A DNA stretch of 64,000 nucleotides from Paraburkholderia aromaticivorans (GTDB taxonomy: Bacteria > Pseudomonadota > Gammaproteobacteria > Burkholderiales > Burkholderiaceae): the NCBI RefSeq assembly GCF_012689525.1, contig NZ_CP051515.1, positions 2,294,001 through 2,358,000 on the forward strand, written 5' to 3'. The translations under genes and the position numbers were made by a program. Under the pieces are notes generated by a model. The model worked only from the letters and a program-made list of their open reading frames with translations, had not been told where the DNA came from and searched no databases. Positions 1-64,000 of this stretch are shown in pieces. Positions within the stretch are counted from its first letter, which is position 1. Every line of letters begins with the position of its first letter.

Positions 1-334
1 ATGATGATTCTCCTTCACCCTGGTTGTTTTCAATAAGAGTCGTTTCGTGTGCTGCAGGACGCATGATCGGCTCCGACAGTTAGGTGGAAGTGAGCACGGC
101 GACGACGCTCGTCTGCAGGTCGATCGGCGTCGGCGTCGCGGTGACTCGCCCGCCGAACGAATGACACTAGCCCCCCATCATTTCCACTTGACTCGCGCTG
201 AAAATATAGGCAATATCTTTCCACTGTAAACATTTTGGTATCTGGCTTCGCATGGCCGCCATCCATAGTCCGCGTTTTGCGAAACCCACGGCCGACTGCC
301 ACAACGCGAACCTCCCCCTACTCTGGAGTCCACG
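1..334. other. Gene-poor left edge
   Basis: No convincing coding frame is seen. Short open frames on both strands lack ribosome sites and have arginine-rich shadow composition. A ribosome site (CTGGAG) about 8 bases before position 335 belongs to the next gene, whose promoter presumably lies here. No repeat or RNA gene was recognised. Confidence 0.5.
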
Positions 335-889
335 ATGAATCTCTTGCTGAGCTTTGCCCCGTTTCTGGCCTTTGCGGTAATCGAACGCCTTGCCGGCGCG
401 CAGGCGGGACTGATTGCCGGTGCGCTCGTCGCCGCCGCGCTGCTAGTGCGCGATTTCGTGAGCCCGGCTCGCCACGTCAAGCTGCTGGAAATCGGCACCG
501 TCCTGCTATTCGGGGCGCTGGCCGTCTACGCGCTGACCAATGACGTGCACTGGTCGATCGCCGCGGTGCGGCTGCGTGTCGATGCGGGGCTCGCGCTGAT
601 CGTGCTGGCGTCGATTGCCTTGCGCCGGCCATTCACGTTGCAGTACGCACGCGAAACCATCGGCCGCGAGCATTGGAACAGCGCGCGCTTCATCCATGTC
701 AACTATGTGATCAGCGCAGCCTGGGCGCTCGCGTTCGGCATGCTGGCGCTGGCCGACATCGCGATGGTTTATGCGCCGGCGCTGCCCCATTCGACGGGCG
801 TCATGGCGACCGTGATTGCGCTGGTCGCCGCGGTCAAGTTCACGTCGTGGTATCCCGAGCAGCACGCGGCCGCGCAGACATCGCGCTAG
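335..889 (+). CDS. Multi-pass inner-membrane protein, unknown function
   Basis: A 184-residue hydrophobic protein with about five predicted membrane segments, near residues 5-20, 24-40, 50-65, 82-96 and 125-170, separated by short polar loops. One loop near residues 97-122 carries a basic, aromatic stretch. The start has a good ribosome site (CTGGAG). I see no catalytic motif and do not recognise a characterised family. Its size and topology recall small conserved proteobacterial integral membrane proteins of the septation-protein type, but that is only a resemblance. It stands alone, 156 bases before a 47-codon peptide ORF on the same strand. Confidence 0.75.
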   Translation: MNLLLSFAPFLAFAVIERLAGAQAGLIAGALVAAALLVRDFVSPARHVKLLEIGTVLLFGALAVYALTNDVHWSIAAVRLRVDAGLALIVLASIALRRPFTLQYARETIGREHWNSARFIHVNYVISAAWALAFGMLALADIAMVYAPALPHSTGVMATVIALVAAVKFTSWYPEQHAAAQTSR

Positions 890-1045
890 TCACTGCGTTT
901 CGCAGCCCTGCGCCTGTCCATCGCAGGGTTCGGAATACCGACTAATTTCGCGCTAATTCACGAGGATCACGATGACTCTGTACCGCACGGAAAGACCCTC
1001 CGGGATCTCCGCAGATGCGGTTCGATCATCACGAGGATTAGCATC

Positions 1046-1189
1046 ATGGACACGCAAACCGCCCTTTCCACCGAGCCCGACGACACCGCCAACGCAACCG
1101 CCGACGCATCCGGAGCAGCGCTGGAGCCGCCGCTATCGGACGAGGATCTGCTGCCGTTCTATCTGCTCGCCATGGCCGGCGCCTATTGA
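1046..1189 (+). CDS. Possible 47-residue acidic peptide
   Basis: This short frame starts with ATG 6-9 bases after a GAGG ribosome site and stops before the response regulator. The first 30 residues are rich in Asp, Glu, Thr and Ala. The last 17 are hydrophobic and end in DLLPFYLLAMAGAY. That shape (polar leader, hydrophobic core, C-terminal Tyr) resembles some ribosomal peptide precursors such as mycofactocin MftA. No modifying enzyme is adjacent, so the comparison is suggestive only. A longer frame (972-1514) overlaps it in another phase but has shadow-like composition. Existence as a gene is uncertain. Confidence 0.4.
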   Translation: MDTQTALSTEPDDTANATADASGAALEPPLSDEDLLPFYLLAMAGAY

Positions 1190-1494
1190 CGACACCGCGA
1201 ACCGCCGCGCCGCGTCACGTGGCGGCTCGATCTGCCCCATGCGCCGGCGATATGTCGGCACGCCACGAGTCCCGGCCACCCATCGCTTCGCGCGCAGCGA
1301 AGTCCTCGACTCGTCCCGCGTCCACGCTTGCGTCCGCACGCACCAGACTTCTCATCCGTTCGACCAGATCGGCACGCCGGATCATGCCGCCGCGCGTGCG
1401 TCGGTTATCATTCAATCGCTCGCTTGCCGTGGCCCGGCCACGCACGCGCGAGCTGCGAGTCAGGCACAACCTGACTGTTGCCGACAGGACGATC
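1190..1494. other. Gene-poor gap before the response regulator
   Basis: Open frames here translate to Arg/Ser/Pro-rich sequence typical of non-coding frames in GC-rich DNA. An upstream extension of the response-regulator frame to 1186 is rejected because receiver domains begin at the MRILLVEDD motif. The promoter of the regulator-hydrolase pair should lie here; no clear promoter boxes were seen. Confidence 0.5.
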
Positions 1495-2178
1495 ATGAGA
1501 ATTCTCCTCGTTGAAGACGACTTGCAGATTGGTCAAAGTCTGCTGCGTGCACTCAAGGACGCCGACTATAGCGTCGACTGGGTGAGAGACGGCATCGCCG
1601 GGCGCGACGCGATGGCCAATGCCGAATACACCGTCGTGCTGCTCGATCTGGGCTTGCCCGGCATGAGCGGTATCGAGTTGCTGAAGTCGTCGCGCGCGGC
1701 TGGCAACGCGGTCCCGGTGCTGATCCTGACCGCCCGCGACGATCTCGATTCGCGGGTACAGGGTCTCGATGTCGGCGCCGACGACTACCTGCTCAAACCT
1801 TTTGACGTCCCCGAACTGCTCGCCCGCATCCGCGCCGTCCTGCGGCGCAAAGCGGGCTACGCATCGTCGCGTCTCGGCGACGAATCGCTCAGCCTCGATC
1901 TCGACAAGCGCACGCTGACCTGCAACGGCGCCACGACCGTGCTCTCCGCGCGCGAATTCGCGCTGATGCTCGCGTTTCTCGAACGCCCCGGCACGATCCT
2001 GTCGCGCGAACAACTCGAGGACCGTTTGTACGGCTGGGGCAAAGAGGTCGAAAGCAACGCGGTGGATGTGCTGATTCATTCGGTGCGCAAAAAATTCGGA
2101 CTTTCGGTGATTCGCAATGTGCGAGGGCTCGGCTGGACCGTCATGCTCGGCGAAGCCGGCAAAGGACCGGCGTCATGA
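1495..2178 (+). CDS. OmpR/PhoB-family response regulator (QseB/TctD type)
   Basis: A 227-residue two-component regulator. The receiver domain (residues 1-115) has the acidic pair in VEDD near residue 8, the phospho-acceptor Asp in LLDLGLPG near 51, the Thr of LTARD and the Lys of LLKPFD. The C-terminal winged helix (about 125-220) has the usual LSAREFALM and VRNVRGLGW segments. The start was placed at MRILLV, preceded by AGGA. Its stop overlaps the next gene in ATGA, so the two are translationally coupled. There is no histidine kinase next to it; the partner slot is filled by an exported hydrolase. Signal and targets are unknown. Confidence 0.93.
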   Translation: MRILLVEDDLQIGQSLLRALKDADYSVDWVRDGIAGRDAMANAEYTVVLLDLGLPGMSGIELLKSSRAAGNAVPVLILTARDDLDSRVQGLDVGADDYLLKPFDVPELLARIRAVLRRKAGYASSRLGDESLSLDLDKRTLTCNGATTVLSAREFALMLAFLERPGTILSREQLEDRLYGWGKEVESNAVDVLIHSVRKKFGLSVIRNVRGLGWTVMLGEAGKGPAS

Positions 2179-3161
2179 CGCACCTGCGCACCCTCATCGC
2201 GGCGACTTCGCTGCTCGCGCTGTTCAGCGCCACGCAGCCCGCGCTCGTCGAAGCGAAAACCGTCCACTACGCGAACGAGAAGGCCTGCCCTGTCGTTGCC
2301 GATCGGCCGGACCACAAGGCGTCGATTCGCGAGCAGATCGCGCATACGGTGAATGGCGACATCGCGTACTACCGCTTCGGCCACGGCACACCGATCGTGC
2401 TGCAAACCGGCTTTCGCGCGACGGTCGCCGAATGGGACGCGGCCTTTCTGACCGATCTCGCCAAACGGCATGAAGTGATCGTCTTCGACAACCGCGGCAT
2501 CGGCCGCTCGGAGCCGGCTGCATCGAGCTTTTCGACGCGGGACATGACGCTCGACGCGGCCGCGCTGATCGACACACTCCGACTCTCCGATGTCACCTTC
2601 GTCGGCTGGTCGATGGGCGGCGCGATTGCCCAGCAACTCGCGTTCGACCCGCCGCTCGCCGTGCGGCGCATCGTCCTCATGAGCGCGCCCGCGCCGGGAT
2701 CGCTCGGCGTGCCGGTGACGCCCGACGTCGAAGCCACGCTGTCCGGCAAACCGGGCACCACCTTCATGGACGTCATGCGGGTCCTGTTTCCGCCCACCGC
2801 GGTGGAGGCAGCGCAACGGTGCTTCCGTCAGAATATGTTCCAGCCGGCCGGCTACCAGTCGCCCGCCATTTCCGCGACGGCGACCGAAGGCCAGTCCGCG
2901 CTGCTGCACGATTGGGCCGGCGACGAGGCCGCCGCGGCAGCGCTGAAAAACGTGCGCCTCGCCACCCTGATCCTGACGGGCGCCGACGATCAGGTTCTGC
3001 CGAAGCAGAACTCGGAAGCGCTCGCCGGGCAGATTCCGCATGCGCAACTGCTCGTCGTGCGTTCGGCGGGCCACGCGATGATGTATCAATACCCGCACGC
3101 GCTGGCCGCCGCGATCAACGCGTTCATCGCAACGTCGCGCCCGCCCAGCAGCGCCGAATAA
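2175..3161 (+). CDS. Exported alpha/beta hydrolase
   Basis: A 328-residue protein with a cleavable signal peptide (hydrophobic run at residues 9-22, likely cut after VEA). The alpha/beta-hydrolase core follows, with nucleophile Ser in GWSMGG near residue 146, acid in GADDQVLP near 270-275, and His in SAGHAMM near 299. The FDNRGIG strand is typical of the family. It should act in the periplasm on an ester, lactone or similar bond; the substrate is unknown. It overlaps the response-regulator stop (ATGA) and has its own AAAGGA ribosome site. The 3' end overlaps the convergent esterase gene by 38 bases. Confidence 0.88.
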   Translation: MTHLRTLIAATSLLALFSATQPALVEAKTVHYANEKACPVVADRPDHKASIREQIAHTVNGDIAYYRFGHGTPIVLQTGFRATVAEWDAAFLTDLAKRHEVIVFDNRGIGRSEPAASSFSTRDMTLDAAALIDTLRLSDVTFVGWSMGGAIAQQLAFDPPLAVRRIVLMSAPAPGSLGVPVTPDVEATLSGKPGTTFMDVMRVLFPPTAVEAAQRCFRQNMFQPAGYQSPAISATATEGQSALLHDWAGDEAAAAALKNVRLATLILTGADDQVLPKQNSEALAGQIPHAQLLVVRSAGHAMMYQYPHALAAAINAFIATSRPPSSAE

Positions 3162-4128
3162 ATCCCGCAGCCTCGGCCAGCGCCGCGCGCGCTTCCGGTA
3201 CGAACGGCGAGAAGCATTGCCACGCGTGCGGCATCGCATGCCATTGCGCGAACTCCACGGCAATGCCCGCGCGCTGCAGTCTTGCCGCAAGCTCGCGCGC
3301 GTCGACGCTCAGCGCCTCGGCGTCGCTGGTTTGCACGTGAATCGGCGGCAAGCCATGCAGCCTCGCGCGCGCGGGCGACGCAAGCGGCTCGAAGCGCCTG
3401 ACGTTGCGCAGATACATGTCGGCGGCCACTTCCATCGCGGTGCGATTCATCGACAACACCGTGTGGCTCGCGCGCCAGATCGTCGTCAAATCCGCCCACG
3501 GCGAGAACAGCACGGCCCCCGCGGGCAGCGGATCGCCCGCGTCGCGCAACGCCACCAGCGCGGCGAGCGCGAGACCCGCACCCGCCGAATCGCCGGCGAA
3601 CACGATCGAGCTCGGCGCGATGCGCCGCGCCAACAGCGCCCGATAGGCCCGCAAGGTGTCCTCCAGCGCGGCGGGAAACGGATGTTCGGGTGCGAGGCTG
3701 TAGTCGAGCGCGAACACGGCCGATTGCGTCGAGCGGGCCAGTTCGATGGTCAACGCACGGTGCGTCGTGGGCGACCCGAAGTAGTACGCGCCGCCGTGCA
3801 GGTACAGCACCACGCTCTCCTCCGATTCCCGTGAAGCGCCGGACGGACGAATCCATTCGCCCTTCAGTTCGGCATCGGCGTGACGGCGCACGCGCGGATA
3901 AAGCCATGCAGCGGCGAGCCGGCCAGGCAAGCTGTAGCGATGCGCGCGCAAGCGCAGCGCATGCACGTCGGGCGCCGGGCGGCGGCTCGAACTGAAATGC
4001 AGCGCCATCACTAGCGGAATCGCGCGGCGCAGCCAGGCGGCCTGCCAGCTTTCGGCATGCGCTCGTGCCTGCGAGTCGTGCGGCACGCCATGATCGGTCG
4101 AAGTGGGCTGGGAATGCTGAACGTTCAT
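3124..4128 (-). CDS. HSL-family alpha/beta hydrolase (acetyl-esterase like)
   Basis: A 334-residue cytoplasmic hydrolase of the hormone-sensitive-lipase group. It shows the oxyanion motif YLHGGAYYFG near residues 107-117, the nucleophile motif FAGDSAGAG near 175-183, and a C-terminal His in MPHAWQ. Family members hydrolyse short acyl esters; some act on lactones. The first 45 residues are a polar and basic extension without a signal peptide. No strong ribosome site was seen before the ATG. It is convergent with, and overlaps, the exported hydrolase gene. Confidence 0.88.
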   Translation of the reverse strand: MNVQHSQPTSTDHGVPHDSQARAHAESWQAAWLRRAIPLVMALHFSSSRRPAPDVHALRLRAHRYSLPGRLAAAWLYPRVRRHADAELKGEWIRPSGASRESEESVVLYLHGGAYYFGSPTTHRALTIELARSTQSAVFALDYSLAPEHPFPAALEDTLRAYRALLARRIAPSSIVFAGDSAGAGLALAALVALRDAGDPLPAGAVLFSPWADLTTIWRASHTVLSMNRTAMEVAADMYLRNVRRFEPLASPARARLHGLPPIHVQTSDAEALSVDARELAARLQRAGIAVEFAQWHAMPHAWQCFSPFVPEARAALAEAAGFIRRCWAGATLR

Positions 4129-4262
4129 GATGATGATCTGAGCGGAAAGAAATAGCCGATGCCGAGGTCAGCGCGAATCGGCGATACGAGCGAGGCCGGT
4201 CGCCGCGAATTGATCGCGGATTCGACGTAAATGTGCTCCGCTCGTCCAGGTGGACGACGCGC

Positions 4263-4544
4263 TCAACGCGTCGCCATTTCGGCGGAGGCCTGCATCTCCG
4301 CGCGCGCCTCCTGCATCAAGGCAATCGCCCGGCCTGCATGGCCACCCATGTCGTAGCCGTTGGCGCGCTGCGCGGCGCGCATCCGGTCGATCGCCTGCTG
4401 CGCGTTGAAGTCCGCCGCTTCGATGTTCGGATGACGGCTCATGTAGTAGCCGTAGGCGTAGCCATCGTCGGCGACGGCACAGCCGGATACGAGTGATAGC
4501 GCCAGCGCGGTAGCGGCGACCAAAGCCAGTTGACGTTGCTTCAT
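4263..4544 (-). CDS. Small lipoprotein
   Basis: A 93-residue protein with a lipoprotein signal: hydrophobic residues 6-18 followed by LVSGC, predicting lipidation at Cys22. The mature part is helical and Ala/Met/Glu-rich, with a Tyr/Gly stretch just after the Cys. The ribosome site is AGAGGA. It lies 76 bases downstream of another small envelope protein on the same strand, and a 7-bp tandem repeat separates them. Function unknown. Confidence 0.75.
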   Translation of the reverse strand: MKQRQLALVAATALALSLVSGCAVADDGYAYGYYMSRHPNIEAADFNAQQAIDRMRAAQRANGYDMGGHAGRAIALMQEARAEMQASAEMATR

Positions 4545-4560
4545 GACTGATAATCCTCTT

Positions 4561-4588
4561 GATCGTTGATCGTTGATCGTTGATCGTT
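4561..4588. repeat. Four tandem copies of a 7-bp unit (GATCGTT)
   Basis: Four perfect consecutive copies of GATCGTT fill 28 bases between two small envelope-protein genes, ending 16 bases upstream of the lipoprotein start. Short perfect tandem arrays can vary in copy number by slippage, and its place in the leader could affect spacing of expression signals. Confidence 0.9.
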
Positions 4589-4620
4589 AGTTCGGGGTCC
4601 TGCCGGTTCAGGTCCGCGCC

Positions 4621-4893
4621 TCAACGGCGCCAGTAGCCATAACCGTAACCCCAGCCGCCGTAATAGCGCGGATACTGCGGACGCCCGTAGTACCCGATCA
4701 CGACAGGCGCCGCGTACACCGGCGGCGGAGGCGGCGGTGCGTAGTAGACCGGCGGCGGCACGTAAGCGGGCACCACCGGATACGCCGGCACGCCTACTCC
4801 GACACCGACACCGACGAACACATGAGCTTGGGCGCAGCTCACCAGGCCGGCGCCGAGCGCCGCGGCGACTATTAGATGGCGAATGACTTTCAT
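4621..4893 (-). CDS. Secreted Pro/Tyr/Gly-rich small protein
   Basis: A 90-residue protein with a signal peptide (hydrophobic residues 5-20, cut near AQA). The mature part is low complexity: Val-Gly dipeptides, then Pro-Pro-Tyr runs, then a Gly-Tyr-Arg-Trp tail. Similar short Tyr/Pro-rich exported proteins are common in Burkholderiaceae and have no assigned role. The ribosome site AAGGGG is strong. It probably shares transcription with the downstream lipoprotein gene. Confidence 0.75.
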   Translation of the reverse strand: MKVIRHLIVAAALGAGLVSCAQAHVFVGVGVGVGVPAYPVVPAYVPPPVYYAPPPPPPVYAAPVVIGYYGRPQYPRYYGGWGYGYGYWRR

Positions 4894-5143
4894 TTTCTGT
4901 TCCCCTTGTCGGTCGGTGCGAGTCGGTTGGCTGCATCGAATGACTGCATTGTGGTCACGCAGAATGAGGGGGAAATTAGCGGCGTGTCAGTCCGAAATTC
5001 GCGCTCGGCCGAGGTGTGATCCGCCGGTTTCGAGCGCTCATTTCCGGCTCATTCTTCGCGCCTAAGCTTCATTCCATCGACGGGCAACGCCGGCTCCCGC
5101 AGCCGGATCGAAACACTCGTCGCAACACGGACTGGAGAAAATC

Positions 5144-5329
5144 ATGTTCACTGAACTTGCGAAGAAACTGAGCGCCTTGCTGATCACCACCGAGGACCAC
5201 GAACGCGAGGCCTATCTGGCGTCGTCGGTCGATCTGGTCGATCTGGAACACCGCATCAACGTGGTCGAAACACATGCGGATCCAGCACGCTGGTATGGGG
5301 CCAGCACGCCCCATGAATGGAGGATTTGA
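5144..5329 (+). CDS. DUF3563-type small protein
   Basis: A 61-residue protein whose segment EREAYLASSVDLVDLEHRI matches my memory of the DUF3563 family, small proteins found mainly in Burkholderiaceae and of unknown function. It is mostly helical, acidic in the middle, with no signal peptide. The ribosome site (CTGGAG) is well placed. It stands alone, convergent with the carotenoid oxygenase gene. Confidence 0.85.
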   Translation: MFTELAKKLSALLITTEDHEREAYLASSVDLVDLEHRINVVETHADPARWYGASTPHEWRI

Positions 5330-5435
5330 AGCGCGTCTTCCCGCCCACGCTCTATGCGTGCTTCACTCAAATGTGTCCACGAGGTTGTGGATCGACGGGC
5401 TCGCGTGCTCCGGCGCAATGCGCCATTCACGCGGG

Positions 5436-6830
5436 CTAATCGCGCGCCGCCAGCCAGTTGCCGTGAAAGCCGTTCGGCACGCGGTGCGGATTCTCCACCG
5501 TGGCAAGCGGTCCCGCCGCGACCTGCAACGCGTCGAACACCAGCAGGTCGCTGCGCTGCTCGGCACCGCGATACACCACGGCGAGGATCCAGCCGTCGCC
5601 CTCCGCGGCGTCGATCGTGCGCGCTACGAAGACCGGCTCCGATGTCGCGTCGCCGTCCGCGAGTCGATAGTTATCGAGCGCTCGCGGGTTGGCATGATCG
5701 ACGTGGGTGATCTGTGAGAACAGTCCGCCGCCATCGTCATCGCCCGAATGCGCGGCCAGCCATCCATGACGATACGGCCTGCCGGCGAAACGCTCGTCGA
5801 TGCGGGGAAATTCGCCGCTCACATCGGCGATGATCGTGCTCGTGAAGACGCGCTCCTGGCCGCGCCGGTCGAGCGTCCAGCGGCACAGGCGCGCATGGCC
5901 GGCGCCGTCGATCGCGCGGCCGTCGGGCCATGTGAAGTCCGGCGGAGCATCGAACTGCATCACGTCGATGTAGATGCAAGCGTCGTCCTCCCATGCGTTC
6001 ATTACGTGAAAGACAAAGCACGCCGGCCCGCTCCACCAGTCGACTTCGCCACTGCCGTCGCGTCGCAGGACACCGACGAAGCTGCCGAACTGCGGCTCCC
6101 ACGCGTAAGGCGGCAAGCCCGCGCGCATCCGCGCCGCGCTCGCCGTGAGCGGCATCACCGGAAAGAGCAGATGCCGCGCGCTAAACGCGAAGTCATGGAC
6201 CATGCTCGCGTAAGGCGCGTCGAAGCGCGGCAGATGCGTCACGTGCCCGCCCGTATCGATGCTGCCGGCCGTCATGCCCGCCCCCAAACCATCGGGTCCG
6301 CCATAGCCGAAAAACAGCAACTCGCCGGTATCCGGTTCGACCTTCGGATGCGCCGTGAACGCACCCTGCAGCGCACCGCCAAAGTCGACCTGGCCGAGCG
6401 TGTTCAGTGTCCGCGAGTGCAACTCCACCGGCAGATGCGCCTCCTCCAGCGCAAGCAGGCGGTTGCCGTGCATCAGCACATTGGTATTGGCGACGCCGTC
6501 ATCGCCCGGGATTGCCTTCTCCGGCGGAGCGCCGAAGGCAGTGACGTCGGCGGCCCCGCCGGCCCGTTCGGCAACCCAGCGCTGCGTGCGTACCCAGCGG
6601 TTCCGGTACGTCACGCCGCCGTTCGCGAACTCGAAGCGATGGACCATGCCGTGCCCCGCAAACCAGTGCCGCGCTGGATCGGGATGAAGCGGATTAGGGC
6701 CGTTGCGGACCAGCACGCCCGCAAGCCCGGACGGCAACTCGCCGCGCACAGGCAGCGGGCCGCAGTCGGTTTCGAAATCGATCGGCGCCAGATTGGCGCG
6801 GTATCCGTCCATGTCCAAACGTTCGTTCAT
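5436..6830 (-). CDS. Carotenoid cleavage oxygenase family protein
   Basis: A 464-residue non-haem iron oxygenase of the RPE65/CCO family. The four iron-ligand histidines fall in family-typical positions: AHPK, VHDFA, FHVMNAW and the C-terminal NGFHGNW. These enzymes cleave a C=C bond of carotenoids, apocarotenoids or stilbene-type compounds to aldehydes or ketones. The start at 6830 is preferred because TAGGCGG sits just upstream; an upstream ATG at 6872 lies in the AT-rich promoter region. It is divergent from the acyl-ACP-reductase-like gene with a 244-bp shared intergenic region. No carotenoid synthesis genes are in the window, so the substrate is open. Confidence 0.92.
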   Translation of the reverse strand: MNERLDMDGYRANLAPIDFETDCGPLPVRGELPSGLAGVLVRNGPNPLHPDPARHWFAGHGMVHRFEFANGGVTYRNRWVRTQRWVAERAGGAADVTAFGAPPEKAIPGDDGVANTNVLMHGNRLLALEEAHLPVELHSRTLNTLGQVDFGGALQGAFTAHPKVEPDTGELLFFGYGGPDGLGAGMTAGSIDTGGHVTHLPRFDAPYASMVHDFAFSARHLLFPVMPLTASAARMRAGLPPYAWEPQFGSFVGVLRRDGSGEVDWWSGPACFVFHVMNAWEDDACIYIDVMQFDAPPDFTWPDGRAIDGAGHARLCRWTLDRRGQERVFTSTIIADVSGEFPRIDERFAGRPYRHGWLAAHSGDDDGGGLFSQITHVDHANPRALDNYRLADGDATSEPVFVARTIDAAEGDGWILAVVYRGAEQRSDLLVFDALQVAAGPLATVENPHRVPNGFHGNWLAARD

Positions 6831-6846
6831 ACGGCCGCCTAAAATT

Positions 6847-6912
6847 TTCCAATGGAAAGATTTTGACTTCACCGGCTCGTTTGGTCAACACATCTTCTCA
6901 TTGGAAAAATCT
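6847..6912. promoter_or_regulatory. Paired TTGGAAA-like sites in a divergent promoter region
   Basis: A near-palindrome TTCCAATGGAA (6847-6857) followed by AGATTTT is echoed about 45 bases later by CATTGGAAAAATCT (6899-6912). Both lie between the carotenoid oxygenase and the acyl-ACP-reductase-like gene, in DNA more AT-rich than its surroundings. This is a reasonable candidate for an operator of a dimeric regulator. No regulator is identified. Confidence 0.35.
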
Positions 6913-7074
6913 ACCGGACCGGATCGCCAGAGACGCCCATTCCCGGCAATGCGAAGCAACAGACGGGCACATCGCATCAGTTTTCTCTAGAGTTGAAGGG
7001 TCGACCATCTAACACGCCAGTCGACTTTGTCGCGCTGATTGTCCAGCGTGAGTTTCAATCAAAGGGAAAATCAA

Positions 7075-8301
7075 ATGAGAACTTCTGTTCACCACGAAGT
7101 AATGACCTATTCCGACGAGCAAACCGGGGTTCGTCAACTTCAAACGGGCGCCTTGGCACTTAAACACACGATCAGCCCGGACGAGATCCGGGATAACCTG
7201 CCCGCCGGTCAAGGCGGCGTCGGGTTTTTATTTCACGCTACCGACTGGGAAACACTTTCGTTTTCATTTCACAATGTGAAGCATCGAAATGCGTCATTCG
7301 AAGAAGAGCTTTGGAACACCAAGCCTTTCATTGCCTCACCGATCTATTCGGGATCCCAGATCATCGGCGCCAATATTGCCTGTCCGGTGCCGCTCGAAAT
7401 GTGGCTCGGCAGCCCGCGCGGCATCAAGCGATTCCGCGAGACGCAATTTTTCCCGGCACTGGAGCTGGCAAGACAGGCCGGCCTGAACATGGTGGCGATG
7501 GGCGCCTCCACGCCTTACGCCTGCAACTACGGGGCACTGCCGCGCGATACCAAGCCGCCGCATATCACCACGGGTCACGCCGCCACCGCCGCGATGCTGA
7601 AAGATTGGGCCATGCACTGCTGCAATGAACTCGACCTCGAATTCGGTAAGACCAAGCTTGCTCTATTCGGCGCGGCCGGCCGGCTCGGCACGACGGTGGC
7701 CAAATACGCGCTCTACAAAGATGCACCGCGCGAGCTTGTTCTGATCGATCTGCCGGACAAGGTGAACCTGCTCACGGAACAAGCCAAGGAGTTGATGGCG
7801 TCGGACCTGCTCGGTAAAACGCGGGTTTCCGTGCACACCTTCAGCCCGAACACCCCATTGCCGGACTTCGATGGCGCAATTCTGGCGAGCAGCACCAGCG
7901 TGCCCTACCTCACCGCGGCCGATCTCAAGCGCGCGCACTTCTGGATCGACGACTCCCACCCGCGGGCGGCGAGCGTCGAGGCTGAACTCGCGTCACGCGG
8001 TCATACGCTATATATTGAATGCTTCGCCCGTGGGCCGGCCGGACTCAACACCGCGTTCCCGTTCCGGCTGCCGACCACGCGCGATTGCTATACCTGTTTC
8101 GCCGAAGGCTACTCCGCCTGGCAGGAAGGCATTGCGTCCGACTTCATCATCGGCAGCCCGCCCGTGTGGTCCGTCTCGTACACGCACAGCCTGCTGAAGA
8201 AGTACGGCTTCGCGGTCGGCCCTTTCCACGGGAAAGACGGTTCGCCGATCGAGCTGGCGGATGCACAACTTCGCGGCAAGCAAGAATTGATGGGCTCGTA
8301 A
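7075..8301 (+). CDS. Rossmann-fold enzyme resembling long-chain acyl-ACP reductase; candidate signal synthase
   Basis: A 408-residue cytoplasmic protein. Residues 195-225 hold a nucleotide-binding strand with GAAGRLG (199-205), preceded by a GHAATAAM segment. The segment TCFAEG at 340-345 places Cys341 where, as I recall it, cyanobacterial acyl-ACP reductase has its acyl-accepting Cys (ACFAEA). The upstream block CPVPLEMW...LNMVAMGA also resembles that family. Family members reduce fatty acyl-ACP to aldehyde with NADPH. The start at 7075 has an AAAGGGAAAA ribosome site; an alternative at 7039 adds 12 residues. It is followed after 17 bases by a CqsS-like sensor kinase, the position where phc/lqs/cqs loci carry the signal synthase. 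It could instead belong to an uncharacterised relative such as Ralstonia PhcB; I cannot align to test that. Confidence 0.7.
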   Translation: MRTSVHHEVMTYSDEQTGVRQLQTGALALKHTISPDEIRDNLPAGQGGVGFLFHATDWETLSFSFHNVKHRNASFEEELWNTKPFIASPIYSGSQIIGANIACPVPLEMWLGSPRGIKRFRETQFFPALELARQAGLNMVAMGASTPYACNYGALPRDTKPPHITTGHAATAAMLKDWAMHCCNELDLEFGKTKLALFGAAGRLGTTVAKYALYKDAPRELVLIDLPDKVNLLTEQAKELMASDLLGKTRVSVHTFSPNTPLPDFDGAILASSTSVPYLTAADLKRAHFWIDDSHPRAASVEAELASRGHTLYIECFARGPAGLNTAFPFRLPTTRDCYTCFAEGYSAWQEGIASDFIIGSPPVWSVSYTHSLLKKYGFAVGPFHGKDGSPIELADAQLRGKQELMGS

Positions 8302-8318
8302 ACGTCACTGGAGGCCTG

Positions 8319-10895
8319 ATGGTAATGCCGCGCGAGAGCATGCGGGACGTGCTGGAACGAAGCCGGTTTGCAATACGATGGGGCGGCGCACTGGGCCTCC
8401 TGTGCCACCCCATCTACTACGTAGTCTGGACGTATGTCCTGCCACAGCCTTACGACAATCTCTCCCTTCGATTGAGTGCGGCGCTCGTCTGCATTCCATT
8501 GATTTTCCAGGCGCGCTGGCCAAAGCGGTTTAATCATTACCTGCTGATCTATTGGCATTGCTGCCTGATCTACGTCCTGCCATTCGTTTGCACATTCCTC
8601 GCGATCAGAAATTCATTCTCCACCATGTGGATGATGACCGAGGTCATGATGATCTTCATCATGGCGCTGTGCATCGACAATCCGCTTTTGCTGATGGGCT
8701 GCATCGGCATTGGCGTGTTTTCCGGGGCGCTTGCCGCGGTGATCAGTTCGCCGGTTCCGATTGTCGTGACTGCGGCCGATCAGTCGAATCTCGCCTTGCT
8801 GCCGGTCGTCGTCCTGTGCAGCATGGCCTTCAGCCATGCGATCAGTAAAGGACGCATCTTCGTCGAAAAGAACCGCGCGTTGCAGGCTCTCGCCGGTTCG
8901 ATCGCGCATGAAATGCGCAATCCTCTCAGCCAGTTGCGCTACGTGCTGGATCGCGTGGAAGAAGCCCTGCCCGCGACGATGGGATCCAACCGGCCGCTGG
9001 CACTCACGCACGACGGGAACGACAGGCACGACAGGAACGAGAGCGCCGCGGGGCTGTATCGCCATCTCGCCCAAGGGCAGTTGTCGATCGAGCGCGGCCT
9101 GCGCATCATTGCCATGACGCTGGACGAGGTCAGCGCCAAACCCATTCGCCCGGACTTCCTCACTTATCTGAGCGCGACGAGTACCACGCGTAAGGCGCTG
9201 GAAGAATACGGCTTCGGCGACGAAAAGGAACGCAGCAAGGTCAGGCTCGTGGTGCGGGAAGACTTCACCTTCAAGGTCGACGAAACCGTTTATCTGTTCA
9301 CCCTGTTCAACCTGATCAAGAACGCGCTGCATCACATCGCCACGCACCCGGCGGCCACGCTCACCCTGACGATCGAGCAGCAGTCGGTCATGGTTCGCGA
9401 CACCGGTCCCGGCATTGCGCCCGACATGGTGTCGCATCTGTTCGAGCCCTTCCGTACGGCGGGCACTTCGGGTGGTACCGGGCTCGGACTCGCCTACTGC
9501 CAGCGCGCGATGCGCGCCTTCGGCGGCAGCATCAGTTGCCGCTCGGAAGTCGGCAAGTTCACGGAATTCACGCTGCAATTTCCCGTCGTCCCGAAGAGCG
9601 AAATCGTGGACCACGAGCGGCAGATTTTTGAACGCGCCACGCCGATCTTCAAAGGCAGACGCATTCTCGTCGTGGACGACGACGCCGGTCAGCGCGCGCG
9701 AGCCTGTCGTGCATTGTCGAAAGTGGGCGCGCACGTGAGCGAAGCGGAAAACGGCGCGATCGCATTGACCGTGCTCCGGGAGTCGGCTCCCTACGACCTC
9801 GTGTTGATGGACATCAACATGCCCGTTCTGGACGGCTACACGACCGCCGAGAGAATTCGCGCCGGCCACGACTATCCAAGCTGGAATGTCCTGATTGCCG
9901 CCTACACGGCCGAGCCCGGAACGGTGGTGCGCGTGCTCGCCCGACGCGCCGGCATGGACGAAATCATCAGCAAATCCTGCAGCGTGCTCGAATTGATCAC
10001 GACGCTCCAGGCGCTCTTCGAAAACGGCAACCGCCACCATCCGAGCCAGAAATCCGACGCGTTCTCCGGCAAATCGATCCTCGTCGCGGACGACGACACC
10101 TACAGCCGGCTGGTGGCCAAAGCCTATCTGGAGCGATGCGGCGCGAGCGTCGTCGAGGCCGAGCATGGGCAGGCCGTGCTCGCGCATCTGCAGGCAGACG
10201 GCGTGATCGACGCCATCGTCATGGATATGAATATGCCGGGAATGGGCGGACTGGAAACGACCGCGTCGATTCGCGCCCGCGCCGACTCGTATGCCACCGT
10301 GCCGATCATCGCCTTGACCAGCCAGTCCGATATCAAGGCAGTCCAGACCTGTCTGGCAGTGGGTATGAACGAAGTCATGATCAAACCGGTGCAAGCCGGC
10401 TCGCTCTACGCGTGCCTTGCGCGGCAGTTTGCCCAGCAACGCGGCTCGGCCGTGTCGACAGAAGCCGACCTATCGTCGACGCCGGCGGCCACGCCGATCG
10501 GCAAGCTGCCAATCGTGACGGAAAGCGAACTGCTCGACGAGAAACACCTCGAAGAGTTGGCGTCGCTCGATCTGCTCGACGAATCGTTCCTCAACGGCAT
10601 CGAGCAGATTCGCCAGCTGGTGGCGCGGCTTGCGACCAGTGTCGCGGCCAGCGACCTCGAATCGACGCACGGCGCGTTGCACGTCCTGCTTGGTGTCAGC
10701 GGCAATATCGGTGCAAGAGCGCTGCATCAGTTCGCACGGCAAATCTATCCGCGCGTGGTGGAAGGCGAATGGCCGGTGGAAACCGATTGGCTCGCGCGCA
10801 TCGGCATCTTGAGCGAGCGTTCAACCGATGCGTTGCAGACGTATTTCGCTACGGCCAAGGCACGCCGCGAGCATCGGGATTTTCTGAGCGACTAG
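8319..10895 (+). CDS. CqsS/LqsS/PhcS-like hybrid sensor histidine kinase with two receivers and HPt
   Basis: An 858-residue membrane kinase. Residues 20-175 contain about six membrane segments. The stretch GLLCHPIYYVVWTYVLPQPYDNL (23-47) closely resembles the ligand-sensing N-terminus of Vibrio CqsS. The HisKA H-box (SIAHEMRNPL) has His197; the ATPase domain has N-box NLIKNALHH, DTGPGIAP and GGTGLGLAY. Receiver 1 (about 448-560) has Asp498, receiver 2 (585-700) has Asp636, and a C-terminal HPt-like domain has His788 in ALHVLLGVSGNIGA. Receiver 1 has SKS where most have KP. GGAGG precedes the ATG at 8319; an in-frame ATG at 8325 is also possible. It is probably co-transcribed with the upstream enzyme gene. 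Confidence 0.9.
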   Translation: MVMPRESMRDVLERSRFAIRWGGALGLLCHPIYYVVWTYVLPQPYDNLSLRLSAALVCIPLIFQARWPKRFNHYLLIYWHCCLIYVLPFVCTFLAIRNSFSTMWMMTEVMMIFIMALCIDNPLLLMGCIGIGVFSGALAAVISSPVPIVVTAADQSNLALLPVVVLCSMAFSHAISKGRIFVEKNRALQALAGSIAHEMRNPLSQLRYVLDRVEEALPATMGSNRPLALTHDGNDRHDRNESAAGLYRHLAQGQLSIERGLRIIAMTLDEVSAKPIRPDFLTYLSATSTTRKALEEYGFGDEKERSKVRLVVREDFTFKVDETVYLFTLFNLIKNALHHIATHPAATLTLTIEQQSVMVRDTGPGIAPDMVSHLFEPFRTAGTSGGTGLGLAYCQRAMRAFGGSISCRSEVGKFTEFTLQFPVVPKSEIVDHERQIFERATPIFKGRRILVVDDDAGQRARACRALSKVGAHVSEAENGAIALTVLRESAPYDLVLMDINMPVLDGYTTAERIRAGHDYPSWNVLIAAYTAEPGTVVRVLARRAGMDEIISKSCSVLELITTLQALFENGNRHHPSQKSDAFSGKSILVADDDTYSRLVAKAYLERCGASVVEAEHGQAVLAHLQADGVIDAIVMDMNMPGMGGLETTASIRARADSYATVPIIALTSQSDIKAVQTCLAVGMNEVMIKPVQAGSLYACLARQFAQQRGSAVSTEADLSSTPAATPIGKLPIVTESELLDEKHLEELASLDLLDESFLNGIEQIRQLVARLATSVAASDLESTHGALHVLLGVSGNIGARALHQFARQIYPRVVEGEWPVETDWLARIGILSERSTDALQTYFATAKARREHRDFLSD

Positions 10896-10941
10896 GGACG
10901 ATACGGGCGGCGAGGCAAGCGGCCATGCAAGCCTTTCGATT

Positions 10942-12108
10942 TCATCGCGAGGCCACCTGACTGTCGGACGGTTCTTCGTCGTCAGCGGTGTGCATGCGGC
11001 TATTGAAACTGGGAAAGCCCATGGTCACCGTGGTGCCCGCGCCGACCGTGGATTCGATCCGCAGGCATCCGCCGAACGATTGCATGATGCGGTTGCAAAA
11101 GATCATGCCCATGCCGTGGCCGCCGGCGCCGGCGTAAGTGGTGACCGGATCCTGCAGCAGACGCGCCTTGACCTCGGGCGCGATCCCCGGACCATTGTCG
11201 CGAATGCGGATCTCGGGTTCAGGGAACGCCACCACTTCGAGCCGCAACGAAGGCGCGCTGCTGCCGTCGAGCGCGCGCAGCGCGTTGGACAACAGCGAAG
11301 ACAGCACGAGCGCCACGCAATTGGGCATGGCGTGCACGACAAAATCCCCCTCCACCTCGACCTTCACCCAATCGCGCTGCGACGCGACAAACGGATAGGT
11401 GTCGAGCAGCGTAGCGATCAGGCGCGTCGCTCTGACCGCGCGCGTGCCGCCGCCCGACGCGGACTTCTGCCCGCCGCTCTTGTGCACGGTCGCCCAGAAC
11501 GACGAGATCAGCGTCAGGCAATACTGCGCGTTGTTCAGCATCGACTTCGCCGCGAGGCCGATCTCCCGCTGACGCTCCGGATCGTATTGTTCGGCCACGT
11601 CGTTCTCGACGGAGCGCGCGAACAGCGAGATCGTCGCCAGCGGCGTGTTCAGTTCGTGGGCAAGGAAAGCGAGCGTCTCGTCCATGGCCAGCAGCCGCTG
11701 CTGACGCGTTTCCCGTTCCGTGTAACGCGCGGTTGCGAGTTGCAGAACCTCGCGCACCATGTCCGTTCGCAGCGGCTTTTCGATAATGCGGAACACGTCG
11801 CCGGTATTGACCGTTTGCAGCAGCATGTCCTTGTCGGCATAGGCGGTCACGAGAATGCGCACGATTTGCGGATACTCCTGCGCCACCTGGCGCAGCAGAT
11901 CGTCGCCGTCGCGGCCCGGCATGCGGAAGTCCGTCACCAAAACGGCAATCTCCGCAGCGTGCTTGCCTAGCACCGTCATCGCCTCGTCGGCGCTTTGGGC
12001 GACATACACTTTGTAATCGGCACTCATCGCGCGCGCGAAGTGGTTGCGCGACATCTCGTCGTCGTCGACGAAGAGAATGGAAAACGGCGGCTGCATAGGG
12101 TCACTCAT
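10942..12108 (-). CDS. Receiver-histidine kinase protein (PhcR-like)
   Basis: A 388-residue soluble protein with an N-terminal receiver (residues 8-125; VDDDE acidic cluster, Asp60 in VTDFRMPG, Lys111 in EKP) joined to a kinase core: H-box FLAHELNTPLA with His151, N-box SSLLSNALRAL, and DNGPGIAP. There are no membrane segments or DNA-binding domain, so its output is a phosphotransfer or kinase step. That architecture is known from PhcR of Ralstonia, which works with the sensor PhcS. It is convergent with the hybrid kinase gene (46 bases between stops). The start at 12108 is chosen from the receiver boundary and a CTGGGA ribosome site. Confidence 0.88.
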   Translation of the reverse strand: MSDPMQPPFSILFVDDDEMSRNHFARAMSADYKVYVAQSADEAMTVLGKHAAEIAVLVTDFRMPGRDGDDLLRQVAQEYPQIVRILVTAYADKDMLLQTVNTGDVFRIIEKPLRTDMVREVLQLATARYTERETRQQRLLAMDETLAFLAHELNTPLATISLFARSVENDVAEQYDPERQREIGLAAKSMLNNAQYCLTLISSFWATVHKSGGQKSASGGGTRAVRATRLIATLLDTYPFVASQRDWVKVEVEGDFVVHAMPNCVALVLSSLLSNALRALDGSSAPSLRLEVVAFPEPEIRIRDNGPGIAPEVKARLLQDPVTTYAGAGGHGMGMIFCNRIMQSFGGCLRIESTVGAGTTVTMGFPSFNSRMHTADDEEPSDSQVASR

Positions 12109-12417
12109 CGCATTCCCAGCGGATGGCGGCGGGTCGACATTGAACGACGCCCACGTTGCGGATGATAAAAATGGCTTGCCGCGCGGCAAGCAACGGATCG
12201 TTTTGGCGTTTGGAAGTATAGGGCATCGCGTCTCGCGAAAAATGGGGGATCACCGCACAGCCTTATCCAATATGCATTAGCGCAAAGCAGACCGGCTCGC
12301 CGCGCACAACGGCACGTTGCTTGCGTGCGGACAGAGCCGGACTGATCCACTGTCGCCCGCGCCGCGGGATCGCACAGCATGGACGCCCGACACCTTCCAC
12401 CAGGGGGAAGCGGTGTC

Positions 12418-14253
12418 ATGGAACTGACCAACGATGGCGATGCCGGCCGGGCCGGGCGCGTGCGCAGACGGCGGCAGTCCCGCGTGCTGTCGCGATACGC
12501 CGGGCGGCCCATCCCGCTGATCTGGCGTTACGTAGCGCGCCGCAAGCTGGCGCACGCCGTCGTGCTGGCCAGCGTCGTGGCGGCAGTCGGCTGCGCGCTG
12601 GCGTCGCAATATGGGATCCGCAATCTGATCGACGCGTTGCCGGGCGGCCGCGCCCAGCCGCAACACGTGATTCACGCGTTTGCCGTACTGGTCGCGCTGA
12701 TCCTCGCCGACAATCTCTTCTGGCGCATTGCCGGCTGGATTTCGGCGCGCACGTTCGTGGCCGTGACGGGCGACATCCGCCGCGAGATGTTCGACTATCT
12801 CACGGTGCACGCCCCCACCTTCTTCGCCGACAAGCAACCCGGCGTCCTGTCGAGCCGGATCTCGGCGACGGCCAACGCGGTGTACGTAATCGAAAACACG
12901 GTGGCGTGGACGGCCTTTCCACCGTGCCTGACCGTCGTCGGGGCGATCGTCATGGTCGGCGCGGTCAGCGTTCCCATGAGCCTCACGCTGGTCGGCATTT
13001 CGGCCGGACTGGCTTTCTGCCTGTTCCTGCTGGCCCGCAAAGGCACCTCCCGGCACGAGGCGTTCGCCGCGCAGGCTGCTTCGGTCGACGGTGAACTGGT
13101 GGACGTCATCGGCAATATGGGGCTGGTCCGCGCCTTCTGCGCCGTGGTGATCGAGCGGCGGCGCTTCGACACGCTGCTCGCCGCCGAAGGCGATGCCCGC
13201 AAACGCAGCCTGCTTTATCTCGAGAAGCTGCGCCTGTTGCACGCGTTCGCCATCTGCATTCTGTCGGCTTGCGTACTCGGGTGGACCGTGTGGCTGTGGA
13301 GCGTCGGGCGTGCGACGACCGGCGACGTCGTTCTGGTCGGCTCGCTGGGTTTCTCGATCCTGCACGGTTCGCGCGACATTGCCGTGGCGTTCGTCGACCT
13401 GACCCAGTATTTCGCCCGGCTTGGCGAAGCCTCGGAGACACTGCTGATCCCGCACGCCATGCCGGAACCGACCAGAGCGACGCCGCTCGAAGTCCGGCAC
13501 GCCACCCTGGACTTCGAAAACGTGACGTTCGCGTATCCGGGCCGCCGCCCGGTGTTGACCGGTCTGAACCTGCATATCGGCGCGGGCGAGCGCGTCGGTC
13601 TGATCGGCCCCTCGGGGGCGGGGAAATCGACCATTTTCGCGCTCCTTCAGCACTTCTACGAGCCGGGCTCCGGGTACGTGCGCATTTCGGGCCAGGACAT
13701 TGCGCAGGTCACGTTGCAAAGTTTGCAAGGCGCCATCTCGGTCGTGCCGCAGGACGTGTCGCTGTTTCACCGCTCGCTGTTCGACAACATCCGCTACGGT
13801 TGCCCCGATGCCACCGAGGCCGACGTGCGCCGCGCGTGCGAGGACGCTTACTGCCTGGATTTCATCAACGCGATGCCCGAAGGGCTCAACACCATTGCGG
13901 GCGATCGCGGCACCAAACTCTCCGGCGGACAGCGGCAGCGCATCGCGATCGCCCGCGCCATTCTGAAAGACTCGCCGATCCTGCTGCTCGACGAAGCAAC
14001 GTCGGCGCTCGACACCGCATCGGAGATCGCCATTCAGGCGGCGCTCGAACGGCTCATGCAGCATCGCACCGTCGTCGCGATCGCTCACCGGCTGTCGACC
14101 TTGCAGTCCTTCGACCGGATCGTGGTGCTCAACCGCGGCCGCGTTGTTCAGCAAGGCACGCCGGCCGAACTGGCCGCCGTGCCGGGCATCTATCGCGACA
14201 CGCTGGCGCGGCAGATCAGACGCACGCCTGCGCCGCGCCCCGATCTCATGTGA
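12418..14253 (+). CDS. ABC exporter, fused membrane and ATPase domains
   Basis: A 611-residue half-transporter of the MsbA/ABCB type. An exporter membrane domain (about residues 40-330, six segments) is followed by an ATPase domain with Walker A GPSGAGKST, Q-loop VVPQDVS, signature LSGGQRQR, Walker B ILLLDEATSALD and the H-loop IAHRLST. It should work as a homodimer exporting a lipid, peptide or drug. The ATG at 12418 follows AGGGGGAAG; an upstream ATG at 12379 has a weaker site. It is a single gene, reading away from the kinase locus; whether it exports a signal is speculation. Confidence 0.9.
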   Translation: MELTNDGDAGRAGRVRRRRQSRVLSRYAGRPIPLIWRYVARRKLAHAVVLASVVAAVGCALASQYGIRNLIDALPGGRAQPQHVIHAFAVLVALILADNLFWRIAGWISARTFVAVTGDIRREMFDYLTVHAPTFFADKQPGVLSSRISATANAVYVIENTVAWTAFPPCLTVVGAIVMVGAVSVPMSLTLVGISAGLAFCLFLLARKGTSRHEAFAAQAASVDGELVDVIGNMGLVRAFCAVVIERRRFDTLLAAEGDARKRSLLYLEKLRLLHAFAICILSACVLGWTVWLWSVGRATTGDVVLVGSLGFSILHGSRDIAVAFVDLTQYFARLGEASETLLIPHAMPEPTRATPLEVRHATLDFENVTFAYPGRRPVLTGLNLHIGAGERVGLIGPSGAGKSTIFALLQHFYEPGSGYVRISGQDIAQVTLQSLQGAISVVPQDVSLFHRSLFDNIRYGCPDATEADVRRACEDAYCLDFINAMPEGLNTIAGDRGTKLSGGQRQRIAIARAILKDSPILLLDEATSALDTASEIAIQAALERLMQHRTVVAIAHRLSTLQSFDRIVVLNRGRVVQQGTPAELAAVPGIYRDTLARQIRRTPAPRPDLM

Positions 14254-14287
14254 TTCGAGACGCGGGCGACGGCGCAGGGTGTTTCTC

Positions 14288-14509
14288 TCACGCGCCCGCG
14301 CCCGCGCCAAACAGGCGGCGCACGAGTTCACGGCCGCGGCTGGTCAGCCGCAGCGTCGACGTGCCGCCCACTATCACACCCTCCTCGCGCCGGTCGATTT
14401 CGACCAGCTCGTATCGGCTCAGGGCGAGCACGTCGGGATCGATGGCCTCCGGACGCCGCCCGGTGCCCGCGAGACGCAGCAGTGTCGCGAGTTCATGATG
14501 GCTCAGCAT
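14288..14509 (-). CDS. Small conserved-looking protein, unknown function
   Basis: A 73-residue protein with a GAGGTAA ribosome site. The sequence, with LATLLRLAG, ALSRYELVEI and STLRLTSRGRELVRRL, has the look of a small winged-helix or DNA-binding domain (helix, helix, beta hairpin, helix). No exact family was recognised. It ends 35 bases from the convergent ABC exporter. Confidence 0.65.
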   Translation of the reverse strand: MLSHHELATLLRLAGTGRRPEAIDPDVLALSRYELVEIDRREEGVIVGGTSTLRLTSRGRELVRRLFGAGAGA

Positions 14510-14932
14510 CGGTTACCTCGTCGGTTGAGACTGGACAATGCCGACATGCTAGTTGGCGAGCCCGACATTCAGGCTACGGTTCTGTTGCGTCAAGTTACGC
14601 GGTTACACGTTGGCACCGCGCGCTTGCCTCGCTTGCTCCCCAATCACGGCCCGCGTCGTTGCTACTTTTTCCCGTATGGCCGCGCTCGCGCCTGGACAGA
14701 CTGCACAGCGCCACGGCCCGGTCGACGGTAACAAATCGAAACGCCCGTCAAGGGACTGTCGTGAGAATTAGCTCCAGACTCAGATAGACTCTGTTCGTGA
14801 TTGTCTGGATTCCTGTCGCCGGCAACGGCGATGCCCTATCCTGGGAGTTCGTATGACGCTCTTCGACAGCAATTGGCCGGGCCGTCCATCGACGGCGTTC
14901 GCCGGCTGCAACGGATCAGGCGGGAGACCGTC
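14510..14932. other. Divergent intergenic region upstream of the efflux operon
   Basis: The open frames here are short and shadow-like. The region separates the small minus-strand protein from the RND operon and should hold promoters for both. A GGCGGGAG ribosome site precedes 14933. No clear operator palindrome was seen, and no local regulator gene accompanies the operon. Confidence 0.5.
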
Positions 14933-16195
14933 ATGAGCGAAGCGTCGTCAATCCAGGTCAAGCGTCCGCGGCGTGGCCGCATCGTGCTCGCCATCGTGGT
15001 GCTGGCGCTGATCGCGCTGGTGGTGTTTCATCTGCTGCGCTCGAAGGCGCCCAAGCCCGCCGTGGCGCCTCAGGTCGTGACGGTCGCCGCCGCCACCACG
15101 GGACCGATGCCGGAGACGCTGAGCGAACTGGGCACCGTGACGCCCGTCGCCACTGTCACCGTGCTGCCGCAACTGAGCGGCTACCTGACTGCCGTCGGCT
15201 ATCGCGAAGGCCAGGACGTGCAGAAAGGGCAATTCCTCGCGCAAATCGATCCGCGTCAGTACGAAATCAGCAAGCGGCAAGCGGAAGCCCAACTCGCCAA
15301 GGACAAGGCGGCGCTCGCGCAGGCCCGTGCCGATCTCGCGCGCTATACGCAACTGAATGAGCGCAAATCGATTGCCGAGCAGACCTATGCGGACCAGCGG
15401 TTTCTCGTCCAGCAGGATGAAGCGGCCATCAAGGCCGACGAAGCCAACATCGCGCAATTCGATCTCGACCTGATCTACTGCCACATCACCGCGCCGGTGT
15501 CAGGCCGGGTCGGGCTGCGTCTCGTCGACCCGGGCAATTACGTAACCGCGTCGAGTCAACCGGGCATTGCGGTGATCACGACCATGAAGCCGACCACCGT
15601 CGAATTCACCGTGCCGCAAACGGCGCTCGACAAGATTTTGCAGCGCACCAACGCCGGCGCGCAGTTACCGGTCAGCGTGTTCAGCAGCGACAATTCCCGG
15701 CAAATCGCCACCGGCACGTTGTACGCGATCAACAACCAGATGGCGACCGCAACCGGCACCGTCACACTGCGCGCAACCGTCCCCAACGACGATGAGGCGC
15801 TCTTCCCCAGCGAGTTCGTCAACGTCAAGCTGCTGGTCGACACACTGCAAAACGCGGTGCTGGTGCCGACGCCCGCGGTACAAAGCGGCGCGCCTGGCGA
15901 CTATGTGTATCTGGTCAACGCCGACAACACCGTATCCGTGCGCAAGGTCACGCTGGGACCGGGCGACGGCCAGCATACGGTAATCACGACAGGACTCGCC
16001 GCGGGCAACGTGGTCGTCACCGACGGGATGGATCGCTTGAGCGACGGCGTGAAGATCAAGGCGTCGGCGGCGCGGGCGGGGTCGGGTGCCGCGGGCGCGT
16101 CGGCGGCAATGCCAGCGACACCGCCTGCCACCGCGTCCGCAGCACGCCGCACGCGTCCTGCGTCCGCGCCCAACGCGGCTTCCACGGCTTCGTAG
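14933..16195 (+). CDS. mdtA: RND efflux periplasmic adaptor (MdtA-like)
   Basis: A 420-residue membrane-fusion protein. One N-terminal anchor (residues 16-38) replaces a lipoprotein signal. Then come the lipoyl-type halves (VTPVATVTVLPQLSGYL), a helical hairpin (about 115-175), the second half (ITAPVSGRVGLRL), and a beta-barrel and proximal domain. The last 45 residues are Ala/Pro/Thr-rich and probably disordered. It links the inner-membrane pump to the outer-membrane channel. First gene of a four-gene operon; the next gene starts 15 bases after its stop. The start at 14933 follows GGGAG; an upstream extension to 14801 lacks support. Confidence 0.92.
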   Translation: MSEASSIQVKRPRRGRIVLAIVVLALIALVVFHLLRSKAPKPAVAPQVVTVAAATTGPMPETLSELGTVTPVATVTVLPQLSGYLTAVGYREGQDVQKGQFLAQIDPRQYEISKRQAEAQLAKDKAALAQARADLARYTQLNERKSIAEQTYADQRFLVQQDEAAIKADEANIAQFDLDLIYCHITAPVSGRVGLRLVDPGNYVTASSQPGIAVITTMKPTTVEFTVPQTALDKILQRTNAGAQLPVSVFSSDNSRQIATGTLYAINNQMATATGTVTLRATVPNDDEALFPSEFVNVKLLVDTLQNAVLVPTPAVQSGAPGDYVYLVNADNTVSVRKVTLGPGDGQHTVITTGLAAGNVVVTDGMDRLSDGVKIKASAARAGSGAAGASAAMPATPPATASAARRTRPASAPNAASTAS

Positions 16196-16210
16196 CACGC
16201 CGCCCCGTCG

Positions 16211-19200
16211 ATGAACTTCTCCCGCCTGTTCATCCTCCGACCCGTGGCGACGTCGCTGCTGATGGTCGCGCTCGTGCTCGTCGGCCTGGTCGCGGTGCGC
16301 TTCCTGCCGGTCTCGTCGCTGCCGGACGTCGACTATCCGACCATCCAGGTCCAGACCTTCTATCCGGGCGCGAGTCCGAACGTGATGGCGACCACCGTCA
16401 CCGCGCCGCTCGAAGTCCAGCTCGGCGAAATCCCGGGCTTGCAGCAGATGGTGTCTTACAGTTCGGAAGGCGCGTCGGTGATCACGCTGCAATTCGATCT
16501 CTCGCTGAACCTCGACATCGCCGAACAGAACGTGCAGCAGGCGATCAACGCCGCCAACAGCTTCCTGCCGAGCGGCCTGCCCGCGCCGCCGACCTACGCC
16601 AAGGTCAATCCGGCCGATCAGCCAATCCTCACGCTCGCGGTCACGTCGAAGTCCATGTCACTGACGCAGTTGCAGGACACCGCCAACAATCGCCTCGCCA
16701 CCAAGATTTCCGAAGTCCCCGGCGTCGGTCTCGTCACGACCGCCGGCGGCAACGTACCGGCCGTGCGCGTCGAAGCGGACCCGCAGAAGCTCGCCGCCTA
16801 TGGCCTGAATCTCGACGATCTGCGCACCCTGCTCGCGAACGTCAACGTCAGCCAGCCGAAAGGCAATTTCGACGGTCCGGAGCTCGACTACACGATCAAC
16901 GCGAACGATCAGATCGTGGACCCGCAAGATTATCTGGCCACGGTGATCGCGTATCAGAACGGCGCGCCGGTGTATCTGCGCGATGTCGCGCGCGTGAGCC
17001 AGGCCGCGCAGGACGTGGAACGCGGCGCGTGGTACAACGGCACGCCGGCTATCGTGCTGAACGTGCAGCGTCAGCCGGGCGCGAACGTGATCGCCACCGT
17101 CAACCAGATCATGAAGCAGTTGCCGGCGCTCGAATCGACGCTGCCCGCCGGCCTGCAAGTCACGGTGGTCGCGAACACCACGGGCGTGATCCGCTCATCG
17201 GTCTCGGACGCCGCGTTCGAACTGGTGCTCGCCGTCGTGCTGGTGGTGCTGGTGATTTTCGTCTTCCTGCGCAACGTGCCCGCCACGATCATTCCGAGCA
17301 TTTCCGTGCCGGTCTCGCTGATCGGCACGCTCGCCGTGATGTATCAGCTCAACTATTCGATCGACAACCTCTCGCTGATGGCGCTGATCATCGCGACCGG
17401 TTTCGTCGTCGACGACTCGATCGTGATGATCGAGAACATCGTGCGCTATCTGGAGGAAGGCAAGACGCCGCTCGAAGCCGCGCTCGAAGGTGCCGGCCAG
17501 ATCGGCTTCACGATCCTCTCGCTGACGGTCTCGCTGATCGCCGTGCTGATTCCGCTGCTGTTCATGGGCGGCGTGATCGGCCGGCTCTTCAGCGAATTCG
17601 CCATCACGCTCGCGGTGACGATCGTGATCTCGGCGGTGGTCTCGCTGACCGTCGTGCCGATGCTGTGCGCGCGCCTGTTGCGCGCGCAGGCGCAACGCCA
17701 TCCGAGCCGCTTCGAGCGCATCAGCGAAGGGCTGTTCGACAAGACGCTCGCCGCGTACGAGCGCGGCCTGGTCTGGGTGCTCGATCACCAGTTGCTGACG
17801 CTGGTGGTCGCGCTGATTACCGTCGCGCTCACCGCGATCCTGTACATCGTGATTCCGAAGGGCCTGTTCCCGGTGCAGGACGTCGGCGTGATTCAGGGCA
17901 TCAGCGTAGCCGACAACTCGGTGTCGTACACGGCGATGGTCCGGCGTCAAAGCGCCCTCGCCGAGGCGATTCTGAAAGATCCCGACGTGGTGTCGCTGAC
18001 TTCGTATGTCGGCATCGACGGCACCAATCCGACATTGAACAACGGCCGCTTCCTGATCAATCTGCGCCCGCGCGACGACCGCTCGGTCACCGCCGAGGAA
18101 ATCGGCCGTCGCATTCAGCAGGAAGTCGCCGACGTGCCCGGCATTCGCCTCTACCTGCAACCCGAGCAGGACCTGACGCTCGACACCTCGATCTCGCGCA
18201 ACCAGTACAACTTCGTGCTGCGCGGGCCGAATCAGCAGGCCTTCAACCAGTACGTGCCCGCGCTGATCGCGCGCATGAAGCAGATTTCCGTGATCACGGA
18301 TGTCACGAGCGATCTGAACACCAACGGCCTGAGCGTGAACGTCGAAGTGAACCGTCAGCTTGCCGCGCGCTACGGCATCACGGCGGCCACGATCGACAAC
18401 GCGCTGTACGACGCGCTCGGCCAGCGCATCGTCTCGACCATCTTCCAGCAGTCCGATCAGTACCGCGTGATTCTCGTGGCGAAGCCCGAGACGATCCCTA
18501 CGGTGCAATCGATCGGCAATCTGTATTTGCCGAGTCAAACCAGCAGCACCGGCCAGGTGCCGCTGTCGGGGATCGCGAAGATCAGCATCACGCAATCGCC
18601 GCTGTTGATCAGCCATCTTGCGCAGTTCCCGTCGGTCACGATCTCGTTCAACCTCGCGCCGGACGCGTCGCTCAGCGCCGCCGTGGCGCAGATCCGCGAC
18701 GCTGAGAAAGCGGTGGAATTGCCGCCGTCGATCACGACATCGTTCCAGGGCGCGGCGCAGGCGTTCGAAGATTCGCTTTCCAGCGAGGTGTATCTGCTGA
18801 TCGCCGCGCTAGTCGCCGTATATATCGTGCTCGGCGTGCTGTACGAAAGCTACATTCACCCCGTGACGATTCTCTCGACGCTGCCGTCGGCCGGCATCGG
18901 CGCTTTGCTTGCGTTGATGATCGCGGGCAGCGACCTCGACGTGATCGGCATTATCGGCATCGTGCTGCTGATCGGCATCGTCAAGAAGAACGCGATCATG
19001 ATGGTCGACTTCGCACTCGAAGCGGAGCGCGTGCACGGCAAGCCGGCGCGTGAAGCGATCTTCGAAGCGTCGCTGCTGCGCTTCCGCCCGATCCTCATGA
19101 CCACGCTCGCGGCTATGCTCGGCGCGCTGCCCATGTTGCTCGGCACCGGCACTGGGTCGGAACTGCGCAGGCCGCTCGGGCTTGCGATCATCGGCGGGCT

Positions 19201-19336
19201 CACGCTCAGCCAGGTGCTGACGCTGTTCACGACGCCGGTGATCTATCTGTTCTTCGACCGCCTCGCGCAGCGCGTGAAGAACCGGCGCCGCGCCGCGAAT
19301 GACGGCGCCACCGCGCCGCCGGAGAACACGCCGTGA
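16211..19336 (+). CDS. mdtB: RND efflux pump subunit (MdtB-like)
   Basis: A 1041-residue inner-membrane proton/drug antiporter, the normal length for the family. Membrane segment 4 carries the proton-relay pair in GFVVDDSIVMIENI (near residues 405-410). The two repeated halves each have a first helix followed by a large periplasmic porter domain. In E. coli, MdtB and MdtC form a mixed trimer exporting bile salts, novobiocin and similar compounds; the tandem arrangement of two different pumps here matches that system. The stop overlaps the GTG start of the next pump gene. Confidence 0.95.
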   Translation: MNFSRLFILRPVATSLLMVALVLVGLVAVRFLPVSSLPDVDYPTIQVQTFYPGASPNVMATTVTAPLEVQLGEIPGLQQMVSYSSEGASVITLQFDLSLNLDIAEQNVQQAINAANSFLPSGLPAPPTYAKVNPADQPILTLAVTSKSMSLTQLQDTANNRLATKISEVPGVGLVTTAGGNVPAVRVEADPQKLAAYGLNLDDLRTLLANVNVSQPKGNFDGPELDYTINANDQIVDPQDYLATVIAYQNGAPVYLRDVARVSQAAQDVERGAWYNGTPAIVLNVQRQPGANVIATVNQIMKQLPALESTLPAGLQVTVVANTTGVIRSSVSDAAFELVLAVVLVVLVIFVFLRNVPATIIPSISVPVSLIGTLAVMYQLNYSIDNLSLMALIIATGFVVDDSIVMIENIVRYLEEGKTPLEAALEGAGQIGFTILSLTVSLIAVLIPLLFMGGVIGRLFSEFAITLAVTIVISAVVSLTVVPMLCARLLRAQAQRHPSRFERISEGLFDKTLAAYERGLVWVLDHQLLTLVVALITVALTAILYIVIPKGLFPVQDVGVIQGISVADNSVSYTAMVRRQSALAEAILKDPDVVSLTSYVGIDGTNPTLNNGRFLINLRPRDDRSVTAEEIGRRIQQEVADVPGIRLYLQPEQDLTLDTSISRNQYNFVLRGPNQQAFNQYVPALIARMKQISVITDVTSDLNTNGLSVNVEVNRQLAARYGITAATIDNALYDALGQRIVSTIFQQSDQYRVILVAKPETIPTVQSIGNLYLPSQTSSTGQVPLSGIAKISITQSPLLISHLAQFPSVTISFNLAPDASLSAAVAQIRDAEKAVELPPSITTSFQGAAQAFEDSLSSEVYLLIAALVAVYIVLGVLYESYIHPVTILSTLPSAGIGALLALMIAGSDLDVIGIIGIVLLIGIVKKNAIMMVDFALEAERVHGKPAREAIFEASLLRFRPILMTTLAAMLGALPMLLGTGTGSELRRPLGLAIIGGLTLSQVLTLFTTPVIYLFFDRLAQRVKNRRRAANDGATAPPENTP

Positions 19337-22300
19337 ACATCTCGGCGCTCTTCATCCGGCGCCCGGTCGCGACCGCGCTGCTGGCGGTCGCGATCCTGAT
19401 ATCCGGCGCGCTTGCGTATTTCCGCCTGCCGGTGGCGCCGCTGCCGAACATCGCCTTTCCGGTGATCGCGTTGCAGGCGAACATGGCGGGGGCAAGTCCG
19501 GAAATCATGGCCGCCACGGTCGCCGAGCCGCTGGAACGGCGCCTCGCCACCATCGCCGACGTGAACCAGCTCACCTCGATCAGTTACGTGGGCTCGTCGA
19601 TGATCATCGTGGTGTTTGGCCTGAACCGCGATATCAACGGCGCGGCGCGCGATGTACAGGCCGCTATCCAGGCCGCGCGCGCCGATCTGCCGACCACGCT
19701 GCGCAGCAACCCGACCTATCGCCAGTACAACCCGGCCGGCGCACCGATCATGGTGCTCTCGCTGACCTCCGACACGCTGACGAAAGCCCAGCTCTACGAC
19801 TCCGCCGATTCGGTGATCCAGCAGCAACTGTCGCAGATCGACGGTGTCGGGCAGATCACGCTCGGTGGCGGCGCGTTGCCCTCGGTGCGCGTCGAGTTGG
19901 AGCCGGGCAAGCTGAACAGCTACGGCATCGGCCTCGAAGACGTGCGCGCGGCAATCGGCGCGGCCAATGCGAACAGCGCGAAAGGCCATGTCGACCAGGG
20001 CGAGCAGCGCTACGTGGTGACCTCGAACGATCAGATCAGCAAGGCCGCGCCGTATCGCGACGTAGTGATCGCCTATCGCGACGGCGCGCCCGTCTTGCTG
20101 CGCGACGTCGCCCAGGTGCGCGACTCGAACGAAAATATCCGCAATGCCGGGCTCTACAACGGCAAGTCGGCCGTGCTCGTGATCGTCTATCCGACGCCGG
20201 GCAGCAACGTGGTGCAGACGGTCGGGCAAATCCGCGCGCGCCTGCCGATCATCGAGGCCGCGTTGCCGAGCGCGATTCATGTGAACGTCGCCATCGACCG
20301 CTCGGAGTCGGTGCGCTCCTCGGTGGCCGACACCGAGCGCACGCTGTTCATCGCGGTGCTGCTGGTGGTGGGCGTGGTGTTCGTGTTTCTGCTGTCGCCG
20401 CGCGCCACGCTGATTCCGGCAGTCGCTCTGCCGCTGTCGATCGTTGGCGCCTTCGGACCGATGTATCTGCTCGACTATAGCATCGACAACCTCTCGCTGA
20501 TGGCGCTGACGATCGGCACCGGTTTCGTGGTCGACGACGCCGTGGTGGTGCTGGAGAACATCGTGCGCCACCTCGAAGCCGGGCTCGAGCCGAAAGAGGC
20601 CGCGCTGCGCGGCAGCGCCGAGGTCGGCTTCACCGTTATCTCGATGAGCCTCTCGCTGATCGCCGTGTTTTTGCCGATCCTGCTGATGCCCGGCATTGTC
20701 GGGCTGCTGTTCCACGAGTTCGCCGTCACGCTATCGATCGCGATCATTTTGTCGCTCATCATCTCGCTGACCATCACGCCGGTCATGTGCGCTTATCTGC
20801 TCAGCCACGAACGCACGATGCATTCAAAGGCACGCTGGGCACGCTGGGTCGAGGCGCAGTTCGAGCGCTTCAAGCAGGCGTATTCCCGCTCGCTCGCGGT
20901 GGCGCTCGATCATGCGCTCGCGGTCGTTCTGCTGCTGATCGGCCTGCTCGTGGCCAACGTGTTCCTGGCCCGCCTCCTGTCCGGGACGTTCTTTCCGGAG
21001 CAGGACACCGGCATTCTGATCGGGCAGATCATCGCCGATCAAAGCGTCTCGTTCAACGCCATGGAAAAGAAGCTCGCGCAATTGCAGTCGATCGTCAAGC
21101 AGGACCCGGCGGTGGCGTCGGTCGCGGGCTTCACCGGCGGACGCGCGCTGAATACCGCCAACGTGTTCATCGAACTGAAACCGCTCGCGCAACGCCATCT
21201 ATCGGCGACGGAGGTGGTCAACCGCTTGCGGCCGAAGCTCAACGCCGTCTCCGGCGCGCGGCTCTTCCTGCAGGCGCAACAGGATCTGCAGATCGGCGGA
21301 CGCCAGGCCGCGGCCGAATACCAGTACACGCTCTCCAGCGACGACGCCAACGCGCTCTTCACGTGGGTGCCGAAACTCGTGACCGAACTCGGCAAATACC
21401 GCGGCAAGATGGAAGACGTGAACTCAGACCTGCAACAGAACGGCTTGCAAACCTACGTGAACTTCAGCCGCGCGACCGCCACGCGCTACGGTTTCCAGCC
21501 GAACCAGATCGATAACGTGCTGTACGACGCTTTCGGCCAGCGCACCGTGTCGACCATTTACAACCCGCTGAATCAGTACTTCGTCGTGATGGAAGTCGCG
21601 CCGGCCTATTGGCAGTATCCGCAAGCGCTCAATCAGATCTACCTGAGCACGGCCGCAGGCAACGCGAACGGCACGCAGCAAACGCAGATGTCGCGCGCCA
21701 CCGTCAAAGCCGTGCAACAGGCGGCAGCCATCAGCAGCGCGTCGAGCACCAACGCGAACACGAATTCGCAGAATACCGATGCCGAAGCGAACCAGCAGAC
21801 CAACAGCATCTCTAACAGCAAGGGCGGCAATTCCAGCGGCAGCGCCGACAGCACCGCGGCCGAAACCATGGTTCCACTGGCCGCGCTAATGACCTTCTCG
21901 AACAGTCACACCGCGACGCAGGTGAACCACCAGAGCGGCCTCGTGGCCGGCACCATCTCGTTCAATCTGCCGACCGGCGGATCGCTGAGCGAGGCCGGTC
22001 AGATCATTGCGCAGGCCGAGCGCGACATCGGTATGCCCGCATCGGTCCAGGGCGCATTCGCGGGCGCCGCGCAAGCGTATGCGCAGTCGATGGGCGCGGT
22101 GCCGTTGCTGATTCTCGCCGCGCTGGTGGTGGTCTACCTGGTGCTCGGCGTGCTGTACGAGAACACGGTGCACCCGCTTACGATCCTGTCGACGCTGCCG
22201 TCGGCGGGCATCGGCGCAACGCTGGCGCTGCTGATCTTCGGCACGCCCTTTTCGGTGATCGCGATGATCGGCATCATTCTCCTGATCGGCATCGTCAAGA

Positions 22301-22653
22301 AAAACGGCATCATGATGGTCGATGTCGCGATCCAGTTGCAGCGTCATGACGGCATGAACGCGCGCGATGCGATTCACCAGGCCGCCGTGGTGCGGCTGCG
22401 CCCGATCATGATGACGACCGCGGCCGCGGTGCTGGGCGCCGTGCCGCTCGCGATCGGCATCGGCCAGGGCGCGTCGCTGCGCCAGCCGCTGGGCGTGACG
22501 GTCATGGGCGGCCTGCTCGTGAGCCAGGTTTTTACGTTGTACACGACGCCGGTGATTTATCTGTACCTCGACCGGCTGCGCGCGCGACTCGCGAAATGGT
22601 CAGCGCGCCTGCCGTGGAATCGCCGCGGCGAAGCACCGGATACGAGCGCATGA
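19333..22653 (+). CDS. mdtC: RND efflux pump subunit (MdtC-like) with low-complexity insertion
   Basis: A 1106-residue RND transporter beginning with GTG inside the upstream stop (GTGA overlap). Proton-relay residues are in GFVVDDAVVVLENI. It is about 70-80 residues longer than usual. The excess is a Ser/Asn/Thr/Ala/Gln-rich stretch near residues 778-850, within the second periplasmic (porter/docking) region just before PLAALMTFSN. It should pair with the MdtB-like protein. The reading frame is intact across the insertion, so it is a real protein feature and not a frameshift. Confidence 0.94.
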   Translation: MNISALFIRRPVATALLAVAILISGALAYFRLPVAPLPNIAFPVIALQANMAGASPEIMAATVAEPLERRLATIADVNQLTSISYVGSSMIIVVFGLNRDINGAARDVQAAIQAARADLPTTLRSNPTYRQYNPAGAPIMVLSLTSDTLTKAQLYDSADSVIQQQLSQIDGVGQITLGGGALPSVRVELEPGKLNSYGIGLEDVRAAIGAANANSAKGHVDQGEQRYVVTSNDQISKAAPYRDVVIAYRDGAPVLLRDVAQVRDSNENIRNAGLYNGKSAVLVIVYPTPGSNVVQTVGQIRARLPIIEAALPSAIHVNVAIDRSESVRSSVADTERTLFIAVLLVVGVVFVFLLSPRATLIPAVALPLSIVGAFGPMYLLDYSIDNLSLMALTIGTGFVVDDAVVVLENIVRHLEAGLEPKEAALRGSAEVGFTVISMSLSLIAVFLPILLMPGIVGLLFHEFAVTLSIAIILSLIISLTITPVMCAYLLSHERTMHSKARWARWVEAQFERFKQAYSRSLAVALDHALAVVLLLIGLLVANVFLARLLSGTFFPEQDTGILIGQIIADQSVSFNAMEKKLAQLQSIVKQDPAVASVAGFTGGRALNTANVFIELKPLAQRHLSATEVVNRLRPKLNAVSGARLFLQAQQDLQIGGRQAAAEYQYTLSSDDANALFTWVPKLVTELGKYRGKMEDVNSDLQQNGLQTYVNFSRATATRYGFQPNQIDNVLYDAFGQRTVSTIYNPLNQYFVVMEVAPAYWQYPQALNQIYLSTAAGNANGTQQTQMSRATVKAVQQAAAISSASSTNANTNSQNTDAEANQQTNSISNSKGGNSSGSADSTAAETMVPLAALMTFSNSHTATQVNHQSGLVAGTISFNLPTGGSLSEAGQIIAQAERDIGMPASVQGAFAGAAQAYAQSMGAVPLLILAALVVVYLVLGVLYENTVHPLTILSTLPSAGIGATLALLIFGTPFSVIAMIGIILLIGIVKKNGIMMVDVAIQLQRHDGMNARDAIHQAAVVRLRPIMMTTAAAVLGAVPLAIGIGQGASLRQPLGVTVMGGLLVSQVFTLYTTPVIYLYLDRLRARLAKWSARLPWNRRGEAPDTSA

Positions 22654-24137
22654 TGAAGACGATCTCCCTCACCCGACTGGCCGGCGCGATGCTGGTGTTA
22701 TCGACTGTGATGACAGGCGGCTGCACGGTCGGCCCCGACTATCATCGGCCGCCCGTCGCGACGCCTGCCACGTGGAAAGAACTGCCCGGCTGGACCGAGG
22801 CGCAGCCCGCCGCCGAGCGTCCGAAAGGCGACTGGTGGACGGGCTTCAATGATCCGCTCATCGATCAACTCGAACCGCTCGTGTCGGTGTCGAATCAGAC
22901 CGTGCGCCAGGATTACGCGAACTACCAACAGGCGCTCGCCGAAGTGCGGCTCGCGCGCAGCGCCCTGTTTCCGACCATCGGCGTGACCGGATCGGCGACC
23001 CGCGCGCGGTCGGCGACCGGCGGTCTCAGCAGCAGCACGCTTGGCGGCGCGAGCGGCTTTCAGCGCGTGAACAACGCCGGCTCGCTCGAAGCCAACGCGA
23101 GCTGGGCGCCTGATTTGTGGGGCCTCGTGCGCCGCAACATCGAGGAGAGCGCCGCCACCGCACAAGCCAGCCAGGCCACGCTCGCGAACGCCACCCTCTC
23201 CGAGCAGATTGCCTTGGCGAGCGCGGTCATCAATCTGCGCGTGACGGATGCGAATATCGACTTGCTCACTCACACCGTCGACGCGTTCGAGCAATCGCTG
23301 CGCGTCGTCGCCGACCAGGACAAGGCCGGCACCGTGCCGCCTTCGGACCTGGTGAGCGCGCAGACGCAACTGGAGTCGGCGCAATCGAGTCTGATTGCAT
23401 TGGGCGTCGCACGAGCGCAATACGTTCATGCGATTGCCGTGCTGGTCGGCAAAAATCCGGAAGAGCTGGACGTCCCCCAGAACACCACGCTGCCGACGCT
23501 GCCATCCACGCCGGTCAGCGTGCCGTCCACGCTACTGCAGCGCCGGCCCGACATTGCCGCCGCCGAGCGCCTGATGGCGGCGCAGAACGCCGCGATCGGC
23601 GTGGCCGTGGCCGCGTATTACCCGACGATTTCCCTATCGGCGCTGGACGGCTTCACGCAGTCGCCGTTGGCCGGCCTGCTGCATATCTCCAACTATGTCT
23701 GGTCGTTGGGCGGTCAGGCGAGCGAGACGCTGTTCGACGGCGGACAGCGCAGCGCGCAGGTCGATGCGGCGAAGGCGTCTTATGAAGCGGCGGTGGCCGC
23801 TTATCGCGGTACGGTTTTGACGGCGTTTCAAGGTGTGGAGAACGATCTTGCGGGCTTGCGGATTCTCGCGCAACAAGCCGAGGTGCTGGAGCGCGCCGTG
23901 CGCGACGCGACGCGCGGCACCGAGATCGCGCGCAATGAATATCAGGCGGGGACGGTGGACTTTACGACGGTGGCGACTGCGCAGACCACTCAGTTGAATC
24001 TTCAGCAGACTGCATTGAACGTGCAGCAAACGCGGCTGCTCGATGCAGCGTCATTGATCGGCGATCTGGGCGGCGGCTGGTCCGATAGCGAACTGAGAGA
24101 TCCGCGCAAGGCGGGGCAACAGAACGCATCGCCGTGA
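22650..24137 (+). CDS. Outer-membrane efflux lipoprotein (NodT/OprM family)
   Basis: A 495-residue TolC-like channel with a lipoprotein signal (hydrophobic 5-21, Cys in TGGCTVGPDYHRP). It has two repeated outer-membrane efflux domains, and the LQRRPDIAAAERLMAAQNAAIGVA segment is typical of the family. It trimerises into the outer-membrane duct for the RND pump. The ATG overlaps the pump stop (ATGA), completing the order adaptor, pump, pump, channel. Cells should gain multidrug or phenolic-compound efflux. Confidence 0.95.
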   Translation: MMKTISLTRLAGAMLVLSTVMTGGCTVGPDYHRPPVATPATWKELPGWTEAQPAAERPKGDWWTGFNDPLIDQLEPLVSVSNQTVRQDYANYQQALAEVRLARSALFPTIGVTGSATRARSATGGLSSSTLGGASGFQRVNNAGSLEANASWAPDLWGLVRRNIEESAATAQASQATLANATLSEQIALASAVINLRVTDANIDLLTHTVDAFEQSLRVVADQDKAGTVPPSDLVSAQTQLESAQSSLIALGVARAQYVHAIAVLVGKNPEELDVPQNTTLPTLPSTPVSVPSTLLQRRPDIAAAERLMAAQNAAIGVAVAAYYPTISLSALDGFTQSPLAGLLHISNYVWSLGGQASETLFDGGQRSAQVDAAKASYEAAVAAYRGTVLTAFQGVENDLAGLRILAQQAEVLERAVRDATRGTEIARNEYQAGTVDFTTVATAQTTQLNLQQTALNVQQTRLLDAASLIGDLGGGWSDSELRDPRKAGQQNASP

Positions 24138-24170
24138 GGCGGTCTCCTCCGCACATGATGCGAGGTCGCG

Positions 24171-25022
24171 CTAGTCGTTCTCTTTCGCCACCACCGCGCC
24201 GGCGATCTGATGCCGTGCCAGCGACGCCGTGACGAAGCCGGACGCCTTCATGTCCTCGACGAATTTCGACAGGTAAGCGGCGGCCTCATCGCCTTTTGCT
24301 TTGGGTACGCCCATCGCCTGACGAATCACCATGAAGCGCTGATCCAGTATCCGCAGCCCGCCCGTTCTGGCCGCGTCCTTTTCGAGTTGCTGCCTGACGC
24401 CGGCGGCCACGTCCAGATGCTGATCGAGAAAGCCCTGCACGACCGCGGGCGAAGTCGGAATGCGGACAACTGTCGCGTGATGTAGCTCGCGCGTCAGAAA
24501 CAGATCGTAAGCGCTGCCTTTGCCGACCGCGACCGTCACGCCGGTTTGATCGACCTGCTCGTTCGTAGTGATCGGTGAACCCTCGCGCACCAGATAAAAA
24601 CCCTCTATCAGCACGTACGGCTTCGTGAAGGCGATTTCCTGTCCACGCTTCGGATCGACGGCGAAGAAACCGATGTCGGCCTTGTCCTGCTCGACGTTCT
24701 CGACCGACGCGCCCGCCGACTTCACCGCGACCAGTTGCAGCGGCACGCCGAGCCGTTTGGCGAATTCCGTGGCGAGATCGACGGACACGCCGACGGGTTG
24801 GCCCGTCGCCGGATCAAGCGCGGCCAGCACGGGGTTGCCGAGATTGATCGACGCGCGCAACGTGCCGCTCGGCGCGAATGCGGCGGCCATCGATGCGCTG
24901 GCTGGTTTTGAAGTGGTGGCTTGCGGAATGCTCGCGTCGTTGGGTTGCGCGAATGCGGGCAAGACTGCGCTGGATACCAGGAGGGATGCCAATATTCTGA
25001 GCATGCTGCTGTGTCGTTCCAT
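24171..25022 (-). CDS. Periplasmic amino-acid-type solute-binding protein
   Basis: A 283-residue exported protein of solute-binding family 3. The signal peptide is at residues 7-25 (cut near AFA), then a two-lobed fold with GQPVGVSVDLATEFAKRLGV, ADIGFFAVDPKR and GKGSAYDLFL segments. Members bind polar amino acids or opines for ABC import. No permease or ATPase gene is adjacent, so it may serve a transporter elsewhere or act as a sensor. No good ribosome site was found; starts at 25022 or 25004 both keep the signal peptide. It has the same strand as the small gene upstream. Confidence 0.85.
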   Translation of the reverse strand: MERHSSMLRILASLLVSSAVLPAFAQPNDASIPQATTSKPASASMAAAFAPSGTLRASINLGNPVLAALDPATGQPVGVSVDLATEFAKRLGVPLQLVAVKSAGASVENVEQDKADIGFFAVDPKRGQEIAFTKPYVLIEGFYLVREGSPITTNEQVDQTGVTVAVGKGSAYDLFLTRELHHATVVRIPTSPAVVQGFLDQHLDVAAGVRQQLEKDAARTGGLRILDQRFMVIRQAMGVPKAKGDEAAAYLSKFVEDMKASGFVTASLARHQIAGAVVAKEND

Positions 25023-25078
25023 GTTCGAAAGTGTAGTTGCCAGTGCACGCACGCGCTTCCGCAGCGCTCGATATCTCA

Positions 25079-25306
25079 TCAGGATATCGAAGCAAGCATG
25101 TTCGACAGCCGTCTGATGTGAGCCTTGAATGCGTCGCTTGCCTCACGGTCGCTGGTGGGATTCAGATGCGAGGTCTCGGCGAGTTGAGCCTGCTCGTGGA
25201 AATCGTTAGCGACCGCGCGTCGCACGTCCGGTGGCAACGACCGCACGATGGAGACCAGTAATGCCTCTTCGGCGTGGATCATGCCCAGAATCGAATGAGT
25301 GTCCAT
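25079..25306 (-). CDS. Small helical protein, unknown
   Basis: A 75-residue, mostly helical protein beginning MDTHSILGM, with a GGAG ribosome site 8 bases before the ATG. His, Glu and Asp are frequent (MIHAEEALL, FHEQAQLAE). No family recognised. It lies just upstream of the solute-binding protein on the same strand. Confidence 0.6.
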   Translation of the reverse strand: MDTHSILGMIHAEEALLVSIVRSLPPDVRRAVANDFHEQAQLAETSHLNPTSDREASDAFKAHIRRLSNMLASIS

Positions 25307-25458
25307 GGAAACAACTCCGTTGATGGCGCGATAGGTCCAATCTAGCACGCTCCGCGCCGAGTATTCCGGTTACTTCCGCATACCTCTCGTTACAAACCGC
25401 CAGCGGCCGGTTGGTTATCATGTGCGATCGCATCGCTCTGAGCACCCGTTGGCAAATT

Positions 25459-26127
25459 ATGAGGAATATCGGAAAAGCATTGGTAGTCGGTTTGGTGCTT
25501 GCAGAAGTCGCCTTCACCGTCTACCTACTGTCCCCAAAAAGTGATCCGTCGACCCGCGAACCCGGCGCCGTTACGGACGGCTCTGTGGCGCTGGCTTCGG
25601 ATAAGGTTCAGTCCGGCACCTTGCATGTGACCGCCGACAACGCAATCGGCGCGCCGTCGCCCGGCGCAAGCGCGAATGACGCCGCACGCGTCCCCGCGCA
25701 AATCCCCGCTCAATCTGTGCAGGGACACATCACGTCTGCGCCTGCGCCCGAACCGTCAACGGAGCACGCCGCGCAACTGCCGCGGCAACAGGCACAACCG
25801 CACCCGCAAACCGTGCCAACGCCCGCAGTGGCCACCGTCCTCGCCGCCACCGATTCAAAAACAGCCACCGCCGTGCAACCCGGCCGCGGCCGTGACGGTC
25901 TGTATCGCCGCGATTCGAATTCGGTTTCGTCCTCGGCAACGGACGAACTCGTCAAGGAATCCGCCAAGCTCGATCCGGCGCTCCCACCGCCTGAGCCATT
26001 GGCGCACGATGATCAGCCTCATCGCGGCTCGAACGCGGTAGGGGCCGCGATGACGGAACAACTCGTCAGAGAGTCCGCCAAGCTCGATCCGGCATTGCCG
26101 CCGCCGAGCTCGTCGAGCATGCACTAA
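25459..26127 (+). CDS. Exported or anchored Pro/Ala-rich protein with duplicated C-terminal motif
   Basis: A 222-residue protein. An N-terminal hydrophobic segment (residues 5-25) acts as a signal or anchor. A long Ala/Pro/Gln-rich, probably disordered middle follows. The C-terminus contains two near-identical units: ATDELVKESAKLDPALPPP and MTEQLVRESAKLDPALPPP, about 38 residues apart. The motif looks like a repeated binding peptide; its partner is unknown. The first upstream in-frame ATG (25411) precedes the hydrophobic region by 16 extra residues and is less likely. Confidence 0.7.
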   Translation: MRNIGKALVVGLVLAEVAFTVYLLSPKSDPSTREPGAVTDGSVALASDKVQSGTLHVTADNAIGAPSPGASANDAARVPAQIPAQSVQGHITSAPAPEPSTEHAAQLPRQQAQPHPQTVPTPAVATVLAATDSKTATAVQPGRGRDGLYRRDSNSVSSSATDELVKESAKLDPALPPPEPLAHDDQPHRGSNAVGAAMTEQLVRESAKLDPALPPPSSSSMH

Positions 26128-26338
26128 TTGGGTGAACCACCGCTTGCGCGACCGCAGCGACCGCGGCGACCAACGTGATCGCCGCGATCACACGCCGGCT
26201 GCTCAAGCGATGATGCGTTCGATTGCGCCGTAGTCTACGATGTAGTGCACATCCATGCGCTCCAGCAGCAGCACGATTGCTATCCCAGCGCAGGCTTAGA
26301 CGCATTCCCATCGCAGCGAACCTTGATGGAGGACGAGC

Positions 26339-27406
26339 ATGGCCAACGACGCCCCCGACAAAGCAGAACGTGGCACCGGCTGGATCGACCAGCCCGAAAA
26401 TGCTCAGGCGATCGCTCTCCTCGTCGAAAAAATCAAGGCGCAGCAAGCGACGATTGCCGCCAGCAGCGCGACTCATCTGGACGGACGCGTCGACCGTGGT
26501 CAGCATCAGAAGCAAACGCTCGGCGCCTTTGGCACGCTGCGGATCTTCGAAACGATACCCACTGCGCTCAAGCATGGCCCTTTCGCGAAACAGGACGATC
26601 TGGAGCGGTCGCTATGCTATCGGGTCGCCTGCCGCTTTTCGAACGGCCAGCCCTGTCCTTTTTCCGACCAGGCCGCCGACGTTCGCGGTGTCGCCATCAA
26701 GTTGTTCACCGCCCAAGGCATTGAAACCGATCTCCTCATGACCAACGAGGGTGGCCGTTCGCACGCGCGAAACGCGGTGCAGTTCATGGACTTCGCCGAT
26801 ATCCTCGTCGCCCAGATCGCCAGAGGCGCGCTTGGGGCATTGGAGCAGGCGTCGATCGAACTGTTGAGCGGCAAACTGGGCCCCGTCGAGACGGCCCGTA
26901 TCGTCGCAATCCTCGCCAGGGAAACGACGCTGCACTCCGTCGACAGTCTCACGACCGAGCGGTTCTGGGGCTCGGTCGCCAAGCTCGGCGCCGCGGCCAT
27001 CAAGTACTCGCTTCAACCCGAAGATATAACCGTGCAAGGGACGAATGGCGACCGCCACGGCGACGACTATCTGCGCGAAGACCTGTTGAACCGCTTAAAA
27101 GCCGGTCCGCTGAAATGGCAACTCTGCGTGCAGTTCTTCGTGGATGAAGAGAGCACGCCGGTCAACGATGCATCGGTGGTATGGGCGGGGACGCCGATTG
27201 CGATAGGTGTGCTGGAGATTGCGTCACTGCCCTCCGCCGACGACGAAGCGCGCATCAACCAGATGGCATTCAACCCGGGCAACGGCTTCGAACCGCTCGG
27301 CATCACGCACGCCCGCAAGGACGTTTACGCGGCTAGCGCCGCGAACCGCAAAGAGCGCGGCGTATTGTCGAGCGAGGAGGCACGCCGGTATATAGAACCC
27401 ATGTGA
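26339..27406 (+). CDS. Catalase-fold haem protein (SrpA/minicatalase type)
   Basis: A 355-residue protein, shorter than true catalases (about 480 or more). It keeps the catalase core: HQKQTLGAFGTLRIF with the distal His at about 56, TNEG (Asn near 136), NAVQFMDF, and a C-terminal KDVYAAS with a candidate haem-ligand Tyr near 330. Such proteins may have weak peroxidase, peroxygenase or fatty-acid hydroperoxide activity instead of strong catalase activity. There is no signal peptide. The ribosome site GGAGGA is strong. It is monocistronic. Confidence 0.85.
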   Translation: MANDAPDKAERGTGWIDQPENAQAIALLVEKIKAQQATIAASSATHLDGRVDRGQHQKQTLGAFGTLRIFETIPTALKHGPFAKQDDLERSLCYRVACRFSNGQPCPFSDQAADVRGVAIKLFTAQGIETDLLMTNEGGRSHARNAVQFMDFADILVAQIARGALGALEQASIELLSGKLGPVETARIVAILARETTLHSVDSLTTERFWGSVAKLGAAAIKYSLQPEDITVQGTNGDRHGDDYLREDLLNRLKAGPLKWQLCVQFFVDEESTPVNDASVVWAGTPIAIGVLEIASLPSADDEARINQMAFNPGNGFEPLGITHARKDVYAASAANRKERGVLSSEEARRYIEPM

Positions 27407-27416
27407 AGCTTCCTGT

Positions 27417-27500
27417 TCAAGCATAGCGACGCTCTGCGACTACCCACTTCCGCTCGACCCAACTTGCAAATAGCGGCGACGTCAGCACGTTTTTACTCAT
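27417..27500 (-). CDS. Possible 27-residue peptide ORF
   Basis: A very short minus-strand frame (MSKNVLTSPLFASWVERKW then seven more residues) with a strong GAGGAG site ending 9 bases before the ATG. It lies in the gap between the catalase-fold gene and the AraC gene. Composition looks more natural than shadow ORFs here, but it may be a gene remnant or chance. Confidence 0.25.
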   Translation of the reverse strand: MSKNVLTSPLFASWVERKWVVAERRYA

Positions 27501-27658
27501 TGACGCATCTCCTCTCATTTGTTTAAGTAGAGCTTACGAGAACAATGTCTCGATGTCTTCGGCATCGAATCGAACCGCTTACCCAAGCGTCTTTTTTTGT
27601 TGAGTCGAAGGACCGCGTCTGCGCACGGTAGCCGAGGTTCATCGAGGAGAAGTGTGGC

Positions 27659-28525
27659 ATGACAACAGTACCAACCGACGGCGACAAGCCCGTCTGGATC
27701 CTGCAGGGAAGCTTCGGCCGGGCAACGGTGAATTTCATCAGCCGTCCGCTTGTGGCTCACGCGCATTCTCAATACCAGTTCCTCTTCAAACTCGGCGGAA
27801 GCGATTGCCCGTTCCGAATCGGCGCTCAAGACTGCACGCTCAGCGCCGAACGCGCGATCTGCCTGAACCCATGGGTCGAACACGCGAAGGGCGGCAGCGA
27901 CGACCAACCGTCATTGATACTTTCGCTCGTTATCGAGGCGCCGTGGCTGCGTGCGCGATTGCAGCTCGGTGAAAACGGTACGGCGAACATCTTTCCAGAA
28001 CCGCTCGTCGTGGTGACACCCGACGTCCACCACCACGTGGAACGCCTTGCCGCTGCGATCACCAATCATCTGGTGGCTCAGGACGACGGCTGCATGAGCA
28101 TTCTCGAAGATCTGATTACCGCGCTTGGGCGTGACTTCGCAGACCCGGCCCTGACCGCCGGCATTACGCCGTCGGGCCGGCCGGTCGACTTCCGGATCCA
28201 CAAAGCGCTGAGCTTCATCAAACACACTTCGCTCGCCAATCCGACGGTGGCAGAGGTGGCCGCGCAGGTCGGATTGTCGCGTTCGCGCTTCTTCGAACAG
28301 TTCCGCCGCTGTATGGGCGTTTCTCCGCAACACTATATCGACTGGGTTCGTATGTCGCACGCAATCCAGTTGCTGGGCACGAGCGACAAGCCGCTGTCCG
28401 ACATCGCCGCCGAGCTCGGCTTCGAAGAGCATAGTCACTTCACGCGCTTCTTCTCGCAGCATATGGGCGTCCCGCCCAGCGAGTTCCGCAGGCGCTCGGT
28501 AAGGCTTAACGTGCACGCCGGTTAA
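27659..28525 (+). CDS. AraC-family transcriptional regulator
   Basis: A 288-residue regulator: cupin-like N-terminal sensing domain (residues 10-110, with an HAHSQYQFLFKL strand) and a C-terminal double helix-turn-helix (about 185-280) with VAAQVGLSRSRFFEQFRRCMG and IAAELGFEEHSHFTRFFSQHMG. Such proteins usually activate catabolic or uptake genes in response to a small molecule. It is convergent with the MFS gene and the nearest regulator to the 28.7-31.6 kb island, so it is a candidate for binding the shared upstream motif described at 30734 and 61986. Confidence 0.92.
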   Translation: MTTVPTDGDKPVWILQGSFGRATVNFISRPLVAHAHSQYQFLFKLGGSDCPFRIGAQDCTLSAERAICLNPWVEHAKGGSDDQPSLILSLVIEAPWLRARLQLGENGTANIFPEPLVVVTPDVHHHVERLAAAITNHLVAQDDGCMSILEDLITALGRDFADPALTAGITPSGRPVDFRIHKALSFIKHTSLANPTVAEVAAQVGLSRSRFFEQFRRCMGVSPQHYIDWVRMSHAIQLLGTSDKPLSDIAAELGFEEHSHFTRFFSQHMGVPPSEFRRRSVRLNVHAG

Positions 28526-28665
28526 TCAATCAAATCGACTTGCTGCCGCCGTCGTTCGACGAGGCAGTACGCGACCGCCACGTTGTCTCTTCGGCTGACA
28601 CAAGACGCTTCATCACTGGCCAGCAGGCAAACGCCTTCACAGCCCCTTCAGAACGCCAGCGCTTT

Positions 28666-29937
28666 CTAGTGCTCGGCGATCGCGACGCGCCCAACGTATC
28701 GAGGCGCGCCGCGACCCATCAGCGACAGGCCGCATAGCGTAACGATCGCCGCAGCGGCCGGCACAATGGCGGTGAGCAAAATCTCGCGGGCCGGCCAACC
28801 GCGCGACAGCAACGCGCCGCCGATAGCGGGACCGACGAACGATCCGACGCGCCCTATTGCCAGCCCCCAGCCGACGCCTGTCGCCCGCATCTCGGGCGGA
28901 TAGAAAGCGACCGCCAATGCCGTTTGACCCATGATGCCGTTGACGAGACCGCCGCCGATTACACCGATGAACAGCAGCACGAGGCCTTGCGATGCGGCGA
29001 TCTGACTGAGACCGGCCACGCAGACGATCACCAGCATGACGCCCATGGTCAACGCGGATTTCACGCGGACCTTGCCGGCTAGCGTCATCGCGGTGACGGC
29101 CACCGTCATCAGAATATTGCCGCTCAGGCCGCCGATGCTGAAAGCCGCCATGCCAACCGGCGCACGGTCCGCGGAAAAGCCGAACGATGGCAGCAATGTG
29201 GGAATCCAGAACAGCAGCGCGTACACGTCCATGAAAATCAGGAACGAGAATAACCAGAGCAGGCACGTGTATCCGGCAAGCCCGTTCCGGAACAACGTCT
29301 TCAGTGAATTCACCGGCCGCTTTTCCTCGGCTTCCCGATTAATGGACGAAGCGTGCGGCAGAACACGGAAAAACAACGGCACCAGCACGAAGGGGAGCGC
29401 GCCGCCCACGACAAAGATGGCTTGCCAGCCGAAGTGGCGCATGAGAGGGCCACCTGCAATTCCACCAATCACGGCGCCCACCGACATGCCGGTTGTGACG
29501 AGCAGCGAAGCGGCGACCTTATGCCTTACCCCGATCAGGTTCGCCGATGCCGTGATAGCAATGGGCAGCGCCGCGCCGAGTCCGATCGCCGCAACGAGAC
29601 GCATGGTCGACAGGCTTGCGATATCAAACGCGAACGCTGTCGGCAGCGTGCCGCCGCCAAACAGCACAACGCTCGCCACGCCGATTGCGCGATGCCCGAA
29701 ACGGCCGGCGAGCGGCCCGACAATCACGAAACCCAATGCCGCGCCGATGTTAGTCGATATGAAAACAGGCGTGAAAAACGACGGTGCCTGCCGCCATTCA
29801 ATCGCGAGTCGGGGAACCACAAACGAGATCGAGGTGGTGTTGAATCCGTCGAATACGATCACGAGAAAACATACGAGCAACGCCAATATTTGGCTGCGCG
29901 AGACGCCCCCGGACGGCGCCTGCTGGTTCGACTTCAT
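28666..29937 (-). CDS. MFS transporter, aromatic acid/H+ symporter type
   Basis: A 423-residue, 12-segment major-facilitator protein. The motif FDGFNTTSISFVVP in helix 1 and GPLAGRFGHR between helices 2 and 3 fit the AAHS (aromatic acid/H+ symporter) group. It should import an organic acid or aromatic substrate. The start at 29937 has AGGGAAAA; a 20-residue upstream extension is unlikely. It is a close paralogue of the transporter at 58712-60001, sharing long blocks such as SLLVTTGMSVGAVIGG. Downstream of the GlcG-like gene, same strand. Confidence 0.92.
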   Translation of the reverse strand: MKSNQQAPSGGVSRSQILALLVCFLVIVFDGFNTTSISFVVPRLAIEWRQAPSFFTPVFISTNIGAALGFVIVGPLAGRFGHRAIGVASVVLFGGGTLPTAFAFDIASLSTMRLVAAIGLGAALPIAITASANLIGVRHKVAASLLVTTGMSVGAVIGGIAGGPLMRHFGWQAIFVVGGALPFVLVPLFFRVLPHASSINREAEEKRPVNSLKTLFRNGLAGYTCLLWLFSFLIFMDVYALLFWIPTLLPSFGFSADRAPVGMAAFSIGGLSGNILMTVAVTAMTLAGKVRVKSALTMGVMLVIVCVAGLSQIAASQGLVLLFIGVIGGGLVNGIMGQTALAVAFYPPEMRATGVGWGLAIGRVGSFVGPAIGGALLSRGWPAREILLTAIVPAAAAIVTLCGLSLMGRGAPRYVGRVAIAEH

Positions 29938-30090
29938 CAACTTTTCCCTGCAACGCAAGCGGGCGAGAAACGCGTGACTGCGATGTGTGCAGCCCACATG
30001 CCTAGTCCTGCCATGACGACCGGCATTTGGCGCTGTTCTGTATGTCGAGTCATCAACCTTCTCACTTCTGGTTCAACGGAAAAGAACCAT

Positions 30091-30651
30091 TCATCGCGTG
30101 CTAGTCGCGCCGATGGCTTCGATTGCGTCCTTGACGGCCTGCTCGTCGACCTCCGACGGTGCACCGCTGGCGCCCAGCGCGCCGACCAGATGACCGCCGA
30201 TGAAGATCGGCAGCGCGCCTCGCGCCGGCAGGAACGGGGCGTAGTAGCCGGCGGCGGACATATTGGTGTATTCCGACGGGTTGTCCTTGAAGCGCTGCTC
30301 AAGCGTTGCCCCCGCCTGGCCGCCCAGTGCCACCGAAGCGAACGCCTTGCCCCGCGCGAAGTCGACGCTGGCGAACGGCGCGCCATCCATCCGCGCCGCG
30401 GCGATCAGATGTCCGCCTGGGTCGACTATCGCGAAGCTCAATGCCAGCTGGTGTGACTTCGCAGCCGCAGTCGCGTTATCGAGCAGCCTCGTCGTCGCCG
30501 CGTAGCTCAACGAGTAGGTATCGACCGTTGCGGAATCAGGCGGCGTCGACGATGCCACGTCGGCCGCGCTTGCGGCATGAGCGACGTATCCGCCACACAG
30601 CGTCGCCATGGCAAGCCATCTTGCCAATCGATGTGGAAAGGGTAATTTCAG
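30091..30651 (-). CDS. Exported GlcG/HbpS-like protein, apparent CTG start
   Basis: A 186-residue protein with a signal peptide (residues about 10-30, cut near AASA) and a GlcG/HbpS domain (LALSFAIVDPGGHLIAAARMDGAP, ARGKAFASVALG). Family members bind haem or cobalamin-type ligands or small metabolites; many sit in catabolic operons. No ATG gives a full signal peptide. A GGAGACG site precedes a CTG at 30651, exactly where the paralogue at 61342-61905 has GGAGACG and GTG. A TTG at 30663 is the other choice. The mature part is about 80 percent identical to that paralogue by eye. Confidence 0.82.
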   Translation of the reverse strand: MKLPFPHRLARWLAMATLCGGYVAHAASAADVASSTPPDSATVDTYSLSYAATTRLLDNATAAAKSHQLALSFAIVDPGGHLIAAARMDGAPFASVDFARGKAFASVALGGQAGATLEQRFKDNPSEYTNMSAAGYYAPFLPARGALPIFIGGHLVGALGASGAPSEVDEQAVKDAIEAIGATSTR

Positions 30652-30733
30652 GGCCGTCTCCAACGTGTTGTATTCGCGTGCGCCTCTTCAGTCGAAGCGT
30701 ACGCCGGCAAGTGAAGACCGCCGTGATCAAAAG

Positions 30734-30764
30734 GCCCGCGGATTTACCACTGAGTCCGATAATT
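30734..30764 (-). promoter_or_regulatory. Upstream motif A shared with a second island
   Basis: Thirty-one bases upstream of the GlcG-like gene match 61986-62017 at all but three substitutions and one inserted base. The core is TTACC, five bases, then GTCCGAT. It lies about 80-115 bases before the CTG start, a usual distance for an activator site. Two independent catabolic islands keeping this block suggests a common regulator, possibly AraC-type. Confidence 0.5.
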
Positions 30765-30878
30765 TTTTCCGATGCCGCGTTGACTGCCGGCTCGCGAAAC
30801 GGCGAGCCCCGCCTCTTTTTGTTATCGACGCCGCGTCGCATGCCGTGAGGCTCACGTGGGCTACGCCGACCGGCGTGC

Positions 30879-31628
30879 TCAATTCAGGCGGCGCCCACCG
30901 TCGACGACCACGGTGACGCCCGTGCTGAACGTCAGATGCGTCGCGCACGCCTCGATGGCCGAAGCCACGTCGTCTGGCGTGCCGATGCGGCGAAGCGGTG
31001 TCGTCGCCGCGACTTTCTCATTGAAGTCGGCGCCGCGCCCGGGCACGAACGTCGTGTCGACCGCTCCAGGGGATACGTTCAACACCCGAATGCGCGGCGC
31101 CAGCGCCCGTCCCAACGAAGCGGCCATCACGTCGAGCCCTGCTTTGGCGGCGCAATAGGCGATATTGCTGCCCTGCCCCGTGGTCCCCGAGATGGACGAA
31201 ACGTTGACCACCAGACCATCGCCGCTTGCATCGAGTAGCGCACGGAAAGCGCGGATCGCCGCAAACTGCGCTCGCCAGTTCACGGCAAATATCTGGTCGA
31301 TCAGTTCGTCGGTGAGTGCATCGAGATTCGCGTGCGGCACGGCCTGCGTGATGCCAGCCGTATTCACCAGCATATCCGTGCGCCCATAGTCGGCTTGCAC
31401 TTTCAAGGCCAGATCGTTAAGCGCGCTACTGTCGGTGATTGAAACTGCCGCGGCGAGATGGCCGCTTCCTGGCAGCGAGTCGACAACCGCTTGCGCCTTC
31501 TGCAAATTCGCATGGCTGGTCACGACGATCCGCGCGCCCAGTGCCGCCAGGCGCCTCGCCGTCGCACTGCCGATACCGCCGGAACCGCCGAGTATCACGC
31601 AGACTTTCCCTTCCAGAGACTGTGCCAT
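30879..31628 (-). CDS. SDR-family oxidoreductase
   Basis: A 249-residue classical short-chain dehydrogenase. The nucleotide motif GGSGGIG is near residue 14-20, NVSSISG holds the catalytic Ser, and YCAAKAG the Tyr-Lys pair near 155-159. It would interconvert an alcohol and ketone with NAD(P)H, cytoplasmic. It precedes the GlcG-like and MFS genes on the same strand with a 215-bp gap that contains motif A, so the GlcG-like gene probably has its own promoter. Substrate unknown. Confidence 0.9.
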   Translation of the reverse strand: MAQSLEGKVCVILGGSGGIGSATARRLAALGARIVVTSHANLQKAQAVVDSLPGSGHLAAAVSITDSSALNDLALKVQADYGRTDMLVNTAGITQAVPHANLDALTDELIDQIFAVNWRAQFAAIRAFRALLDASGDGLVVNVSSISGTTGQGSNIAYCAAKAGLDVMAASLGRALAPRIRVLNVSPGAVDTTFVPGRGADFNEKVAATTPLRRIGTPDDVASAIEACATHLTFSTGVTVVVDGGRRLN

Positions 31629-31797
31629 GTCAACACCTACGCATGAATGGAATACCGACTGTCACGCCGCGTGCGCGACGCCGTAACGACCGGGTCAGTG
31701 AGGCCCTCAGGAATGGTATCGTCTCCCGGGAAGTGCGCCTGACAACCACTTTCGAAATTCGGACAATCCCTGGATCAGGCCCCGGCCGCCCGGATCG

Positions 31798-32931
31798 TCA
31801 AAAGCTCGTGCGCAAACCAATGCGCGCGAGCGTCTGCGACCGGTTGCTCGCCGCACCGTCCGGTTGCAGCAGACCGTTGATCCATGCCCGCGTCACAGCC
31901 GCGTCGCCACTGGCGCGCTGATAGATCGCTTCGACATAGGCGGTGGTGCGTTTCGAAAAGCTGTACTGCAACGCGGTGGTGACCTGTTGCGCCTTGTTGT
32001 TCAGCAGCACGTCGTTGCCCTTCATGTACGCGTAGTCGAGACCGAGCGTCCACGGACCTGAGATCGTCCACGACGCGCCGCCCTTGTAGACGTCGATCTT
32101 CGCGCCGCTCGCGGTATTTTTCGTATTGGTGTAGAGCAACATTCCCAGCACGCTGCCGAAGTTGTAGTGCGCGCCGAAGCCGAAATTGCGGATGCCGTCG
32201 TGACCGTCGCCCAGTTGCGGATACTTCACCTCGACATACGCGGCGCCGATGCCCAACGGGCCATTTGCATAGTTCGCGCCGAAGCTCATCGTCGAGTCCG
32301 ACGAGAACGAGCCGGGCACGCCACCGAATCCATAGAGCGCACCGAAGGTGAAACCCGAGATGTCCGGGCTGCGATACTTGACCGAGTTCCCCACGCGCGT
32401 CGCGCCCGCCATCCGGTCGAAATCGAATGAACCGGTCGGATTGTTCGGCACACCCAGCGCGGTAAACGGCCCCTGGCGAAAATCGTAGATGCCGCCGAAC
32501 AGGAACGCGCCGTCATACAGACCGAGCGTCAGCGTTTCGAACATGAAGTCGTACTGGTTGCCGAACGTGAGCGAGCCGAAGCGGTCGTTGGTGAGACCGA
32601 CCAGCGCCGTGCGGTTGAACAACTGCCCTGCGCCCGGAATGGTCGCGCCGCTGCCCAGGTCGAACTGCGACGTGAGTTCGAAAATCGCCTTGTTGCCGCC
32701 GCCCAGATCTTCGCTGCCTTTGAACGTCAGCAGGTCCGGCGAGAGCACACCACTGTCGAACAGCGTCGCGGCGCCGCCATGCTGATTGTTCACATACGTG
32801 ACGCCCGCATCGATCACGCCTTGCAGCGTCACGCTGCTTTGCGCGACGGCGATACCTGGCGCGATACCCGGCGCGATGCATGCAAACGTGCAGCCTGCGA
32901 TCGCCAGGCGCTTCGGCTTCCTGCTTTTCAT
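31798..32931 (-). CDS. Outer-membrane porin (Burkholderia OpcP/Omp38 type)
   Basis: A 377-residue 16-strand porin with a signal peptide ending at VAQ and the mature start SSVTLQGVIDAGVTYV. The family-typical FKGSEDLGGGNKAIFEL segment follows, and the last residue is Phe as needed for outer-membrane insertion. Its ATG overlaps the Rieske gene stop (ATGA) and a GGAGGAG site precedes it. As last gene of the hydroquinone operon it probably admits the aromatic substrate. Confidence 0.93.
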   Translation of the reverse strand: MKSRKPKRLAIAGCTFACIAPGIAPGIAVAQSSVTLQGVIDAGVTYVNNQHGGAATLFDSGVLSPDLLTFKGSEDLGGGNKAIFELTSQFDLGSGATIPGAGQLFNRTALVGLTNDRFGSLTFGNQYDFMFETLTLGLYDGAFLFGGIYDFRQGPFTALGVPNNPTGSFDFDRMAGATRVGNSVKYRSPDISGFTFGALYGFGGVPGSFSSDSTMSFGANYANGPLGIGAAYVEVKYPQLGDGHDGIRNFGFGAHYNFGSVLGMLLYTNTKNTASGAKIDVYKGGASWTISGPWTLGLDYAYMKGNDVLLNNKAQQVTTALQYSFSKRTTAYVEAIYQRASGDAAVTRAWINGLLQPDGAASNRSQTLARIGLRTSF

Positions 32932-33296
32932 AGCTGTCTCCTCCAGTCGTTGTTGAATATCTGTCGTTGTTCGATGCGGATGTCGACCGGTGTGAGCGAT
33001 GCGCCCTCACACGGTCCATCGATGCACACGCCGTCTTCGAAGCGGAACATCGCGCTGTGGTGCGCGCACATCAGCAATTCGGCGTCGTAGGCCCAGAACG
33101 TGTTCGGTTCGTAGTTCAGTGGAATCGAAAAGTGCGGGCACATGTTGCGGTAAGCCCATGCGTCGTCGCCGCGACGCAGAACCACGATGCCTGGCACGCC
33201 GGCATGGTCGGCGGGGATTTCAAGCGCGCCGCCGTCGGGAATGTCGTCGAGCGCGCAGAGAAAGCCTTGGTGAGGTTCAGGATTCGCGGCGTTCAT
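32928..33296 (-). CDS. Rieske 2Fe-2S ferredoxin-like protein
   Basis: A 122-residue soluble Rieske protein with ligand motifs CPHFSIPL (near residue 53) and CAHHSAMF (near 78), the C-x-H...C-x-x-H pattern. Such proteins pass electrons to ring-hydroxylating oxygenases, but no oxygenase or reductase gene is next to it. In this operon it may reactivate oxidised iron in the dioxygenases, as plant-type ferredoxins do for extradiol enzymes; that is inference. Ribosome site GAGGAGG. Confidence 0.9.
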   Translation of the reverse strand: MNAANPEPHQGFLCALDDIPDGGALEIPADHAGVPGIVVLRRGDDAWAYRNMCPHFSIPLNYEPNTFWAYDAELLMCAHHSAMFRFEDGVCIDGPCEGASLTPVDIRIEQRQIFNNDWRRQL

Positions 33297-33308
33297 CGCG
33301 TCGCCTCC

Positions 33309-34172
33309 TCATGCGTGATGAGCGGACAGCACGAAGTCGCGCTGCACTTCGAAGAACGGGCTCGGCAGTGCCCACTCTTTTGCAGCGGCCGCGTCGTGGT
33401 TCGGCACGTAGTCGATCACGAGCGACGGCTTCGAGCCGAACACCGCGTCGGAGTGAACGTAGGGATCGCCGTCGGAGTAAAGCGCTGTTGTCAGCGTCTC
33501 GTAGCCCGGCGCTACGATCAGGAAATGGATATGGGCTGGCCGCATCGGATGACGCCCGGTCGCCATCAGCATCCGACCGACCGGGCCGTCGGTCGGAATG
33601 GGATAGCTGGTCGGTTTGATGGTCCTGAATGCGTATTCGCCGTTCGGCCCCGAGAGGAATTTACCGCGCAGGTTGCTCTCGGGCTGATCGGGATCCTGGC
33701 CTTCATACATGCCGTTGTTCGCGGTTTCCCACACCTCGATCAACGCACCGGCCACCGGCGCGCCGCGTTCGTCGACGAGATGGCCATGAATCAGCGTCGG
33801 CTCGCCTTCCGTACGCGCGATGTTGGCGCCGAATTCTTCTTCCTTCGCGCCTTCGCGATAGAACGGGCCGAGCAGGCTGCTCTCGGTGGTGACGCCGCCG
33901 GGCCCATGATTGATCGCATCGACCATGATCGACAGGCCGAGCGTGTCCGATAGCAGGATGAACTCCTGGCGGATGCCTTTGCACATCTTGCCGGTGGCTG
34001 TCAGAAACTCGATGCCTCGAAGCCATTCGTCGCCGGTCAGTTCAACTTCGCTGGCGAAAGCATGGAGGTGTGTGACCAGCGCGGTCATGATCTGCTTGAG
34101 GCGTGGATCGGTGCAATCGGCAAACGTGTCGAGCACGTTCTGAGTTAACGGGTGGATGGTTTTATCGTTCAT
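33309..34172 (-). CDS. Intradiol ring-cleavage dioxygenase, probably hydroxyquinol 1,2-dioxygenase
   Basis: A 287-residue Fe(III) dioxygenase. The N-terminal helical dimerisation domain (residues 1-95) precedes the catalytic beta domain, with ligand Tyr in LGPFYREGA and in the PTSYPIP loop and two His in RPAHIHF. Its length fits hydroxyquinol 1,2-dioxygenase, which makes maleylacetate from benzene-1,2,4-triol; catechol 1,2-dioxygenase is the alternative. Presence of a maleylacetate reductase in the same operon favours hydroxyquinol. The start at 34172 aligns with family N-termini; the longer frame to 34751 runs into the transporter gene. Confidence 0.88.
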   Translation of the reverse strand: MNDKTIHPLTQNVLDTFADCTDPRLKQIMTALVTHLHAFASEVELTGDEWLRGIEFLTATGKMCKGIRQEFILLSDTLGLSIMVDAINHGPGGVTTESSLLGPFYREGAKEEEFGANIARTEGEPTLIHGHLVDERGAPVAGALIEVWETANNGMYEGQDPDQPESNLRGKFLSGPNGEYAFRTIKPTSYPIPTDGPVGRMLMATGRHPMRPAHIHFLIVAPGYETLTTALYSDGDPYVHSDAVFGSKPSLVIDYVPNHDAAAAKEWALPSPFFEVQRDFVLSAHHA

Positions 34173-34180
34173 GGTTGGCC

Positions 34181-35272
34181 TCATACACGGTGTGCCGCCG
34201 AGCCCGCGTCGAGCGAATCGGACGCGCCGTCCGGCGAGCGTTGTTGAGAGGGACCGGCGTCGCGGAATACGACGCGCCGGCCCACGGGGAACAATTGCAG
34301 GCCGTAGCGGTGCGAGACGAAGCCCCACAGTCCTTGCGGAAAGAACAGGGTCACGACGATCGCCAGTGCGCCGAGGCCGATCAGATACCAGGTGCCGAAA
34401 TCGGACAAGAACTGGTTCAAAAGGAAGAAGATCAGCGCGCCGATGATCGGCCCTTCGAGCGTGCCGAGTCCGCCGATCATCACGATGAAAATACCGAACG
34501 CGCTCCAGTTCACCGAGAACGCGGCGTCGGGCGAAATGCGCAGGTTGCCGATGAAGTACAGGCCGCCCGCCAATGCGGTGCCGCACGCTGACACCAGATA
34601 GACGATCAGGCGTGCGCGCTTCACGTCCACGCCCTGGCTGCTGGCCGCCACCGCGTTGTCGCGCATCGCGGTCAGCGCGAGGCCGGCTTTCGAGCGCAGA
34701 AACAGATACAGCAGGCCGATCGCCGCCGCGACGATGGCCAGCGCCAGCCACAGCGTCAGCGATTCGCGCAACGCACGTGGCACGTCCTGCAATGCGGTGA
34801 GACTCGTGCCCGAGCCGCCGCCGAGCACCGAGACGTTTGCCACCGTCAGCCGGAACACTTCAGCGATCACCCAGGTGCCGATCGCGAAGTAGCCGCCTTC
34901 GAGCCGGAACGCCACGATCGACACCGGGATCGCCACCACCGTCGCAATCACCGCAGCAATCGGCACCGCGATGAACGGCGAGATGCCGCAGTAGTTGGCG
35001 AGAATCAGCATCCCGTATCCGCCGATGCCGAAAAACGCCTGCTGTCCGATCGACACCATCCCGCCATAACCCGCCAGCAGGTTCCACATCAACGCGAATA
35101 CCAGATAGGACGCCAACTGCACGAAGTCGCGCATGGCGTCACGTCCTGCCCACCATGGCGCGCTCGCCACCGCCAGCGCGACGATCAGCAGCACGATCAC
35201 CGCCACGCGGCTCGCACGCGTCGCGCGCCGCACCTCGAAGCCCGCTGCGGGCTGGTTCAATTGCATGGTCAT
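34181..35272 (-). CDS. livM: Branched-chain-type ABC transporter permease (LivM-like)
   Basis: A 363-residue permease with about nine membrane segments and the family motif GYGGMVSIGQQAFFGIGGYG. The C-terminal 30 residues are polar. It pairs with the LivH-like protein to form the membrane channel of a hydrophobic-amino-acid/aromatic uptake system. It starts 10 bases after the LivH stop in the operon. Operon context suggests an aromatic substrate instead of amino acids. Confidence 0.92.
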   Translation of the reverse strand: MTMQLNQPAAGFEVRRATRASRVAVIVLLIVALAVASAPWWAGRDAMRDFVQLASYLVFALMWNLLAGYGGMVSIGQQAFFGIGGYGMLILANYCGISPFIAVPIAAVIATVVAIPVSIVAFRLEGGYFAIGTWVIAEVFRLTVANVSVLGGGSGTSLTALQDVPRALRESLTLWLALAIVAAAIGLLYLFLRSKAGLALTAMRDNAVAASSQGVDVKRARLIVYLVSACGTALAGGLYFIGNLRISPDAAFSVNWSAFGIFIVMIGGLGTLEGPIIGALIFFLLNQFLSDFGTWYLIGLGALAIVVTLFFPQGLWGFVSHRYGLQLFPVGRRVVFRDAGPSQQRSPDGASDSLDAGSAAHRV

Positions 35273-35282
35273 GTCGAAGCCT

Positions 35283-36149
35283 CTATGCGGTTTTGGGCAG
35301 CAAGCCCTGCGGCCGCGCCACCAGCACGCCGAGAAACACCACGTGGCCGAGCCAGATGCCCCAACCGGGGTCGAAGTAAAAGCCCACCTGCTGCGCGATG
35401 CCGAGCGCCATGCCGCCGACGAAGGTGCCCCAGAACGACCCCATGCCGCCGATGATCACCGCCTCGAACGCATACAGCAGCAGCGCCGGACCATCGGTCG
35501 GCGACACTGCCGTGCGCATCGAGTACAGCGCCGCGGCCACCGCGATCAGCACGAAGGCGATGCCCATCGCCAGCGCGTAGGTGCGGCGATACGAGACACC
35601 CATCAGCTGCACGATTTCGCGATCATCCGAGGTGGCGCGAAACGCACGGCCGAGCGGCGTGCGGCCGAACAGCCACTGCATCGCGAAGGCGAGCGCCACC
35701 GTCGCTACCAGCGTGACGAGCGGCAAATAGCCGAGCGTGATGCCGCCCGCGAGCGTGATGCTGCGCGACTCGAAACTGCCGGTGGCAATGGAACGTGGAT
35801 CGGCGGAAAAGATCTGCTGCAACACGTTCTGAATCACGATCGACAGACCGAACGTGACGATCAGCGACGGCAACGGATCGCGGCTGCTGACGCGGTTCAG
35901 AAGCGCGAACTGCACGCCATAGCCCGCACCGAACGCGATCACGAGCAACAGCACCAGCGCGACGGCGAGCGGCAGATGGGCGAAGCTCGTCAACGCGAAC
36001 AGCACGAACACCAGCAGCACGATGAAGTCGCCATGCGCGGTATTGGTGAGACGCATCACGCCGAACACGAGTGACTGGCCCATCGCGAAGAGCCCGTAGA
36101 GCGCGCCCAACAGCACGCCCTGCACGACGATATTGATGAACGTGTTCAT
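35283..36149 (-). CDS. livH: Branched-chain-type ABC transporter permease (LivH-like)
   Basis: A 288-residue permease, eight or so membrane segments, with GALYGLFAMGQSLVFGVMRL near the N-terminus and the EAVIIGGMGSFWGTFVGG segment that is typical of LivH. The start overlaps the LivF stop by four bases. It forms a heterodimer with the LivM-like permease. Confidence 0.93.
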   Translation of the reverse strand: MNTFINIVVQGVLLGALYGLFAMGQSLVFGVMRLTNTAHGDFIVLLVFVLFALTSFAHLPLAVALVLLLVIAFGAGYGVQFALLNRVSSRDPLPSLIVTFGLSIVIQNVLQQIFSADPRSIATGSFESRSITLAGGITLGYLPLVTLVATVALAFAMQWLFGRTPLGRAFRATSDDREIVQLMGVSYRRTYALAMGIAFVLIAVAAALYSMRTAVSPTDGPALLLYAFEAVIIGGMGSFWGTFVGGMALGIAQQVGFYFDPGWGIWLGHVVFLGVLVARPQGLLPKTA

Positions 36150-36856
36150 GCGGCCACTCCAAAATACGCCTGCGTGATCGCCTCGTCCGACACCTCAGAC
36201 GAGACGCCCGTCAACGACACGCGCCCTTCCTGCAAGCAATAAAACCGCGCCGACACGCGGCGCGCCAGTTGCACGTCCTGTTCGACGACGATCGCGCTCA
36301 TGCCATGCGCGACAATCTCGGGCAACGCCGCATAGATTTCTCGGACGATCACCGGCGCGAGCCCGAGCGAGAGTTCGTCGCACATCAGCAGATCGGGGTT
36401 GCTCATCAGCGCGCGGCCGATCGCGACCATCTGCTGTTGACCGCCCGACAACGCGGTGGCCGCGTGGTGACGGCGCGCCTGCAACGCCGGGAACAGCGCA
36501 TAGACGCTTTGCAGGTTCCAGCGCCCCGGCCGCTTGCTGAACGCACCGAGCAACAGGTTCTCTTCGACGGTCAAACTCGCGAACAGACGCCGCCCTTCCG
36601 GCACCAGCGCAATGCCCTTGCCGACGATGCTCGCTGCCGCTGCCCCGCCGATCGGCTCGCCGCGATACAGAATCTGCTCGGCAGTGCGCGGACGCAGCAG
36701 GCCCGCCACCGATTTCAGAAAGGTCGATTTACCCGCGCCGTTCGAGCCGATCAGCGCGATCACTTCGCCCGGCGCGACCGTCACGTCGATGCCGAACAGC
36801 GCCTGGAAATCGCCGTAAAACGCGCTCAGCGCGCGAGTCTCCAATAGTGCCGACAT
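36146..36856 (-). CDS. livF: Branched-chain-type ABC transporter ATPase (LivF-like)
   Basis: A 236-residue ATPase: Walker A GSNGAGKST near residue 37-45, signature LSGGQQQM, Walker B LLMCDELSLGLAP, H-loop VVEQDVQ. The lengths and the GLAPVIVREIY segment identify LivF over LivG. The ATG lies two bases after the LivG stop, with GGAGG within that gene's end. Confidence 0.93.
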   Translation of the reverse strand: MSALLETRALSAFYGDFQALFGIDVTVAPGEVIALIGSNGAGKSTFLKSVAGLLRPRTAEQILYRGEPIGGAAAASIVGKGIALVPEGRRLFASLTVEENLLLGAFSKRPGRWNLQSVYALFPALQARRHHAATALSGGQQQMVAIGRALMSNPDLLMCDELSLGLAPVIVREIYAALPEIVAHGMSAIVVEQDVQLARRVSARFYCLQEGRVSLTGVSSEVSDEAITQAYFGVAA

Positions 36857-36858
36857 GG

Positions 36859-37581
36859 TCACGCCTCCAGTCCGAGATACACGCGCCGCACTTCGGGGTC
36901 GTCCATCACGGCGGCGGGCAAGCCCTCCGCGAGCCGCTTGCCGAAGTTGATGACCAGCAGACGGTCGGCCACCGCGAGCAGCGCATGCACGACATGTTCG
37001 ATCCACACGATCGTCACACCACGCTCCTTGACGCGGCGAATCTCGTCGACGAGTGCGTGCGTTTCGGGTTCGGTGAGACCGCCGGCGATCTCGTCGAGCA
37101 GCAGCAGTTGCGGCTGCGTGGCGAGCGCGCGAGCCAGTTCGAGCCGCTTGCGGTCGAGCAGTCCCAGCGTGCCGGCCAACTGGTTGGCACGGGCCTTGAG
37201 GCCGGTGCGTTCGAGCACGTCGACGCACACGTCATAGGCGGCGTGGCCGGTCAGTTCGCCGCCAAAAGTCGCGCCGACCAGCAGGTTTTCGAACACGGTC
37301 ATGCCGCCGAACGGCCGCGGCACCTGATACGAGCGGCCGATTCCCGCTGCGCAACGGCGATGCGGTGGCAAGTGGTTCACATCCTTGCCGTCGAATTCGA
37401 CGCTGCCCTGATCGGGCCGCACGTCGCCGCTGACGAGGTTGAACAGCGTCGTCTTGCCGGCGCCGTTCGGGCCGAGAATGCCGTAGGTTTCGCCACGTTC
37501 GACCGCGAAGCTGATGTCGTCGGTCACCTGCAGCGCGCCGTATCGCTTCGACACGCCGGTGAGTCTGAGCACTGGGTTCAT
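36859..37581 (-). CDS. livG: Branched-chain-type ABC transporter ATPase (LivG-like)
   Basis: A 240-residue ATPase: Walker A GPNGAGKTT near residues 38-46, Q-loop RSYQVPRPFGGMTVFENLLVG, Walker B LLLLDEIAGGLTEPE, and the LivG-type H-loop region VTIVWIEHVVHAL. The usual LSGGQ signature is altered to LLDRK in a GTLGLLDRKRLELARAL stretch, which is common in LivG. It lies between the binding protein and LivF genes. Confidence 0.92.
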   Translation of the reverse strand: MNPVLRLTGVSKRYGALQVTDDISFAVERGETYGILGPNGAGKTTLFNLVSGDVRPDQGSVEFDGKDVNHLPPHRRCAAGIGRSYQVPRPFGGMTVFENLLVGATFGGELTGHAAYDVCVDVLERTGLKARANQLAGTLGLLDRKRLELARALATQPQLLLLDEIAGGLTEPETHALVDEIRRVKERGVTIVWIEHVVHALLAVADRLLVINFGKRLAEGLPAAVMDDPEVRRVYLGLEA

Positions 37582-37601
37582 CGCTGCTCTCCGCTTCGAA
37601 T

Positions 37602-38903
37602 TCAGGCAATCAACTTGAGGGGGCCGGACAGCGGCACGCTCGGCGCGAGCTGGTTATTGACGATGGCGAGATCGAAGGGATGCTTCTGCCCTGATCCCTG
37701 TGCCCTGCGCCACTGCCCGCCAGCAAGCGGCGTCTTCGCGACGTTCTTCACCGGGCCGTTGCCCCACGCGACATGGCCGACCAGCGTATCGAGCTTTGTC
37801 GACGCCACCGCGTCGCGGATGGCTTCGTTCGAGTCGATGTCTTTCGCGCGCTTCAACGAATCGACGGCGATTTCGAATAGCGCGTGGGCGAATCCGATTG
37901 GCTGGGTCCATTGCTTCGAGGTGACGCGCTCGTAGTCGTCGGCGACCTGGCGTGCGGTTTGCCCCGTCAGCGACGACTTGAACGGATGCGAAGGCGACCA
38001 CCACACCTCGGTGGACAGTCCGTCGCCGAGATCGCCGAGCGCTTCGATCGAAGTCGGAAACAGCAGCGCCTTGCCGATCGAAATGACCTTGGGCTTCAAA
38101 CCCTGCTGACGCGCCTGAACGAGAAAGTTCTTGGCATCGGGCGGAATCACGACGCCGGTGACGATCTGCGCATTCGACTGCTTGAACGACGAAATCTGCG
38201 CGGAGAAGTCCTGCGTCATGCTCTGGAAGCGGCCCGGATCCTTGAGCGTGAAACCCTTCTGCGCGAGTACGGGCGGAAAGCCTAGCTTGGCGTCGCCCCA
38301 TGCGTTGCCGTCGCCGTCGTTGGGAAAGAGGCCGCCCACGCTGCGATTGGTTTGCACCGATTGCCACATGCCCGTATAGACGGTGATCACATCTTCCAGT
38401 CCCCAGAAGAAGTGATAAGTGAAGCGGAAACCCTTCTTCGGATCGCCCTTTCTGCCGAAGAACCACGGCTGCCACGGCACCACCGTCGACACGCACGGCA
38501 TTTCGTTCAGCTCGCACGCGTCGCTCACCGGATTGGCCGTCTCCGGCGTGCCGGACACCAGCATGATGTCGACCTTGTCCTTGAGGATCAGGTCGTTGGC
38601 GACTTCGCCGGCGCGATTCGGATTCGACTGGCTGTCCTTGACGACGATCGATACCGGATACGTCTTGCCGCCGATCACGATGCCGTTTTTCAGCGCCGTC
38701 TGCATCTGCTGGATCGTGAAGCGATCCGCTTCGCCAAACGGCGCGAGCGGTCCGGTTTGCGGCGATACGTAGCCGATTTTCAGTGTGCGCGGACCGGCCG
38801 CGAAAACGAGCGGCGAAAACGCCGAGGTCGTGGCGGCGAGCGCGCCGCCTGCCGCGAGGCTGACAAAGCGGCGGCGTCTCGCATCGAAAGTAGGTGAGTC
38901 CAT
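37602..38903 (-). CDS. Periplasmic ligand-binding protein of the ABC system (LivK-like)
   Basis: A 433-residue protein of the type I periplasmic binding family. The N-terminus RRRRFVSLAAGGALAATTS resembles a Tat signal. Then come the LKIGYVSPQTGPLAPFGEADR strand and VDIMLVSGTPETANPVSDAC. Relatives bind amino acids, urea or aromatic acids. Its location among hydroquinone genes makes an aromatic or phenolic ligand likely. It is translated 42 bases after the maleylacetate reductase stop. Confidence 0.9.
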   Translation of the reverse strand: MDSPTFDARRRRFVSLAAGGALAATTSAFSPLVFAAGPRTLKIGYVSPQTGPLAPFGEADRFTIQQMQTALKNGIVIGGKTYPVSIVVKDSQSNPNRAGEVANDLILKDKVDIMLVSGTPETANPVSDACELNEMPCVSTVVPWQPWFFGRKGDPKKGFRFTYHFFWGLEDVITVYTGMWQSVQTNRSVGGLFPNDGDGNAWGDAKLGFPPVLAQKGFTLKDPGRFQSMTQDFSAQISSFKQSNAQIVTGVVIPPDAKNFLVQARQQGLKPKVISIGKALLFPTSIEALGDLGDGLSTEVWWSPSHPFKSSLTGQTARQVADDYERVTSKQWTQPIGFAHALFEIAVDSLKRAKDIDSNEAIRDAVASTKLDTLVGHVAWGNGPVKNVAKTPLAGGQWRRAQGSGQKHPFDLAIVNNQLAPSVPLSGPLKLIA

Positions 38904-38944
38904 GGTTGTCTCCTGAATTTTTTTGTATGAGTAAGGTGGGCGCG

Positions 38945-40003
38945 CTAGTCGGGTCGTCGCCCGTCGAAGGCGGCTTCGAGCAAGGCACGCAGCGGTATTC
39001 GCTCGACCGGCCGCGGATTCCAGTACGGGTTTTTCAACGCGAGATCGAGTGCGAGATCGAGATCAGTAGCGGTTAGGCCGATGTCTTTCAGCGCCGTCGG
39101 TGCTCCGTGATCGCGTGCGAGATCGAAGACGGCTTGCGCGGCATCGTCGGCGTGCAATGCGTGGGCGATTCGCTTCATCGCCTCGGGCGCGGCCGCACGG
39201 TTGTAGGCGAGCACATGCGGCAACACGATGGTGTGCGTCTCGGCATGCGGCAGATTGAAGGTGCCGCCGAGCGTATGGCACAGCTTGTGATGCAAGGCCA
39301 TGCCGACACTGCCGAGCACCGCGCCGCATAGCCAGGCGCCGTACAGGCAATCGCCGCGCGCTGCGAGATCGCCGGGTTCCCGCATCACGCGAGGCAGACC
39401 CTGGCCAAGCGCGCGGATGCCTTCTTCCGCCATCAGGCTGATGATCGGATTCGCGTCCTGTGCGTAGAGCCCTTCCGCCGCGTGGGCTATCGCGTTGATC
39501 CCGCTCGTCAGCGACAACGCGGGCGGCAGCGACGTCGTCAATGCCGCGTCGTAGATCACCGTCTTCGGTAACACACGCAGATCGCGGCCGGTCTTTTTGA
39601 CGCCGCCCTCGGTTAGGCCGTAGATCGGCGTCATCTCGGAACCTGCATACGTGGTCGGAATCGCGATGATCGGCAGCGAGGTTTCCAGCGCGATCGCCTT
39701 GCCTAGTCCTGTCGTCGAACCGCCGCCTATCGCGATCGCGCAATCGGCGCCGACACTTGTTGCGAAGTCGCGTGCCGCGCGAGCGGTTTCGACCGGCACA
39801 TGCATCACGGCTTCCGCGTAGATGCCCGCCGCCAGCGAGCCGAGACTTGCCGCGAGCGTTTCGGCCTGCGCGCGCTGTTGCGGCGTGGACAGCACGATCG
39901 CCCGCTTGGCGCCGAGCAAGCCGATCTCGCGATCGATCTGCTCAAGACTGCCCGCGCCGAAGATCACGCGTGACGGCAAGCCGTTATAGATGAACGGTTC
40001 CAT
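38945..40003 (-). CDS. macA: Maleylacetate reductase
   Basis: A 352-residue iron-alcohol-dehydrogenase-fold enzyme. AIGGGSTTGLGKAIAL (near residues 91-106), IPTTYAGSEMTPIYGLTE and LHHKLCHTLGG are hallmarks of maleylacetate reductase. It reduces maleylacetate to 3-oxoadipate with NADH/NADPH, the common exit of hydroquinone and hydroxyquinol cleavage. The start is seven bases after the dehydrogenase stop on the same strand. Sister genes are called pnpF, tftE or macA depending on the pathway. Confidence 0.94.
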   Translation of the reverse strand: MEPFIYNGLPSRVIFGAGSLEQIDREIGLLGAKRAIVLSTPQQRAQAETLAASLGSLAAGIYAEAVMHVPVETARAARDFATSVGADCAIAIGGGSTTGLGKAIALETSLPIIAIPTTYAGSEMTPIYGLTEGGVKKTGRDLRVLPKTVIYDAALTTSLPPALSLTSGINAIAHAAEGLYAQDANPIISLMAEEGIRALGQGLPRVMREPGDLAARGDCLYGAWLCGAVLGSVGMALHHKLCHTLGGTFNLPHAETHTIVLPHVLAYNRAAAPEAMKRIAHALHADDAAQAVFDLARDHGAPTALKDIGLTATDLDLALDLALKNPYWNPRPVERIPLRALLEAAFDGRRPD

Positions 40004-40009
40004 GGCGGG

Positions 40010-41473
40010 TCAGCGCGGGTAGTAAGGCGGGATCTGCGCATCCACGTTGACCCAGACCGACTTGGGCTGCGTGTATTCGCGCATCGCTTCAAAACCCATT
40101 TCGCGGCCGTAGCCGCTTGCGCCGACGCCACCGAATGGCGACGCGGGGCTCACGCGCTTGTAGCAGTTGATCCACACCATGCCGGCGCGAATCTCGCGTG
40201 CTACAAGGTGCGCGCGTTGAAGATCGCGAGTCCAGAGACCCGCGCCGAGACCGTATTCGGTGCCGTTCGCGATTGCGAGTGCTTCTTCGTCGGTGCGGAA
40301 TGTCGTGACCGTCATGAACGGACCGAACACTTCTTCTTGCGAGACCCGATGCTCCGGCTTCGCTTCGACGATAGTCGGCTCCACATAGCAACCGTTAGCC
40401 AGTGCGGCATCGTCCGGCGCTTTGCCGCCTGCCAGCACGCGGCCACCCTGTTCGCGAGCGATATCGACAAACGAGAGCACGCGGTCGCGGTGCTGACGCG
40501 AGGTGAGCGGTCCCATCTCGGTCGACGGATCGAGCGGGTCGCCGATTTTGATCGTGCGGCTCAATGCGGCGAACTTTTCGAGCACTTCGTCGGCGATCGA
40601 TTCATGCACGATCATCCGCGAGCCGGCGATGCACGCCTGCCCCTGGTTGTGGAAGATCGCGAACGCCGAGCCTTGCACCACGGCATCGATATTGGCGTCG
40701 CCGAATACGATGTTCGCGCCCTTGCCGCCGAGTTCGAGCTGCACCTTCTTCAGATTGCCGCTCGACGCCTGCACGATCTTGCGGCCCACCGCAGTCGAGC
40801 CGGTGAAGGCGACCTTGCTGATTTCCGGATGCTCGGCAATGTACTGGCCCGTCACATGACCCAAGCCCGGCAGAATGTTGACGACGCCTTCCGGAAAACC
40901 CACTTCGGCCATCAGTTCGGCAATCGCCAGACTCGACAGCGGCGTCAGCTCGGCGGGCTTCATGATCACGCAGTTGCCCGCGGCCAGCGCCGGCGCCATC
41001 TTCCAGCTCGTGAACATCAGCGGGAAATTCCACGGCACCACTTGCCCGACAATGCCGACCGGCTCGCGCGTCATATAGTTCAGAAAGCCCTGCTCGACCG
41101 GAATCACCGAACCTTCGAACTTGTCGGCCATGCCGCCGAAATAGCGGAACGTGGCCGCCGTGCGCGGCACGTCGAGGTTGCGTGTATCGCGGATCGGGTG
41201 GCCGGTGTCGAGCGATTCGAGGCGCGCGAGTTTATCGGCATTCGCTTCGATCGCGTCGGCCAGTTTGAGAAGCAGGCGCCCGCGCTCCGCTGCGGCGAGG
41301 TTGCTCCACTTCGGAAACGCCGCCTTCGCCGCCGCGACGGCGCGATCGACATCGGCCGGGCCCGCCATCGCGACGTCGGCGATCACCGAGTTGTCGTGCG
41401 GATTGAGGGAGGCGAGCGTTTCGCCGTTTGCAGCCGGCACGAAGCGGCCACCGATGAAGAGTTGCGTTTGCAT
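40010..41473 (-). CDS. pnpE: Aldehyde dehydrogenase, probably 4-hydroxymuconic semialdehyde dehydrogenase
   Basis: A 487-residue NAD(P)-dependent aldehyde dehydrogenase. It has the VVPWNFPL cofactor-binding loop, LELGGKGA with the general-base Glu, and GQACIAGSR with the catalytic Cys near residue 287. Operon position directly after the two hydroquinone dioxygenase genes predicts oxidation of 4-hydroxymuconic semialdehyde to maleylacetate. The start at 41473 (AGGA site) is chosen; the frame runs 42 codons further without support. Confidence 0.9.
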   Translation of the reverse strand: MQTQLFIGGRFVPAANGETLASLNPHDNSVIADVAMAGPADVDRAVAAAKAAFPKWSNLAAAERGRLLLKLADAIEANADKLARLESLDTGHPIRDTRNLDVPRTAATFRYFGGMADKFEGSVIPVEQGFLNYMTREPVGIVGQVVPWNFPLMFTSWKMAPALAAGNCVIMKPAELTPLSSLAIAELMAEVGFPEGVVNILPGLGHVTGQYIAEHPEISKVAFTGSTAVGRKIVQASSGNLKKVQLELGGKGANIVFGDANIDAVVQGSAFAIFHNQGQACIAGSRMIVHESIADEVLEKFAALSRTIKIGDPLDPSTEMGPLTSRQHRDRVLSFVDIAREQGGRVLAGGKAPDDAALANGCYVEPTIVEAKPEHRVSQEEVFGPFMTVTTFRTDEEALAIANGTEYGLGAGLWTRDLQRAHLVAREIRAGMVWINCYKRVSPASPFGGVGASGYGREMGFEAMREYTQPKSVWVNVDAQIPPYYPR

Positions 41474-41567
41474 GTCAGTCCTGTGCAAGTAAAACTGGAC
41501 GCGACTTTCCCCGCGGCGCCAGCGGACTGGCGCCGTTCGATCGACGATCAGGGGGAATGCCGGTGAG

Positions 41568-42563
41568 TTACATCTGGATCGGATACGGCGGCAGTTCACC
41601 GCTTTCGTAGCGCTTGGGCAGATCGGGCGTGGCGTTCTCCCACACGAGCAGCATCGAACGCTTCTGCGAGTAGCCTTTGTGACGAATGTCGGCCGGCATC
41701 GCGGCGATATCGCCCGCGTTCATCGTGATGCGTGCGCGCGGCTCGCCGCTGTCCTTGTCGGCGACGTCCCAGATGATCTGGTCGGACAGTTGCAGGAACC
41801 ACTCGACGCGGTCGTTGCCATGAAACACCGGCAGCACGAATTCCTCGGTGGTCGGGCAGAACAGACTCTGCTGGCACACCGACGTGACCGATGGATTCCA
41901 GGTCACGTCCGAACGCGACAGGTATTTGAAGAGGCTGAACGCGTGCAGTGCGCCTTCAAAACCCGGCTCCGCGTGAATTTCCGGTTCGTCCTGGCCGACG
42001 TCGGCAAACTGGCGATTGACCGGCAGATCGTCGCGCAACGGCGAGTCGCCTTCGATGCCCGGCATGCGTTTGGTGGCAATTCGCGTGCGCTCGATTGCGG
42101 CAATGTTGTCGCCGTGTTTCGTGCCGAAGGCGGAGCCGGTTTCTTCCGGTGCGGCGAACGGGTCGAAGCCTTCGTTGACCCAGTCCTTCAGGATCGCCTT
42201 GAAGGTCGCCATGATGAGCGGCGTATCGAACTGCTGCATATGATCGACGCCCGCTTCCTTGAAGCTCGCGTTATACGCGCCGGCGTACATGTCGACCTTG
42301 CCGTAGTGATTGCGCGTGCCGATCACTTCGTCGAAGTTGACCCAACCGTAGAAGAAGCCCCACGCGACGTCGCGCATCATCGCGCGCAGGAAATCGTCGG
42401 CGTGCATCTGGTGCGAAAGGATCTGGCCTTTGGCCGGCCATCTGACGGTGGCGAAGTAAGCATCGCGGCTGAATTCGAAATCGCCGAGGCAGAAGGTGCG
42501 ATAACCGGTGACCGCGTCGGCCTCGCTCGCGGTGACGTTTTGCAGGGTGCTGAGTTTGTCCAT
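41568..42563 (-). CDS. pnpD: Hydroquinone 1,2-dioxygenase, large (iron) subunit
   Basis: A 331-residue cupin-type protein. His248, Asn250, Glu254 and His295 (in FHGNDRVEWF and DIRHKGY) reproduce the spacing of the iron ligands reported for PnpD of the 4-nitrophenol pathway (256, 258, 262, 303). With its small partner it splits hydroquinone to 4-hydroxymuconic semialdehyde with O2. Homologues are HapD and PnpD. GGAG precedes the ATG at 42563. It starts 36 bases after the small subunit gene. Confidence 0.93.
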   Translation of the reverse strand: MDKLSTLQNVTASEADAVTGYRTFCLGDFEFSRDAYFATVRWPAKGQILSHQMHADDFLRAMMRDVAWGFFYGWVNFDEVIGTRNHYGKVDMYAGAYNASFKEAGVDHMQQFDTPLIMATFKAILKDWVNEGFDPFAAPEETGSAFGTKHGDNIAAIERTRIATKRMPGIEGDSPLRDDLPVNRQFADVGQDEPEIHAEPGFEGALHAFSLFKYLSRSDVTWNPSVTSVCQQSLFCPTTEEFVLPVFHGNDRVEWFLQLSDQIIWDVADKDSGEPRARITMNAGDIAAMPADIRHKGYSQKRSMLLVWENATPDLPKRYESGELPPYPIQM

Positions 42564-42598
42564 GATGAACTCCGGATGGATCGATCGTGTAGAGGGAT

Positions 42599-43090
42599 TC
42601 AGTGGATGCAGATGTCGGCCCACTTCTCGACCGAATAGCGTCCGAGGATCGTCTGCACGAGCAGCACGCCTTTAGTCTTCGCTTCGAAGCGATACGCGGC
42701 GCCGGCGGGCAGCAGTGCCTGATGGCCGCGACGCAGCCGCACATGACCCATCGACTGGCCCGACGGCTGGCCTTCGAGGCGCACGCTGCCTTCGGTCTGT
42801 GCGTCGACCAGCGGGCCGTCCGAGGGCTTGATGAAATAGATGTCGATCTCGCCGTCGAGTACCACCGCGAATTCATCGTGCGACGCAGCAAACCACGGCG
42901 ACGAACCTTCCGCGCGCAGCGTCTCGATCACGTACTTGAGGTTTTTGCCGACGACGACTTTCTCGTAGGGCTCAGCGCGGCTCGCCACGTCGAACACATT
43001 CGACATCGCGTAATGCTCCGGTTTGCCCTTGATGATTTCGATGGAGCCTTTCCGAAAGTTGTCCAGGCTGCCGAACCAGGTTTGTTGCAT
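42599..43090 (-). CDS. pnpC: Hydroquinone 1,2-dioxygenase, small subunit
   Basis: A 163-residue cupin-like protein, matching the size of HapC/PnpC (about 18 kDa). Segments DEFAVVLDGEIDIYFIKP and LLPAGAAYRFEAKTKGVLLVQ are family-like. It lacks the metal site and stabilises the large subunit. First gene of the operon, with GGAGG before the ATG; the operon promoter should lie within 43091-43254. Confidence 0.92.
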   Translation of the reverse strand: MQQTWFGSLDNFRKGSIEIIKGKPEHYAMSNVFDVASRAEPYEKVVVGKNLKYVIETLRAEGSSPWFAASHDEFAVVLDGEIDIYFIKPSDGPLVDAQTEGSVRLEGQPSGQSMGHVRLRRGHQALLPAGAAYRFEAKTKGVLLVQTILGRYSVEKWADICIH

Positions 43091-43205
43091 GTCTGCCTCC
43101 AGTTGATCCACGAATGCGTTGCTTGCATCGAAGATTAAGCGGCGACAGGCGCTACAGCAATGCTCTGAGGGTCGGGAAACGCGAACCTTGGGTGCTCCAA
43201 AATCG

Positions 43206-43229
43206 CGCCAGGGAAACTACCTGGTGGCG
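43206..43229. promoter_or_regulatory. Imperfect inverted repeat upstream of the hydroquinone operon
   Basis: Arms CGCCAGG and CCTGGTGGCG (one bulged base) flank a seven-base spacer between the LysR stop and the first operon gene. It could be the LysR terminator (no T-run seen) or an operator for the operon. Confidence 0.35.
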
Positions 43230-43254
43230 AACCCTGACCGGCCTCGAATGGGCC

Positions 43255-44220
43255 TCAGCTGTCGGACAGTTCCTCGCCGACGCTTTTCGTTTCGTCGTCC
43301 GGCGGCGCAATGCCGAGCGCCCTATCCCACTGCGGCTCACGCAGATAGCGCGCGCGCAGGAAGTCGACGAAGGCCTTGACCTTGGTGGTCGAGCGATGCG
43401 AGGCAGGATACACCGCCGACAGCCACAGTGGCGGCGCCGCGTACTCAGGCAGCACGCGCTCGAGCCGATGTTCGAGCAGATCGGCGGCGGCGACCATGGT
43501 GGGCAGATAGACGACGCCCGCGCCGGCCCTCGCGAATTCGAGCAGCAGGTGCACGCTATTGGTTTTGAGCACCGGATTCAGCGCGATCTCGAAGCACTCG
43601 TTGCCACGCATCAGCGGCCACTTGTCGCCCCACGGGTAATACGAATAGCGGGCGAAATCGTGGCGCAGCAAATCGAGTGGTGTCTCGATCAGCGGCTCCT
43701 CCTTCAGATAGCCGGGCGCGGCACAGAGCACGCCACGCACGGGAAAGAGACGCCGCTCGACCAGCAGGTTCGACGCCGGCGGATAGATTTGCAACGCCAG
43801 ATCGAAACCTTCCTGAACCGGATCGATAACCCGGTCGTTGACGGTCACGACGAATTCCACGCGTGGGTATGCGGCGCGGAATTCGATCAGCGTCTGCGAA
43901 AAATGGCCGAGCGCGAAGCCCGGCAGGACGTGAATATTGAGCGTGCCCGCGAGCGCCTGCGGATCGCCGCGCGAGCGCCCGGACAGATCGTGGACCTTGG
44001 TGACCAGTTCGGCGCACTCGCGGTAGTAGGTCTCGCCGAGTTCCGACAGGCGCACCGCCCGGGTCGAGCGATGAAAGAGCGGCACGCCGAAATGATCTTC
44101 GAGCTGCTTGACGCGCGAGGTCACCACCGATTTGGCGACGCCCATCTGGCGCGCCGCGCCGGCGAAGCTCTGCGCTTCCGCCGCGCGGACGAACGCTTCC
44201 ATCGACATGAATAGATCCAT
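43255..44220 (-). CDS. LysR-family regulator, likely of the hydroquinone operon
   Basis: A 321-residue LysR protein: winged helix at residues 1-65 (SFAGAARQMGVAKSVVTSRVKQLEDHFGVPLFHRSTRAV) and a substrate-binding co-inducer domain. The start at 44220 has AGGAG. It lies 164 bases upstream of the dioxygenase genes on the same strand, so it probably controls them, although LysR partners are more often divergent. Relatives such as PnpR respond to para-diphenols or 4-nitrophenol. Confidence 0.9.
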   Translation of the reverse strand: MDLFMSMEAFVRAAEAQSFAGAARQMGVAKSVVTSRVKQLEDHFGVPLFHRSTRAVRLSELGETYYRECAELVTKVHDLSGRSRGDPQALAGTLNIHVLPGFALGHFSQTLIEFRAAYPRVEFVVTVNDRVIDPVQEGFDLALQIYPPASNLLVERRLFPVRGVLCAAPGYLKEEPLIETPLDLLRHDFARYSYYPWGDKWPLMRGNECFEIALNPVLKTNSVHLLLEFARAGAGVVYLPTMVAAADLLEHRLERVLPEYAAPPLWLSAVYPASHRSTTKVKAFVDFLRARYLREPQWDRALGIAPPDDETKSVGEELSDS

Positions 44221-44231
44221 GCTGTCTCCTG

Positions 44232-44323
44232 TGTCGATCGGAGTTAGCGCTTTAGCGCTTACTCTGATCCCATGCAAAGCTGTCGATCGGAGTTAGCGCT
44301 TTAGCTTACTCTGATCCCATGCA
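44232..44323. repeat. Two tandem REP-like hairpin units
   Basis: Two direct repeats of 45 and 43 bases (44232-44276, 44281-44323) differ by a two-base deletion. Each folds as a hairpin: arms 44236-44250 and 44255-44269 pair at 13 of 15 positions around a TTTA loop, and the second unit folds at 44285-44316. The inner sequence AGCGCTTTAGCGCT is near-palindromic. Similar stem-loop units recur, to my memory, in Paraburkholderia genomes as extragenic repeats; count in this genome is unknown. Confidence 0.65.
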
Positions 44324-44588
44324 CCCGCATTGGCCGTGGCGAGCGGTCCGTGGTCCGCCGCGGGACTGCTGTCGTTTTCAGGCAATGCCGGCGTCCAGCG
44401 TATTCCGGGTCGAGCCGGCATCATCCGGTCTGTACCGAGATCCTATCGCGAATTCGGCGGCTTCATTTTCTACGGCCCCCACGCTCAGTGGTTTCGTCCA
44501 AAGCGAATCCCCCTCCCTCCAGCACCCAGAATTTTTATTGCTTCTGTATGATACGGATTCCTACTTACACCCAAGCGCGGCTCAAGTG
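44324..44588. other. Gap before the DHA2 exporter gene
   Basis: Together with the hairpin repeats this makes a 368-base region between divergent LysR and exporter genes. An upstream in-frame extension of the exporter to 44319 shows no family-like sequence. Promoters of both genes should be here. No strong ribosome site precedes the exporter ATG. Confidence 0.45.
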
Positions 44589-46178
44589 ATGAATTCCCCT
44601 ATCATTCCGGGCGTTGCAAACAACCCCGCTTCGACCGCCGCGCGCACGCCTCCCCAATCTTCAACTGCTCGCCCGTTCCCCGCGATCGCCGCCGTGCTGC
44701 TCGGCGCGATGATTTCCACGCTGACATCCCGCATCACATCGCTTGGGCTCGCCGATATCCGCGGTGCGCTCGGCGTCGGATTCGATGAAGGTGCGTGGAT
44801 CAATACCGCCTTCACCGCCTCGCAAATGTTCATCGGACCTATCGCGGTGTGGGCTGCCTTCGTCCTCGGAACCAGGCGGATATTACTAGCCGGCGCGGTC
44901 GTCTTTATGGCCGCCGAAACACTTCTGCCCCTCAGCACTAACTTTGCGTGCTTCATCTTTTTCCAGGCACTCGCAGGGCTTGCGTCCGGCGTGTTCGTGC
45001 CGATTACCGTCGGCTTCATTGTCCGTAGCCTTCCACCCAAGCTTATTCCTTTTGGCATTGCGGCGTACGCGATGAACCTGGAAATGTCGCTGAACATCTC
45101 CGCCACGCTCGAAGGATGGTATAGCGAACATCTCAGTTGGCACTGGTTGTTCTGGCAAAACGCGGCGCTCACCATCCCCTTCATCCTCTGCCTGCTCATG
45201 TCGGTGCCGAACGAAGCAATCCGGCAAACTCCGGCGCGCAGCGACCATACCGGCATGCTGCTCGGTGCCAGTGGCTTCGTTTGCCTGTTCGTCGCGCTGG
45301 ACCAGGGTGAACGTCTGTTCTGGTTTCAATCGCTGTTCATCACCGGCATGTTTTACGTCGGTGCCGTATTGCTGGCAGCCTTTGTACTACGTGAACTGGT
45401 GACGGAAGCGCCCGGTATTGCCCTTTCATACCTGCTGAAGCCTAACGTCGCGCTGCTGGTGGTGCTGGTCGGATTGATCCGCTTCACCGTTCTGAACACA
45501 AGCTTCATTCCATCCATTTTTCTTGCCAGCGTCCACGGCTTGCGGCCGCTCGAGGTCGGCAATACCCTTCGCTGGGTGGCCGTTCCGCAAATCCTGTTCG
45601 CTCCGTGCGTGGCGTTCATGCTTCTCCACCTCGACGCACGCCGCGTCATCGCGATTGGCTTTGCTACAGTCGCCGTCGCCTTCGGGCTCGGCACGCAACT
45701 CACACCCGACTGGGCAGAAGGCAACTTCATTCCGTCGCAGTTGCTGCAGGCGCTCGGTCAGACAATGGCACTCACTTCGATCATCTACTTCTTTGCCAAA
45801 CACGTCACCGCCGAACACGCGCTGACTTTCGGTGCGGTTGTGCAAACCACCCGCCTCTTCAGCGGCCAACTGGGCACGACGTCCATCGCGGTGACCCAGC
45901 GCGTGATGGAGCAGATCCACTCGAACCTGCTGGGCCTGCATGTCAATCTGTTCAGCAGCGAAACGCTGGAACGGCTGACCGCACAGAGCTCGCTATTCGG
46001 CGTGAGCTTGGACGGCAATACCGCTGGTGTGCCGGCCGGTGCGATCGCCCTTCTGGATCGCGCCGTTCGCGTTCAGGCAACGACCCTTTCACTCGCCGAC
46101 AATTATCGGCTCGCGGCAGCCTGCGCATTGTGTGGCATTGCGTTGACGCTGCTGCTACGACGGGCACCCGCGCCTTGA
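44589..46178 (+). CDS. MFS exporter, DHA2 (EmrB-like) family
   Basis: A 529-residue, about 14-segment transporter. AVLLGAMISTLTSRITSLGLADIRGALG near the N-terminus and the helix 5 region fit the DHA2 drug:H+ antiporter group, though the typical DxT motif of helix 1 is altered to STLTS. It should export a toxic organic compound. No EmrA adaptor gene is adjacent. Divergent from the LysR gene and could be under its control. Confidence 0.82.
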   Translation: MNSPIIPGVANNPASTAARTPPQSSTARPFPAIAAVLLGAMISTLTSRITSLGLADIRGALGVGFDEGAWINTAFTASQMFIGPIAVWAAFVLGTRRILLAGAVVFMAAETLLPLSTNFACFIFFQALAGLASGVFVPITVGFIVRSLPPKLIPFGIAAYAMNLEMSLNISATLEGWYSEHLSWHWLFWQNAALTIPFILCLLMSVPNEAIRQTPARSDHTGMLLGASGFVCLFVALDQGERLFWFQSLFITGMFYVGAVLLAAFVLRELVTEAPGIALSYLLKPNVALLVVLVGLIRFTVLNTSFIPSIFLASVHGLRPLEVGNTLRWVAVPQILFAPCVAFMLLHLDARRVIAIGFATVAVAFGLGTQLTPDWAEGNFIPSQLLQALGQTMALTSIIYFFAKHVTAEHALTFGAVVQTTRLFSGQLGTTSIAVTQRVMEQIHSNLLGLHVNLFSSETLERLTAQSSLFGVSLDGNTAGVPAGAIALLDRAVRVQATTLSLADNYRLAAACALCGIALTLLLRRAPAP

Positions 46179-46604
46179 ACCCATCTGCAACGGGTTGAAA
46201 CCGAACTACCCGATGCTACCGCCTCACGACAGCAAATACATTGCACGTCGCTGAATTTATCTTAAGCAGACGAGGTGTCGAGGTCATGCTACGGAGCGCC
46301 GCTTCAGGCCACGCCGCGGACTGGCCCTACGCGAGAGCAACGGAATTAAGCTTTATTAAGGCCTCCATCAGGACATTTAGCTAAGGCCTCGATATGCTTT
46401 GTCCAATCGCCATGACGCGAAAGCGTAAGAGCGAAAGCCTCGTCAGGGGACGTCGTGTTAACTGTAAAAGCTGGCTCGATCTCCATCTTAATTTATCGAT
46501 CGAACATTTATAGTACAATCAAAATAGCACGCGCACATTCGTGCGTTTGAGCGTCGGGCATCCCTGACGACATCGAAAGGATTCTTTTTGCGGAAGGTGC
46601 TGCG
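46179..46604. other. Gap before the molybdenum hydroxylase operon
   Basis: No gene seen. The stretch around 46480-46530 is unusually AT-rich and contains TATAGT/TACAAT sequence about 85-100 bases before the cytochrome start, a plausible -10 region. A GGAAGGTG ribosome site precedes 46605. Confidence 0.45.
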
Positions 46605-47891
46605 ATGACTCGCAAGCCGATTATTCTCGCGGCCATTGCCGCTGTTGTCGTGGCGTGCGCCGTTGCGGCCGGCATCATGTGGGAGCCCAGCATCGCTGAG
46701 GTGCACCCCCCTGCTGCTTCCTCATTCGACCGCCAACTCAAACTCGACGGCGCCCGCGTCGTGGCGCTCGGCGACTGCGCGGTGTGCCACACCGCCAAGG
46801 GTGGAAAGCCGTTTGCCGGCGGCTTGCCGCTTGCCACGCCATTCGGGACGATCTACGCGACCAACATCACGCCGGACCCTGAAACGGGCATCGGCGCGTG
46901 GTCGCAGAATGCCTTTGCACGCGCGCTGCGCCATGGCATCGCACGCGACGGCCACGCGCTGTACCCTGCCTTTCCGTACATCCACTTCACCCGAATGTCG
47001 GACCACGACATCGCGGCGGCCTATGCGTACTTAATGAGCCGCGATCCGGTCAACGCGACCACGCCCGACAACAAGCTGATCTTCCCACTCAATTTCAGGC
47101 CCTTGGTGGCGTTCTGGAATGTGCTGTTCCTGCGGCCCGGCGAGCGCGCGGCGGACGCATCGCAGAGCGCCGAATGGAACCGGGGTCATTTGCTGGTGGA
47201 CGGATTGGGACACTGCGCCGCCTGCCATTCTCCGTTGAACGCCATCGGCGGTGAGAAATCCGGTCAGGCGTTCGACGGCGGCCAGGTCGATGGCTGGGAG
47301 GCACCGCCCCTCAACCAGTTGGGCGATGCCGTGAAGCCGTGGACCAGGGAACAGTTGGTGACGTACCTGAGGACCGGCCGCGCGAGCGAGCACGGCGCCG
47401 CTGCCGGCCCCATGTTGCCGGTCACGCGTGACCTGGGCACGGTGCCGCAAGAAGACGTCGAAGCCATCGCCACCTATCTTCTTTCGATTCAGAAACCGGC
47501 CGTGGCGACCGTCGTGAAGACAGCGTCCGAGTCCATGCAAGATGCCCAGTCAGCGAGCGCCCAGCGCGGCGCGATCCTGTTCAACGGCTCGTGCGCATCC
47601 TGTCACGGCAGCGGCTCGCCGATGCAAACCATCGGCACGCGGCCCGGTCTTGCCTTCAGCACTGCGGTCAACGCCGCCACCCCGCGCAATGCGATCCAGA
47701 TGATGACCGGCGGCGTGCCTTGGCACGGCGAGGATGCAATGAACTACATGCCGCCGTTCGACGATGTATTCAGCGACGATCAACTCGCCGATCTGGCGAC
47801 CTATCTACGCTCGAGCTACTCGACGCGCGTTCGATGGGACGCGGTCAAAGACACCGTATCAAAGGTGAGAAAGGAGAATGAGACGCGATGA
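46605..47891 (+). CDS. Membrane-anchored tri-haem cytochrome c
   Basis: A 428-residue exported cytochrome. An N-terminal hydrophobic anchor (residues 5-24) precedes three haem-binding sites: CAVCH near 58, CAACH near 206 and CASCH near 329. This matches the cytochrome subunit of three-part periplasmic dehydrogenases (alcohol, gluconate, aldehyde, isoquinoline/nicotinate-type). It would accept electrons from the 2Fe-2S subunit and hand them to the respiratory chain. Its stop overlaps the next start (ATGA). Confidence 0.93.
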   Translation: MTRKPIILAAIAAVVVACAVAAGIMWEPSIAEVHPPAASSFDRQLKLDGARVVALGDCAVCHTAKGGKPFAGGLPLATPFGTIYATNITPDPETGIGAWSQNAFARALRHGIARDGHALYPAFPYIHFTRMSDHDIAAAYAYLMSRDPVNATTPDNKLIFPLNFRPLVAFWNVLFLRPGERAADASQSAEWNRGHLLVDGLGHCAACHSPLNAIGGEKSGQAFDGGQVDGWEAPPLNQLGDAVKPWTREQLVTYLRTGRASEHGAAAGPMLPVTRDLGTVPQEDVEAIATYLLSIQKPAVATVVKTASESMQDAQSASAQRGAILFNGSCASCHGSGSPMQTIGTRPGLAFSTAVNAATPRNAIQMMTGGVPWHGEDAMNYMPPFDDVFSDDQLADLATYLRSSYSTRVRWDAVKDTVSKVRKENETR

Positions 47892-48400
47892 TCCAGCTCT
47901 CAGTGAATGGCGTGCAGCACGCCCTAGACATCGATCCCTCGACGCCATTGCTCTACGCGCTGCGCAATGACTTGCAGCTGCACGGGGCCAAGTTCGGCTG
48001 CGGCCTCGGACAATGCGGCGCATGCACAGTAATCGTGGGTGATCGCGCGGTATTTTCCTGCCTGTTGCCCGTATCGGCGATTGGCAATCGCGCGGTTCGA
48101 ACCATCGAAAGCCTGGGCACGATCGAACAGCCGGGCGCCTTACAAAAGGCCTTTGTTGAACACCAGGCTGCGCAATGTGGCTACTGTATCGCAGGCATGA
48201 TCATGCGCGCCCAGGCGCTGCTCGACCGTACGCCGCATCCTACCGAAGCGCAACTGCGCGAGCACATGGAACCGAACCTGTGCCGTTGCGGCACCCACAT
48301 GCGCATTCTGGCGGCGATCCGGCAAGTGGCCGGACTGCCCGAAAGCGGTGGTGCCGATGCCTCGACCGCTGCGGCATCGGGAAAAGGAGCGACGCAATGA
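47888..48400 (+). CDS. iorA: 2Fe-2S subunit of xanthine-oxidase-type hydroxylase
   Basis: A 170-residue protein with two 2Fe-2S clusters: plant-ferredoxin type CGLGQCGACTV (near residue 38-48) and the helical-domain type CGYC...CRCG (near 97-134). This is the small subunit of enzymes such as isoquinoline 1-oxidoreductase (IorA), nicotinate dehydrogenase (NicA) or aldehyde oxidoreductase. It overlaps the cytochrome gene and the large-subunit gene in ATGA. iorA is given as the closest named relative, with no claim of substrate. Confidence 0.9.
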   Translation: MIQLSVNGVQHALDIDPSTPLLYALRNDLQLHGAKFGCGLGQCGACTVIVGDRAVFSCLLPVSAIGNRAVRTIESLGTIEQPGALQKAFVEHQAAQCGYCIAGMIMRAQALLDRTPHPTEAQLREHMEPNLCRCGTHMRILAAIRQVAGLPESGGADASTAAASGKGATQ

Positions 48401-50661
48401 GCGCACACGACGATCACGTCGACGAAGGACGCCGCCGCTTCATGCTGTCCGGCACCCTCGTGGTCGGTTTCAGCCTGGTTCCCGGTGTGAGCGCACTCGC
48501 CCAGGAAGTCATTGCCGACGAAGGCAAAGCCGTGCAGATCGGCAAACAAACCGAAGCGCTCGCCGGCAGCCTGAAGACCAATCCGTTGCTCGACGCGTGG
48601 ATAAAAATTTCGTCCAACGGCAAGGTGACGGTCTTCACCGGCAAGGTGGAACTCGGCACGGGCGTACGCACGGCCTTACTGCAAGTGGCCGCGGAAGAGC
48701 TGAATATGGCGCCGTCGCTGATCACGTTCCTCACCGCCGACACGGGCCTCTCGCCGGACGAGGGTTTGACTGCCGGCAGCCATACCATCGCCGACAGTGG
48801 CACCGCGCTGCTCAATGCCGCTGCCCAGGTGCGCGGCATTCTGGTCGATGCGGCCGCGCAACGTCTCGGTGTCGAAAGCGCGACGCTGGTCGTCAAAGAC
48901 GCGGTGATCGCCGCGCCGGACGGGCGCCGCGTGACCTATGGCGAGGCCGTGCAAACTGTCGACCTGCATCGGATGGCGACCCCCACTTCGCCGCTAAAAG
49001 ATCCGCGCACTTTCAAGGTGATCGGCACGTCGCTGCCGCGTCTGGACATTCCAGGCAAGCTCACGGGCGGTGCGAGCTATGTGCAGGACATGCATCTGCC
49101 CAACATGGTTCACGCGCGCGCGGTGTTGCCGCCGGCCTATCAGGCTAACCTGCTAAACACGAATGAAGCCGAGGTCATGAAAATGCCCGGCGTAGTCAAG
49201 GTCGTCAGAAACGGCAACATGCTGGCCGTAGTCGCAAGAGGCGAATGGCAAGCGGTCCTCGCGCAAAGGGCCCTCTCGGCCGGCAGCAAATGGAGCGCCG
49301 GTCGCCCACTGCCTGACCCCAACACCGTTCACAGCGAACTCAAGAAAATCGCCACGCAACAGATCGAGATCGCCAATGCTCATTCGCCCACGGCGCCGCC
49401 GGTCAAGACGCTGAGCGCGACTTATATGAAGCGCTATCTGTTGCATGGCTCGATCGGCCCGTCATGCTCGGTCGCCACGTTCGAGAACGACACACTGACG
49501 GTATGGACGCACTCGCAAGGCGTCTATCCATTGCGCGACGGGTTGGCGGAAATGCTCTCGTTGCCAAAGGAAAAGATCCGTTGCATCCACACTGAAGGCT
49601 CTGGCTGCTATGGGCACAATGGCGCCGACGACGCGGCCGCGCATGCAGCGCTGATCGCGATGGCGTTGCCCGGACAACCGGTTCGGGTGCAATGGATGCG
49701 TGACCAGGAGCATACGTGGGACCATTTCACGCCCGCGATGGTCACCGAGGTCAGCGCATCGCTCGACGCGCAAAACAATATCGTCAACTGGGACTACGCG
49801 CTGTGGAGCAGCTCTCATAACGAACGGATCGTCAACGCAGGCCGGCTGATGCCGGCCACCCTGCTGGCCAAGCCCTTCGTATCCGCGCCCTCCACGCCGA
49901 TGGTGCAGCCCGAGGGCGGCGGCGATCGCAATGCAATCCCGCTCTACACGCTGCCGAACCTGCACGTCATGAACAACTTCTCGCCGACGATGCCACTGCC
50001 CACATCGGCCATGCGTTCGTTAGGCGCCCATACCAACGTGTTTGCGATTGAAAGCTTCATGGATGAGCTGGCGTTTGCCGCGCGGATGGATCCTGTCGAG
50101 TTTCGTCTGAAACACCTTCAGGATGCGCGTGCGCAGGATGTGATCCGGCTCGCGGCGAAGCAATTCGGCTGGCCGAGACCGGCGCGTCAAGCCGGGCGTG
50201 GCGTCGGATTTGCGTTTGGCAAGTACAAGAACCTGATGGCGTACGTCGCGATTGCGGTCGAGCTTTCCGTCGAACGCGAAACCGGCATGGTGCGTGTCGA
50301 GCACGCCGTCGCCGCGGTCGATTGTGGTCAGATCGTCAATCCGGACGGTGTCCGCAACCAGATCGAAGGCGGCATCATCCAGTCTTCGAGCTGGACACTG
50401 TACGAAGAACTGCAATTCGATACGAAGCAGATCCGAAGTTTTGACTGGAGCAGCTATCCGATCATGCGCTTCCCGGCAGTACCGGCGAGCGTGAAGGTGC
50501 ACTTGATCGACCGGCCCGGCATGCCGTTTCTAGGCAGCGCCGAAGCCTCGATGGGGCCAACTGCGGGTGCGCTCGCCAATGCGTTATTCGATGCAACCGG
50601 CAAGCGTCTGCGTCAGATGCCCTTGGGTGGCGACAACTTGCGCAAGCAGATCGAGGTTTGA
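48397..50661 (+). CDS. iorB: Molybdopterin-binding subunit of a periplasmic hydroxylase
   Basis: A 754-residue protein of the xanthine-oxidase superfamily. The N-terminus EGRRRFMLSGTLVVGFS is a twin-arginine signal, so the complex folds with its cofactor before export. Typical segments are GKVELGTGVRTALLQVAAEELN (cofactor channel), EGSGCYGHNGADDAA, GGGDRNAIPLY and a C-terminal GSAEASMGPTAGALANA that carries the catalytic Glu region. It hydroxylates a heteroaromatic ring or aldehyde using water. No FAD subunit; electrons leave by the cytochrome c gene product. No maturation (XdhC) gene is seen. Confidence 0.9.
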   Translation: MSAHDDHVDEGRRRFMLSGTLVVGFSLVPGVSALAQEVIADEGKAVQIGKQTEALAGSLKTNPLLDAWIKISSNGKVTVFTGKVELGTGVRTALLQVAAEELNMAPSLITFLTADTGLSPDEGLTAGSHTIADSGTALLNAAAQVRGILVDAAAQRLGVESATLVVKDAVIAAPDGRRVTYGEAVQTVDLHRMATPTSPLKDPRTFKVIGTSLPRLDIPGKLTGGASYVQDMHLPNMVHARAVLPPAYQANLLNTNEAEVMKMPGVVKVVRNGNMLAVVARGEWQAVLAQRALSAGSKWSAGRPLPDPNTVHSELKKIATQQIEIANAHSPTAPPVKTLSATYMKRYLLHGSIGPSCSVATFENDTLTVWTHSQGVYPLRDGLAEMLSLPKEKIRCIHTEGSGCYGHNGADDAAAHAALIAMALPGQPVRVQWMRDQEHTWDHFTPAMVTEVSASLDAQNNIVNWDYALWSSSHNERIVNAGRLMPATLLAKPFVSAPSTPMVQPEGGGDRNAIPLYTLPNLHVMNNFSPTMPLPTSAMRSLGAHTNVFAIESFMDELAFAARMDPVEFRLKHLQDARAQDVIRLAAKQFGWPRPARQAGRGVGFAFGKYKNLMAYVAIAVELSVERETGMVRVEHAVAAVDCGQIVNPDGVRNQIEGGIIQSSSWTLYEELQFDTKQIRSFDWSSYPIMRFPAVPASVKVHLIDRPGMPFLGSAEASMGPTAGALANALFDATGKRLRQMPLGGDNLRKQIEV

Positions 50662-50696
50662 TCGACATGACAAAGTCTCTTTGACTGCGCACCGAC

Positions 50697-51629
50697 TCAG
50701 CCCTCCAGCGAAGTGTGGAGCCGGGCTTCGAGAAACTGAACGAGGGCCCGCACTTTGCTGGAGTGGCGGCGATTAGGCAGGTACGCCGCGTAGACGATTG
50801 CATCGCCGCTATGAGGACTCGCGTCGAAGTTCTCGAAGAGGCGCATCAGGCGTCCCGCGCGAATCTCGGCGGCGACCAGCCACTCGGGCAGCAACGCGAT
50901 GCCGCGTCCCGCAAGCACGGCCTCGAGCAGGATGTCGAGACTGTTCGACAACAAATGGCCGCGCACTTCGACGCGAGCCTCAGTGTGTTGCCCTGTGGCC
51001 TCGCGGCGGAAGGTCCAGATCTGGCGAGTCCGATAGCCGCCGCCGTACGCCACGCGCAGGCACTCGTGTGTATCGAGCGCTTGCGGCATTGGCGGCGTGC
51101 CGCCGCGTTCGAGGTAGTCGTGGCTGGCCACCACGTAGCGTGGATTGTCCGCGAGCTTTCTGACGATCAGATTGGCGTCGCGGTTGGGCAGGCCGATTCG
51201 TATCGCAACGTCGATTCTGTCGAGCGCGAGATCGGCAAAGTGATCGGCGACGACAACATCGAGAAACACACGGGGGTTGTCGGACAGGAAGGCCGCGAGA
51301 TGCGGACCGAGCCGTAACCTGCTGTATGTCGACGGCACAGCGATGCGCAGCGCGCCGACCGGCGACGCGCCGCTGTCGAATACGCTCTCGTCCGCTTCGG
51401 CCAGATCGTCGAGCACCTTGCCGACCTGTTCGACGTACGCAATGCCGGCGTCCGTGAGACTGACCTTTCTCGGTGTCCGGGTCAGAAGCGCAGTACCCAA
51501 TGAGGCTTCCAGCGAGTCCATCAAACGCGTAACCGATGAAGTGGCCACACCCAAACGCTGGGCGGCTTTCGAAAAGCCGCCGGCGTCAGCCACTTCCAGC
51601 AACGTATTCAGGGCGAGGAGCTTGTCCAA
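50697..51629 (-). CDS. LysR-family regulator
   Basis: A 310-residue LysR protein, winged helix at residues 1-60 (GGFSKAAQRLGVATSSVTRLMDSLE) and co-inducer domain after. The start codon is TTG with GAGG upstream. It is convergent with the molybdenum hydroxylase operon and divergent from the DsbA-like gene with a 119-bp gap, so the latter is its likeliest target. Confidence 0.92.
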   Translation of the reverse strand: MDKLLALNTLLEVADAGGFSKAAQRLGVATSSVTRLMDSLEASLGTALLTRTPRKVSLTDAGIAYVEQVGKVLDDLAEADESVFDSGASPVGALRIAVPSTYSRLRLGPHLAAFLSDNPRVFLDVVVADHFADLALDRIDVAIRIGLPNRDANLIVRKLADNPRYVVASHDYLERGGTPPMPQALDTHECLRVAYGGGYRTRQIWTFRREATGQHTEARVEVRGHLLSNSLDILLEAVLAGRGIALLPEWLVAAEIRAGRLMRLFENFDASPHSGDAIVYAAYLPNRRHSSKVRALVQFLEARLHTSLEG

Positions 51630-51748
51630 TATATGGCCTCAACAATGGCTTGGTTGCGCCCGGCGCAATGTGGGATTGCATTTTAGCCCCATTCAGTAAA
51701 TTTCTCGCAACGCCTATGCTGTGTGCGTTACCTAGTGAGGGACGCAAC

Positions 51749-52402
51749 ATGCAAGCCATTCAGGTCGAGGTCAATTACGACTTCATATGTCCGTGGTGCT
51801 GGATCGGTCAACGAAATCTTGCTGCGGCGCTCGCCGATTCCGGTGTCGGCGCGGCCGTTTCGATCCATTACGTGCCGTTCGAATTGAACCCGTCGATGCC
51901 GCCCGAAGGTGCGGACCGGCGTAGCTATCGAACGCAAAAATTCGGAAGCTGGGCCCGCTCGCAAAGCATGGACGCGCAGGTCGCTGCCGCCGGACTGAGC
52001 GCGGGCGTCCAGTTCAACTACGACAGGGTGCTACGCACGCCGAACACGCATCTCGCGCACCGTCTGATGCAGTTCGCTCAAGATCGTCGTGAGCCGCAGA
52101 AGACCGCGGCGCTCTATCAAGCCATCTATGCCGCCTATTTCTCGGAAGGCCGCGACATTGGTTCACTCGATACGTTGGTCGCCGTCGCCGCCGAACGCGC
52201 TTTCGATGCGGACCAGGTTCGTGCGTATCTGCTGAGCGCCTCGGGCAATCAGGAAGTCGAAGCGGCGCGCAACGAAGCGGACACGCTTGGCATTCAGGCG
52301 GTTCCGACCATCGTGGTTGCAGGCGAGTTCATCAGCGGTGCGCAACCGCCCGCTGTATTTGCCCATGCACTGCGTTCGGCCGCGCAACGGAACGCAGCGT
52401 GA
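51749..52402 (+). CDS. DsbA-family oxidoreductase/isomerase (FrnE-like)
   Basis: A 217-residue cytoplasmic thioredoxin-fold protein with a CPWC active site near residue 15-18 (VNYDFICPWCWIG) and a helical insertion. The C-terminal GIQAVPTIVVAGEFISGAQ holds the cis-Pro. FrnE-like proteins act as disulfide isomerases or in polyketide ring formation; the related HCCA isomerases act in aromatic degradation. The start at 51749 follows GAGG. The next gene begins 94 bases later on the same strand. Confidence 0.9.
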   Translation: MQAIQVEVNYDFICPWCWIGQRNLAAALADSGVGAAVSIHYVPFELNPSMPPEGADRRSYRTQKFGSWARSQSMDAQVAAAGLSAGVQFNYDRVLRTPNTHLAHRLMQFAQDRREPQKTAALYQAIYAAYFSEGRDIGSLDTLVAVAAERAFDADQVRAYLLSASGNQEVEAARNEADTLGIQAVPTIVVAGEFISGAQPPAVFAHALRSAAQRNAA

Positions 52403-52496
52403 GAGCGCCCGAAAACCACGCGCCGTCGTGATCGGCGGCTCGTTGAGCTCACATCCGAATCCACGTTCATCCATTTTCTGATTTCAGGGAGTTCTC

Positions 52497-53762
52497 ATGT
52501 CAACCCAGTCGTCCACCACTGCCGGCAGCGCAAGTCCGGCAAAGATGACAAGCGGCCTGATCGCGCTGTTCGCTTTCTGTTGCGGTGCCATCGTCGCGAA
52601 TCTCTACTACGCGCAACCGATTACCGAGCTGATAGCGCCGGCCATCCACATGTCCGGCGGCACCGCGAGCCTGATTGTTTCATTGACGCAGATCGGCTAC
52701 GCATTCGGCCTGTTCTTTCTCGTCCCGCTGGGCGACTTGCTGGAGAACCGCAAGCTGATGATCACCACCGCACTGGTGTCGATCGTGAGCCTCGCCGCGG
52801 CGGCCTTCGCTCACCAGCCGGGTTGGTTCCTCGTGATCTCGCTGCTGGTCGGGTTCAGCTCAGTGGCCGTGCAAATTCTGATTCCGCTCGCTGCTCATCT
52901 CGCACCGGACGAAACGCGCGGCAAAGTGGTCGGTACCATCATGAGCGGACTGCTGCTCGGCATTCTGCTGTCACGGCCGATTTCCAGCATGGTTGCCGGG
53001 CATTTCGGCTGGCGCGCGGTGTTCGGCTCCGCCGCCGTCGTGATGACAATCGTCACCACCGTGCTCGCGCTGACCATTCCGCGCCGGCAGCCGGATCACA
53101 AGGCCACCTACTTCGAGTTGATCGGTTCGCTCGGCCACCTGGTCCGCACCATGCCGGTTCTGCGCCATCGGTCGTTGTATCAGGCGCTCATGTTCGCTTC
53201 GTTCAGCCTCTTCTGGACCGCGATCCCCATCGAGTTGATCCGGCATTTCGGGCTTTCGCAAACCGCCATCGCCATCTTCGCGCTGGTCGGTGCGATCGGC
53301 GCAACCTCGGCACCGGTCGCAGGCCGTCTGGCCGACGCAGGTCATACCGTGCGGGCGACCTTGATTGCGCTCGTCGTGGGTGCGCTCGCCTACACGCCTG
53401 CATTGATCCATCCGGCCTGGGGCGTAGCAGGGCTCGTCGCAACCGGCATCGTGCTCGATTTCGCCGTACAGATGAACATGGTGTTGGGACAACGGGAAAT
53501 CTATGCGTTGCATGCCGCGAGCAGAAACCGTCTGAACGCGCTGTATATGACCAGCATTTTTGTAGGCGGTGCCTTCGGCTCCGCGCTCGCAAGCCCGCTG
53601 TATGAACACGGTGGCTGGCCGCTGGTCGCCGGCGTCGCCACCGCCTTCCCGCTGATTGCGCTAATTCACTATCTGGCGATTGGCCGCCCGCACGCCGCTC
53701 GCGAGTGCAAATCGGCCTCCCGCACCGGTCGAGTGCATCTTGACGAGTTGACTCCACGTTGA
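52497..53762 (+). CDS. MFS transporter (YnfM/arabinose-efflux-like)
   Basis: A 421-residue, 12-segment transporter. FCCGAIVANLYYAQPI in helix 1 and PLGDLLENRKLMI between helices 2 and 3 are typical of a widespread LysR-linked MFS group. It likely exports a small toxic molecule. Together with the DsbA-like gene it could be one unit under the TTG-start LysR. Ribosome site AGGGAG. Confidence 0.88.
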   Translation: MSTQSSTTAGSASPAKMTSGLIALFAFCCGAIVANLYYAQPITELIAPAIHMSGGTASLIVSLTQIGYAFGLFFLVPLGDLLENRKLMITTALVSIVSLAAAAFAHQPGWFLVISLLVGFSSVAVQILIPLAAHLAPDETRGKVVGTIMSGLLLGILLSRPISSMVAGHFGWRAVFGSAAVVMTIVTTVLALTIPRRQPDHKATYFELIGSLGHLVRTMPVLRHRSLYQALMFASFSLFWTAIPIELIRHFGLSQTAIAIFALVGAIGATSAPVAGRLADAGHTVRATLIALVVGALAYTPALIHPAWGVAGLVATGIVLDFAVQMNMVLGQREIYALHAASRNRLNALYMTSIFVGGAFGSALASPLYEHGGWPLVAGVATAFPLIALIHYLAIGRPHAARECKSASRTGRVHLDELTPR

Positions 53763-54075
53763 CTTGTATCGAGTTCCACAGAAAGTTGATTCGGACGGAA
53801 CAGTTGCAAAACGCGCCGGGTACCGACGTGGACAAGCCGCGACTTTTGATAATTTCGGACACGCTTAAATACACTCGTCGACGGTGGTCATGGCATGACG
53901 TTCAACGTATTTGCGCTACCTGTCACCGATGAGTTAGCCAGTAGCGCCGAGCGTGTGCCTGGTATCCAGTTTGTACAGGCGGAGGGTAGATTGAACAGTC
54001 AGACGCAGCAACTTGCCCGCGTCTGGAGGTGCGATTCGCAATCGGGGGGCGCGCCAGATCGCGACGCGCGTTCGA
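53763..54075. other. Gap after the MFS gene
   Basis: Contains AT-rich sequence near 53840-53875 with AATTTCGGACA, weakly like the reverse of the shared motif at 30734. A 106-codon frame starting at 53895 mostly covers the antisense of the BON gene and is not accepted. No gene seen. Confidence 0.4.
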
Positions 54076-54432
54076 CTACTGGGCGCCTTCCTCTTCCAAC
54101 ACAAGTCGATTATCGACCGACTGCACCTGAGGGACCCGCTTCGCGGCATCACCCGCGAGTTGGATCTGCGAGCTATCCGGCACCGTTCCAACCAAAGAAA
54201 CGACACCGCCTTTAACCAGTACGGCGATATTGCTGGAAGTCAAACCTTTCGTCGCATAGAGCGCGTGGCGCACAGCCTTCGACAGTTGCCGGTTCTGTGC
54301 GCGGATTGCAGATTTGCTGGTGCTTGCAGTCGGTTGCGGCGCGTTGGCGTCGCTAGCGGTCTGGGCGAAAACCAGATCCGCGCTGAGTAACGCAATGAGG
54401 CCGCACGTCGCGGTAAAGGTGGAAAGTCGCAT
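54076..54432 (-). CDS. Periplasmic BON-domain protein
   Basis: A 118-residue exported protein. Signal peptide (residues 8-22, cut near VFA), a Thr/Ser/Pro-rich linker, and one BON domain (about 50-115) with NIAVLVKGGVVSLVGTVPDSSQI. BON domains bind phospholipid and occur in OsmY-like stress proteins. The start at 54432 follows AGGGAAA; the longer frame lacks a signal at its true N-terminus. Confidence 0.87.
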   Translation of the reverse strand: MRLSTFTATCGLIALLSADLVFAQTASDANAPQPTASTSKSAIRAQNRQLSKAVRHALYATKGLTSSNIAVLVKGGVVSLVGTVPDSSQIQLAGDAAKRVPQVQSVDNRLVLEEEGAQ

Positions 54433-54689
54433 GATATTTCCCTGAAAGCGTTGACCACTAAAAGTGGCTCGCAGAAAATCTGTGCTTAACAGTGGCACAG
54501 ACTGCGCATGAAATAGTGATAGGGATTCGGACCCCACACCAGTTAAATCTTATTAAATAATTTGGCTTTTTTCATTGATCTGCCCAATTTTATGAGTGCC
54601 CTCACATCTTTGCATTGTTATCCGCGTCGCAGAGCGGCACGAGGGCCCGTGTCGCCCCGTACCATTGCGCGCCAGTTTCCGACTCGCGC

Positions 54690-55757
54690 TCAAAAGAAAT
54701 GGATCATGCCAGTAACGATCGAGCGCTGGTTGATGCCAGGGCTGGCCGGTGAAGTGCTTGAGATGCCAAGCGTACCTTGAGCGTTGTTTCTGGAAAGTCC
54801 CGCCTCCGTGTACAGATCCGTCGACTTCGACAGCAGGTAGTGAACGCCCAGTTTGAAGAAGGCACCATTGCGTTCGGAGTTCACCCGGTCGGCCAGATAC
54901 GTATAGTCCGAAACAAGCCTGAACGCCGGCGTAATATCGTACCGGCCGCCGATCGAATAGTAGTCCTGGCTGCTTCCAGTTGCGGGATCCTGGAAGTTCT
55001 GGAAATTCAGACTGACCTTGAATACGCTACCTGTATAGGCCAGGAATACGGTGTAGGCCCGCGCCACTGTGTGATCGGTCAGCCCGGTCGGATCGTTGCC
55101 GGAGATATAGCCGGCGCTCGCGGAGACGGGCCCCAGCGCGTAGTACAGCGCAGCCGACACCTCCCGCTGGTTCTGAAAATCGCCCGCGGTCCCGCCAAAG
55201 CTGTTCAACACGCTGGCACTCAGGCCGTAGAACGTCGGTGTTTGATATTTGACCGAGTTGTTGGCCCACGTATATTGAAACCCGTTGAAGCCGGTGCGAG
55301 TCTGAAAGACCGTGTTTGCCACCGAGCCGAAATTCTCAAAGCCACTGGCATCCGTGCGATAGAGGACTTCGACGAACGGGGTGTAGTGACGGCCAAACGA
55401 GATCGTCCCGAAGTCATCTTTTCTCAGTCCCACCCAAGCGCCACGGTCGAACAGGAAACTGCCCGCCGAAGTGGGCTGCCCCGAGTTGGTGCTCTTCCCG
55501 GCACCCGGCAGGAAACCCGACTCCAGTCTGAACAGTGTCGCCATCCCGCCGCCCAGATCCTCCGTCCCTGAGAAGATCAGCCGGCTGACAACCAGATTCG
55601 CCTGGCCGTATGCCCACTGATTTTTATCAGTCGCGCCCACGCCGTTCGTGAAACTGATGCCGCCGTCGATGATCCCGCTCAAGGTGACACTCGATTGCGC
55701 GTGAGCTTCGCCCATCACAAGAGAAACGGCTAGAACAGCAAAAATCTTCTTGTACAT
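54690..55757 (-). CDS. Outer-membrane porin
   Basis: A 355-residue 16-strand porin: signal peptide ending AHA, mature start QSSVTLSGIIDGG, loop motif FSGTEDLGGGMATLFRLESGF, and terminal Phe. A relative of, but clearly different from, the porin at 31798-32931. It lies downstream of the hydrolase gene on the same strand with 187 bases between, so it may have its own promoter. Probably a substrate entry channel for this island. Confidence 0.92.
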   Translation of the reverse strand: MYKKIFAVLAVSLVMGEAHAQSSVTLSGIIDGGISFTNGVGATDKNQWAYGQANLVVSRLIFSGTEDLGGGMATLFRLESGFLPGAGKSTNSGQPTSAGSFLFDRGAWVGLRKDDFGTISFGRHYTPFVEVLYRTDASGFENFGSVANTVFQTRTGFNGFQYTWANNSVKYQTPTFYGLSASVLNSFGGTAGDFQNQREVSAALYYALGPVSASAGYISGNDPTGLTDHTVARAYTVFLAYTGSVFKVSLNFQNFQDPATGSSQDYYSIGGRYDITPAFRLVSDYTYLADRVNSERNGAFFKLGVHYLLSKSTDLYTEAGLSRNNAQGTLGISSTSPASPGINQRSIVTGMIHFF

Positions 55758-55944
55758 TCATGGTCTCCAATGTTCTGCCAATCGCACAGTCCGACGACCG
55801 CTTAGATTCGCAATACTAATCATCATGACTTGGGCAGCGACCATCAAAAGAGCCGTCACCAGGTCGGTCGAACCGCTATTCCATGCGTCTTGTCCGACTT
55901 CGAAAACGTCCTCTTTGGTCCTGCAGATGGACTGGGAGACGTCG

Positions 55945-56736
55945 CTAACGCGCGTAGCGCATCAGGAAATCCCGCAGCGCCGGATTGACCCGCTCAGCGT
56001 GAGTCAAATTGGGGGTATGCCCTGCTTTGTCGACGAGGACAAAGCCCTTGCAATTCGGCAGTGCGGCGGCGATCGATTCGCCGCACAGCGGACTGATGGC
56101 GATATCGTCGCTACCGTGAAAAACAATGGTCGAGTGCGTGATTTCATGAAGTCGTGACGTAATGTCATCCCTTGAAATCAGTGCATTCACCGGATGCTCG
56201 AAGTGCTCGGAGCCAAGCCGAAGCCATTTTTCTATCCATGCCGGCGACGCCTCGTAGTTATCGCCGAGCAGGAACGCGGACAGATCCTGAGCGACGTGGG
56301 TGGCACCGTTTCTAGCCCACTCTCCCCTGAGATTTTCGAACGATTGTTGAACGGCCTCGGAGTCGATATCGCTGCGTGTCGATATCAGTGCGAGCGCGCG
56401 AAAACGGTCGGGTTCGAGCAGCGCTGCCCGCATCGAAAGAAAGCCGCCTTGCGACATGCCGACAAGAGATGCCGAAGCGATCTCCAGGTGATCGAGCAGC
56501 GCAATCAGGTCCCGTGCCGAGTCCCAATAGCTAAACGCATTGGTAGTCGGACCCGTTGCGCCAAACCCGCGTTGGTCCCAGACAATGCACCGGAATGCAT
56601 TGCTGAGTTCGGCGATGTTCGGCTGAAACATCTCCCCGTCCATCAGAAAGCCGTGGCTGAAAACCACCACCGGCGCTCCGGCCGGGCCCGATTCTTCGTA
56701 TGCGAAGCGGATTCCTTCGCGCTCAAAATACCGCAT
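55945..56736 (-). CDS. Alpha/beta hydrolase (enol-lactonase/deformylase-like)
   Basis: A 263-residue cytoplasmic hydrolase. SHGFLMDGEMF oxyanion region, VGMSQGGFLS with nucleophile Ser near 95, acid in FHGSDDIAIS near 213, His in KAGHTPNLTH near 242. Size and sequence style recall 3-oxoadipate enol-lactonase and N-formylmaleamate deformylase. In this island it might open a lactone or deformylate a ring-cleavage product. A strong AGGAGGAG site precedes the start. Confidence 0.88.
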   Translation of the reverse strand: MRYFEREGIRFAYEESGPAGAPVVVFSHGFLMDGEMFQPNIAELSNAFRCIVWDQRGFGATGPTTNAFSYWDSARDLIALLDHLEIASASLVGMSQGGFLSMRAALLEPDRFRALALISTRSDIDSEAVQQSFENLRGEWARNGATHVAQDLSAFLLGDNYEASPAWIEKWLRLGSEHFEHPVNALISRDDITSRLHEITHSTIVFHGSDDIAISPLCGESIAAALPNCKGFVLVDKAGHTPNLTHAERVNPALRDFLMRYAR

Positions 56737-56843
56737 GCGTCTCCTCCTGATGTAACGTGCTTATCGTGTAAATCACTATACGGCCAACATATGCAGGAAA
56801 CCTGACCAAAAAGCACACCGGCTTGCCGGATCGTCCGGATTTT

Positions 56844-57500
56844 TCATTGCTTCAGCGTCGCCACATACGCGGAAACGGCGGCAATTTCGTCCTCGCTCAG
56901 CAGCGGAACGATCAGGCTCATCAGCTTCCCCTTGCCGCCACGCGCTCCGCTCTTCCATGCGTTGAGTTGCGTTTTGACATACTCTTCATGCTGACCGGTG
57001 ATGCGCGGGAAGTCAGGCTCAATACCGCCTCCCGCCGCCCGGTGACAGGAAATGCACGCTGGCGCGCCGTCCGCGCCGCCGTGTGTATAAACCAGCTTGC
57101 CGGCATCGACGAGCGCGGCGTTTGTGGCCGCACCCGGCTTGGGCTTTTGCGCCGCATAGAAAGCCGCGAGCGCTTTCATCTCGTCCGGCGAGAGATCTTT
57201 CACCATCGCCTGCATGATTTCGTTGTGCCGCAACGGCGGCACGCCAGGTCCACCCTTGAATTGCGAGAGTTGCTTGTACAGATACTCCGGATACTGGCCG
57301 GCAAGGCGCGGATAAGTGCCGACCGTGCTGTTTCCGTCGACACCGTGGCAGGCCGCGCATCGTTGTGTCGTTAGTTCTCCGACACGCGCAGTCAGATCGG
57401 CGGCTCGCGCGCTCACCGCGGTGCACAGCAGGGCAGCGGCGATCAGCACGGCCTGCGCCGACGGACCCGCCACGCCTCGTGAGAAAGCGTTTCCAGCCAT
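56844..57500 (-). CDS. Di-haem cytochrome c4-type protein
   Basis: A 218-residue exported cytochrome with a signal peptide (residues 14-30, cut near ARA) and two haem domains, each with one site: CAACH (near 47) and CISCH (near 144), plus the Met-bearing segments MQAMVKDLS and MSLIVPLLS. It carries electrons in the periplasm. A strong GAGGAG site precedes 57500. It may serve a dehydrogenase such as the molybdenum hydroxylase, though that enzyme has its own cytochrome. Confidence 0.92.
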   Translation of the reverse strand: MAGNAFSRGVAGPSAQAVLIAAALLCTAVSARAADLTARVGELTTQRCAACHGVDGNSTVGTYPRLAGQYPEYLYKQLSQFKGGPGVPPLRHNEIMQAMVKDLSPDEMKALAAFYAAQKPKPGAATNAALVDAGKLVYTHGGADGAPACISCHRAAGGGIEPDFPRITGQHEEYVKTQLNAWKSGARGGKGKLMSLIVPLLSEDEIAAVSAYVATLKQ

Positions 57501-57617
57501 TGCGTGTCTCCTCGCATTGGGTGATGTGAAGCCGGCTCTAGCTGCTGGTCCGAGTCCGTGCCGCCGCATCGGGAGACGCGGCAAGGTCCTGATCTCGGCG
57601 GCACCGGCGTTGTGTTG

Positions 57618-58556
57618 CTACTGCGCGCCTACGGAGTAGGACGTGTCGGACACCACCTGGTTGCGTAGCACGCCGAGTCCGTCGATCTCGACTTCGACAC
57701 AGTCGCCAGGTCGCATGTGAACGAGGCCAGGTGTCGGAAAAGGTCCATATTGACGGCTGAGATCCTGGCCTTCCTTGTCGTCGGGTTGCGGCTTAAGCGC
57801 GCCGGGCGTGCCCATTGCGATGAAATCACCCGGGCGCAAGCAGTAGCCCTGGCTGAGATAGCTGACGACTTTGGCCACGTCCAGCAACATGTCATCCAGC
57901 GGTGCTCGTTGGCGGACGACACCGTTGATGCGCGTGAGGACCGAGTGCGTGGCAGGGTCGCCGAACTCATCGCTTGTCATCAGCCACGGCCCATACGAGC
58001 CGGATGCCTCGAAGTTTTTGCCGAGGCCGAACTGACGGTTGTGCATCTGATACTCGCGCACCGATCCTTCGTTGATGCACGTGTAACCGGCCACGTGCTC
58101 CATCGCCCGCTCGACCGGGATGAAGCGGCCAGGCTTGCCGATCACGACGCCGAGTTCGCCTTCATAGTCGAAGGCACGCGCAACTGCTGCCGGTGGCGCG
58201 ACGATCGCTTCATTCGCGCCCACATACGAGGCGGCGGTGCGCATGAACAGGTGGGGGAACTCCATCGAGGTTTGCAGTCCGGTCTCCGCAATATGGCTCT
58301 TGAAGTTCAATGCGAGCGCCCACATTGCGTTCGGCCGGTCGAGGAACGGCCTGAGCGTGACGTCGGCCAGCGAGCGGTCTCCTTCGCGGCCTCGGAGCGC
58401 TTGCTGAAGTCGCGCGAGGCCATCCTCATGCTCGAGGATCGCAATCAGACTGGCGGGCAATTCGGGCGCGATATCGGCGACGGCCAGGAAGTGCGTTGGG
58501 CTGGTGACAACGCCCAGCGCGATACGGCCGGCTTCGGCGTAAGCGATGATTTTCAT
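57618..58556 (-). CDS. Fumarylacetoacetate-hydrolase family enzyme
   Basis: A 312-residue FAH-fold enzyme. DYEGELGVVIGK carries the metal-binding Glu/Asp residues, with the usual partner GYTCINEGSVREYQ and the C-terminal RPGDCVEVEIDGLGVLRN. Family members hydrolyse or decarboxylate beta-diketo acids produced by ring cleavage (for example oxaloacetate-like or 2-oxo-4-enoate substrates). It supports a ring-degradation role for the island. Confidence 0.92.
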   Translation of the reverse strand: MKIIAYAEAGRIALGVVTSPTHFLAVADIAPELPASLIAILEHEDGLARLQQALRGREGDRSLADVTLRPFLDRPNAMWALALNFKSHIAETGLQTSMEFPHLFMRTAASYVGANEAIVAPPAAVARAFDYEGELGVVIGKPGRFIPVERAMEHVAGYTCINEGSVREYQMHNRQFGLGKNFEASGSYGPWLMTSDEFGDPATHSVLTRINGVVRQRAPLDDMLLDVAKVVSYLSQGYCLRPGDFIAMGTPGALKPQPDDKEGQDLSRQYGPFPTPGLVHMRPGDCVEVEIDGLGVLRNQVVSDTSYSVGAQ

Positions 58557-58711
58557 GATCGAGGTTTATCCGTGAAATGAATCGGGAAATAGAAGCTTGC
58601 ATTGGACGAACCTGCTTACTGCTGGGCGCCGCAAGGGCCTCGCAGGCAGTGCGCGTCCCCACCGCCGACAGCGTGCCGGCGGGGTATCGAGTCTGAATCG
58701 CGGCAGACGGT

Positions 58712-60001
58712 TTAGTGCTCTGCCACAGCGTTGCTGACGAACCCGCGTGCGCCTCTGCGACCGGCCAACGCCAGCGCGCCGAGCAGGAGAATCGCAACCG
58801 CTGCGGGCAGCATCGCGGTGAGAACGATGTCGCGTGCGGGCCACCCGGCCGACAGCAACGCACCGCCGATCGCTGGGCCGACGAAGGAGCCGACGCGCCC
58901 GACCGCATGTCCCCAGCCCACACCGGTCGCGCGTATTTCTGTCGGGTAGAAGGAAACCGCCAGAGCGGTCTGGCCCATGATGCCGTTCACCAGTCCCGCC
59001 CCGATCACCGCGATGAGCAGCAGCGCAATGCCAGGCGCTACAGTGATCTGACTCAGCACGCCTATGCTCAGGATCATGAGCACCCCGCCGAGCGCAAGCG
59101 CCGACTTCAATCGGAGCTTGCCGACGATGGTCATCATCGCGACGGCCACGGTCATCAGCACGTTGCCGGCCAGTCCGCCGACGCTGAAGGCCGCCATGCC
59201 GACCGATGCATGATCCGACGCAAAGCCGAACGTGGGCAGCAGCGTAGGCAGCCAGAACAGCAGCGCGTAGACGTCCGTAAAGATCAGGAAAGAAAATGCC
59301 CACAACAGACCGGTGTAGAGCCCGAGTCCTTCCTTGAACAGCAGCTTGAATGGATTGGCCGTCGGCACGGGTTCACCGCTGGTGGCAGCCTTACCCTCGG
59401 CCGGCAGAATCCTGAAAAATGCCGGCACCAGAACGAACGGCAGCACACCGCCCACGACGAAGATGGACTGCCAGCCGAACTCGCTCATCAACCGGCCGCC
59501 CGTCACCCCGCCTATGACCGCGCCCACCGACATCCCGGTCGTCACCAGCAACGACGCCGCCACCTTGTGTTTCGTTCCGATGATGCTGGCCGACGCGGTA
59601 ATGGCGATCGGCAGCGCGCCGCCCAGGCCGATCGCTGCGATCAGGCGCATGGCGGACAGGCTGACGACGTCAGCGGCAAACATCGTCACGAGCGTGCCTC
59701 CGCCGAATAGCACGACACTTGCGAGCCCGACGAGCCGGTTGCCGAACCGCTGCGCAAGCGGCCCACTGATCATGAAGCCGATTGCGGCGCCGATATTCGT
59801 TGCCACGAACACCGGCGTGAAGCGCGCGGGTGCGAGGCCCCAATCGCCAGCCAGTTTCGGCACGACGAACGAAATAGACGTGGTGTTGAAGCCGTCCAGC
59901 ACGATCACCAGAAAACACACCAAGAGGGCCCACAACCAGCCGGAACCTTGCGTCTGCCCGAGGTCGTCGCCCCTCATGGCTTGTTTGTCTTTCGCATCCA
60001 T
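58712..60001 (-). CDS. MFS transporter, aromatic acid/H+ symporter type
   Basis: A 429-residue, 12-segment transporter. The helix 1 motif LDGFNTTSISFVVPKL and GPLAQRFGNR loop fit the AAHS group. It is a close paralogue of the 28666-29937 protein. The start at 60001 has AAGGAG eight bases before; the longer frame to 60280 runs into the upstream gene. It should take up the substrate of this island. Confidence 0.93.
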   Translation of the reverse strand: MDAKDKQAMRGDDLGQTQGSGWLWALLVCFLVIVLDGFNTTSISFVVPKLAGDWGLAPARFTPVFVATNIGAAIGFMISGPLAQRFGNRLVGLASVVLFGGGTLVTMFAADVVSLSAMRLIAAIGLGGALPIAITASASIIGTKHKVAASLLVTTGMSVGAVIGGVTGGRLMSEFGWQSIFVVGGVLPFVLVPAFFRILPAEGKAATSGEPVPTANPFKLLFKEGLGLYTGLLWAFSFLIFTDVYALLFWLPTLLPTFGFASDHASVGMAAFSVGGLAGNVLMTVAVAMMTIVGKLRLKSALALGGVLMILSIGVLSQITVAPGIALLLIAVIGAGLVNGIMGQTALAVSFYPTEIRATGVGWGHAVGRVGSFVGPAIGGALLSAGWPARDIVLTAMLPAAVAILLLGALALAGRRGARGFVSNAVAEH

Positions 60002-60098
60002 CGAATCATCTCCTTGCAACGCGCGCGCACTGCCCACGAGCCGCGCTGGACCATCGGCGGCGCGCCGAATCAACCGCTCCAGGTCTGGAATGAACCAG

Positions 60099-61304
60099 TC
60101 AGGTTCGTGTGAACGTCGCGATCCGCTGCTGCAGGACCGTCGAGAAAATGTTCTTCGGCAGCATGCAGTGAATGCCCTTCGGGGGAACCGTCGCGTACAC
60201 GGTGGCGGTCTGGTTCGCGTATTGCGTGACGCGAAAACTGCCCGCCACACTGAAGATGCCGTAGCAGTCCTCCGGCGCAATGCCGGTCGCCGCGGAGAGC
60301 CAGCCGATCATCTGGCGCAGACAGGCCACCAGCGAGTTGTCGAGCGAGTCGGCGAAGCCGAAGCCGATCCAGTAGTCGGGTGTTTCAGCCATCGGAACGT
60401 TCAGTGCCGCGCGCTTGTGCAGCACGTATTGAATGCGCATTTCTTCGAAGGCCGTTTCGATCGACGTTTGATCGACATTACCTTCGCCCGACGCGCCCAT
60501 CGATCCTCCGGTCCACACCCGCCCGCCCGCCATGTGGACAGGCAGCAAGATCGACGTGCCGACGCCGAGCACCGCGCAATCCAGATTGCCGCCGTAATTG
60601 CCGGCGAGGTTCGCGCTCACCGGCTTGTCGCCCACGGGTTGCGTACCGATATACGCCTGAAATGGCTTCAAAGGAATATTGACGCCAGGCACATACGCGG
60701 CCGAGTTGCGCTCCTTGTCGAACTTCAGATAGCGTAGATAGGGCTTGAAATCGTGCGGCAATGCGCCGACGCCGGGCGGCGCCGAATTCCATCCCCAATC
60801 GATCGGCCGCATGCTCAGCATCCGGCATTCGATCAGGTCGCCCGCCTCGGCGCCCTCCATCACTACCGGACCGATCAGCGAGAACGCGCCATTCGGATAT
60901 TTCTTGCGGATCGGCTCGCGCTCCTTAAAGGTCATGCCGTACTTCGCTTCATTGCCCCAGTTGGTCCACGTGCCGTCGTACCACACGGTATCGCCTGATT
61001 TGACCGCGGCGGCGACCGGCGTATCCGGCTCCATCTGGCCTACACGCACGGTTTCTTGCGAAGGCACGAGCCTGACGAGCGCACCGTCCGGCGACGCCAG
61101 TCCACCGGCCTGCCCTGGCGCAGCCGTGCTTTGCGCACGAACCGCGCGTGACAATCCGAACGCCCCCGCGGCCAGCGTGCCGAAACCGAGCTTGAGCATC
61201 GTGCGACGGCAAACGGCGGTTGCATCCCGCGTCGTCGCGCTACCTTGCTCCAGTGCGCCCTCTTTGACGACGGATTGGAGATCCTGCTGTGTCTCTTTTT
61301 TCAT
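60099..61304 (-). CDS. Exported acetamidase/formamidase-family protein
   Basis: A 401-residue FmdA/AmdA-family hydrolase. The N-terminus CRRTMLKLGFGTLAAGAFG is a twin-arginine signal, so it is folded and sent to the periplasm, unusual for a family that is generally cytoplasmic. GVGTSILLPVHMAGGRVWTGGSMGASGEGN and EMRIQYVLHKR fit the family fold. It would hydrolyse an amide. AGGAAT precedes the start. It begins 37 bases after the GlcG-like stop. Confidence 0.88.
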   Translation of the reverse strand: MKKETQQDLQSVVKEGALEQGSATTRDATAVCRRTMLKLGFGTLAAGAFGLSRAVRAQSTAAPGQAGGLASPDGALVRLVPSQETVRVGQMEPDTPVAAAVKSGDTVWYDGTWTNWGNEAKYGMTFKEREPIRKKYPNGAFSLIGPVVMEGAEAGDLIECRMLSMRPIDWGWNSAPPGVGALPHDFKPYLRYLKFDKERNSAAYVPGVNIPLKPFQAYIGTQPVGDKPVSANLAGNYGGNLDCAVLGVGTSILLPVHMAGGRVWTGGSMGASGEGNVDQTSIETAFEEMRIQYVLHKRAALNVPMAETPDYWIGFGFADSLDNSLVACLRQMIGWLSAATGIAPEDCYGIFSVAGSFRVTQYANQTATVYATVPPKGIHCMLPKNIFSTVLQQRIATFTRT

Positions 61305-61341
61305 AGGTATTCCTGATCTGTTCTCGATGGACCAGCCGAAT

Positions 61342-61905
61342 TCATCGAGCGGTCGATGCACCGATCGATTCGATTGCGCCCTTGACCATCTGTTCGTCTA
61401 TATCCGAAGGCGCCCCGCTCGCGCCCAGCGCGCCCAGCAGGTGTCCGCCGGAAAAGATCGGCAGGACGCCACGCCCCGGCAGAAACGGTGCGTAGTAGCC
61501 GGCGCTGGACACGTTGCTGTATTCCGACGGATCGTCCTTGAAACGCTGCTCCAGCGTCGCGCCCGACTGCCCGCCAAGCGCGACCGATGCGAACGCCTTG
61601 CCGCGCGCGAAGTCGAGACTCGCAAAAGGCGCCCCGTCCATGCGCGCCGCGGCGATCAGATGACCAGCCGGATCCACCACGGCGAAGCTCAGCGCAAGAT
61701 GGTGTGCACGAGCCTCGGCGGTGCCGGTGTCGATAAGCTTCATTGCCTGAGTCAAGCTCAGCGAATAGGTACTGACAGCCGCAGTGACTTGCGGCGTCGA
61801 GGCCTGGTCGGCCGCTGCGGCTCTCTGCGCGCCGGCGGCACACAGCGAGCAAAGCGACGCGACCGCTGCCGCCTTCATCAACCGGAACGGACTATTGAAC
61901 TTCAC
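61342..61905 (-). CDS. Exported GlcG/HbpS-like protein (second copy)
   Basis: A 187-residue paralogue of 30091-30651 with a signal peptide (residues 10-30) and the same GlcG/HbpS domain (LALSFAVVDPAGHLIAAARMDGAP). The start is GTG at 61905 with GAGGAGACG upstream; a longer frame to 61995 gives no better signal. About 80 percent identical to the other copy over the mature part. It precedes the amidase-like and MFS genes, the same partners (minus the SDR) as in the first island. Confidence 0.88.
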   Translation of the reverse strand: MKFNSPFRLMKAAAVASLCSLCAAGAQRAAAADQASTPQVTAAVSTYSLSLTQAMKLIDTGTAEARAHHLALSFAVVDPAGHLIAAARMDGAPFASLDFARGKAFASVALGGQSGATLEQRFKDDPSEYSNVSSAGYYAPFLPGRGVLPIFSGGHLLGALGASGAPSDIDEQMVKGAIESIGASTAR

Positions 61906-61985
61906 ACTCGTCTCCTCTTTGTTACTGCGCGGCTCGTCTTGAACTGAAGAGTACGTCTTCATCTTTCGCGAGTCGTAACCGTAAA

Positions 61986-62017
61986 GCCCGCACATTTACC
62001 GCTGAGTCCGATTAATT
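61986..62017 (-). promoter_or_regulatory. Upstream motif B, copy of motif A
   Basis: Matches 30734-30764, with three substitutions and one inserted base. It contains TTACC, five bases, GTCCGAT. It sits about 81-112 bases upstream of the GTG start of the GlcG-like gene, in the same position and orientation as motif A. Confidence 0.5.
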
Positions 62018-62069
62018 CCACCGAGCTCGAACAAGGCACGGCGCATCGTCACGCGCCGCCGTCAATGGC

Positions 62070-62348
62070 TCAACCCACCCGGCGATGAAAACGATGAATT
62101 CTGACTTCGTCCCAGACCCCAGCTGCGAAGAGCGGATCATTGCGGTTGAATGCCTCGACTTCGTCGCGCGTCTGCGCTTCCACAAGAAAGAAGCTGCCGA
62201 TCTTGTTCTCGCCGGCGTCGTCCACCAATGGACCGGACGTGACAAGCGTGACCGTCCCGCTCTCCAGATACGCGCGATGTTTCGGGGTAGTGGCATCGCG
62301 AAGGGCCAGAGCACCAGGCTTATCGGTGCAGAAAACGATCCAATGCAT
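62070..62348 (-). CDS. YciI-like protein
   Basis: A 92-residue protein of the YCII family (HWIVFCTDKPGALALRDATTPKHRAYLE and VEAFNRNDPLFAAGVWDEVRIHRF, with the conserved His and Asp residues). Members are small ferredoxin-fold enzymes; one is a dehalogenase or muconolactone-isomerase-like protein. It is the first gene of the minus-strand island and its ribosome site is AGGAAC. Confidence 0.9.
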   Translation of the reverse strand: MHWIVFCTDKPGALALRDATTPKHRAYLESGTVTLVTSGPLVDDAGENKIGSFFLVEAQTRDEVEAFNRNDPLFAAGVWDEVRIHRFHRRVG

Positions 62349-62771
62349 GATCTTTAGTTCCTATCAAAGTCGGACGGGATAACCTGTACGGAAGAAAAAC
62401 GGGAGCAGTATCAGTCCATTGCGGCGTAACCGGATGCGCTGCACGTCCTGTGACTTACCGAATGGTCCGATTTTTCTATGTTGGGTAGGCCGACTTGCGC
62501 TGTGCCTGCGTCGGTTCAGAATGATTTAGATCTTTTAGCGCGCCGGACGAAATACTTTCGAATATGCTCGATGGACTGCTCGTGAGCGTCCGGCCGTATG
62601 CGCCGCGGTCGAGCTATCTCTCCCTACGTAAACTGAATGAAAGTGCGCTGCCTGTTCGAATGGCGATAGATCGGCAAGCAGGTGGCGTGAATCACCAATC
62701 CGCCGTCAAGCGGCGACCACTTGCGCAGGCAGATCGAGGCCTGACGCATCGACATTGAGCAGATATCCGAT
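62349..62771. other. Divergent region between the YciI-like and monooxygenase genes
   Basis: A third site (62455-62475) keeps TTACC, five bases, GTCCGAT followed by T residues, about 107-127 bases from the YciI-like start and 300 from the monooxygenase. No strong ribosome site precedes the monooxygenase ATG. No further gene seen. Confidence 0.45.
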
Positions 62772-63905
62772 ATGAAGATTGCAATCGCAGGCGGTTCGAT
62801 TTCGGGGCTTGCGGCAGCCCTCACGCTGAATTGCACCGGGCACGACGTGCTCGTGTACGAACGCTCTGCGCATGCATTGCGTGGTCGGGGCGGTGGCGTA
62901 GTGCTGCTGCGGCGCATGCTGCGCTTCCTCGAAAATCACGGTCACTACTGCCGCGACATGATCAGCGTGCCGACGCATCGCCGGCGCTGGATCGATGTCG
63001 GCGGTGCCGTCACTCGCGACGAACCCGAGATGCTGCCCTTCTCGTCGTGGGACGCGGTCTATCGCTCCCTGTGCAGCATGCTGCCGGCGGAGCGAATTCG
63101 CTACGGGCGCGAAGTGGCAGGCTTTGACCAGAACAAGTACGGCGTCGACATTCATTTCGACGATGGCCAGACAGAACATGCGGACATTCTGATCGCCGCT
63201 GACGGTACCGGCTCGCGCCTGCGCTCCCGGCTCTTTCCCGACTATCATGCATCGTTCGCGGGCTATATCGCGTGGCGCGGCATTGTCGATGAAGCCACCT
63301 TCAACCCCGCTGATATCGCCACTCTCGTCGAAAACATGACACTGCACCGGCAGCCCGGTGAACTCTTCATGGCGTTCCTGATCCCCGCTCTCGACGGCTC
63401 GCTGGCGCCGGGCAAGCGGCGCTTCAACTGGCTGTGGTATCGCAACGAAGCTGACGCCGAAGCACTGCGACGGCATTTGACCGACTCCACCGGGCGCAAG
63501 CATCACACGTCCGTCAGCGCGGGACAGTTGGCGGCGGCGGCGCTGGCCGACCTCAACAGTCTCGCCGCGCAGCGTTTGCCTGCCGTATTGGCACAACTGG
63601 TGCTCGCCACCCAGGCGCCGTTCGTACAGGCCATTTTCGACGCGCTGAGCCCCGCCTTTGTCGACGGACGGGTCGCGCTGGTCGGCGACGCGGCCTGCAC
63701 GCTCCGACCACACACCGGCTCAGGCACGTCCAAAGCAGCGGACGACGCAGTGTCCCTTGCTGAATTCTTGCCCCCAGACAGCGACGATGTTGCACGACAC
63801 CTCGCCGACTGGGCAGCGGCCCGGCGCATCGCGGTCGCACCGCTGCTTCAGAAAGGGCCACAGCTTGCGGCCGGATTCGGACTTGGCAGCCCGCCTCCCG
63901 GGTGA
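62772..63905 (+). CDS. FAD-dependent aromatic monooxygenase (2,6-dihydroxypyridine-hydroxylase-like)
   Basis: A 377-residue flavoprotein hydroxylase. IAGGSISGLAAALTL at residues 4-18 is the FAD Rossmann motif (with Ser in place of one Gly), ADGTGSRLRSRL the DG-type motif, and VALVGDAACTLRPHTGSGTSKA the GD motif near 300. The last and the RGRGGGVVL segment resemble 2,6-dihydroxypyridine 3-monooxygenase and related salicylate-type enzymes. It hydroxylates an activated ring using NAD(P)H and O2. It is divergent from the island, so it may be its ring-activating step. Confidence 0.88.
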   Translation: MKIAIAGGSISGLAAALTLNCTGHDVLVYERSAHALRGRGGGVVLLRRMLRFLENHGHYCRDMISVPTHRRRWIDVGGAVTRDEPEMLPFSSWDAVYRSLCSMLPAERIRYGREVAGFDQNKYGVDIHFDDGQTEHADILIAADGTGSRLRSRLFPDYHASFAGYIAWRGIVDEATFNPADIATLVENMTLHRQPGELFMAFLIPALDGSLAPGKRRFNWLWYRNEADAEALRRHLTDSTGRKHHTSVSAGQLAAAALADLNSLAAQRLPAVLAQLVLATQAPFVQAIFDALSPAFVDGRVALVGDAACTLRPHTGSGTSKAADDAVSLAEFLPPDSDDVARHLADWAAARRIAVAPLLQKGPQLAAGFGLGSPPPG

Positions 63906-64000
63906 CGAAGGCCTCTCAGCCCCGCCATCAATATTTCCGAATGTCCTGCATGCCCTCAATCGTTGCGGGCGGCTTTCTCCATTCCCGGACGTGCTTCGCT
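63906..64000. other. Right edge of the window
   Basis: Ninety-five bases after the monooxygenase stop. No gene can be judged; a minus-strand frame enters from outside but is mostly antisense to the monooxygenase. Confidence 0.4.

Follow-up and report, generated by a model that had tools for sequence, protein, structure and literature searches.

Two adjacent plus-strand genes in Paraburkholderia aromaticivorans probably constitute a self-contained cassette for quorum sensing whose synthase is of a new class: a reductase-type enzyme would make an aldehyde-type signal, and the neighbouring hybrid kinase would serve as its receptor. The genes lie in a window of 64,000 nucleotides, the whole stretch of DNA analyzed here, and their features are collected in Table 1. 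The two genes are separated by 17 bp, and a GGAGG sequence (8310-8314) lies 4 bp ahead of the kinase ATG at 8319. For the enzyme reading frame, an alternative upstream TTG start is possible at 7039. The initial annotation had described a Rossmann-type enzyme with Cys341 in TCFAEG and a convergent receiver-kinase protein; both open reading frames were confirmed, the latter with its Pfam domains above cut-off.

Table 1. Features of the candidate cassette and its convergent neighbour, in window positions
Feature	Position	Strand	Basis
Acyl-ACP-reductase/PigE-superfamily protein, 408 aa, proposed signal synthase	7075..8301	+	ORF and translation, ATG start
TTGH motif, enzyme residues 165-168	7567..7578	+	TTG equals TTG of AAR, H opposite AAR N; H168 in 61/61
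GAAGRLG dinucleotide-binding motif, enzyme residues 199-205	7669..7689	+	Aligns with GATGDIG of AAR
Cys341 codon, proposed catalytic Cys within DCYTCFAEG	8095..8097	+	Cys in 61/61 aligned relatives
CqsS-type hybrid histidine kinase, 858 aa, sensor-HisKA-HATPase-REC-REC-Hpt, proposed receptor	8319..10895	+	ORF, Pfam
CqsS-like membrane sensor domain, kinase residues 1-185	8319..8873	+	tblastn to Vibrio records, alignment, sensor tree
Trp104 codon, equivalent of CqsS W104	8628..8630	+	Trp in 52/52 class A rows
Thr107 codon, equivalent of CqsS S107 (head-group position)	8637..8639	+	Alignment
Phospho-acceptor His197 codon	8907..8909	+	AHEMRNPL at 196; aligns with CqsS H194 position
Asp498 codon, likely phospho-acceptor of first receiver	9810..9812	+	LMDINMP at 496
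Second receiver domain of kinase	10077..10412	+	Pfam Response_reg best stretch; VMDMNMP at 634
Hpt-like domain, His788 in LHVLLGVSGNIGA	10602..10745	+	Motif; Pfam Hpt 21.1 bits, under cut-off 24.6
PhcR-like receiver and histidine kinase protein, 388 aa, convergent	10942..12108	-	Pfam Response_reg, HisKA, HATPase_c above cut-off

By sequence profiles, the enzyme is a member of the superfamily of acyl-ACP reductase (AAR) and PigE, with a dinucleotide-binding motif and a cysteine at the homologous place. Its profile matched the PDB entries 9e4x (E 2.2e-14), 6jzq (AAR; E 5.4e-7) and 4ppm (E 0.038), the last of which is presumably PigE-type. The dinucleotide-binding stretch also matches malate/lactate dehydrogenase weakly; outside it, acyl-ACP reductases, PigE and a PDB entry titled amino acid adenylation domain protein are matched. 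A better fit to an unrelated metabolic family, which the initial annotation had named as speaking against its proposal, was not found. The likeness to cyanobacterial AAR and to the PigE reductase domain lies in the dinucleotide motif, the TTG motif and a cysteine in C-F/M-A-E. Through an intermediate, a protein of locus L148, Cys341 was aligned with the cysteine that AAR has in FaCFAEA; entry 6jzz shows Ser at this place. Among the aligned relatives G199 and G205 occur in 61/61 and G202 in 60/61.

The enzyme differs from AAR and PigE in adjoining a sensor kinase gene and in two further invariant cysteines in the aligned relatives, C316 and C338, which could point to metal binding or a different chemistry. 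Its whole-protein score against the NCBIfam model TIGR04058 (long-chain acyl-ACP reductase) is 19.3 bits (E 5.6e-4), far under the curated cut-off of 449.7. PhcB was rejected as a model because Pfam finds no methyltransferase domain in the enzyme, unlike in the PhcB-position protein of locus L157. The enzyme had no match among plasmid records, and its C-terminal piece gave chance-like matches only against the PDB (E 0.47 or worse).

The kinase N-terminus, annotated as CqsS-like, proved to be 26-31% identical to five Vibrio records (tblastn, E 7e-11 to 2e-12), and the sensor shares one alignment and one tree with the Vibrio sensors. In all three Vibrio records opened, the gene beside the kinase looks like cqsA; the product tested, that of L065, reaches 696.7 bits against the NCBIfam alpha-hydroxyketone autoinducer synthase model (cut-off 428). 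The CqsS-type hallmarks are present: the protein begins with a homologous multi-pass membrane sensor, residue 104 is a Trp as in CqsS, and the phospho-acceptor His197 is there. In Pfam, HATPase and two receiver domains are above cut-off, and Hpt (21.1 vs 24.6 bits) and HisKA (16.6 vs 26.9 bits) are below it. Searches of the sensor against PDB and NCBIfam gave nothing meaningful. With CqsA/CqsS of Vibrio (CAI-1) the locus shares the homologous membrane sensor with its W104 equivalent, a hybrid kinase and an adjoining, here putative, synthase gene. It differs in having a reductase-type protein rather than a PLP enzyme, Thr rather than Ser at position 107, and a kinase with two receivers and its own Hpt-like domain. 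Membership in the CqsA/LqsA alpha-hydroxyketone systems was therefore rejected, since the neighbour is a reductase-superfamily protein, not PLP-dependent, and residue 107 is Thr, not Ser. The absence of a CqsA/LqsA-type gene, also annotated initially, agrees with the lack of any CqsA-type match in this genome at E <= 1e-60.

The pairing of enzyme and sensor is regular. Among 144 genomes of the genus, all 55 enzyme genes have a sensor directly downstream on the same strand, and the pairing therefore exceeds chance. The 55 remain from 59 genomes with enzyme hits after removal of three remnants and of G117, which was rejected as a carrier because of a weak match inside a 1006-aa frame; they include G129, with two partial matches, and G099, in which the enzyme continues into the kinase as one open frame. 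Four sensors adjoin enzyme remnants, and no enzyme gene without a sensor was found in this genus survey. The pair is also present in P. xenovorans LB400 (locus L041). The enzyme is rare outside the genus: a full-length match occurs only in its own genome in a 369-genome sample of the class, and in 6 of 135 genomes, from one genus of 25, in a sample of the family.

Enzyme loci were fetched from 52 places, seven of them outside Burkholderia/Paraburkholderia, and a CqsS-like kinase is nearby in every one. The distant pairs belong to Oxalobacteraceae, SAR92, Porticoccaceae, Thiosymbion and two further MAGs, with orientation and surroundings partly changed. The enzyme stop overlaps the kinase start in the SAR92 and Porticoccaceae loci, and the kinase is divergently oriented in L047 and L050. 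The surrounding families were surveyed from ORFs of at least 120 aa and retained when present in at least 8 loci, with some ORFs masked by overlapping frames, so that the kinase was counted in 47/52 and the REC-kinase in 31/52 loci; of the other families in at least 8 of the 52 loci, none extends to any distant locus. Between the window and five relatives, dN/dS is 0.07-0.11 for the enzyme, 0.03-0.13 for the sensor and 0.19-0.26 for the rest of the kinase.

Sensors of the genus fall into classes that follow the neighbouring synthase: A (reductase-type), K (KASIII) and C (CqsA-type). The classes were set by score bands, the loci were then opened, and finally all positions were crossed, with KASIII, CqsA and REC-kinase hits taken at E <= 1e-60. 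The survey lists 150 sensor matches from a higher total. Among the matches listed, 55 of the 59 class A sensors stand beside the enzyme and 4 beside a remnant; 28 of 34 class K sensors stand beside KASIII and 6 alone; and all 55 class C sensors stand beside a CqsA-type gene. No off-diagonal combination of sensor and synthase was found among the 150. One close KASIII relative, in G140 (89%, partial), has no sensor within 5 kb. The CqsA-type protein beside the L079 sensor, of class C, scores above the NCBIfam cut-off for alpha-hydroxyketone synthases. LqsA/LqsS-type clusters, represented here by class C of the genus, have the same sensor family as the reductase-type pair; they differ from it in their synthase class and in kinases of 447-471 aa (six loci opened).

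The same genome contains a paralogous kinase adjoining a KASIII gene, 28% identical in the sensor and 69-77% elsewhere. The DNA similarity of the two kinase genes begins at nucleotide 559 of the gene. In the sensor tree, class A from several families lies on one side of a branch with modest support (96/67), with class K next to it (94/84) on a long branch. In the kinase parts, by contrast, class K falls inside the class A of the genus. Because of the modest class A support and the long-branch position of class K beside it, fast sensor divergence after duplication, rather than a swap, may hold.

In CqsS, the S107 position reads the head group of the signal, according to a passage of PMC3376566. 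The corresponding residue is Thr in 49 of 52 class A rows, Ser in 15/15 CqsA-linked rows and Ala in 8/8 class K sensors, the class A rows comprising the window sensor and 51 others, which come from 50 of the 52 loci, and the nine K rows representing eight distinct sensors. Two labels within these rows depart from the adjoining gene: L050_A_8721, the second sensor of L050, is labelled A although another gene adjoins, and L078 is labelled K without an adjoining KASIII. The residue is Trp in L047 and L050 and Ala in the second sensor of L050. Thr107 also occurs in 3/9 sensors without an assigned synthase, and Ser in 1/3 PF14518-linked sensors. The alignment omitted L045, L049, the remnant loci L087-L090, L077 (K) and L132 (PF14518). 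Taken with the class matching and the differing sensor of the paralog, the residue pattern supports the earlier proposal that the reductase-like protein occupies the synthase slot.

A working scheme may be drawn from these relations. A fatty acyl thioester, either acyl-ACP or acyl-CoA, would be loaded by the enzyme onto Cys341; reduction with NAD(P)H would then give an aldehyde. The aldehyde, unchanged or after spontaneous or host-enzyme conversion, would be the released signal, presumably a fatty aldehyde or derivative, to be bound by the CqsS-type membrane sensor of the 858-aa kinase. Binding would shift the presumed phosphate flow along His197, Asp498, the second receiver domain and the histidine of the Hpt-like domain. 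In strains having it, the convergent PhcR-like protein probably takes up or modulates this flow.

The characterized relatives of the enzyme are metabolic, and AAR and GluTR channel the aldehyde they form to the enzyme that acts next, as described in PMC8341465. The enzyme might likewise make an aldehyde or alcohol that has a metabolic role and stays inside the cell or bound to the membrane, its level being read by the kinase of that cell to regulate lipid metabolism, and no export gene recurring at the distant loci was found among the families in at least 8 loci. No recurring partner enzyme was found beside the pair among those families either, the studied members of the sensor family read secreted signals, and the sensors beside enzyme remnants in four genomes fit listening to neighbours; metabolite sensing without communication is considered unlikely. 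Detoxifying or quenching enzymes commonly adjoin sensors, and what the kinase senses might be an external signal or a toxic acyl compound that the enzyme alters or removes. Against this, the enzyme sits where CqsA does next to other members of the sensor family, and the sensor class follows the synthase class; such a role is judged very unlikely.

Most examples come from one genus, as would be expected if an operon had been inherited vertically with a few transfers while sensor and enzyme were functionally untied. The pairing, however, is kept in distant groups, partly with new orientation and surroundings, and residue 107 tracks the synthase class, so that mere inheritance has little to recommend it and hardly any probability is given to it. 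Signal synthesis by the enzyme and reception by the kinase form the preferred explanation.

The reductase-type cassette is best read as one of several interchangeable modules. In a broader form, for which the chances seem evenly balanced, CqsS-type receptors would be part of a plug-in signalling kit in which a synthase gene moves together with the sensor domain that fits it, the two being exchanged as one module on a shared kinase output, with at least three synthase chemistries in one genus (CqsA-, KASIII- and reductase-type), probably a fourth (PF14518, haem-oxygenase-like), and an acyl aldehyde or direct derivative used by the reductase cassette. To our knowledge, such a compound is not known as a bacterial quorum-sensing signal. 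In titles and the beginnings of abstracts, no open-licence paper was found tying the acyl-ACP reductase type to quorum sensing, and none was found in the open-licence literature joining CqsS to FabH, or LqsA/LqsS to Paraburkholderia, treating CqsS, PhcS and LqsS together, or dealing with the PDB entries 9E4X and 9E4S. If the reading is true, the receptors of this family, known for alpha-hydroxyketones, work with several one-enzyme synthases that are unrelated to one another, and the matching sensors are marked, legibly in sequence, at the head-group residue; what kind of compound an unknown signal is could then be predicted in part from sequence. An unrecognized communication channel would exist in many soil- and plant-associated bacteria.

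The three-gene adjacency proposed initially holds in part. The enzyme-kinase order is kept well outside this genome; the third gene is found near 43 of 59 reductase-class sensors of the genus among the matches listed and is absent from all seven distant loci. Whereas the kinase occurs in 52/52 enzyme loci, the REC-kinase at 67% or more is found in 35/52. The analogy to PhcBSRQ of Ralstonia is likewise divided. PhcS had been grouped with CqsS and LqsS, yet the PhcS-position kinases of this genus, compared in place of those of Ralstonia, gave an hmmsearch E of about 1 in a two-sequence search and an hhalign probability of 0.3% against the sensor, and PhcS was rejected as its relative; a further difference is that the putative synthase is not a methyltransferase. 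The likeness lies in the third protein, which has the REC and kinase layout described for PhcR in passages of PMC8578825. Compared with the proteins at the PhcR position in two operons of the genus, called phc-like from gene order and domains rather than from Ralstonia sequence, it shows 58% and 61% identity and is a close relative.

An initial annotation of this region had described a reductase-like enzyme, a CqsS-type hybrid kinase and a convergent receiver-plus-kinase protein (REC-kinase), and the description is accurate for all three open reading frames (Table). GGAGG lies 4 bp ahead of the ATG of the hybrid kinase. Judged from sequence, the enzyme and the hybrid kinase probably represent a synthase-receptor cassette, and its product may, at roughly even chances, be an acyl aldehyde or a direct derivative. 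As far as searched, no earlier report of this enzyme-sensor pairing was found in the open-licence literature. The lqsA-lqsS homologues mentioned for Burkholderia xenovorans and others in the accessible text of PMC3376566 fit the CqsA-type clusters, not the present pair.

Table. Features of the window and of the compared loci
Feature	Location	Strand	Remark
Enzyme, 408 aa	7075-8301	+	ORF
Hybrid histidine kinase, 858 aa	8319-10895	+	ORF; starts 17 bp past enzyme stop
REC-kinase, 388 aa	10942-12108	-	ORF, convergent
KASIII-like gene directly upstream of paralogous hybrid kinase	L059:5754-9393 (G000:C2 about 3093753-3097392)		Second cassette of this genome
Distant enzyme loci	L042; L046; L052; L048, L049		Oxalobacteraceae; SAR92; Porticoccaceae; Thiosymbion
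Distant enzyme locus	L047		MAG labelled Rickettsia typhi (label doubtful)
Distant enzyme locus	L050		Unassigned proteobacterial MAG
Aminotransferase fused to AAR-like reductase	L148:3540-6518
PF14518 haem-oxygenase-like genes adjoining CqsS-like kinases	L085:3954-4610; L132:5320-6033; L138:3747-4475; L144:3157-3843		L085 from the genus, outside the class-sample set L129-L147

Sensors (kinase residues 1-185) were assigned, initially by bands of match score, to class A (linked with the reductase-type enzyme), class K (KASIII) and class C (CqsA). In 144 genomes of the genus, matches to the enzyme profile and to the sensor were crossed within 5 kb. The profile matched 59 genomes, with 55 matches counted as enzyme genes, three as remnants with stops and one as unrelated; sensors occurred in 98 genomes, with at least 150 matches. 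Among the matches listed, 59 sensors were of class A, of which 55 adjoin the enzyme, 3 adjoin remnants and the last (genome G011) is immediately preceded by a remnant (36% over 110 residues, E 2.5e-8); 28 of 34 class K sensors adjoin a KASIII gene and 6 stand alone; and all 55 class C sensors adjoin a CqsA-type gene. Two of the 150 listed sensors belong to none of these classes, and no off-diagonal combination of sensor and synthase was found among the 150 within 5 kb. Conversely, a sensor accompanies all 55 enzyme genes and all 55 CqsA matches; 4 of 32 KASIII matches have none within 5 kb, three of these being distant matches (38-42% identity) and the fourth a close one of partial length (89%, G140).

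A class A sensor is kept beside an enzyme remnant in four genomes (L087, L088, L089, L090), as if they were listening without speaking. In genome G099 (C4:804268-805980) enzyme and sensor share one 1285-aa open frame, and at L002:10001-11246 the enzyme match shifts frame near its end; sequencing errors or genuine fusions could account for either.

A scan of named genome contigs, in which the nearest named relatives of the enzyme were Paraburkholderia, yielded 52 enzyme loci, and a CqsS-like kinase is present at every one (tblastn). Seven lie outside Burkholderia and Paraburkholderia. The enzyme stop overlaps the kinase start in L046 and L052, the kinase is divergent in L047 and L050, and in L049 a DDE transposase separates one enzyme copy from the kinase. 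Among gene families present in at least 8 of the 52 loci, none but enzyme and kinase reaches any distant locus. L047 and L050 have one more neighbour in common, a similar 350-aa gene with no Pfam match at E <= 1e-5. Locus L049 also holds a second, longer enzyme-like ORF (6846-8555, 569 aa), and L050 a second CqsS-like hybrid kinase (8721-11393).

The REC-kinase (at least 67% identity) was found at 35 of the 45 Burkholderia and Paraburkholderia loci and, by tblastn, at none of the seven distant ones. In the genus survey, among the matches listed, 43 class A and 11 class K sensors have it nearby and no class C sensor does. Elsewhere than near sensors were 23 of its 77 matches; three of these, when opened, show the order methyltransferase, kinase, REC-kinase, receiver, whole or partial, with overlapping frames hiding some ORFs. 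This is the order given for the phc operon in the accessible portion of PMC8578825.

The sensor of the window matches five Vibrio records (E 7e-11 to 2e-12), and in the three opened the ORFs show a cqsA-like gene next to the kinase. With 696.7 bits, the cqsA-like protein of L065 exceeds the cut-off (428) of the NCBIfam alpha-hydroxyketone autoinducer synthase model. In the V. campbellii sensor the Trp-to-His spacing of 90 equals that from W104 to H194, in agreement with published numbering, and the residue 24 ahead of His is Phe, matching V. harveyi F175 in the accessible parts of PMC3376566 and PMC3285556. The former describes, in the same portion, a head-group preference set by W104 and S107 and a site guarded by F160, F162 and F166. 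Position 104 is Trp in all 52 class A rows. Position 107 is Thr in 49 of these 52 (the exceptions being the three sensors of L047 and L050), Ser in 15/15 class C and Ala in 8/8 class K rows, rows from within one genus not being independent; the stronger part of the pattern is Thr in the Oxalobacteraceae, SAR92, Porticoccaceae and Thiosymbion rows and Ser over many families. At position 166, class A has Cys in 50/52 rows and class K has Ala in 8/8, and class C varies. Of nine sensors that have no assigned synthase, three have Thr at position 107 and the rest are mixed; three PF14518-linked sensors have Asp, Ser and Asn there. In comparisons of the window with five relatives, dN/dS is 0.03-0.13 for the sensor, 0.19-0.26 for the remaining kinase and 0.07-0.11 for the enzyme (395 codons).

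No Pfam family exceeds its cut-off for the enzyme, the best being a weak Ldh_1_N match in the dinucleotide-binding stretch. In NCBIfam, long-chain acyl-ACP reductase (AAR; E 5.6e-4), PigE (0.038) and malate dehydrogenase (0.088) all fall far under cut-off, so that membership of the AAR family proper is not supported. A profile of 61 enzyme-family sequences matched the PDB entries 9e4x ('amino acid adenylation domain protein', E 2.2e-14) and 6jzq (cyanobacterial AAR, 5.4e-7), several malate/2-hydroxycarboxylate dehydrogenases in the dinucleotide stretch (1e-4 and weaker), and 4ppm, a chain named aminotransferase (0.038, profile positions 29-364) which we took for a PigE-type protein from its length and layout. 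The aminotransferase-reductase fusion of L148 (992 aa) bridges the enzyme and AAR groups: hhalign against the profile gives 97% probability and pairs the enzyme's CFAE with the fusion's CMAE, which aligns with FaCFAEA of AAR, where the Cys is Ser in entry 6jzz. The two ORFs flanking this fusion are presumably adenylate-forming ligases. According to the accessible text of PMC8341465, PigE Cys296 occupies the place of AAR Cys294, and in AAR and GluTR the acyl group is first loaded onto the active-site cysteine. Cys341, Cys338, Cys316, His168, Asp292, Asp293 and His295 are invariant in all 61 rows, and Gly202 is kept in 60. Because of the shared cysteine place, the acyl-cysteine chemistry there and these invariant residues, it is reasonable to infer that the enzyme would perform thioester reduction.

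This genome (10.84 Mb, four contigs) has one enzyme, two strong sensor matches and three weak ones. The kinase of the second strong match has the layout of the window kinase and lies beside a KASIII-like protein that seems to carry the KASIII-type Cys, His and Asn motifs. Identity between the two kinases is 28% in residues 1-185 and 69-77% from 186 onward, and DNA similarity begins at gene nucleotide 559. The sensor tree (n=56) has one branch that sets class A apart (96/67; 96% of bootstrap trees) and a second that does so for class K (100/100). In a tree built from the kinase parts of these proteins, the class K rows fall inside the Paraburkholderia class A rows, and the starred branches require no fewer than four changes for A and two for K. 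These identities and the two trees are most simply read as synthase and sensor moving jointly onto a common kinase body. Fast sensor divergence after duplication weighs against a firm claim: the sensor tree puts class K next to class A (94/84), class K stands on a long branch and several long rows were flagged, and such divergence is therefore a possible explanation instead of joint movement.

In wider samples, the enzyme was found in 6 of 135 family-sample genomes (one genus of 25). In the class sample of 369 genomes, 19 have the sensor and 15 some enzyme-profile match at E <= 1e-3, full length only in this genome. Three of 398 in the phylum sample pass the enzyme search, one as a partial match in a 2817-aa frame. 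A protein search gave, as close relatives, sequences labelled Ralstonia and Cupriavidus (84-86% identity, local alignment) and further ones from Oxalobacteraceae, Rickettsiales and Porticoccaceae. In the 19 class-sample loci, the sensor adjoins a CqsA-type gene in five and a PF14518 gene in three; the remaining loci have other genes, a response regulator or the end of the contig next to it. The PF14518 genes may form a fourth class of synthase; that of L085 is preceded by a small ORF weakly resembling FeeM.

CqsS-like kinases were also seen on plasmids (L062, L063, L064, L066, L068). No annotated synthase was found at these loci; the gene that follows encodes a response regulator in Polaromonas and is unnamed in Rhodanobacter and Dyella, and helicase or BREX-type genes are near in four of the five. 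In the window, a lignostilbene/carotenoid cleavage dioxygenase-like gene (5436-6872, by family searches) lies upstream of the pair on the opposite strand, its sole match among the 52 loci being a partial one in L002. The stretch 12379-22653 holds an MsbA-like ABC transporter by family search, followed by what, from the protein sequences, we take to be an RND efflux operon; among those loci, L001 and L002 alone have the ABC gene next to the pair at >90% identity.
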